Origin: a virus
Direction: 5' to 3' (one strand)
IMG/VR virus record: IMGVR_UViG_3300028837_000939
Coordinates: 1-26,135 of that record
DNA length: 26,135 bases
The translations under genes and the position numbers were made by a program. Under the pieces are notes generated by a model, which saw only the letters and a program-made list of their open reading frames with translations, ran no database searches and was not told where the DNA came from. How positions within the stretch are numbered: position 1 is the stretch's first letter; every line of letters begins with the position of its first letter. This document shows positions 1 to 26,135 of this stretch, one piece after another.

Positions 1-646
1 CTTCGCCCTTCCAGACCATGATGTAGATATTGAAATTGCTCGCGATTTTCCCGCCGATCGCAATACCCAACGGCGCCAGGTTGTCATCGGGACTATGCGT
101 CGTTCTGTCCATTTCGACGTATACGGTGTAATCGTCGGGCAGCGTATCCGTTTCCCCGTCCGTAATCCCAAGGTCTTCGGCAGTGATCGTCGCCCTATAC
201 GCCCGGCCAACCGTAGTGGGAAGTTTGGCCCAGTATTCCTCGGTCGGTTCGTGGTCTTCCACCGTAAATGCGAGCAACTTGGTGGCATACGCGATGCACC
301 CGATCTCGGAGGCATTGTACGCGGTACTTTCTTCGCTCTCATATAGTTCCATCGCCGACTGGACCTTGGCGTTCTTGGATCCTGACAGGTCCAGATTGTT
401 CTCTATCGTAGCCGCGGTCACCCCCAACGCAGCCAGTTTCGCTGTAATGACCTCCCCGTTAAGGATCTTGTCCCTCGTAACCGCGTTAGTTGCAATCATG
501 TCCGCCACTATTGCGCCAAGTCCCTGCCACTCGTCACAGGCGGTCTGTAGAGCCTCCAGGAGCTTGTTCCAGCTGTCTTCACCGCTTGAGAATATCTGCC
601 CGCCATTGTCCCGAAACCACGCACTAAGGTCTGTATTAGCCGCCAT
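1..646 (-). CDS. Structural-type phage protein, partial at window edge
   Basis: The reading frame opens with ATG at 646 (minus strand) behind an AGAGGGAG-like ribosome site and stays open to base 1, so the C-terminus is missing. About 215 residues are visible, starting MAANTDLSAWFRDNGGQIF. The first 100 residues look helical and the later part beta-rich (DDYTVYVEMDR, IASNFNIYIMVWKGE). The start overlaps the stop of the upstream large tail/hub gene by 11 bases, so translation is probably coupled. Its place at the distal end of the virion operon suggests a tail fibre, tail tip or other late structural protein. I do not recognise a family. The coding assignment is solid; the function is inferred from position alone. 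Confidence 0.75.
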   Translation of the reverse strand, partial: MAANTDLSAWFRDNGGQIFSSGEDSWNKLLEALQTACDEWQGLGAIVADMIATNAVTRDKILNGEVITAKLAALGVTAATIENNLDLSGSKNAKVQSAMELYESEESTAYNASEIGCIAYATKLLAFTVEDHEPTEEYWAKLPTTVGRAYRATITAEDLGITDGETDTLPDDYTVYVEMDRTTHSPDDNLAPLGIAIGGKIASNFNIYIMVWKGE

Positions 647-2777
647 AACCTCGCTCCCTCTGTGTGTCTTCGAGCATTAACCCAAACCCGTAATACTCAA
701 GACAACTATCGTTCGCTTCATCGGTAATCGCCATCCGCGCAATGCGACCTACGCACTTGTCCGATAGCGAAGTTGCGTTTATATCCAACTCCACCCTATC
801 GTAGAACGTTACACTTAACGATGCGTCCGGGTCAGTAGAATCATAAAACGACCACGGCAGCGGCGCACTATCTAGTTGCCCGGTAAGTTCCATTGTGTTC
901 GCCCACACTACGTGATCATCGAGCGAAAGTAATTGCCGCACGTCAGATAACGCCCGGAGTTGATGATATACTTTGTAGATACGTGTGTCGAAGAACCGAT
1001 TGCCCAGTACCATGCTCTTCAGAACGATCGTGCTGGTAATCGGCGATGTCTTTGTCACTTCTACCGGTGTATTTGGCACGTTGTGGATAATGTCCGCATT
1101 GGTTCTCGTAGAATCGTTGATCTTGAGAACCCGGCCCGCCGTAGAAGAACCTCCACAGACGGCTCCACCATCAGCAGCCAACGAAAACCGACATAATACC
1201 AAAAACCCCATCCCGTATTCATTCGTCGCCGGATCGGAAATCCATTTGCTCCAACGCGCAATCCTAGGAGTACCGTTAATCTCCATCGGCCTGGAAAAGT
1301 TCGCCACCCATATCGCGTTATTTGCCGACTTGCCCGATTCTCTGACCGACAGGAAGTAGTCGTATCCACTACTGGCCGCCGCCACTTTCGACAGATCCGT
1401 CCAGGAGGCTACTTCATTGCCGATCGGAACGCTTACCAGAGATTCTGGAATCTGGACCCCGTCCCAAATATCTGAACCACTGATACTCAGCGCTCGTACC
1501 CCATCGTGGTCCATGAATACGATATAGTTTCCGACCTCAGCAATACTTCGCGGGGCGATACAACCCACCCCCGAGACTATCTGCCTGAACCAGTAGATTC
1601 CCGAAGAGTCGGAAAGGACTCTCCAAATGCCATTGTCGGTAAACACAAACAGTCGCTCACGGGTACCCAGTAGACCGGTAATCGTGCTTCCGCCCGGAAA
1701 CATCTCATAGTCGAACGGGTCGAAATTATGGGGGTTCCCCGGATTCGACCAATAGACGGTCCGTTTATCCGCAAGGAACAATCGTCCCTCGAATACCGTC
1801 CCGTACTCACATCCCATGGGCGGCATATCGTCGAATATCCCCTCCAACTCAGGGCCAAGTCCTTCGCCAACGTCGCTGGCGTCACCCTTCCATACGAGCG
1901 TGGTGGATGCTCCGGTGTCTATCTCGGCTACCCTAAAAAACCTTGCCCCATCGGCCTGAGTGGCGTACAGTTCATAAGTATAACTGGCGTTGTCAGGGAC
2001 CGGGAGATTCTCTATCTTGACACTCTCGCCATCTTCTACCGCCAATGGATAGGCGCTCAAGACTCCGGGTACCGGACCCGACCGATACCCTGCCTTGACC
2101 CCGGTGGCGTTCTCTCGATGGACGAATACGAACTTATAGATACCTGCGGCCAATCGACCATCTTCCGTTACTGTGGCCGTAATCGCGGTACTACCCAAAT
2201 CCGACTTCAGTGTTGCACCCGAGATTCCAAGATCGAACCAGTCCGATCCATCCCACACTTGCGGATAGACCGTCGATTGACCATTCAGCGCGATGACCAT
2301 GTTCATAAACTGGCAAAAGTTCCAGGCTGAACCCGAATTGAAAGATGTCGGATCGCCCCCTCCGTACTCAGGGTCACTATGGTATCTGAAGTCGGAGACG
2401 TCGGCACCCGCTTTCGCTACAAATATCCCGCTAACTTCTGTTATCGCCGGATCGCCCTCGTCGTCATAATCACAAGCAATCAGCGTATGGCCGGTAATAG
2501 GCGAAGCCGCGTTAAGCAGTCCACTAGCTCGGAACAGTCCGGTGATCGGCGCATCGACCATACCAGCCGTCTTGTGCTCCCCTGTTTCCGAAATAAGATC
2601 CATGCTATCGAGGTTTGACGTTCCGTACCGCTTAACTACCTTACCAATATCGTCGAACACGACGTTCAGTGTGCCATCCTGGCACTCTGTCAGGTCCAAT
2701 TCTTCAGGATGGTCGGTAGTATTGATCCCACCTACGAACCGTCGCAACTCGACAACCTGTGTGGCTTTGCCCTTCAT
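636..2777 (-). CDS. Large beta-rich tail/hub protein (possible beta-propeller, head-tail closure type)
   Basis: About 713 residues from ATG at 2777; an in-frame GTG at 2792 would add five residues. The N-terminal part (VVELRRFVGGINTTD, GTLNVVFDDIGKVVKRYGTSN) resembles the opening of many podophage tail-associated proteins that list surface strands. The middle holds repeated hydrophobic strand pairs such as GRLFLADKRTVYWSNPGNP, ERLFVFTDNGIWRV and NYIVFMDHDGVRALS. This pattern is typical of beta-propeller-like phage proteins that close the portal or form the tail tube base, for example P22 gp10-type stabilisation proteins. It lies after three connector-like genes, which fits this role. It overlaps the next gene at its stop. 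The family call is from pattern and context; no diagnostic motif is present. Confidence 0.7.
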   Translation of the reverse strand: MKGKATQVVELRRFVGGINTTDHPEELDLTECQDGTLNVVFDDIGKVVKRYGTSNLDSMDLISETGEHKTAGMVDAPITGLFRASGLLNAASPITGHTLIACDYDDEGDPAITEVSGIFVAKAGADVSDFRYHSDPEYGGGDPTSFNSGSAWNFCQFMNMVIALNGQSTVYPQVWDGSDWFDLGISGATLKSDLGSTAITATVTEDGRLAAGIYKFVFVHRENATGVKAGYRSGPVPGVLSAYPLAVEDGESVKIENLPVPDNASYTYELYATQADGARFFRVAEIDTGASTTLVWKGDASDVGEGLGPELEGIFDDMPPMGCEYGTVFEGRLFLADKRTVYWSNPGNPHNFDPFDYEMFPGGSTITGLLGTRERLFVFTDNGIWRVLSDSSGIYWFRQIVSGVGCIAPRSIAEVGNYIVFMDHDGVRALSISGSDIWDGVQIPESLVSVPIGNEVASWTDLSKVAAASSGYDYFLSVRESGKSANNAIWVANFSRPMEINGTPRIARWSKWISDPATNEYGMGFLVLCRFSLAADGGAVCGGSSTAGRVLKINDSTRTNADIIHNVPNTPVEVTKTSPITSTIVLKSMVLGNRFFDTRIYKVYHQLRALSDVRQLLSLDDHVVWANTMELTGQLDSAPLPWSFYDSTDPDASLSVTFYDRVELDINATSLSDKCVGRIARMAITDEANDSCLEYYGFGLMLEDTQRERGYGG

Positions 2778-2953
2778 ACTGTTTCGGTCCACCCTGTCTG
2801 CTGAGGAAGAGTATCGCCCTGGCCTATCCTCGGCTGGTCAGGATCGGATGATACCAACGTGACTATCGCCTGGCCTTCAAAGATGCCCGCCGAGAATGGA
2901 GCAGATCCAATCTCAAGTATTAGGGGAGAACCATGCTCCGCCATTCTAGACAT
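2774..2953 (-). CDS. Small 59-aa virion-operon protein
   Basis: ATG at 2953 follows TTGGAG with 8-base spacing and overlaps the stop of the upstream connector gene by 8 bases. The 59-residue product begins MSRMAEHGSPLILEIGSAPFS and ends TLPQQTGWTETV. It fills the gap between the upstream adaptor gene and the large tail/hub gene, whose ATG overlaps its end. A longer in-frame opening to 3061 exists but only shadows the adaptor gene. The product looks beta-rich (AIVTLVSSD) and has no membrane segment. I recognise no family. Tight coupling to both neighbours supports it being a real late gene, perhaps a minor structural or assembly protein. Confidence 0.6.
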   Translation of the reverse strand: MSRMAEHGSPLILEIGSAPFSAGIFEGQAIVTLVSSDPDQPRIGQGDTLPQQTGWTETV

Positions 2954-3599
2954 GGATATCACTCCAATCCACCGAGGGAGTAAGTTCGGTATCCGCATAC
3001 ACCTTACATGCGCGAGCCAACCTTCCGAACTCCGCCTGTGCTCGATCCGAGATACCCGCATGGTACAACTTCGGAATCAGGGTACACTTCCAGACCGCAA
3101 ATTCGACCGGGGCATCCCTATATTCTATGGGAATACGAGCGTCTATCGTATCGGTATTCGACTCAAGTAAAGCTGGTTGCTTTACGACATATAGACGGAC
3201 TTCTTTACCCTCTTGCTCGGAATCACAACGCGGAACCAGTTCTATCCGGTTGGCCCATTCTACGTATCCTGTCGGTTCGCCAAGATCGGTGATCTCGTCA
3301 ATGTCCGAAAGATCATCTTTGTAGGATTGCAGAAATTCGTCTCTCGTCTTTCGCTCCAGTCGCTTGCCCCCAAAGGTAATATCGGTGATCCTCATCACCC
3401 CCGGGGGGAGAGGTATTGCCGATCCCGGGTACTGGGTAGACGAGAACGTATAGTCGAATATCCCGCGCACGACCACGGAAATGGCTGCCATCGTCTTCAG
3501 TCCTTCGTTGAGTAATTCCAAGATAAGAGGGCGCGGCAACACGGTTGCATCCCCGCCCGTCCGCAAACGCACCATGTCGATCATCTCAAGCAGATTCAT
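2946..3599 (-). CDS. Head-tail connector/adaptor-like protein (second)
   Basis: 217 residues from ATG at 3599, with AAGGGGAAG upstream and a 14-base overlap with the previous gene. The N-terminal MNLLEMIDMVRLRTGG and PLILELLNEGLKTMAA segments are amphipathic helices. They are followed by a beta-rich middle (LPPGVMRITDITFGGKRLERKT) and a helical C-terminus (APVEFAVWKCTLIPKLY). This helix-strand-helix plan, with an early 'N-helix, residues, L.N.g...' pattern, is common in phage ring-forming adaptor proteins that sit under the portal. It lies third downstream of the major capsid gene. It may be a diverged paralogue of the preceding gene, which has similar size and layout. The assignment is from pattern and position. 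Confidence 0.65.
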   Translation of the reverse strand: MNLLEMIDMVRLRTGGDATVLPRPLILELLNEGLKTMAAISVVVRGIFDYTFSSTQYPGSAIPLPPGVMRITDITFGGKRLERKTRDEFLQSYKDDLSDIDEITDLGEPTGYVEWANRIELVPRCDSEQEGKEVRLYVVKQPALLESNTDTIDARIPIEYRDAPVEFAVWKCTLIPKLYHAGISDRAQAEFGRLARACKVYADTELTPSVDWSDIHV

Positions 3600-4212
3600 T
3601 CGGCTTCCCCTTCCCGATAGCCTGGAGGATACGGTTGGCTATCCTGTCTACCAACCTGTCGATAAACGGAGCAGGCACCATAATGATAGTCTCATTGGAT
3701 TGCCCGACCAGCGTAACCGGTTTCACTCCGGTTATCCTCAATCCGTCGACGACCGCCGAGCCGGGTACCGGATTTATGATAACCGATGGAACAACCGCAC
3801 AGTAATCTGTGGCATAATCTACTAGCGCCATACTGTTGCCGGGGATAGCCCATGCCGGTTCGTAGGTAGACGGCGAGAACAAGGGACTCGCGTCCGAGGT
3901 CCGGTGGACGAATTCCGGGTAATCCAACCTAATCGCCCGGACGTAGTTACCCGCCGCGGACCACTTTATGAATAAGTCCCGCAGGGCCAGAAAATTGTAC
4001 AGCGTTAAGTTATACTCTGCTTCGCCGGCCGTAAGATCATAGGTCTTTATGGTAGCGACCTGGTCATTGCCAGCCAGTAGGAGTTCCACTTTTAACCTAT
4101 TGATTTCGTCCGACATCCATATGTCGAGTTGACCATAGGTTATCGTCTGGGGGTCCAGGGAGGTCAACCCGGCGCTTCGGATGGCAAGCGTTCTAAGGTC
4201 TATCTTATTCAC
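3586..4212 (-). CDS. Head-tail connector/adaptor-like protein (first)
   Basis: 208 residues starting at GTG 4212 behind GGGAGGGATTCG; this GTG overlaps the stop of the preceding gene (GTGAATAA), so translation is coupled. The N-terminus (MNKIDLRTLAIRSAGLTSLD, YGQLDIWMSDEINRLKVELL) is helical and is followed by a strand-rich core (TYDLTAGEAEYNLTLYNFLALRDLFIKW). The C-terminus ends in an amphipathic helix (PFIDRLVDRIANRILQAIG). The 'Y.L....A.EY.L....L.L..LFIKW' layout resembles connector proteins that read the portal-tail junction. Size and layout match the following gene, suggesting an old duplication. The function is inferred, not proven. Confidence 0.65.
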   Translation of the reverse strand: MNKIDLRTLAIRSAGLTSLDPQTITYGQLDIWMSDEINRLKVELLLAGNDQVATIKTYDLTAGEAEYNLTLYNFLALRDLFIKWSAAGNYVRAIRLDYPEFVHRTSDASPLFSPSTYEPAWAIPGNSMALVDYATDYCAVVPSVIINPVPGSAVVDGLRITGVKPVTLVGQSNETIIMVPAPFIDRLVDRIANRILQAIGKGKPNESA

Positions 4213-4864
4213 CGAATCCCTCCCGTACTGCCATCTTGTACGTCTGAGCCAACTGAGCCTGATAGTCGGCCTCTACAACCTTGGCCTGTTCGTACATATT
4301 GCCCTTCTGAAGGCCAAGAACCTTGGCGCTGGCAAGTAGCATCGGAACCACATAACTCGGCAACGGAAGTATAGAAGAATCGTTCCACGTGAAACCTGGG
4401 TCCTGAACGTAGACGAACAACCAGGAAGCCGCCGGATACTTAACAGTAGACGACGTTGCGTAGCATTCCAGGTACACGGTCTGTCCTACCGGGATGAACA
4501 TAGGAGTCTTGGACTGCGAATCCCATCCGCTATCCATGTGAAACCGTTCCCACTGCCCCTGCGAAGTTCTCTTGCAAGGAGTATAGTCTCCACCGTTGAC
4601 ATGGATTATCGAACACAGTCGGCAAGGGGCCGGACTGAGGTCGGTCAATACATAAGTATGAACAGTAGCAATGGTACTTACGTCGGCAGTGTTAAGAAGC
4701 GGGGACAGGAAACATTGCGGCAAGTCCATTGACAGCCGATGGACCGCCGACATGATCCACTGTTCAAGGTCGGTATCGGAGAAATAGTCCGTGGTCCGAT
4801 CGCTCAGGAGCGATTGGAGCATCGCCTTCGCCTCGGCGTACGTGATATCAGTCTGTGTGTACAT
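4205..4864 (-). CDS. Connector-like virion protein immediately downstream of capsid
   Basis: The best start is ATG 4864, giving 219 residues (MYTQTDITYAEAKAMLQ). The frame stays open upstream to 5026 but that part overlaps the capsid gene end and a strong hairpin, so it is rejected. The ribosome site is poor (ACGAAAG, 8 bases or more away). The N-terminal helix EAKAMLQSLLSDRTTDYFSDTDLEQWIMSAVHRLS is the typical opening of phage adaptor proteins, in which a structured ring forms on the portal. The C-terminus has another helical pair (YVVPMLLASAKVLGL, AKVVEADYQAQLAQ). A 10-bp hairpin sits between it and the capsid gene and may set its expression level relative to capsid. Confidence 0.65.
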   Translation of the reverse strand: MYTQTDITYAEAKAMLQSLLSDRTTDYFSDTDLEQWIMSAVHRLSMDLPQCFLSPLLNTADVSTIATVHTYVLTDLSPAPCRLCSIIHVNGGDYTPCKRTSQGQWERFHMDSGWDSQSKTPMFIPVGQTVYLECYATSSTVKYPAASWLFVYVQDPGFTWNDSSILPLPSYVVPMLLASAKVLGLQKGNMYEQAKVVEADYQAQLAQTYKMAVREGFGE

Positions 4865-4885
4865 GTGTCTTATGTCTTTCGTCAC

Positions 4886-4922
4886 AGGGGGGACTCCCGT
4901 CCTGGAAACGAAAGTCCCCCCT
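4886..4922 (-). promoter_or_regulatory. Strong intergenic hairpin between capsid and connector genes
   Basis: Read on the minus strand, AGGGGGGACT (4922-4913) pairs perfectly with AGTCCCCCCT (4895-4886) around a 17-base loop. It sits entirely between the capsid stop (4933) and the next start (4864). No T-run follows, so it is not a textbook intrinsic terminator. It may be an RNA processing or stability element or an attenuator that keeps capsid expression above that of the connector. The first loop bases (TTCGT) can also pair with ACGAA just downstream, near the next start. Confidence 0.7.
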
Positions 4923-4932
4923 GACTGACCGG

Positions 4933-6198
4933 TTACGCCGACTTCAGCGGCGTAACGCCGGTGATGCCCGTAAATTGGCCGTGCCAGTTTCGGTGCTGAC
5001 ACCTGAGTGTCCCGGCATACGCCCATTCGCCGTACCAGGCTACCTTGCCTTCGACCTGTCGGATGATCTGACCGTCGATATCAAGAAGTTCTACTCCGTT
5101 CGTCGCCTGTTCTACCGAGAGATCCTCCAGGGTCAGGAATCTCAGTGTTCCATCGGGAGCACTAGGATCGACCAGCACTGGGATGGTTCGGTTGTCGAAT
5201 ATAATAGGCTGACCATAGAACGCCCCGATCTTAGCCGCATCGGGAGTGGTTACCCGACGATGCTTCTCGAAGATGTCCATCAGGTACATTGCGACTTCCC
5301 GTGTCGTAATGCCTACTGTGGCTCGTCCGCGGTTATCGGCGATCCGGCCAAGCATCTCGATAATTAATCGCTCGGAAATCTGCCCACTGTAAGTGGCCGT
5401 CACGTCGCAAGACCAGGCGGGCGCCCACAACGGCTGACTGGAAGGGGAGACGTTCATAAACGTTCCCGTAGCGCTTAGTAACGATCCCAATCCGGGGATC
5501 GCCGTATTGTAGGAGCCGGTATCGACGATCCTGTCCGTGGCCGTCAGAGCCGTAGTATCTGCATCGGCCATCAGGACGGTTATCGTATTCGTGGTAGGAG
5601 TTATCGTCAGGATCGTGCATTTCGTCTCGGTGGCCCCATCGGGGGTAGTTGATCCCACCGCGATGAAATCGATATGTTGGCCCACCCGGAGATGCTTTGT
5701 GTCATCAACGACTATCGTGATGCCAGGAGCTACGTTCTTGGACCCGGCGTTCGTTACCTCTGTAATGGCGGCATAAACGCCCAGGCCATCGCCATGGATA
5801 TGAATCCCCAGTTTGTCGACCAGCGATTCTCGTGCGCTGGACGTGTCCTGTTGAAGTTGATCGACGATCTGTCCCATGTCCCTTCGTCCGAAGAGATACG
5901 TCATGTAGGTTACGTCGAACGCACTGAAATACACCGAAGGAACCCACTTGATGTCCTGAAACGTATCAGTGTGGGCTTCCGGCAGAACGAGGTTAGTCGT
6001 CGCCTGTGATCTGGCGCGAGCGTGCATCCCTACCCTGATAGCCTCCCGACTATCCTGCGTGATATTGCTTCCCTTGGGAAGGATGCTCCAAAGCGGATGG
6101 TCCCGGTATATTTGATCTACGTAGCCAGGACCATATACAACGCGCAACACGTCCCCTAAATCACTCAGGGTTGTTGCGAAATCTGTGTCAACACTCAT
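4933..6198 (-). CDS. Major capsid protein (HK97-fold type)
   Basis: 421 residues from ATG at 6198 with ACGAGGTAATAGACA upstream. The N-terminal region (LSDLGDVLRVVYGPGYVDQIYRDHPLWSILPKG) is typical of HK97-fold coat proteins without a cleaved leader. The C-terminal half has the expected P-domain and A-domain style segments (GQISERLIIEMLGRIADNRG, IGAFYGQPIIFDNRTIPVLVDPSAPDGTLRFLTLEDLSV). A central Thr/Val-rich beta segment (about residues 165-240) could be an inserted domain like those in P22-type coats. It lies directly after a scaffold-like gene, as in most tailed phages. A strong hairpin follows the stop. The identification rests on sequence style plus gene order. Confidence 0.88.
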   Translation of the reverse strand: MSVDTDFATTLSDLGDVLRVVYGPGYVDQIYRDHPLWSILPKGSNITQDSREAIRVGMHARARSQATTNLVLPEAHTDTFQDIKWVPSVYFSAFDVTYMTYLFGRRDMGQIVDQLQQDTSSARESLVDKLGIHIHGDGLGVYAAITEVTNAGSKNVAPGITIVVDDTKHLRVGQHIDFIAVGSTTPDGATETKCTILTITPTTNTITVLMADADTTALTATDRIVDTGSYNTAIPGLGSLLSATGTFMNVSPSSQPLWAPAWSCDVTATYSGQISERLIIEMLGRIADNRGRATVGITTREVAMYLMDIFEKHRRVTTPDAAKIGAFYGQPIIFDNRTIPVLVDPSAPDGTLRFLTLEDLSVEQATNGVELLDIDGQIIRQVEGKVAWYGEWAYAGTLRCQHRNWHGQFTGITGVTPLKSA

Positions 6199-6217
6199 TG
6201 TCTATTACCTCGTATGG

Positions 6218-7039
6218 TTAGTGTTTGGCCTTTTTCCGAAGTTCGGCCAGTATCATTTCCTTCTGTTCCCTCGAACTCAGGGCGTGCGGTTCTTCTCGTT
6301 CTAGCGGAGGCGGCGGCAATCCCGATCCCGGAGACACAAAGGGCATCGGTGGCGCCGCCGGACTACGTGACTGTGTCCTCGAAGGCGTACCGAAGGCCGC
6401 AGCGAACTGCGCAATATCGGCGACCGGTCGACCGCTCTGATCGGCCTGCCGCCTAATAAGGGCCTGCTGCTCCTTTGTGAATGCGGAGAACTCTGTTTGT
6501 GCAAATACCCGCTGTGTTTCTTCGTCCCTGCCTCGGGCGACCGCCGTTCGTTGAAGTGATTCGATTAACTGCGCAGTGGACTTATGAGATTCCTCGATCT
6601 GTCTCATGCCCTTATCGATCCTCTTGTAGAGTGTGCTGACGTCAGGATCGGCGAACGTCGGTTCAGGGTCCGGATCCTGCGTGTTGCTCGTGTCTTCTCG
6701 TCCGCCCTGGTCTAAGCCAAGGCGTTGCCGAATCTCTTTATATTTTGTGGGGTTCGTCAGTACCTCACGGACCTCAGCCTGAGCCTCGGCTAACGTCTTC
6801 TGGAGTTGGCGACGTTCCTCACTGACCGTCATTTTGTCCTGCGTGGCGGATGCTCGGAACTTCCTAACGTTCTCTGCCCACTCACGCATCTGATCGGGTG
6901 TAGCGTCCTCCGGCAGATCCGGTATGTCGGGTGGCGCAGCCTCTACCAAAGGAACGTTGGCCTCAGATTCGGGGACCGGAGTTTCGGTTGCCCCTTCTGG
7001 CGCGGTCTCTGGTATTGTAGCAGTACCCTTCTGTTCCAT
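6218..7039 (-). CDS. Scaffolding protein
   Basis: 273 residues from ATG at 7039; an AGAAAGGA site lies about 11 bases upstream. The N-terminal 60 residues are acidic and Pro-rich (TIPETAPEGATETPVPESE), the middle is a long charged helix or coiled coil (DKMTVSEERRQLQKTLAEAQAEVREVL, STLYKRIDKGMRQIEESHKS), and the C-terminus is a short basic helix (SSREQKEMILAELRKKAKH). An acidic, helical, low-complexity body with a basic helix-turn-helix tail is the hallmark of scaffolding proteins, where the tail binds the coat. It lies immediately upstream of the major capsid gene, where scaffolds are normally found. No protease domain is visible. Confidence 0.82.
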   Translation of the reverse strand: MEQKGTATIPETAPEGATETPVPESEANVPLVEAAPPDIPDLPEDATPDQMREWAENVRKFRASATQDKMTVSEERRQLQKTLAEAQAEVREVLTNPTKYKEIRQRLGLDQGGREDTSNTQDPDPEPTFADPDVSTLYKRIDKGMRQIEESHKSTAQLIESLQRTAVARGRDEETQRVFAQTEFSAFTKEQQALIRRQADQSGRPVADIAQFAAAFGTPSRTQSRSPAAPPMPFVSPGSGLPPPPLEREEPHALSSREQKEMILAELRKKAKH

Positions 7040-7067
7040 AATGTCACAAGTCCTTTCTGATTTTATT

Positions 7068-7619
7068 TTAGTACGCGAGTTTCCTGAACTTCAGTCGGGC
7101 AGTAAAGTCCGCTTCGCCGGACGTTATGTCTACGTACAGAACAATGTCCCCGGCGGCCGGATATGCCGTGGCGGCCGCACCCGTAAACGTTATGAGATCA
7201 TCGGTGTCGAGTCCGGCATCATCGTCTAGTGTCAGATTGCTCTTGAACGACACTTCCTCATCGCTATTGACGTACAGATTGAAGATCTGTGCCAGATTGA
7301 ATTTAACGTTCGTCCAGGCGCTCACGTGAACCTGCGTCGAGTAGGCGAACGTTGCGGAACCGTCGGTAGCGTCGTTCTCGGTAATGGGTCCGATGCTGAC
7401 GGCCACTTCGCCGCTGGCCGCCACGGTCATGTCCACCGATTCAAGCACAAATCCCTCTGCCTTCTCGGCGGACTTGTCCAACACGTAGTAGACCGTATCG
7501 CTGGACACGGAATTGCCTGAGACCAGGACGGTGATCTCGTTGACTTCTTGGGCCATGCTCACGGGCATCCACAGGAATGCGAGTACCAGTGCCAGGGTTA
7601 GTACGAGTACTTTCTTCAT
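7068..7619 (-). CDS. Secreted 183-aa protein encoded between portal and scaffold
   Basis: Its ATG overlaps the portal stop in an ATGA junction, so it belongs to the late operon. Residues 1-23 form a classic Sec signal peptide: MKK, a hydrophobic core (VLVLTLALVLAFLW) and a likely cleavage after SMA, before QEVNEI. The mature part (about 160 residues) alternates short strands rich in Ser, Thr, Val and Asp (ITVLVSGNSVSSDTVYYVLDK, GSATFAYSTQVHVSAW, TFTGAAATAYPAAGD) and looks like an all-beta domain. No cysteines or catalytic motifs stand out. A Sec signal is unexpected in the portal-scaffold-capsid block. It could be an envelope-located exclusion or receptor-masking factor, or a secreted decoration. 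The function is unknown. Confidence 0.85.
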   Translation of the reverse strand: MKKVLVLTLALVLAFLWMPVSMAQEVNEITVLVSGNSVSSDTVYYVLDKSAEKAEGFVLESVDMTVAASGEVAVSIGPITENDATDGSATFAYSTQVHVSAWTNVKFNLAQIFNLYVNSDEEVSFKSNLTLDDDAGLDTDDLITFTGAAATAYPAAGDIVLYVDITSGEADFTARLKFRKLAY

Positions 7620-9613
7620 CGTTTCGGTTCTCCTTGTTTAGAATCGCTGTTTATCTGCCCCAGAGCTCGTTGCTCTGATAACATTCGTTCTCGTTCGGCG
7701 TCCATTATGTTCTGCAAGAACGCCAGATGTTGCATCTTCCTCATATAGAAGCCCTTGGCCCACATCGGATCCTTCATAGCCCTATCGTTGAACGCCGTCG
7801 TCGCCATATACTTCGTAAGATGCTCAACCCACTTGCCATGATCCTGTTCGACCCTGGCCGGTCTGAACGAACCCTGCTTCAGTTCGTCCATCTCGCGGGC
7901 CATATCGGCGTCCTGGCGCGCCAGTTCGGAGTTGACCAGACTTTCCAGCCAGTCAAACCCAAGGTCTTCGAGCACCCTGGACATGATCTGCGGGTCAGGG
8001 GGCACAAACTGGCTCTTGAGTAATTCCATTATCATGGTTCGCGCTTCGGCGACCGACTGGTTGAGACTCGACCCTATCTGGATCTTCACCCTCGGGTCAT
8101 CCGGGATGGTTGATTCTATGAACTTTACGTACTCATAAGAACCGTTCTCGCCGGTCAGCGGTAAGAGCTCCTCGGGTTTCCCGAACTGCTTCAGCATCAT
8201 CAGGATCTGGCGGCCCACCCTTTGCATCCCGACCTCGTAGATCAGGTGACTCTGCGTCCGCTTGCGGTTGGCCGCCTCCGTCAACCCCGCCTGTTGGGCA
8301 TAGGTTCTGACGTTCGCGGTAGCCTGTCCATGCACCGCAGGCGGTTGGCCGCTCACGTCGGTGAACTGTTGCCGAATCATCTCCAAATGGGCTATGGCTG
8401 GTCCCGCCAACGGTTGAACGGTCACGTCCCTGGGGGCCTGTGCCCCTCCGGTCGAATCAAAATTAACTACCTTAGAACCGGGTTTAAGGTCCGCCGGATT
8501 TATGTTAGAGCGCCGATCGACCAACAGTCTCGGATCGAACAAGCGCTCCGCGTGGCGCATTGCATTCTCGTTCTGCCGATTGTAGAGCTGCTGAATTGGA
8601 ATCAGGTGGAACATGGTGGACGAAGGGAGTGGATCGTCCGGTTCTTCCCAGTCGGGAAAGTCCACGTAAGGAAGTTCTCCGTGCCGAAACGGGAAAGGCC
8701 GATACAGAATAACCGCCTTCTGCGCTCGGTCGCCGACGACGACGATGTACTTACCCTGCGGGCAAACCGGACTCGGCTTTTCCCAGTATTCCAAATGCAA
8801 CACCCACACCATTGCATCGGACGATAACCCGGCTCCACCGCCCGAGTTCGGATTCTTTACAAAATCTACCACCTTCCCAAACCCCTTGCGGAACCAACCG
8901 CCCCCCGGAGACCGGGAGGAATCATCGTCCAGAGACTCGGATGTTCCCTTCACTCGAATACCGTATGTGTTGTAAATATCATCCGGCGTCCGGCTGCTAA
9001 CCTCGACGCACCATAGTGCATCCCTGAACCGTTTGGCTCCCCAGTCCCAGTACAAGCTGGCGGGTCCAAGCGCTTGGACCGCTATTCCGATACGATCCAG
9101 CGAGGTTTTAATAAACCCAACGCGCTGGACTATCCGATAACGGAGAAGGTCCACGCCGACCTTACGGGCCATTTCCTGGGTATCCCATACCGAGTTCAGG
9201 TACTGGGTACAGGTCCTGGCATAGACCCGCACGTTGTCATCACCACTGGTGGGGACCACGGTCCACTTGGGGGGACCGCTGGCATAGGTGCCCAGTTCAG
9301 TTCGCACGTAGTCATGGCAGAGGTTGATCGGCGGTATATAGTCCCGGTCATCATCCCGTTTCTTCCGAGGGATCAGTGCATGGGTGTGTTCGTCCCACAT
9401 AACGTTGTGCTGATAACCGCGGGCCATCGCCGACTCTTGCTCTACCTTACCGTCAAAATCCCTACGTGCATCCCATGTACGGCACGCCTTATACCTATCG
9501 TCAAAGACATGACCGCAGATTACTTCATTCGCCTCGCGATACGACGGCATACCGCGCAACTGCTGCTCGGTAAACTGTTCGGACGGGGCCGGAATGTCTT
9601 GGAGTCTTATCAT
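7616..9613 (-). CDS. Portal protein
   Basis: 665 residues starting at ATG 9613 in a TAATG junction with the upstream gene. The length and layout suit a podovirus-type portal: an N-terminal helical region, a clip/stem core with DPRLLVDRRSNINPADLKPGSKVVNFDS, the motif AIAHLEMIRQQFTDVSGQPPAVHGQ, then long helices (ANRKRTQSHLIYEVGMQRVGRQILMMLKQFG). The 'f.diSG.......g........a....q' style run at about residues 400-450 recurs in P22/T7-like portals. The long C-terminal helical tail (about residues 560-665) could form a barrel. The gene lies downstream of terminase, as expected. It forms the dodecameric DNA gate at the capsid vertex. Confidence 0.88.
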   Translation of the reverse strand: MIRLQDIPAPSEQFTEQQLRGMPSYREANEVICGHVFDDRYKACRTWDARRDFDGKVEQESAMARGYQHNVMWDEHTHALIPRKKRDDDRDYIPPINLCHDYVRTELGTYASGPPKWTVVPTSGDDNVRVYARTCTQYLNSVWDTQEMARKVGVDLLRYRIVQRVGFIKTSLDRIGIAVQALGPASLYWDWGAKRFRDALWCVEVSSRTPDDIYNTYGIRVKGTSESLDDDSSRSPGGGWFRKGFGKVVDFVKNPNSGGGAGLSSDAMVWVLHLEYWEKPSPVCPQGKYIVVVGDRAQKAVILYRPFPFRHGELPYVDFPDWEEPDDPLPSSTMFHLIPIQQLYNRQNENAMRHAERLFDPRLLVDRRSNINPADLKPGSKVVNFDSTGGAQAPRDVTVQPLAGPAIAHLEMIRQQFTDVSGQPPAVHGQATANVRTYAQQAGLTEAANRKRTQSHLIYEVGMQRVGRQILMMLKQFGKPEELLPLTGENGSYEYVKFIESTIPDDPRVKIQIGSSLNQSVAEARTMIMELLKSQFVPPDPQIMSRVLEDLGFDWLESLVNSELARQDADMAREMDELKQGSFRPARVEQDHGKWVEHLTKYMATTAFNDRAMKDPMWAKGFYMRKMQHLAFLQNIMDAERERMLSEQRALGQINSDSKQGEPKR

Positions 9614-10893
9614 TATGGTCTCATGTACCCATAGAAGTAGAATCGGTTTCTCGTAATTCCGCTCAGATCGCCACTGAACGTGACCATAATACAGTCACCA
9701 TTCGAGCGGTCTAATACAAGGGGCGTTGGATTGCCATAGATGTTCGCAAACCAGAAGTCGGCCCGAAGCATAGCGGAAGCGCTGTTGATGATAGACGCCT
9801 GACCCGCAATATCGGCATTTGAGTTGAACCGATACATCAGTCTGCCCGTATTGGCCGCGTACTCAGCGGGGTGTACCGGATCAGGATATCTATCAGGGCG
9901 ATACACTTTCACTTCAGCATATACATCCGTAGCAGCCGCCACGCTTCCGTACCAGGAAGACGTTACGCTATACGTGGCGCTCTCGATAATCCCTACCATG
10001 CGAGTCACGTACACGTCCCCGTATGATGCCGGAATACTGTCGAACACGTATACCGTGGTAGCAGTAGTAGCGTCTATGTTCCCATCGGCGTAGTCGCCAA
10101 TCAACCGATCGCAGTATATCTCCGGGATGGGAGTACCGGTCGCAGTCGGCGTATCTGTATTTGTTGCCGTGTTTACCGGAGTGTTCGTGGGCGTATCGGT
10201 ATTCGTGGGCGTATCAGTAGGTGTGTCGGTCGGAGTGTCCGTCACAGTCGGCGTGTTGGTCGGCGTATTGGTCGGCGTGTCAGTTACCGTCGGAGTATCG
10301 GTCGGAGTATCGGTCGGCGTCGGTGTATCCGTCGGCGTATCGGTTATGGTCGGCGTAGCGGTCGGCGTATGCGTAAACGTCGCGGTGGGGGTTGCTGTAC
10401 TTGTGAACGTTGCCGTCATAGTCGGGGTATGCGTAACAGTTGGAGTCTGGGTCCATTGCTGCCGCGCAATATGCCTAAACGATGCCCCGCCGATATCGTT
10501 CGTGCCGGTGTCGGATATTCCAATATAGTAGGTGCCTGTTTCGCCGGCAGGAATAGCCAGTCTCCACATCCACCATCCATACGTGAACTCCTCATACGTG
10601 AATGCGTTTGACCCGGTCGGAGTACATTCCGTGGCCCCCGCTATATCGGTGCATATAGGAGTATCGAATACCCCTCCGTCCATGTAGATAGTTCCTCCCT
10701 GTATCACTCTGGTAAACGTACACCAGGTAACCAGTGCCGCGGACGGATTTACGTCATCGATCCAGGTCCATGCATCAATCTGAATTGCTTCGGCGCACGT
10801 GTCGCCTGCCCCGGCGTAGGCCGTCGGGCTAAAGGTGCTTGCAAATAACGCCACCAAACATATCGTTAGAATAGCTTGCATCTTCGTTGTCAT
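9613..10893 (-). CDS. Secreted Thr-Pro repeat protein encoded between terminase and portal
   Basis: The start ATG 10893 has GAGG eight bases upstream and lies inside the end of the terminase nuclease gene (65-base overlap). The frame is open upstream to 11052 but that part only shadows the nuclease gene. Residues 1-27 are a Sec signal peptide ([17 protein letters not shown], cleavage near AYA-GAG). Residues about 28-147 begin [10 protein letters not shown] and resemble the N-terminus of PPC-like secreted bacterial domains. Residues about 149-257 are a Thr-Pro repeat linker ([11 protein letters not shown] style). Residues 258-426 are a second beta-rich domain. The architecture is that of a bacterial cell-surface or secreted protein, not a usual virion protein. 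It ends in a TAATG junction with the portal gene. Confidence 0.85.
10124..10452 (-). repeat. Thr-Pro coding minisatellite
   Basis: About 330 bases of degenerate short tandem repeats; on the plus strand GTCGGCGTATCGGT-like units recur at 6- and 12-base steps. They encode an alternating Thr-Pro, Thr-Asp and Thr-Asn linker inside the secreted protein. Such linkers are extended, often glycosylated, and change length easily by slippage. Confidence 0.85.
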
Positions 10894-11704
10894 CGATCTT
10901 ACCTCGTTGTGTAATATCGTCCATCCACTGTTTATGCGGGCTCCGCCGTTCGATACTCTCCATGAGAGACTCGTATTCCGAAGGTTGGGCAATGGGGATC
11001 GGACACCGATTGTGCATCTGGATAGCGATCGCCAATGCAAATACGCCGTCATCGTGTTTATTGGCCGGTCCTTCCGGCTTTCCGTGCTTGTTGTATCGAA
11101 AACTCAACAACTGTTGATACAGTTGCTTGCTATGTATCGTGATCAGATCGTGGTCTATAACTTCCATCAGGTCGCTGATCAGCGTTCCTCGCGTCGACAT
11201 GTTGGTGTTCCAACCGGGCCGGTCGGTCTCGTGCTCGCGGTCGCTCATCACCTGGCGCTGGTGGTGCAGATTACGATACCGATAGTCCTTGCTCAGCCGC
11301 TCGTTCACCCCAGAGTCCTTGTTATTCTCCACCCCGATCCACGCACCGTTGTACCAGATGCCCAGCGTAAACAATAGTGTTGCAAACTCATGGGCCTTGA
11401 TGTCGCCGAAAGCTTCGGCGACCTGCTCGAAATGTCCGCCAATATACGGACGCCGTAAAACCACGGCATAGTTTAGGTCGCCCTTTTCCAGACCCTCGGC
11501 AACATCGGCCCCTATTACGTATGCTGCACTCCGATCCTGGCGCTCTAAGTCCGTGACCGGGGGCTTGAAGATCCTCAGCCAACCGAACTCATTGACCCGA
11601 AACTCCAGACCATACGGGTTCGATTGGTCCAACCCGAGGAACGGATCGCGGTGAAAACCCAGGCGTTGGGCTATCCGGGTGAGCGATTGCTTAAAGGCCG
11701 CCAT
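10829..11704 (-). CDS. Terminase large subunit, separate nuclease domain
   Basis: 291 residues from ATG 11704, seven bases after the stop of the small upstream gene. It carries the RNase H-fold nuclease of large terminases: YVIGADVAEG with D67, the strand-end acidic site IGVENNKDSG with E126, and KHDDGVFALAIA with D218/D219. The segment VNEFGWLRIFKPP (residues 38-50) is the usual strand entering this domain. No Walker A or B motif is present; those are in the separate ATPase gene at 12072-13145. It presumably cuts concatemeric DNA together with the ATPase as a two-chain motor. The last 65 bases overlap the start of the secreted repeat protein. Confidence 0.88.
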   Translation of the reverse strand: MAAFKQSLTRIAQRLGFHRDPFLGLDQSNPYGLEFRVNEFGWLRIFKPPVTDLERQDRSAAYVIGADVAEGLEKGDLNYAVVLRRPYIGGHFEQVAEAFGDIKAHEFATLLFTLGIWYNGAWIGVENNKDSGVNERLSKDYRYRNLHHQRQVMSDREHETDRPGWNTNMSTRGTLISDLMEVIDHDLITIHSKQLYQQLLSFRYNKHGKPEGPANKHDDGVFALAIAIQMHNRCPIPIAQPSEYESLMESIERRSPHKQWMDDITQRGKIDDNEDASYSNDMFGGVICKHL

Positions 11705-11710
11705 CGTCGG

Positions 11711-12055
11711 TTACCTGTCCCACTTTCGCTTCGAAGTCTTGCTCTTTGCGGGGTCGATGTCCTCATAGATCACCGGGTCCACCGTGTCCGGAAACAGGAA
11801 GGCCAGCACGTCTTGCGGCGTGTCATCGAAGTAGCACACCGTCCCCGGGGATCCATAACGAGTGACGTTGAACGGGACGACCGCCTGCATTCTGGTCAGG
11901 CTCATCGGGTTCACGAGTGCCCGTTCGGCCCTTCTGGCCGCGTCTGCGGGCATAATGCCAGGCACGATTACCTGTCGCTGCACGGACTTGCCTGCCACCG
12001 TAGTGCATTCGCAGGTTACGAGGTAAAAACCCCAATCTTGTTTCTCGTCAGTCAT
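11711..12055 (-). CDS. 114-aa unknown protein inserted between the terminase halves
   Basis: ATG 12055 has an excellent AAGGAG site eight bases upstream and the gene begins 17 bases after the ATPase stop. It ends with TAA six bases before the nuclease start. The product (MTDEKQDWGFYLVTCECTTV) has an early strand with two Cys, a helix APADAARRAERAL-like region (MPADAARRAERAL) and an acidic then basic tail (YEDIDPAKSKTSKRKWDR). It has no HNH, LAGLIDADG, GIY-YIG or intein splice motif, so it does not look like a homing element. It may be a small terminase-associated factor or simply a late gene inserted at the domain boundary. I do not recognise it. Confidence 0.75.
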   Translation of the reverse strand: MTDEKQDWGFYLVTCECTTVAGKSVQRQVIVPGIMPADAARRAERALVNPMSLTRMQAVVPFNVTRYGSPGTVCYFDDTPQDVLAFLFPDTVDPVIYEDIDPAKSKTSKRKWDR

Positions 12056-12071
12056 TAGTCGATTCTCCTTG

Positions 12072-13145
12072 TTATGCTGCTCTGAGTGCTAATTCCCCTA
12101 TTTCGGGGAGTATTGCCTGTGACCTGATGAACTCGCCCAAGCGCCTCATTGATTCCGAGGAGAACACCGGTCGCCCGGTGCTCAATATCATCTCGCCGAG
12201 GATTCGGACCCGGCCCTCGTCGGTGAGTTCCCCGTTGACCGAGTATTGCTTAACGGCATTCTTGAGACTGATCTCCGGTATTTGACCGCAGGCAACCCCG
12301 TCGTACATGGTCGCGGTAATAGTCTCCATCCGCCCGTCGGCGGTCGCTTCGTGAATCCAATCCATGTACCAGATCCGCTCATCTCCACCGTGCAAGAGCT
12401 CCAGGGGGGTTACGCCAAGACGCATAATCCCATCGTTCCGCATGATCCGCATGTACGCTTCGTTCATAATCTCTTGCTGAGCCTCTTCGTCCATTCCGAG
12501 CCAGTCTGCGGTGAACGCCTGCCAGGCGGACCGGCCCTGGGCAAAGGTTCTGATGTGAAAAACGCTGCCATTGTGGAAATACAGGGGCGTTTGGACCATT
12601 GACTTCGTGGTCTTCGCCCAGCTTCGGACCTCGTGCATCGGCAATAGTTCGAGAATCTTGGGAATATGGTTAATTTCAGCCAAATCAGTCGTCGTTACCC
12701 CCAATACCGCCACAATAGGCCGCCCATACTTGACGTAAGGGTGCCTATCCAGGCACCGGGTCAGCCCATCGTAGATCAGGGCGTAAGTTTTACCAAGTTG
12801 GTTCGCCGTATTGAGCATGGCAATCTGATAATTCGACCGCAGAAACGCTTCCTGGTATGGATAGGCCTTAAACCGGAGCAACGGGTCGGTTTTGACCACC
12901 ATTGACAGCTTTTGGGCGATCCACCAGTCTTGCTCTTCCGGTACAATCCCTAAATGCTCGGCGTCCTGATACAGTCCGGCCAGCAATTCCGCCGTTTCAG
13001 GGTGTTTTCGTATCAGCGCGTCAATCCCACCCGGGAAGACCCCCCCGTGGAAGATATCGGGCGCCGGTTCTTTCCGCGCGACATCCTTGCCCGGCAGAAC
13101 TTCACCTAAACTCGATACGAGCTTCTCAAAGGACTTCCGGGTCAC
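12072..13145 (-). CDS. Terminase large subunit, separate ATPase domain
   Basis: 357 residues from GTG 13145, chosen because GGAGG lies five bases upstream; the frame is open to 13319 but the extra part shadows another frame. The packaging ATPase motifs are present: Walker A NQLGKT (residues 115-120) and Walker B WLGMDEE (about 215-221) with the catalytic Glu. After these come the coupling region (MRLGVTPLE) and RPVFSSESMRRL, the usual end of the ATPase domain before the nuclease linker. The chain stops shortly after, so the nuclease is not on this polypeptide. It powers DNA translocation into the prohead through the portal. Confidence 0.87.
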   Translation of the reverse strand: MTRKSFEKLVSSLGEVLPGKDVARKEPAPDIFHGGVFPGGIDALIRKHPETAELLAGLYQDAEHLGIVPEEQDWWIAQKLSMVVKTDPLLRFKAYPYQEAFLRSNYQIAMLNTANQLGKTYALIYDGLTRCLDRHPYVKYGRPIVAVLGVTTTDLAEINHIPKILELLPMHEVRSWAKTTKSMVQTPLYFHNGSVFHIRTFAQGRSAWQAFTADWLGMDEEAQQEIMNEAYMRIMRNDGIMRLGVTPLELLHGGDERIWYMDWIHEATADGRMETITATMYDGVACGQIPEISLKNAVKQYSVNGELTDEGRVRILGEMILSTGRPVFSSESMRRLGEFIRSQAILPEIGELALRAA

Positions 13146-13329
13146 CAATGCCTCCGTAGGAATCAGGCATAGCGGACCACCCAGGGGCAAACGACTCCCA
13201 AGGGCTCCGATCTTGACTACGCATGAAGTGCCAAGTACTTCCATTGCGAAAAGTGATGAGGCCCCGGACTTCATCCTGGGTCGTCCCGTCGAATGTGGGC
13301 AAGATGTCCTTGAACGCACTTGCTATCAT
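13126..13329 (-). pseudogene. Short terminase-like remnant upstream of the ATPase gene
   Basis: An open frame of 67 residues from ATG 13329 (weak AGGA site), continuing upstream in frame to 13395. It ends 20 bases inside the ATPase gene in another frame. Residues 26-55 (TFRNGSTWHF and RSPWESFAPGW) align by eye with a stretch of the neighbouring ATPase (YFHNGSVFHI and RSAWQAFTADW). The DE pair of Walker B is replaced by AMPDS and no Walker A exists. It looks like a truncated second copy of the terminase middle region, or a small gene derived from it. It could still be translated as the first gene of the operon. The homology is by eye only. Confidence 0.5.
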
Positions 13330-13350
13330 CTGATCCTGCACTCCTATCTC

Positions 13351-13377
13351 ACGCGTAATTACATTGTAATTACACGT
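13351..13377. promoter_or_regulatory. Dyad operator at the leftward promoter
   Basis: Two copies of the self-palindrome GTAATTAC (13355-13362 and 13366-13373) flank a central ATT, and the symmetry continues outward through ACG/CGT. This 27-base dyad begins right after the predicted start of the leftward transcript. It is a good candidate binding site for a dimeric or tetrameric phage regulator controlling late transcription. No repressor gene lies next to it. Confidence 0.65.
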
Positions 13378-13386
13378 CGAACGCAG

Positions 13387-13414
13387 TTTATGCACCTCGA
13401 TACCATCTTGTCAA
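13387..13414 (-). promoter_or_regulatory. Leftward sigma70-type promoter for the late operon
   Basis: On the minus strand TTGACA (13414-13409) is followed after 16 bases by CATAAA (13392-13387), four of six matches to the -10 consensus. Transcription would start near 13380, directly upstream of the dyad at 13351-13377 and the terminase genes. This is the only TTGACA facing left in the control region. Confidence 0.55.
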
Positions 13415-13514
13415 GCTAAATCATCAATAATCGTGCCAAACCTCATATTTTATTCGCCCGACTTCGGCTCTGAGTGTATTTAGGAGAGACGGTTGCCCGG
13501 TGCTTTTTCACACC

Positions 13515-13585
13515 AACTCCCGGTTTGGCTTCTTCAACTCCCGGTTTGAGGGTTTGAACTCCCGGTTTGAGGGTTTGAACTCCCG
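13515..13585. repeat. 21-bp tandem direct repeat, three copies plus a partial
   Basis: Units start at 13515, 13536 and 13557, each opening AACTCCCGGTTTG; units two and three are identical, and unit one differs only in its last eight bases. A partial unit (AACTCCCG) follows at 13578. The 21-bp period is two helical turns, as in iterons bound by replication or partition proteins. A minus-strand frame would read it as a KPGV heptapeptide repeat, but that frame has no clear start. Confidence 0.85.
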
Positions 13586-13825
13586 ACAGGACTATTAGCA
13601 TGGCAGTCTCCGACCACGGTGAAAATAATGTCTGCATGACGCATTCCTGACATGACGCAAAGCCTCGGGCGGGGTTATCTATTTCGGAAACCAACCCCTT
13701 CTCCAGCGCTGCCTACCAAATATCAACCATCGTAGTTAACATAATATCTGAAGTGAAATATAGTTTAGAGCCGATAACTTCAAGAATAGCAACCACTTAG
13801 CAGGAATATCACGAAAAACCACAGA

Positions 13826-13855
13826 TTGACAATCCCCAATACCACATGTTATAAG
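13826..13855 (+). promoter_or_regulatory. Rightward sigma70-type promoter
   Basis: TTGACA (13826-13831) followed after 17-18 bases by TTATAA/TATAAG (13849-13855). This is the best consensus promoter in the control region facing right. Transcription would start about 13861, just before the AAAGTGAC dyad. The first clear gene is 900 bases downstream, leaving a long leader. Confidence 0.6.
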
Positions 13856-13876
13856 CTAGGCCACAAGCAGCGATCA

Positions 13877-13898
13877 AAAGTGACTCTAATGTCACTTT
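13877..13898. promoter_or_regulatory. Perfect AAAGTGAC / GTCACTTT dyad downstream of the rightward promoter
   Basis: AAAGTGAC (13877-13884) and GTCACTTT (13891-13898) are perfect inverted 8-mers separated by TCTAAT. The position, at about +16 to +38 of the predicted transcript, is typical of a repressor operator; as RNA it could instead be a small hairpin. No T-tract follows. Confidence 0.6.
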
Positions 13899-14306
13899 GT
13901 TCCATAAACATCCTTGACATGTCCTGAACTGCTCCATTTCTGTTAGTCAGTAACCGTTTTGTCCATGTGAATGTACAGAACTTGACATGCTTTTAAGGGA
14001 GTTCATTTGCGTGAGGGTATCGTTACACCATGCACCCGGGTACCCGGTCGGTCGGCCCCGCGTCCCGGCCTGCTCATGCACTTGTCACAAGGCCGATACC
14101 ATGTCACCATCCGGACGGACTCGCCGTTCTGATTCCCAGACGCCATCCGATCATGCCAATTGTGGGATGGCTAGCATCTTGGCACACTTCTTGCTTTCTA
14201 TAATATAGGGGGACGAACACCGACGATCTGACCAGCCTTGACTACGCTTCACCCCATGTTTACCCTGCGTTTGCGGTCCAAACCGAGGGTAAACCGAGCC
14301 CAAAGA

Positions 14307-14370
14307 CTCCCTCCGGCCCTCAAGAAGGACCTTCTCCTCCCTCCGGCCCTCAAGAAGGACCTTCTCCTCC
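14307..14370. repeat. 30-bp tandem duplication
   Basis: Bases 14311-14340 and 14341-14370 are identical, and the match extends left to 14307. Each copy contains the near-palindrome AGAAGGACCTTCT. It lies in the long leader between the rightward promoter and the first rightward gene. It may be two regulatory sites or a recent slippage event. Confidence 0.9.
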
Positions 14371-14607
14371 TCGCGCTCACCATCAGAGCAGATTCACTCT
14401 CCGTCACCGTCACCGTCATGATACACACGACTATACTTGACAGTGTGACGCCTATTCTGCCGACAGGACTCCGTACTTGTATGGACGAATCTGCCACCCA
14501 TAAATACCCAGTTTGTCCATGCCTTGGCATCGAGGATACGGGAGCGCCTCCTGTGTATACAATGTATCTACAATCTCGTACCGTTGTTTTTCGTCAGGAC
14601 TACGTAG

Positions 14608-14635
14608 TTGACATTATAGTTTATGAGCGTTTATT
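14608..14635 (+). promoter_or_regulatory. Weak rightward promoter
   Basis: TTGACA (14608-14613), a 16-base spacer, then TTTATT (14630-14635), four of six matches to the -10 consensus. It would add to the promoter at 14735 for the early genes. Confidence 0.35.
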
Positions 14636-14734
14636 GGCACACGGCGAAAAATAGTTTCTGCGCGTAACTGGTTGATATCGTGGGAGTTATGCTCTCATCG
14701 TCGGAATAAGCAGAAAAAATCTGCAATAAAGCCC

Positions 14735-14762
14735 TTGACTATTGCCGATACTGTGCTATAGT
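14735..14762 (+). promoter_or_regulatory. Rightward sigma70-type promoter for the early genes
   Basis: TTGACT (14735-14740) and TATAGT (14757-14762) are separated by 16 bases, and the clamp-loader start follows at 14801 with GAGAGGGAG between. Transcription would begin about 14769, giving a leader of about 30 bases. This is the most likely direct promoter of the small-gene cassette. Confidence 0.65.
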
Positions 14763-14800
14763 TACAGCAGATAACATCAAGGAAAGAGAGGGAGCAGACC

Positions 14801-15454
14801 GTGAAAGCAACACCGCTTTACATCAAATGGAGGCCCGATGCCTGGGAGCAGGTCATCGGACAGCCGAAGATCCAACGTCAAGTGTCGGTCCTTCGCAACC
14901 GTGGAGGCTTCGGGCGCCATGCGTTTTGGATCTCCGGTAAATCGGGAACCGGAAAAACAACCATTGCGTACCTGATAGCACACGAACTAGCGGAGCCTTA
15001 CAACGTTCGCGAGGTATCGGCAGACGAGCTGACAGCCGGAACCCTGAGGCAGATTGAAATGGACTTTCGGCTGTATGCGTTCGGCGAACTGGCCGGTCGA
15101 GCCCTCATCATCAACGAAGCGCATGGCCTCCGAAGAGACACGATCCGCGAACTGCTCGTTTGGTTGGAAAAACTCCCGGAGCAGACCTGCGTGATATTCA
15201 CGACGACCGTCGAAGGGCAATTGAGCCTATTCGAGGACAAAATAGACGCTTCACCACTTGTCTCACGCTGTATCGAGTTAACCTTGACGAACCAAGGAAT
15301 CTCCAAACCTCTAGCCAAGAGAGCCAAAGAAATCGCCTTGGCGGAGGGTCTGGATGGGAAGCCGATCGCCGCCTACATGAACCTGGTTGCCGATTGTAAC
15401 CAGAACATGCGGCGGGTGTTAGAGCACGTGAACATCGGCGAAATGATCGCCTGA
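14801..15454 (+). CDS. DnaX-like clamp-loader AAA+ ATPase
   Basis: 217 residues from GTG 14801 with AGGGAG upstream. The start YIKWRPDAWEQVIGQPKIQ matches the 'YrKyRP..f.dviGq' opening of clamp-loader ATPases. Walker A is GKSGTGKT (46-53), Walker B is ALIINEAH (101-108) with Asn in place of the usual Asp but the catalytic Glu kept, sensor 1 is FTTT, and the clamp-loader SRC motif is at 155-157. It is much shorter than bacterial DnaX and lacks the C-terminal collar domains, so it may act with host subunits. No sliding clamp or DNA polymerase is in the window. It is the first gene of the rightward operon. Confidence 0.85.
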   Translation: MKATPLYIKWRPDAWEQVIGQPKIQRQVSVLRNRGGFGRHAFWISGKSGTGKTTIAYLIAHELAEPYNVREVSADELTAGTLRQIEMDFRLYAFGELAGRALIINEAHGLRRDTIRELLVWLEKLPEQTCVIFTTTVEGQLSLFEDKIDASPLVSRCIELTLTNQGISKPLAKRAKEIALAEGLDGKPIAAYMNLVADCNQNMRRVLEHVNIGEMIA

Positions 15455-15468
15455 ACATACGGAAAGAC

Positions 15469-15481
15469 CCGGCTAAGCCGG
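15469..15481 (+). promoter_or_regulatory. Intergenic mini-hairpin before the 78-aa gene
   Basis: CCGGC-TAA-GCCGG, a 5-bp stem with a 3-base loop, lies between the clamp-loader stop and the ribosome site GAGAGAGGAG. It belongs to the family of CCGG leaders seen before the next genes. Confidence 0.55.
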
Positions 15482-15509
15482 CAACCTATAAGAGAGAGAG
15501 GAGAAGCTG

Positions 15510-15746
15510 ATGAGAACACCACTTGAACAGGCAGCTCAAGCACTTGAACAGGCAGCTCGAGATCGCGCCGACCGAGCCGCGAAGGCCCGCACGCTAATGC
15601 AACTAGTGAATCGGATTGAACGTATCGCGGCCCAGTTGGCGCAGCGTCATCCGGGTCATCCGGACTATCTGTCTAAGGCAGACGCAGAATTCGCACTGCG
15701 AGGTGTCTATGCAGATTTTTTGATCATGCTTGCAAACAATGACTAA
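15510..15746 (+). CDS. 78-aa helical protein, unknown
   Basis: ATG 15510 follows GAGAGAGGAGAAGCTG. The N-terminal half is Ala/Arg/Glu-rich and strongly helical (LEQAAQALEQAARDRADRAAKA), probably a short coiled coil. It contains an internal duplication: CACTTGAACAGGCAGCTC occurs twice 21 bases apart and encodes LEQAA twice. The C-terminal half (DYLSKADAEFALRGVYADFLIML) is also helical. No family is recognised. It belongs to the early small-gene cassette. Confidence 0.65.
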   Translation: MRTPLEQAAQALEQAARDRADRAAKARTLMQLVNRIERIAAQLAQRHPGHPDYLSKADAEFALRGVYADFLIMLANND

Positions 15747-15770
15747 CCGAAAACCGGGCGACCCCGGAGA
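15745..15770 (+). promoter_or_regulatory. Start-associated leader repeat, copy 1
   Basis: Runs from the upstream stop (TAACCGA) and contains CCGGG-CGAC-CCCGG, a 5-bp stem, just before GAAGGAG and the next ATG. Confidence 0.55.
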
Positions 15771-15783
15771 GAAGGAGACAGAG

Positions 15784-16143
15784 ATGAGAAGTATCGTTCA
15801 GGATTATGACCTTTACGACGCCTGTAGGGTCTACGCAACGACAATCGTGAGGGTGCAGGGTGAAGGCGCGGGCTGGTACTGCGCAACTCACTCCGACGTG
15901 AGTGTCGATGAATGCAACGCCGACGTCAACAATAACGTTCTAGGCCCGTCACCTACATGCGCAGACTTGCTCTTCGGAGGCTATCTGGCCGAAGCGGAGG
16001 CGATTGCCGCTTTCACGGCCGCATTTCGAAAGGCCGTCCGAAAACCCGCCGGCGACGAACATCACATAGCGCGATACTGCCGAATCCGTGATGGATACCA
16101 GGCTGGATACCTGGCTGGGTTGCGGGTTGTCGAGAACGAATAA
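15784..16143 (+). CDS. 119-aa unknown early protein
   Basis: The start ATG 15784 is chosen for GAAGGAG nine bases upstream; the frame is open to 15730 but that part is the leader repeat. The product begins MRSIVQDYDLYDACRVYATT, has three Cys within residues 13-60, and contains a helical Ala-rich segment (GYLAEAEAIAAFTAAFRKAVRK) followed by DGYQAGYLAGLRVVENE. No family is recognised. It is flanked on both sides by members of the start-associated leader family. Confidence 0.65.
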   Translation: MRSIVQDYDLYDACRVYATTIVRVQGEGAGWYCATHSDVSVDECNADVNNNVLGPSPTCADLLFGGYLAEAEAIAAFTAAFRKAVRKPAGDEHHIARYCRIRDGYQAGYLAGLRVVENE

Positions 16144-16158
16144 CCGAGACCGGAGAAA
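16142..16158 (+). promoter_or_regulatory. Start-associated leader repeat, degenerate copy 2
   Basis: AACCGAGACCGGAGAAA directly after the TAA stop, followed by a 30-base stretch and GGAGGAGG before the next ATG. It lacks the second CCGG arm. Confidence 0.45.
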
Positions 16159-16194
16159 CGAAAGCCAAACCATAACGGAGGAGGAAAAAAACCA

Positions 16195-16383
16195 ATGCTC
16201 TACAGAATCGAGATACAGGCATCTCTAGCCGATGAGTGGGAACATGTCGACGATACCGACCGCGCCCGGATGGCCTGCGATATCGCGCAGGTCTGGGAGG
16301 ACGAAGGGTTTGACGTTCAAATCCTTGACTCTTGTGGCGGAACCTGGAAACCGGAACTGATGCGGCAATTCATGGCCGCGTAA
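16195..16383 (+). CDS. 62-aa unknown early protein
   Basis: ATG 16195 with a GGAGGAGG site 8-10 bases upstream. The product MLYRIEIQASLADEWEHVDD is acidic, with a strand-helix-strand look: a strand (LYRIEIQ), a helix (DRARMACDIAQVWEDEG) and a strand (FDVQILDSCG). This resembles small alpha/beta phage proteins of unknown role. It is bounded by leader repeats on both sides. Confidence 0.65.
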   Translation: MLYRIEIQASLADEWEHVDDTDRARMACDIAQVWEDEGFDVQILDSCGGTWKPELMRQFMAA

Positions 16384-16405
16384 ACCGAGACCGGGCGACC
16401 GGAGA
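16382..16405 (+). promoter_or_regulatory. Start-associated leader repeat, copy 3
   Basis: A 24-base element from the stop codon onward, AAACCGAGACCGGGCGACCG then GAGA, followed by AAAGGAG and the next ATG. It is identical to the element at 17145-17168 except for one base. Confidence 0.65.
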
Positions 16406-16421
16406 AAAGGAGACCGAGACG

Positions 16422-16745
16422 ATGAACCCACAGAGAACAGGCGTCACCGAGACTGATCCTCGCACAGGGGAATCATGGGAAAAATTGCTTGCCGAATATC
16501 GCCTGAACGATATTCGAGAGCGTGACGATGATGGGTATGATGTCGAGAGCGTGAGCGGCAATACCTATCGAGTTATGTCGCACACCCGACTCGATGAAAT
16601 GGGATCGATGTATTTCACCTGGTCATGTACGTGTCCGGCACGAAAACGGTGTCGCCATATCGATGCCGTCCAACAGATGCGATGGGCGGAGGCGGCGGCT
16701 TCTGAGGATTATGACGGGATGGACATAATGGAGAGAGAACAATAA
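16422..16745 (+). CDS. Small SWIM-type zinc-finger protein
   Basis: 107 residues from ATG 16422, AAAGGAG upstream. The segment WSCTCPARKRCRHIDAV has the SWIM zinc-finger spacing C-x-C-(n)-C-x-H with C69, C71, C77 and H79, preceded by strands YRVMSH and MYFTW as in the family. SWIM domains bind nucleic acid or partner proteins. The N-terminal 45 residues are acidic and helical (GESWEKLLAEYRLNDIRERDDD). Free-standing SWIM proteins of this size occur in phages and plasmids, but their roles are mostly unknown. Both borders carry the start-associated leader. Confidence 0.75.
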   Translation: MNPQRTGVTETDPRTGESWEKLLAEYRLNDIRERDDDGYDVESVSGNTYRVMSHTRLDEMGSMYFTWSCTCPARKRCRHIDAVQQMRWAEAAASEDYDGMDIMEREQ

Positions 16746-16777
16746 CCAATCCGTGGTGACCCGGCAACGCCGGAGAG
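16744..16777 (+). promoter_or_regulatory. Start-associated leader, copy 4 (hairpin CCGGC-AAC-GCCGG)
   Basis: After the TAA stop comes AACCAATCCG, then the perfect 5-bp hairpin 16761-16773, then GAGAGAGGAG. The hairpin matches that at 15469-15481 except for the loop. Confidence 0.6.
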
Positions 16778-16791
16778 AGGAGCACGAGACG

Positions 16792-17112
16792 ATGAGAACA
16801 GCGAAACCCCTGCGAATACGTAAACGGTACAGGAATGCGATGCGCCATGCGAATTACTACGCACAGACAAATCAGACAACCTATCCGGCGGTATGGGCCG
16901 GATATAGGGTCGGGCCCGGAACCGGCCTAGCACGCGATTGTAGAACCGGAGCCCACGGAGATCGTAGGCGGGAGTTGGCCGCCGTTCGCGTGGTGGCGGT
17001 ACTACTAGGCATCCCCTCGCGCGAGATAGCGGAGCCGGGATTCTGGGATTACGAAACGACGGAATCCGATATCTGCAAATGGATTCTCCGCCGCGTCCGG
17101 GAATCTGAGTAA
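16792..17112 (+). CDS. 106-aa basic unknown protein
   Basis: ATG 16792 after GAGAGAGGAGCACGAGACG. The N-terminus is very basic (MRTAKPLRIRKRYRNAMRHANYY), suggesting nucleic-acid contact. The middle is Gly/Arg-rich and the C-terminus is helical (RRELAAVRVVAVLLGIPS, SDICKWILRRVRESE). No known motif is visible. It sits in the early cassette between leader repeats. Confidence 0.65.
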   Translation: MRTAKPLRIRKRYRNAMRHANYYAQTNQTTYPAVWAGYRVGPGTGLARDCRTGAHGDRRRELAAVRVVAVLLGIPSREIAEPGFWDYETTESDICKWILRRVRESE

Positions 17113-17115
17113 ACG

Positions 17116-17187
17116 ATGAGAGACGACCAAATTCGGGCGCGTCTAAACCGAGACCGGGAGACCGGAGAATTGGAGGAAAGACCATGA
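17116..17187 (+). CDS. Possible 23-aa leader peptide
   Basis: ATG 17116 opens a 23-codon frame that reads through the whole start-associated leader and ends in an ATGA junction with the next gene (17184). The product is MRDDQIRARLNRDRETGELE and three more residues. The ribosome site is weak (GAGTAAACG). It may serve translational coupling, or be chance. Confidence 0.3.
   Translation: MRDDQIRARLNRDRETGELEERP
17145..17168 (+). promoter_or_regulatory. Start-associated leader repeat, copy 5
   Basis: A 24-base element, AAACCGAGACCGGGAGACCG then GAGA, followed by TTGGAGG and the ATG at 17184. Only one base differs from copy 3 at 16382-16405. Confidence 0.65.
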
Positions 17188-17444
17188 CAAGAGCAGGCAC
17201 GCAACACAAAGCACTTGCCAACCTTGAAGATACCTCACAAGAGCAACCATTGAAGGCGTGGCATTACGTTTTTCGACGGAAGTATGCCGACAAGGAATGT
17301 GGCGGGGACTGGTATACGCCAGCCGGCGCATTATGTCACCGGAGTGACATGGCCGCCGATCTCGATATCACACAAGGTGCCATTGCGCGGTGGGAGAATG
17401 CTCAAGCGAAAGGACACAACCGAGATGAAAAAAACGGAGTTTGA
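17184..17444 (+). CDS. 86-aa unknown early protein
   Basis: ATG 17184 follows TTGGAGGAAAGACC. The C-terminal part (MAADLDITQGAIARWENAQAKG) has the spacing of a helix-turn-helix (A..L.iTQGAIARWE), like Cro/CI-type recognition helices, but the domain would be incomplete. The middle segment WHYVFRRKYADKECGGDW is rich in aromatics. The last 20 bases overlap the next gene. It may be a small DNA-binding protein; confidence in that role is low. Confidence 0.6.
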   Translation: MTRAGTQHKALANLEDTSQEQPLKAWHYVFRRKYADKECGGDWYTPAGALCHRSDMAADLDITQGAIARWENAQAKGHNRDEKNGV

Positions 17445-17661
17445 GAAATGGAAACACGTGTATGAGCAGGCGGAACTTGCGGGTCCAGAAACACCGCATA
17501 CCCCGCTCCCGTGGACAACGAGCCAAAACTTGATACTTGACGCCAAAGGTGACGAAATCGCCCGCGTAAGTTACGAGCAGAGCGGTTATGTCCAGGCCAA
17601 CTTGCGTCTTATGGTCGCCGCGCCGGTATCGCCAGAACGCGGGAAAAAGAGTAGAACATGA
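17425..17661 (+). CDS. 78-aa phage protein of the 'HTPLPW' type
   Basis: ATG 17425 starts inside the previous gene; AAAGGA lies 11 bases upstream. The segment HTPLPWTTSQNLILDAKGDEIARV followed by ANLRLMVAAPV matches a pattern seen in many phage early proteins of unknown function (TPLPW, I.da.G..ia, aN..lMvaAP). It is somewhat short for that group. It ends in an ATGA junction with the next gene, so the three genes are translationally linked. Confidence 0.65.
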   Translation: MKKTEFEKWKHVYEQAELAGPETPHTPLPWTTSQNLILDAKGDEIARVSYEQSGYVQANLRLMVAAPVSPERGKKSRT

Positions 17662-17864
17662 ACCAACTTCTAAAAACCGTAACAGACGAAAACTGCGAGG
17701 CGGTCGTGTTAGAACAAATCCAAGAAACTCAATACGAACTCGACCACCCGATCCCCCAGCAGCACAGAGGCTTTCTGATCTCCCATCTGATGACCCTCGA
17801 ATGGATACTGCGGGATATTCGGAGACCGAGAACGGAGGCGATAGATGCGAACCGCACTCCTTAA
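17658..17864 (+). CDS. 68-aa unknown early protein
   Basis: The start overlaps the previous stop in ATGA. The product MNQLLKTVTDENCEAVVLEQ is helical throughout (IQETQYELDHPI, GFLISHLMTLEWILRDIRR). The end overlaps the next small gene by 20 bases. No family is recognised. Confidence 0.6.
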   Translation: MNQLLKTVTDENCEAVVLEQIQETQYELDHPIPQQHRGFLISHLMTLEWILRDIRRPRTEAIDANRTP

Positions 17865-18015
17865 ACGCCTGAAACGGAACCGGATAGAATATCACCGCCA
17901 ACAACTCCGAGAGATCCGAAGATCGATACAACTCGACCACGAAAAACGCGAGCGGATCGCGCACCACGAGAAATGCCTGAGAGAACTCAAAAACCCCGAA
18001 GAGAAAGGAGAGTAG
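17845..18015 (+). CDS. 56-aa very basic helical protein
   Basis: ATG 17845 has GGAGG six bases upstream. The 56 residues (MRTALLKRLKRNRIEYHRQQ) are almost one continuous Arg/Lys/Glu/His-rich helix (LREIRRSIQLDHEKRERIAHH), probably a coiled coil or RNA/DNA-contacting helix. It overlaps the end of the previous gene and stops 31 bases before the HTH gene. No family is recognised. Confidence 0.6.
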   Translation: MRTALLKRLKRNRIEYHRQQLREIRRSIQLDHEKRERIAHHEKCLRELKNPEEKGE

Positions 18016-18046
18016 TCCGTGAAAATCTTCCCAGTAGGAGTAACCA

Positions 18047-18271
18047 ATGAGACGAGAGCAGCTATTGACCGTTAGAGAATTAGCCGACGAACTGAATCTG
18101 GGCCGGGGATACGTCCGCCAGCTGGCAACCGAGGGGAAAATCCCAGGCTTCAAGCTGGGCGGCCCGCACGGCTCTTGGCGATTCCACCGCAGGGCCATCA
18201 CCGCATGGCAAAAACTACACGAAAACGATTGGAGCAACGATGCGACTACCACCAAAGAAACAAATCAGTGA
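18047..18271 (+). CDS. Excisionase/MerR-type helix-turn-helix protein
   Basis: 74 residues from ATG 18047 with AGTAGGAG upstream. The segment LTVRELADELNLGRGYVRQLATEGKIPGFKLGG..WRFHRRAI..W is the standard winged-helix pattern of excisionase-family (HTH_17/AlpA/Xis-like) proteins: turn helix 'ELADELNLG', recognition helix 'GYVRQLATEG', wing 'IPGFKLGG' and closing 'WRFHRRAI'. Such proteins act as phage regulators or directionality factors. No integrase is in the window, so a regulatory role is equally likely. The last 32 bases overlap the next gene. Confidence 0.8.
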   Translation: MRREQLLTVRELADELNLGRGYVRQLATEGKIPGFKLGGPHGSWRFHRRAITAWQKLHENDWSNDATTTKETNQ

Positions 18272-18686
18272 CGTCTGGAGGGGCCTCCACGGCGGCACAC
18301 TACCCTCCAGCCGAGCCGCTGGCGTGACCCTAGAGCAACGGCGAGAGTTACGCGCGAGCTACTACGAAATGGCGGACAGGGCAAGGGAGACGATCGGAGA
18401 GGCACTGACAGCAACCCGGAGCGACGGCAACCCCGACTGGCATACACGCTTAACCGCCGCGAAGCTCGTGCAGTCGGTGACCGTCCCGTCGTTGGCTCCC
18501 GTGGCAGTCAAAATGGACGACGAAGAGGGCGCCATAACCTCCTTGCGCTATCTGTCGGTCAATCTGCCGACGGAATTCGCGGCCCTCGGGGCCATAGTTC
18601 TCGGAGCGCTCGGAACCCAGGCGCCCGGGCCCGCCCAGCAGATCGAGCAGGCACCCGACAAACCGGAGACCAACGATGAAGCGTAA
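18240..18686 (+). CDS. 148-aa unknown protein, terminase-small-like helical pattern
   Basis: ATG 18240 with GGAG five bases upstream, inside the end of the HTH gene. The first 85 residues are helical (LEQRRELRASYYEMADRARETIGEAL, DWHTRLTAAKLVQSVTV) and the 'R..AAK.v' run resembles a segment of small terminase or ParB-like phage proteins. The C-terminus is Ala/Gly/Pro-rich (APGPAQQIEQAPDKPETNDE) and probably disordered. A small terminase is otherwise missing from this window, but its place on the early strand argues against that. Function unassigned. Confidence 0.6.
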   Translation: MRLPPKKQISDVWRGLHGGTLPSSRAAGVTLEQRRELRASYYEMADRARETIGEALTATRSDGNPDWHTRLTAAKLVQSVTVPSLAPVAVKMDDEEGAITSLRYLSVNLPTEFAALGAIVLGALGTQAPGPAQQIEQAPDKPETNDEA

Positions 18687-19338
18687 CCCCTTGGCATACC
18701 ATACCGTATATCTGAAAATATGCGGCGACCTGAATCGAACCGTAACCCCGTTCAAGGTCTACAAGCCAGATATTGTTATAAACTCCACCGATTCAAGGCC
18801 TTACGCCTACCCGATCAACGGGCTGGCGTTTGACCTGCTCCATCGAGATGAGGTCTACGGACCGGACACGTCGCCCCTGGCCGAAACCCTTCGGAAACTG
18901 GTTGGTCCCAAGTCGCCCGAACTCCTGACCGATGTTGTCCTCACGATGCCCAAGCGCCGGGGAATAGAAGAGGCCTCCGCTGAGATCAAGGCGGGTTTCT
19001 TTGCGCCGATCCCCGATGAATGGGCAGACGGTATCAAGCCTCACGTTTCACGCGCCTGGATTACGGCAGCCCATGAGGAGCAACGCTTGCCACACATTGT
19101 CGGTTGGATTTTCGTTGACTCGCTGGTTTACGTGGAAAACCCGCGGAAGCCCCTGCCTGTTTGGCTGAATTGGGCATACCGGCACCCGCACCTGACAAGG
19201 ATAGATTTTCTGCACGGACTCATCGCCAGTGGCGATGAGAAGGTCCGGCCCGTCCGAAAGCGGGAGGTCTTGGCCATCTATAAACCCGGAGTCCGGTACA
19301 TCCGACGGGGCATCCGAAAAATAATTCGCCGCAGGTGA
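18676..19338 (+). CDS. 220-aa unknown protein with basic tail
   Basis: ATG 18676 overlaps the previous stop by 11 bases; GGAG upstream. The product has mixed alpha/beta character (YHTVYLKICGDLNRTVTPFKV, LPHIVGWIFVDSLVYVENP) and a strongly basic end (KPGVRYIRRGIRKIIRRR), suggesting binding to nucleic acid or membrane. No catalytic motif is evident. It is the last gene before the internal promoter at 19348. Confidence 0.65.
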   Translation: MKRNPLAYHTVYLKICGDLNRTVTPFKVYKPDIVINSTDSRPYAYPINGLAFDLLHRDEVYGPDTSPLAETLRKLVGPKSPELLTDVVLTMPKRRGIEEASAEIKAGFFAPIPDEWADGIKPHVSRAWITAAHEEQRLPHIVGWIFVDSLVYVENPRKPLPVWLNWAYRHPHLTRIDFLHGLIASGDEKVRPVRKREVLAIYKPGVRYIRRGIRKIIRRR

Positions 19339-19347
19339 AAAAAGAGC

Positions 19348-19374
19348 TTGACAAACCGTAAAACACCGTATAAC
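19348..19374 (+). promoter_or_regulatory. Internal promoter placing the transcript start at a start codon
   Basis: TTGACA (19348-19353) and TATAAC (19369-19374) with a 15-base spacer. Transcription would start about 19381-19383, at the second ATG (19383) of the following small gene. No Shine-Dalgarno site precedes either ATG, so a leaderless message is likely. Confidence 0.55.
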
Positions 19375-19376
19375 AT

Positions 19377-19550
19377 ATGAATATGGGCACAGAACATGGG
19401 AAAATCAGAGCATTCCGACCGCGAGATACCGAACCGATGATCCAATACTTATTGAGCGGAAAGGAAAGCGAATTATCGAGCCTGATACGTCGCTTGATCC
19501 GGTCAGAATACAGACGCAAAGTGGCAAGGAAACGCAATTCAAAACGATAG
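19377..19550 (+). CDS. 57-aa basic ribbon-helix-helix-like protein
   Basis: ATG 19377 (or ATG 19383, giving 55 residues). The product (MNMGTEHGKIRAFRPRDTEP) has a short strand (KIRAFRPRD) followed by two helices (PMIQYLLSGKE, ELSSLIRRLIRSEYRRKVARK). This strand-helix-helix plan and the 'elS.lIR.lir' segment resemble Arc/MetJ-type regulators. It lies directly under its own promoter with no ribosome site, so it may be a leaderless regulator like lambda cI from its maintenance promoter. It is too short for the usual gene-length cutoffs. Confidence 0.6.
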   Translation: MNMGTEHGKIRAFRPRDTEPMIQYLLSGKESELSSLIRRLIRSEYRRKVARKRNSKR

Positions 19551-19567
19551 AGGAGGGGAGAAAGACA

Positions 19568-19870
19568 TTGGAAAAAGTAAACGTAATTGACGGAGTAGGG
19601 CACATAACACTCCGAGGGACGGAAGACAAGGCCTTGATTATAAAGGGTCGAAACATTAGTTCAGTAAGCGCGCTCTCCGAAAAGAATGACCCAAACATCA
19701 GGACGTTGATTGTTGCGGAATACGGCAAAGGAGAAAGTGCTGTGTATTTTTCCGTCCAGGAGACCCCGGAGGAAGTCCTGGCCTTGATGAAACAGGCGTC
19801 GGATGCGGCGAAGGACGCAGAGGCACCCACACCAGCCGCAACCGAAGAGACCCAAGCCGCGTTCGAATAG
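19568..19870 (+). CDS. 100-aa unknown protein with 'ETPEEV' motif
   Basis: Starts at TTG 19568 with GAGGAGGGGAG upstream. The residues 'ITLRGTEDKALIIKGRNISSV...TLIVAEYG...YFSVQETPEEVLALMKQ' match a small beta-strand domain often seen in phage and FlbD-like proteins, where strands end in 'V.ETPEEVl.li'. The C-terminal 30 residues are Ala/Glu/Thr-rich and disordered. Function unknown. Confidence 0.65.
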   Translation: MEKVNVIDGVGHITLRGTEDKALIIKGRNISSVSALSEKNDPNIRTLIVAEYGKGESAVYFSVQETPEEVLALMKQASDAAKDAEAPTPAATEETQAAFE

Positions 19871-19877
19871 GGCGCGC

Positions 19878-19926
19878 CGGCGGGGGAGGTTCCCTTTCTT
19901 TCCTCCCCCGCCGAATAGAAAGGGAA
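19878..19926 (+). promoter_or_regulatory. Hairpin with loop complementary to the downstream ribosome site (element A)
   Basis: CGGCGGGGGAGG (19878-19889) pairs perfectly with CCTCCCCCGCCG (19902-19913). Its 12-base loop contains TTCCCTTTCT (19890-19899), which is perfectly complementary over 10 bases to AGAAAGGGAA (19917-19926), the ribosome site of the gene at 19936. The hairpin and the second pairing cross, so they form a pseudoknot or alternate structures. There is no U-tract after the stem. Confidence 0.6.
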
Positions 19927-19935
19927 ACCGAGCAC

Positions 19936-20511
19936 GTGCCCCGTGCGCCTGACAATCACGACAGTCTGGCGGATGTGGTTCTCTTTCGGCTGCTCAATCT
20001 CGTCGGGCACGATAAAAAGGGGTGCGATAAAAAGGTTATCGCCTGGGTTCGGGGGATGGACCTAAAACTCGAAGTATTAGAGCGGTCTTCAGCGGTACAT
20101 AGGCGATGGGCCGGGTATTCAAGTACGGAATCGGACATTGAGGGAATCGCTAGATGTTTCAATAAACTGATTGCCGACGCCGAGCAGGCTCGGGAAATAC
20201 GGTCACGCCTTGAGGCCCTCGAAACCCCAAAGCCGAAGCCGGAGCCAGAACCGGAGCCGGAGAAGACGTGGAAGAATGAAGCGCTAGGAGCGATTGTCGC
20301 GCAAGCACTTCCTGTGTATTCCCTATATCTGCTGGGTTGCGATGTTTCCGGGGTCAGATTCGAGTTCGACAAGCGTAAATTCCTGGTGGACCCGCACCTG
20401 TGCGTCCAAGAGATATTCGAACCACACCTGCTATGGACGTCCCAGGCTGCGCTCATCGAACAGACAATCAAGTACGCAGCACAATCCCACGGAAAGGAGA
20501 ACGCCCAATGA
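19936..20511 (+). CDS. 191-aa unknown protein with Pro-Glu linker
   Basis: GTG 19936 with AAAGGGA about 10 bases upstream, the sequence complementary to the loop of element A. The N-terminal 95 residues are helical and charged (DSLADVVLFRLLNLVGHDKKG, GIARCFNKLIADAEQAREI). Then comes a PKPEPEPEPE linker (about residues 98-108) and a C-terminal part (IVAQALPVYSLYLLGCDVSG, PHLLWTSQAALIEQTIKYAA). No family is recognised. It ends in an ATGA junction with the RNA-ligase gene. Confidence 0.65.
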   Translation: MPRAPDNHDSLADVVLFRLLNLVGHDKKGCDKKVIAWVRGMDLKLEVLERSSAVHRRWAGYSSTESDIEGIARCFNKLIADAEQAREIRSRLEALETPKPKPEPEPEPEKTWKNEALGAIVAQALPVYSLYLLGCDVSGVRFEFDKRKFLVDPHLCVQEIFEPHLLWTSQAALIEQTIKYAAQSHGKENAQ

Positions 20512-21458
20512 CGTCTTGGCACTCTTACCCAAAAGTTTACAATCTGGGGCATCCCGCGATAGCCAATTTATTCCAGGAGCCGGTAATCGTTGAAGAGAAA
20601 ATCGACGGTTCTCAATTCTCGTTCGGTATATTCGAGGAGGGATTGCGGTTCAAGACCAAGAATAAGGAGTTTACGACCGCCAACACCGAACAGATGTTCG
20701 CCCGTGCCGTTGAGTCGGTTCTATTTATTCAACCGGCACTGACTCCCGGATGGACATACCGATGCGAATATCTTCAGAAGCCGCGCCACAACGCCATTAC
20801 CTACAGCAGGGTGCCGCACCTTAATCTGATTCTTTTCGACGTGAATACCGGCGAAGAAACCTACTTGTCCCGGCTGCCAAAACAGGCCGAAGCAGATCGT
20901 CTTGGCCTGGAATGCGTTCCACTTCTATTTTCTGGCATGGTTCCGGGCATCGATCAATTCATGGGCCTGCTCCAGACAGAAAGTATTCTCGGAGGGTCCA
21001 AGATCGAAGGCGTGGTTATCAAGAACTACGCTCGGTTCGGAGTGGACGGCAAGGCCCTGATGGGCAAGCACGTTCAACCATCCCTCCGCGAGGAGAACGC
21101 ACTTGCTCAGAAAGTGTGGGTGGCCCAGAACCGAAAGACCGGGCGGGATGTGATCCAGCGGATTATCGAGACGTACCGAAATGAAGTCCGGTGGGCAAAG
21201 GCAGTCCGGCATCTCCGCGACGATGGACTGCTTGAGAACTCCCCGAGGGACATCCCGGCAGTGCTCAAAGGGGTGTCGTGCGATATTGCCGAGGAGTGCA
21301 AAGAGATGATCCTCGAGGCCTTCTGGAAGTGGGGGTGGCCACAGATCCATCGAGGTGTTACCAAGGGTGTGGCGGATTGGTACAAAAATCAACTGCTTGA
21401 ATCGCAGTTCACAACCACAGAATCCCAAGGAAAGGAGCACACCGAAAAGGCCAAGTGA
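20508..21458 (+). CDS. RNA-ligase-family nucleotidyltransferase (Rnl2-like)
   Basis: 316 residues from ATG 20508, coupled by ATGA to the previous gene. The nucleotidyltransferase signature is present: motif I EEKIDGSQFSF with K31 as the likely adenylated lysine, motif III near YRCEYLQKPRH, and motif IV IEGVVIKNY, with further lysines in ALMGKHV as motif V. Together these fit the RNA ligase / polynucleotide ligase superfamily, size like Rnl2 (about 330). The C-terminal helical part could be the Rnl2-specific domain. It would seal RNA or nicked nucleic acid. No kinase partner is visible here. Confidence 0.82.
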   Translation: MTSWHSYPKVYNLGHPAIANLFQEPVIVEEKIDGSQFSFGIFEEGLRFKTKNKEFTTANTEQMFARAVESVLFIQPALTPGWTYRCEYLQKPRHNAITYSRVPHLNLILFDVNTGEETYLSRLPKQAEADRLGLECVPLLFSGMVPGIDQFMGLLQTESILGGSKIEGVVIKNYARFGVDGKALMGKHVQPSLREENALAQKVWVAQNRKTGRDVIQRIIETYRNEVRWAKAVRHLRDDGLLENSPRDIPAVLKGVSCDIAEECKEMILEAFWKWGWPQIHRGVTKGVADWYKNQLLESQFTTTESQGKEHTEKAK

Positions 21459-21463
21459 ACACG

Positions 21464-21489
21464 GGCGGGGGAGGGCGACTTTCCCCGCC
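21464..21489 (+). promoter_or_regulatory. GC-rich hairpin before the membrane microprotein (element B)
   Basis: GGCGGGG (21464-21470) and CCCCGCC (21483-21489) flank a 12-base loop. It sits between the ligase stop and AAGGAAGGGAG, the ribosome site of the gene at 21514. Loop-to-site pairing is weak here, unlike elements A and C. Confidence 0.5.
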
Positions 21490-21513
21490 ACAGACTAAGG
21501 AAGGGAGACAAGA

Positions 21514-21615
21514 ATGTTAACCGCAATCCTAATCGCAGCCGCACTCATCAACATAGCACTCGCACTCGCCGGAATCGGGCTACACGTGGCCGATGCCCTG
21601 AAGGCAATCGAATAA
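21514..21615 (+). CDS. 33-aa single-span membrane microprotein
   Basis: ATG 21514 has AAGGAAGGGAG upstream. The 33 residues are almost wholly hydrophobic (LTAILIAAALINIALALAGIG) with a short charged tail (LHVADALKAIE), so it is probably one transmembrane helix. It could be a small holin-like, toxin or membrane-modulating peptide. It lies between two GC-rich hairpins. Confidence 0.5.
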   Translation: MLTAILIAAALINIALALAGIGLHVADALKAIE

Positions 21616-21622
21616 TGTGCTG

Positions 21623-21681
21623 GCGGGTCCGGGGCTTACCCTCCCTTTCTACCCGGACCCGCATAATTTTTCTGAAAGGGA
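21623..21681 (+). promoter_or_regulatory. Hairpin/pseudoknot before the 56-aa gene (element C), terminator-like
   Basis: GCGGGTCCGGG (21623-21633) pairs with CCCGGACCCGC (21652-21662), followed by ATAATTTTT, so it resembles an intrinsic terminator. In the loop, TCCCTTTC (21642-21649) is perfectly complementary to GAAAGGGA (21674-21681), part of the next ribosome-binding region. The 11-base spacer makes a pseudoknot feasible. It could switch between termination and blocking of the ribosome site. Confidence 0.6.
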
Positions 21682-21699
21682 CAGGAGGAGAAGGACGCC

Positions 21700-21870
21700 A
21701 TGGCTGGGAATATCACAGCGGACATGCTTGTTGAGAACTTCACGAGACTTGCGACGCAACGCGACCATTTAGTGCGGGAAGTGCGAACCTGGACCGGGAA
21801 TCCGAACTGGCCCGACCCGGCAGATTCAGAGACAACGAAACCAAGAGAGGAGAAAGAAGCCAATGGCTAA
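21700..21870 (+). CDS. 56-aa unknown protein upstream of RecT
   Basis: ATG 21700 with AGGAGGAGAAGG upstream. The 56 residues (MAGNITADMLVENFTRLATQ) form a helical N-terminus (ADMLVENFTRLATQRDHLVREVRTW) and an acidic tail. It overlaps the RecT gene start by 8 bases, so it probably co-regulates or assists recombination. No family is recognised. Confidence 0.6.
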   Translation: MAGNITADMLVENFTRLATQRDHLVREVRTWTGNPNWPDPADSETTKPREEKEANG

Positions 21871-22969
21871 CGAACTGACTGAAAAGAAACCGACGAACGT
21901 CGCCGCATTATTGGGCGCACAATCCACACAGTTGACGATCCGCAACGCCGTAATGAAAGGCGTGGACCCGGAATGGGTAATCAAGATGGGCGTAGTAGCA
22001 TGTAAGCGTAATCAGGACCTTCTGAAATGCACCCCCGACTCGTTTATGCTCTCAATCCTAGACGCTGCCCAATGCGGTTTGGACTGCTCGGGCGCGAACG
22101 GCGAGGGGTACATTGTGCCGTTCGGGAACACGGCAACGTTCATCCCCGGCTACAAGGGGTTCATCAAGGCCATGACGCGGGATAGAATTGTTCTCGCGGT
22201 TGACGCCTACGTGGTTTACGCCAACGAGCACTTCGACCCCCAATACGGAACTGACCCACGAATCGTCCATGTCCCATCCATGGGCAAGCAGAGCGACGAA
22301 GACATTGTGGCGGCCTACGCGGTGGCGACCCTGCCCACCGGGCAAAAGAAATTCGAGGTACTGCGTAGGGATGAACTTGACCACATTCGTAGGGTGGCGA
22401 AGTCCAAGAACATCTGGAATGAATGGTTTGGAGCTCAGTGCAAGAAGTCAGCAATCCGTCGGCTCCACAAGACCATCGGCGCGAGTTCCAAGACGGTCGA
22501 GCGGTTGGAGGAACTGGACAATCGGCAGTACGAATTGAGTAATGCTCAGTCGAAGCCATTCAGCCTCAGCGACTGGACCATCCCAAAAGCAACTCCCGAA
22601 ATGCCACACTACGCGCAAGAGACTACCCCGGAAGATGCCCCTCCGCCGACAAGTGAAGGCAAAGACCCTGACCCTTGGGGGGAAGACCTTCCCAAGATGC
22701 ACCAGAAGAAAGTTGACGCCGAACTCCTGACCTCCCCTCCGCCAGAGCCTACCATCGAGGACGAAGAACTCCCCGAGGGCCACCTTTCGGCAGCGCAAGT
22801 CAAGCGAGCGTTCGCCATCGGCAAGGCTACCGGCTTGGAGTCCAAGATCCTGTCCGAGCGAGTACGCGCCCAGTACGGTATGCCCATCACACACATTCAC
22901 TGGAACAAGTACAAGGCCTTGATCGAATGGATCGAGGCAGGGGCACCGGTCGAAGAGGACATGCCATGA
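21863..22969 (+). CDS. recT: RecT-family single-strand annealing protein
   Basis: 368 residues from ATG 21863 behind GAGGAGAAAGAAGCC. The core is RecT-type: SFMLSILDAAQCGLDCSGANGEGYIVPFG, ATFIPGYKGFIKAMTR, ...WNEWFGAQCKKSAIRRLHK are diagnostic of the phage RecT group, which anneals complementary single strands at recombination intermediates. After residue 240 comes a Pro/Asp/Glu-rich disordered linker (TTPEDAPPPTSEGKDPDPWG). The final 60 residues (LSAAQVKRAFAIGKATGLES, WNKYKALIEWIE) form a small helical domain found at the end of several phage recombination proteins. It overlaps the nuclease gene in ATGA. Confidence 0.9.
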   Translation: MANELTEKKPTNVAALLGAQSTQLTIRNAVMKGVDPEWVIKMGVVACKRNQDLLKCTPDSFMLSILDAAQCGLDCSGANGEGYIVPFGNTATFIPGYKGFIKAMTRDRIVLAVDAYVVYANEHFDPQYGTDPRIVHVPSMGKQSDEDIVAAYAVATLPTGQKKFEVLRRDELDHIRRVAKSKNIWNEWFGAQCKKSAIRRLHKTIGASSKTVERLEELDNRQYELSNAQSKPFSLSDWTIPKATPEMPHYAQETTPEDAPPPTSEGKDPDPWGEDLPKMHQKKVDAELLTSPPPEPTIEDEELPEGHLSAAQVKRAFAIGKATGLESKILSERVRAQYGMPITHIHWNKYKALIEWIEAGAPVEEDMP

Positions 22970-23574
22970 CAGAATTCAGATTCGATCCAGAAAGCCATCT
23001 CTACTACCTGGACGGAAAGATCATTCCCGGCTACTCGGAGATTGCCGCCGAAGTCGGGCTGATCGACGCCAGTTGGTTCACGCCCGAATCGGCGCACCGC
23101 GGAACGGCAGTCCACCAGTTGTGCGCCATGATCGACCGGGGGCAAGAGATACCGGAGCCTATCCCGGAGATCCGAGGATACGTCGAGGCGTGGAAGGCGT
23201 TCTGTGAGCAAGAGGAGGCGCAATGGGAAACCATTGAGGAGCCGACGTATCGGGACATCTATTTGCCATTCGCCTGTACGCCTGACCGATACGGAATTCT
23301 CAAAACATTCGGGCGATCCGTAGTGGAGATCAAGACCGGGGCGGCGCACCCGTCTCACGATCTACAACTTGCCGCACAAGGACTCTGTTTAGGTCGGGAT
23401 GCGACAAGGCTGTGTGTCTACCTATCAAGCACCGGGTCATTCACGGTCCACGTTTCCGACACTCCAGATAGCGATGAAATAGTCTGGGGCGGAGCCGTGG
23501 ACCTGTACTACTGGAAACAGAAGAACAACCTACTTAGAAAGAGAGGGGCAGATGATGGAAACAGCATTGATTGA
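22966..23574 (+). CDS. PD-(D/E)XK exonuclease, partner of RecT
   Basis: 202 residues from ATG 22966 in an ATGA junction with recT. The catalytic pattern is clear: HRGTAVHQL with H50, CTPDRYG with D107, VVEIKTG with E121 and K123, and SHDLQLAAQ with the downstream Gln that closes the RecB-type site. It would process DNA ends to single strands for RecT, like RecE/lambda exonuclease. It is shorter than most and lacks extra domains. The last bases overlap the next gene. Confidence 0.85.
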   Translation: MTEFRFDPESHLYYLDGKIIPGYSEIAAEVGLIDASWFTPESAHRGTAVHQLCAMIDRGQEIPEPIPEIRGYVEAWKAFCEQEEAQWETIEEPTYRDIYLPFACTPDRYGILKTFGRSVVEIKTGAAHPSHDLQLAAQGLCLGRDATRLCVYLSSTGSFTVHVSDTPDSDEIVWGGAVDLYYWKQKNNLLRKRGADDGNSID

Positions 23575-24211
23575 ACGAACGGAGCAAGAGACGGCGTTGG
23601 TCGAGGAGCGTAACTCCCTCGTCGAGCAAGCCAGATCCATGCAGATCGTGGACGATTCGACCTTCGCTGAGGTCGCCGAGTTTGATCGGGCGGTGGCGAG
23701 GTCGATCAAAAAGGTCGAGGAACATTTCAAGCCGATGGAAACGGACGCCAAGCGGAGCCTCAAGACGATCCAAGACAGCAAGAAAGCGGAGATCGAGCCG
23801 CGCAAGGAGGCGCGGGCGCTCGGCAAGAGCAAGATGAACGCCTGGAGCGCGGAGCAGGCAAGGATTCGACAGGCCGAGGTCCTGAAGGCCCAGGAAGAGG
23901 CTCGGTTGGCCGCCGCAATGCAGGCCACGGCCTCTAAAGAAGAACAACACGCCGCCCAGGGTATCGTCAAGGAGACGCAACGGGCCGTAGTCCAGGCCGC
24001 CACAGCCCCGATTGCCCCGAAGATCAAAGGAACCTACACCGTTGATATTTGGAGGGCGACCGTAGTGGACCCGACCCTGATCCCGGACGAATTCATCATC
24101 CGATCTCCGAACATGCCCGCAATTCGAGACTACGCTCGAACCTGGAAGGGCGAGAAACAGATCCCCGGAGTTCTGATCGAGAAGACAATCGACACAAGGA
24201 CAAGGACTTAG
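23552..24211 (+). CDS. Coiled-coil recombination-associated phage protein
   Basis: 219 residues from ATG 23552 (or 23555), overlapping the nuclease gene by about 20 bases. Residues 1-150 are one long coiled coil (KKVEEHFKPMETDAKRSLKT, KEARALGKSKMNAWSAEQAR). The C-terminus (TYTVDIWRATVVDPTLIPDE, QIPGVLIEKT) is a small beta segment ending in the 'ipGV......' pattern of a widespread family found next to RecT/exonuclease genes. Its exact role is unknown. Confidence 0.8.
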   Translation: MMETALIERTEQETALVEERNSLVEQARSMQIVDDSTFAEVAEFDRAVARSIKKVEEHFKPMETDAKRSLKTIQDSKKAEIEPRKEARALGKSKMNAWSAEQARIRQAEVLKAQEEARLAAAMQATASKEEQHAAQGIVKETQRAVVQAATAPIAPKIKGTYTVDIWRATVVDPTLIPDEFIIRSPNMPAIRDYARTWKGEKQIPGVLIEKTIDTRTRT

Positions 24212-24240
24212 CTCTTCTCCTCTCCGAAATGCCGGGACCT

Positions 24241-24277
24241 TGCGGTGTACCGGGGAAGAAAGGTTAACCGCATTTTT
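24241..24277 (+). terminator. Intrinsic terminator/attenuator before the zinc-finger pair
   Basis: TGCGGT (24241-24246) pairs with ACCGCA (24267-24272), with an inner ACC/GGT pairing and an immediate TTTTT (24273-24277). It ends the recombination group; GAGGAGG and the next start follow within 15 bases, so read-through would allow the downstream genes. Confidence 0.6.
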
Positions 24278-24291
24278 GAGGAGGAAATCCC

Positions 24292-24786
24292 GTGAAAACT
24301 GAAGTCGTTGAAAGATATGCATGCGATTTCTGCGGTAAGCGCATGTACGATAGTGGCCTGATGGAACACCATGAGCAGCACTGCACCGCAAATCCAGACC
24401 GAGAATGTGGGATATGCAAAATGTTTACCACTGAACGAAGAGACGTGGCGTCAATCGCAGAGGAGGTCAGGGAAAAGGCCAAGGTAGAATGGACCGGCCC
24501 AGACCCAGACATAGAAAAGTCCTGTGATCTCTTCGGCCCGCCCGAACCTGAGCCTCCAGACATAACAAAAAATGTGTGGTTTTGCGATGCAATACCCACT
24601 GTTAAAGGGATATTGCCAACGCTCGATGAATTACGAGCATGGACTGATGATTGCCCAGCCTGCATGTTGGCGATTCTGAAATTATCAGGGCTTCACAATA
24701 AGAGCATTCTGATAGGCAAGCAGTTCAATTTCAAGAAAGAGCGTTTGCGATTCTTCAAGGAATGGAACGAAAACAGAGATGCGTAA
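24292..24786 (+). CDS. Zinc-finger protein, paralogue 1
   Basis: 164 residues from GTG 24292, GAGGAGG nine bases upstream. The N-terminal module has C11, C14, H26/H27, H30/C31 and then C39/C42, and a CPAC motif lies at residues 121-124. The layout suggests one zinc ribbon/C2H2-type finger plus a second CxxC pair. The N-terminus CDFCGKRMYDSGLMEHHEQH and the C-terminal LAILKLSGLHNKSIL / FKKERLRFFKEW closely match the next gene, so the two are tandem paralogues. A DNA- or RNA-binding regulatory role is likely but unproven. Confidence 0.75.
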   Translation: MKTEVVERYACDFCGKRMYDSGLMEHHEQHCTANPDRECGICKMFTTERRDVASIAEEVREKAKVEWTGPDPDIEKSCDLFGPPEPEPPDITKNVWFCDAIPTVKGILPTLDELRAWTDDCPACMLAILKLSGLHNKSILIGKQFNFKKERLRFFKEWNENRDA

Positions 24787-24812
24787 ACTAACCACCATTC
24801 TAAGGAGCAACC

Positions 24813-25274
24813 ATGAAGAAAACCAAGCTGGTCCAGCAATACGGCTGTGATTTCTGCGGTAAGGTCGGATACTCGGCCTCTTGGATCTCTCGGCACGAGA
24901 AGCACTGTACGATGAACCCGGATCGGGAATGTGGGATGTGCGCTATAATTGGAAATAATCCTCCCGACCTCAGGAAGATCGTTGAGAGGATCAAGGCGCA
25001 AACCGGACCTGTTTTGTGGCGCCCGGATTCCTGTGGTTTCAAGATGCCGTACGTCGACGGTCACTTACCCGAATTGGCAGATATCCGAGACGAGGTAGAG
25101 GGCTGCCCCGCGTGTATCTTGGCTATTCTCCGACAGACTGGGCTGCACCATCCCCCTTTGCTAAACGAGCCATTCTACTATCAAAAAGAGAGGGCGGCGT
25201 TCTATGAGCAGTTAAACGCCGAGATGTGGAAGCGAGAACAAGACGCGGAACGTGAATATCTGAACCGTTCCTAA
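24813..25274 (+). CDS. Zinc-finger protein, paralogue 2
   Basis: 153 residues from ATG 24813, AAGGAG upstream. Cys/His at C12, C15, H28, H31/C32, C40, C43, and C98/C101 (CPAC) align with paralogue 1, as do 'LP.LA.....V..CPAC.LAILR..GLH' and a final 'KER..F' helix. The pair probably arose by duplication and then diverged, most in the loop between the finger and CPAC. It overlaps no neighbour. Confidence 0.75.
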   Translation: MKKTKLVQQYGCDFCGKVGYSASWISRHEKHCTMNPDRECGMCAIIGNNPPDLRKIVERIKAQTGPVLWRPDSCGFKMPYVDGHLPELADIRDEVEGCPACILAILRQTGLHHPPLLNEPFYYQKERAAFYEQLNAEMWKREQDAEREYLNRS

Positions 25275-25298
25275 CCGATAACAAGAGACGGAGTACCC

Positions 25299-26135
25299 AT
25301 GTACCGAATAGTTAAATCTGAACTGTGGACTGACCCAAAGATCCGGGCGTTGACACCGGAAGAGAAGCTGCTTTTCCTCTACTTGGTGACCAATCCCCAG
25401 ACCCACATTTCAGGGATTTATATCCTGCCCAGATATTGTGTCGAGCACGAAACCGGACTAGATCCTGTCAAGGTGGATACCCTATACGATACCCTATCGA
25501 AGGGGTATCTGGCGTTTGAGGACAAGGTTACTCAAGTAGTGTGGGTTGTCAATATGGCAAAACACCAGGGTTCGGGCGACAAAATCAAGAGGGCGACCGA
25601 AGCGCATCTGCAAACCCTTCATAATTCAAGACTTATCGCCGAATTCCTCAAGCGATATCCCAACGTTACATATACCCCTTCGATACCCTATCGATACCCT
25701 ATCGATAGGGGTTCCGACAGAATAGATCAGAATAAGAATAGAAAAGAAGTAGATCTTTTTAAGAGCGAAAAAGAAGGAGCGAAAATCATCTCTGAAGAAC
25801 CTCTTCCCGACCGAGACCCTCACGCGGTCCTCGACAAAGTGATTGCCGTTTTCGAGGAAGCGACGGGTCAGCCGGCGACAGATGACGCCTACCACAACGC
25901 CTTCGACGGTATCAGTGCCTGGCTTGCAGACCCCAAAAAAACGGAGTTGCAGATTCTCGATTCGGCATGGATCTACACCCACCAGAATTGGAGAAATAAC
26001 AAATCAGTCGGCAAGTGGGGATCGGATATCAGCGCGCCTTTGACGGACAAGGACCGGGACAAGATCGAGACCCCTCCGTGGCGCACTCCGGCCGTCCAGG
26101 CGGTGCCGAAGGTGTCCTGCCCGTGTGGGTGGGTG
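25299..26135 (+). CDS. Phage replication initiator (DnaD/O-type), partial at window edge
   Basis: ATG 25299 with CGGAG six bases upstream; 279 codons are open to the window end. Residues 1-90 form the winged-helix N-terminus of phage replication proteins (YRIVKSELWTDPKIRALTPEEKLLFLYLV, ISGIYILP, ...VVWVVNMAKHQGSGDK). Residues about 125-170 are a charged linker encoded by the iteron-like repeats and an A-rich tract. The C-terminus (AVLDKVIAVFEEATGQPATDD, ILDSAWIYTHQNWRNNKSVGKWG) resembles the helicase-loading region of DnaD/DnaB-like phage proteins, and ends with CPCGWV, possibly a zinc site. It would open the phage origin and recruit helicase. Confidence 0.82.
   Translation, partial: MYRIVKSELWTDPKIRALTPEEKLLFLYLVTNPQTHISGIYILPRYCVEHETGLDPVKVDTLYDTLSKGYLAFEDKVTQVVWVVNMAKHQGSGDKIKRATEAHLQTLHNSRLIAEFLKRYPNVTYTPSIPYRYPIDRGSDRIDQNKNRKEVDLFKSEKEGAKIISEEPLPDRDPHAVLDKVIAVFEEATGQPATDDAYHNAFDGISAWLADPKKTELQILDSAWIYTHQNWRNNKSVGKWGSDISAPLTDKDRDKIETPPWRTPAVQAVPKVSCPCGWV
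25475..25509 (+). repeat. Iteron-like cluster 1 in the replication gene
   Basis: GGATACCCTAT (25475) and CGATACCCTAT (25487) are followed by the inverted CGAAGGGGTATC (25498-25509). This inverted element matches ATACCCCTTCG in cluster 2, giving a 14-base inverted repeat between the clusters. Confidence 0.65.
25671..25712 (+). repeat. Iteron-like cluster 2 and likely origin core
   Basis: ATACCCCTTCG, then CGATACCCTAT at 25681 and 25692 (exactly 11 bases apart), then CGATAGGGG at 25703. The repeats encode a YRYPID linker, so the DNA pattern rather than protein structure is likely the constrained feature. It is followed by an A-rich tract. Confidence 0.75.
25720..25790. other. A-rich tract after the iterons (possible DNA unwinding element)
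   Basis: The stretch after cluster 2 (agaataagaatagaaaag, then gatctttttaagagcg) is strongly A-rich within an otherwise GC-balanced genome. It is still coding. Iterons followed by an A-rich unwinding region inside the initiator gene is the arrangement of the lambda origin in gene O. Confidence 0.55.

Follow-up and report, generated by a model that had tools for sequence, protein, structure and literature searches.

Repeated leaders before early genes of a tailed phage probably form a translation-start module like that of some mycobacteriophages, with a different sequence

Introduction

Repeated leaders associated with start codons have so far been detailed for one mycobacteriophage cluster, and in the literature on repeated start leaders only the work on this cluster (cluster K) was found to be directly comparable with the leaders described here. 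The start-associated sequence (SAS) of cluster K mycobacteriophages, GGGATAGGAGCCC, is present in 11-19 well-conserved copies that lie 3-7 bp from the start codon, according to the account of Pope et al. (2011, PMC3203893). In that account the SAS includes the Shine-Dalgarno (SD) sequence, is almost always in one orientation, precedes genes of different families that are non-structural only, and has no known function. SAS and extended SAS (ESAS) of cluster K are also treated in PMC12699233. The ESAS is described as a 17-bp imperfect inverted repeat found just upstream of the SAS at a subset of genes (PMC3203893; PMC11373665). A putative SigA-like promoter within the ESAS is mentioned in PMC11373665, where the role of these leaders in cluster K is still called ill-defined.

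Other phages have repeated or structured elements between their genes. Promoter early stem-loops (PeSL) of T4-like phages are repeated intergenic stem-loops that are thought to mediate gene shuffling (PMC4503421, referencing Arbiol 2010 and Comeau 2014), and the title of Comeau 2014, as cited there, calls them composite promoter-terminator motifs. The translational operators of T4, which include a hairpin for gene 43 and a pseudoknot for gene 32, are presented in PMC3014915 as gene-specific autoregulatory sites.

The phage genome

The window (the whole stretch of DNA that was analysed) is a virus record of 26,135 bases from a tailed phage. The late half is read leftward and encodes a portal protein, a major head protein and a terminase-like protein. 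The early half is read rightward and encodes a clamp loader, an RNA ligase, a RecT-like annealing protein and exonuclease-like proteins. No DNA-level match to window positions 1-25000 (near mode) or 14000-21999 (distant mode) turned up in 50,697 phage records, and the portal and head proteins have distant relatives only (20-28% identity), mostly in Arthrobacter and Microbacterium phages. One close virus contig (L003) is near-identical to window positions 1-14340 and stops before the leader region. No relatives of the early region were found in the phage records, viral contigs and genomes searched; two contigs with related RNA ligases (L006 and L007) had no other early gene in common with the window, gene Q having been compared out of frame.

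Several further features of the genome were observed. L003 reaches 1312 nt past the left end of the window, and its other end (14340) falls within positions 13400-14740, a long, sparsely coding region between the divergent operons that holds a perfect tandem repeat (2 x 30 nt, 14307-14366). The terminase large subunit is apparently split on the minus strand (10829-13319) into an N-terminal part with a weak Terminase_6N match (12072-13319), a 114-aa ORF between the parts (11711-12055) and a C-terminal-like part assigned by eye (10829-11704). Positions 24292-24786 and 24813-25274 encode tandem paralogues (36% identity, E 1.3e-32), the first of which has a weak zf-Di19 zinc-binding match. The gap at 24212-24291, before a 164-aa gene, carries TTCTCCTC just 3' of the upstream stop codon. 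Folding of this gap alone lets TTCTCCTC base-pair with GAGGAGGA at the SD; a different structure prevails in a wider fold.

The early transcript likely starts at the promoter-like site upstream of gene A (Table 1), in which a TG precedes the second hexamer, as judged by a consensus scan only. The early genes G-H, H-I and I-J overlap, and no leader lies between them.

Table 1. Coordinates of the early genes, leaders and associated features in the window
Feature	Coordinates	Strand	Description
Promoter-like site	14735-14762	+	TTGACT-16-TATAGT, sigma-70-like; upstream of gene A; consensus match only
Gene A	14801-15454	+	217 aa; clamp-loader-like AAA protein; GTG start
g1, leader A-B	15455-15509	+	hairpin CCGGC-TAA-GCCGG, 15469-15481, 5 bp; SD GAGGAG
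Gene B	15510-15746	+	78 aa; without family
g2, leader B-C	15747-15783	+	full element; hairpin 15754-15767 (5 bp), starts 30 nt 5' of ATG
Gene C	15784-16143	+	119 aa; without reliable family
g3, leader C-D	16144-16194	+	5' half only (TAACCGAGACCGGAGAAACG); SD GGAGGAGG
Gene D	16195-16383	+	62 aa; without family
g4, leader D-E	16384-16421	+	full element; hairpin 16391-16402, GCGA (GNRA-type) loop, starts 31 nt 5' of ATG
Gene E	16422-16745	+	107 aa; no family match; CxC...CxxH spacing SWIM-like by eye
g5, leader E-F	16746-16791	+	5-bp hairpin 16761-16773, starts 31 nt 5' of ATG; no clear CCGAGA part
Gene F	16792-17112	+	106 aa; without family
g6, whole gap	17113-17183	+	stop of F to start of G
Extra 31 nt in g6	17113-17143	+	F stop to g6 element; resembles leader end + start codon (ACGATGAGA), not significant
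g6 element, leader F-G	17144-17183	+	full element; hairpin 17154-17165, GAGA (GNRA-type) loop, starts 30 nt 5' of ATG
Gene G	17184-17444	+	86 aa; without family; overlapped by next gene, without leader between
Excisionase-like HTH protein	18047-18271		encoded near leader region
Second-family leader, first	19871-19935		early gap; long GC hairpin 19878-19913 (12 bp)
Second-family leader, middle	21459-21513		early gap; long GC hairpin 21464-21489 (7 bp, strict pairing)
Second-family leader, third	21616-21699		early gap; long GC hairpin 21623-21662 (11 bp)

The leader element

Six consecutive early gaps, each running from stop to start codon, span positions 15455-17183. In its full form the element consists of TAA(A)CCGAGACCGG, a CCGG-loop-CCGG mini-hairpin and GGAG. 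In g2 the first of these parts is altered to CCGAAAACCGG. The leader g3 has an exact TAACCGAGACCGG, but the hairpin of 4 bp is absent from it, and g1, which has no clear CCGAGA part, is the most divergent of the copies. In g2, g4, g5 and g6, AGA comes after the hairpin and before the SD; GACCGG is directly repeated in g4 and g6; and all six leaders end in a purine-rich SD that lies 6-10 nt from the ATG.

A sequence-only reading of this DNA had described the gaps between six consecutive small genes as filled from stop to start by variants of one element. That observation is real but overstated. The similarity goes beyond chance (see below), and the 24-mers at 16382 and 17145 do differ at one base, as was read directly. 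All three parts, however, occur only in g2, g4 and g6, the element in g6 starts 31 nt past the upstream stop codon, and the first upstream gene, A, encodes a clamp-loader-like protein that is not small.

Relatedness of the leaders and of their genes

The sum-of-pairs local score of the six gaps was 338, versus 228 +/- 12 for 1000 dinucleotide shuffles (maximum 273). When the 45 nt upstream of start codons were compared, the six leaders scored 336 versus 188 +/- 12 for random sixes of the 27 other starts in the window (maximum 247), and none of 20,000 such sixes reached the score of the leaders. The result holds without the last 20 nt, which contain the SD (219 versus 135 +/- 9; 0 of 20,000 random sixes as high). 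Of the 30 ordered leader pairs, ten outscore every non-leader tile of the window (1471 tiles); the weak copy is g1, whose best partners are matched by 8 of these tiles. An all-GC hairpin of 4-5 bp is found in five of the six gaps, versus 0.9 expected (P about 0.0005), a value to be read with the fact that the leaders are related and so are not six independent hairpin events. The pattern CCGG-N3-6-CCGG has 16 sites in the window versus 4.8 expected, and 5 of the 16 are inside the gaps, which make up 1.1% of the window.

Leave-one-out profiles refound three of the five hairpin leaders as the best non-training match. The E values were 0.02 for g4, 0.12 for g5, 0.47 for g2 and 5.7 for g1, with g6 not among the matches listed; a four-copy profile is thus too weak for searching. 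The full profile matched five leaders in the window at E <= 0.001 and its next best match had E = 3. The search of the rest of the genome that had been suggested thus brought up no further copy in the window, within which the element is restricted to the early operon. One exact leader pattern occurred in one viral contig (L002), which was taken as a chance match: the site is unlike the leader and the contig has nothing else in common with the window. Two other leader patterns occurred in no viral contig and in no genome contig.

The genes next to the leaders are unrelated, as the sequence-only reading had it. No mutual similarity was found among A-G with blastp (best pair E = 0.91), and duplication among these genes was rejected on this ground. 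In the wider blastp comparison the rows for gene Q are void and gene U was entered one codon too early, neither of which bears on A-G. Similarity that runs from stop codon to start codon, between unrelated flanking genes, would also suit a recombination boundary, the second option of the sequence-only reading. In this view the leader is mainly a short stretch of homology for the gain, loss or swap of small genes through the phage annealing protein, with translation control secondary. The RecT-like and exonuclease-like proteins of the phage are in keeping with such exchange, and the 31 extra nt in g6 could be the remnant of a lost gene. We consider this explanation unlikely. The evidence for a remnant does not reach significance (P about 0.1), the stretches in common are only 24-46 nt long, relatives with gene swaps were not found in the collections searched, and translation better accounts for the fixed distance to the start codon.

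Position relative to the start codon

In four of the five hairpin leaders (g2, g4, g5 and g6) the hairpin has its 5' end at -30 or -31 relative to the start codon and its 3' end 17-20 nt 5' of that codon; in g1 it sits at -41 to -29. The distance from the upstream stop codon to the hairpin varies from 7 to 41 nt. Because the spacing to the start codon is constant in four of five and that to the stop codon varies, the element is tied to the beginning of the following gene and not to the end of the preceding one. All copies are on the plus strand, in a single orientation.

These distances argue against a role at the 3' end of the preceding gene, as in an mRNA processing or stability element whose small hairpin caps the processed end of each gene. 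Hairpins do lie between genes here and in three more early gaps, but stems of 4-5 bp are short and such a role is very unlikely. The CCGG arms could instead act as palindromic DNA and, as has been proposed for the inverted repeats of the ESAS, a regulator of phage or host could use these palindromes, or the GACCGG direct repeats of g4 and g6, as operators. A gene for an excisionase-like HTH protein lies close by (Table 1). A DNA-binding site nevertheless has a low probability in our judgement, given gaps without a promoter-like site, one orientation throughout and a mostly fixed place relative to the start codon.

A consensus scan found neither a promoter-like site nor a plus-strand terminator-like site in the six gaps, and a promoter or terminator role was rejected accordingly; the one terminator-like match, on the minus strand, comes from the g2 hairpin in reverse. 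A known structured RNA family was likewise rejected, as the Rfam 15 covariance models gave no match at E <= 1 in positions 14600-22000. For C, E and F, the reading frame of the gene continues upstream through the leader without a stop codon. The ORFs of B, D and G start at the ATG with no in-frame upstream start, and because these three of six cannot be extended, the leader was rejected as a coding extension.

Predicted RNA folding

The stems of g1 and g5 have C-G as their innermost pair and that of g2 has G-C, with GNRA-type loops instead in g4 and g6. This variation is suggestive of pairing, on a comparison of five related sequences that was made by eye because MAFFT misaligned g1, g3 and a second leader family (see below). 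When the leaders were folded in context (-100 to +60), the outer-pair probability of the hairpin was 0.96 in g1, 0.99 in g2, 0.22 in g4, 0.26 in g5 and 0.11 in g6. Forbidding the hairpin raised, lowered or left unchanged the accessibility of the SD, depending on the leader. The SD accessibility of the leader starts (0.52-0.65) is not clearly higher than that of the 27 other starts (0.51 +/- 0.11). Leaders folded from the stop codon to a point some 30 nt past the start of the gene gave z values from -1.27 to 0.78 versus shuffles. The shared regulatory RNA element that had been suggested is thus plausible but weakly supported, as the hairpin dominates in context in two of five leaders and whole-leader folding is no better than that of shuffled sequences. 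The hairpin may be incidental to the conserved sequence, or it may form only when ribosomes hold the neighbouring genes unfolded.

The lack of a robust fold would also suit leaders that are a neutral leftover of local duplication, copied along with genes that then diverged past recognition and having no function beyond the SD. The leaders are adjacent and contain low-complexity repeats of the GAGACC type, as this explanation would have it. It is improbable, however, since the genes bear no trace of a common origin and non-coding spacers should diverge no more slowly than genes.

A second leader family downstream

Three early gaps further downstream contain leaders with long GC hairpins (Table 1). 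Compared with shuffles, the first and middle of these fold better (z -3.4 and -3.0), and the third does not (z -0.9). The arms of the first and third hairpins differ in sequence and both are fully paired. These two leaders keep the loop sequence TCCCTTTC and, between hairpin and start codon, its complement GAAAGGGA; neither 8-mer is found elsewhere in the window. The complementarity of loop and downstream sequence extends over 10 nt in the first leader (P 0.005 versus shuffles) and 8 nt in the third (P 0.05), and is lacking in the middle one. The first and third are possible pseudoknot leaders, judging from this complementarity. With a 12-bp stem and a short linker, steric constraints may hinder full pairing, which makes the pseudoknot a lead and not a result. 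The early region could hold two families of structured translation leaders, the CCGG mini-hairpin leaders at 15455-17183 and the pseudoknot leaders at 19871-19935 and 21616-21699, with a phage or host factor tuning the translation of each gene set together, although we give this a low probability.

In the late half, ACAAGGAGAAYCGA is common to two leaders on the minus strand (7620-7640 and 12056-12080), shortly upstream of the ATG in each, and is perhaps another small start-associated repeat.

A proposed working of the leaders

We hold with moderate confidence that the gaps contain one duplicated translation-initiation leader which is SAS-like in its working and outside the SAS/ESAS family. 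One leader would have been multiplied within the early operon by duplication and set before unrelated small genes. The transcript probably begins at the promoter before gene A, and on this single mRNA the small genes would each be translated from their own leader; overlapping genes such as G-H, H-I and I-J would need none. The leader would be laid out as a CCGAGA/CCGG segment at about -31 to -17, the purine-rich SD (GGAG) and the ATG. The upstream segment is placed at the outer edge of the stretch that a 30S subunit would cover. A fixed segment at the edge of the ribosome footprint could serve as a landing or insulating segment, and it may set ribosome access or block pairing of the SD with the preceding gene. 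PMC5318159 reports that, in E. coli, the ORFs of one operon are isolated in structure from one another close to their starts. The hairpin may form in the cell, although g3, from which it is absent, would have to work hairpin-free.

If this reading is true, a modular start leader would allow the immediate expression of a new small gene. The leaders g1-g6 form a compact natural set of variants, in which the hairpin and the CCGAGA part are each present or absent, and on which effects on translation could be tested directly.

Comparison with known systems

The leaders share several features with T4 operators and PeSL as these are described in the sources cited above. Like the T4 operators, they are a putative structured RNA upstream of a ribosome-binding site, but they are repeated at unrelated genes and have no known cognate protein. 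Like PeSL, they are a repeated intergenic stem-loop element, but the consensus scan found neither a promoter nor a plus-strand terminator in the six gaps.

The resemblance to the leaders of cluster K, which the sequence-only reading had proposed, holds for architecture and fails for sequence. Like the SAS in its published description, the leader is repeated, on the plus strand only, directly upstream of the starts of unrelated genes and at a spacing that is fixed in four of the five hairpin leaders. It likewise includes the SD and precedes non-structural genes only; by profile search, the late half of the window is free of copies. Unlike in the SAS, the conserved part of the leader lies upstream of the SD, and the sequences are unrelated: the 13-bp SAS consensus has one match in the window with 2 mismatches, versus 0.76 expected by chance, and that match is outside the leaders. 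As with the ESAS, some of the genes have an inverted-repeat part immediately before the SD part. The arms here are perfect and 4-5 bp long, in contrast to the imperfect repeats of about 17 bp described for the ESAS, and a SigA-like promoter was not found in the six gaps (consensus scan only).

On the best reading of these comparisons, the leader would work like the SAS, yet it falls outside SAS, ESAS and PeSL on the features tested, with PeSL set apart by their description in a citing paper. The six early leaders are thus probably a translation-start module like that of some mycobacteriophages, with a different sequence. If so, they would be a second, sequence-unrelated case in an apparently distant phage, which would suggest that modular start leaders have evolved repeatedly.
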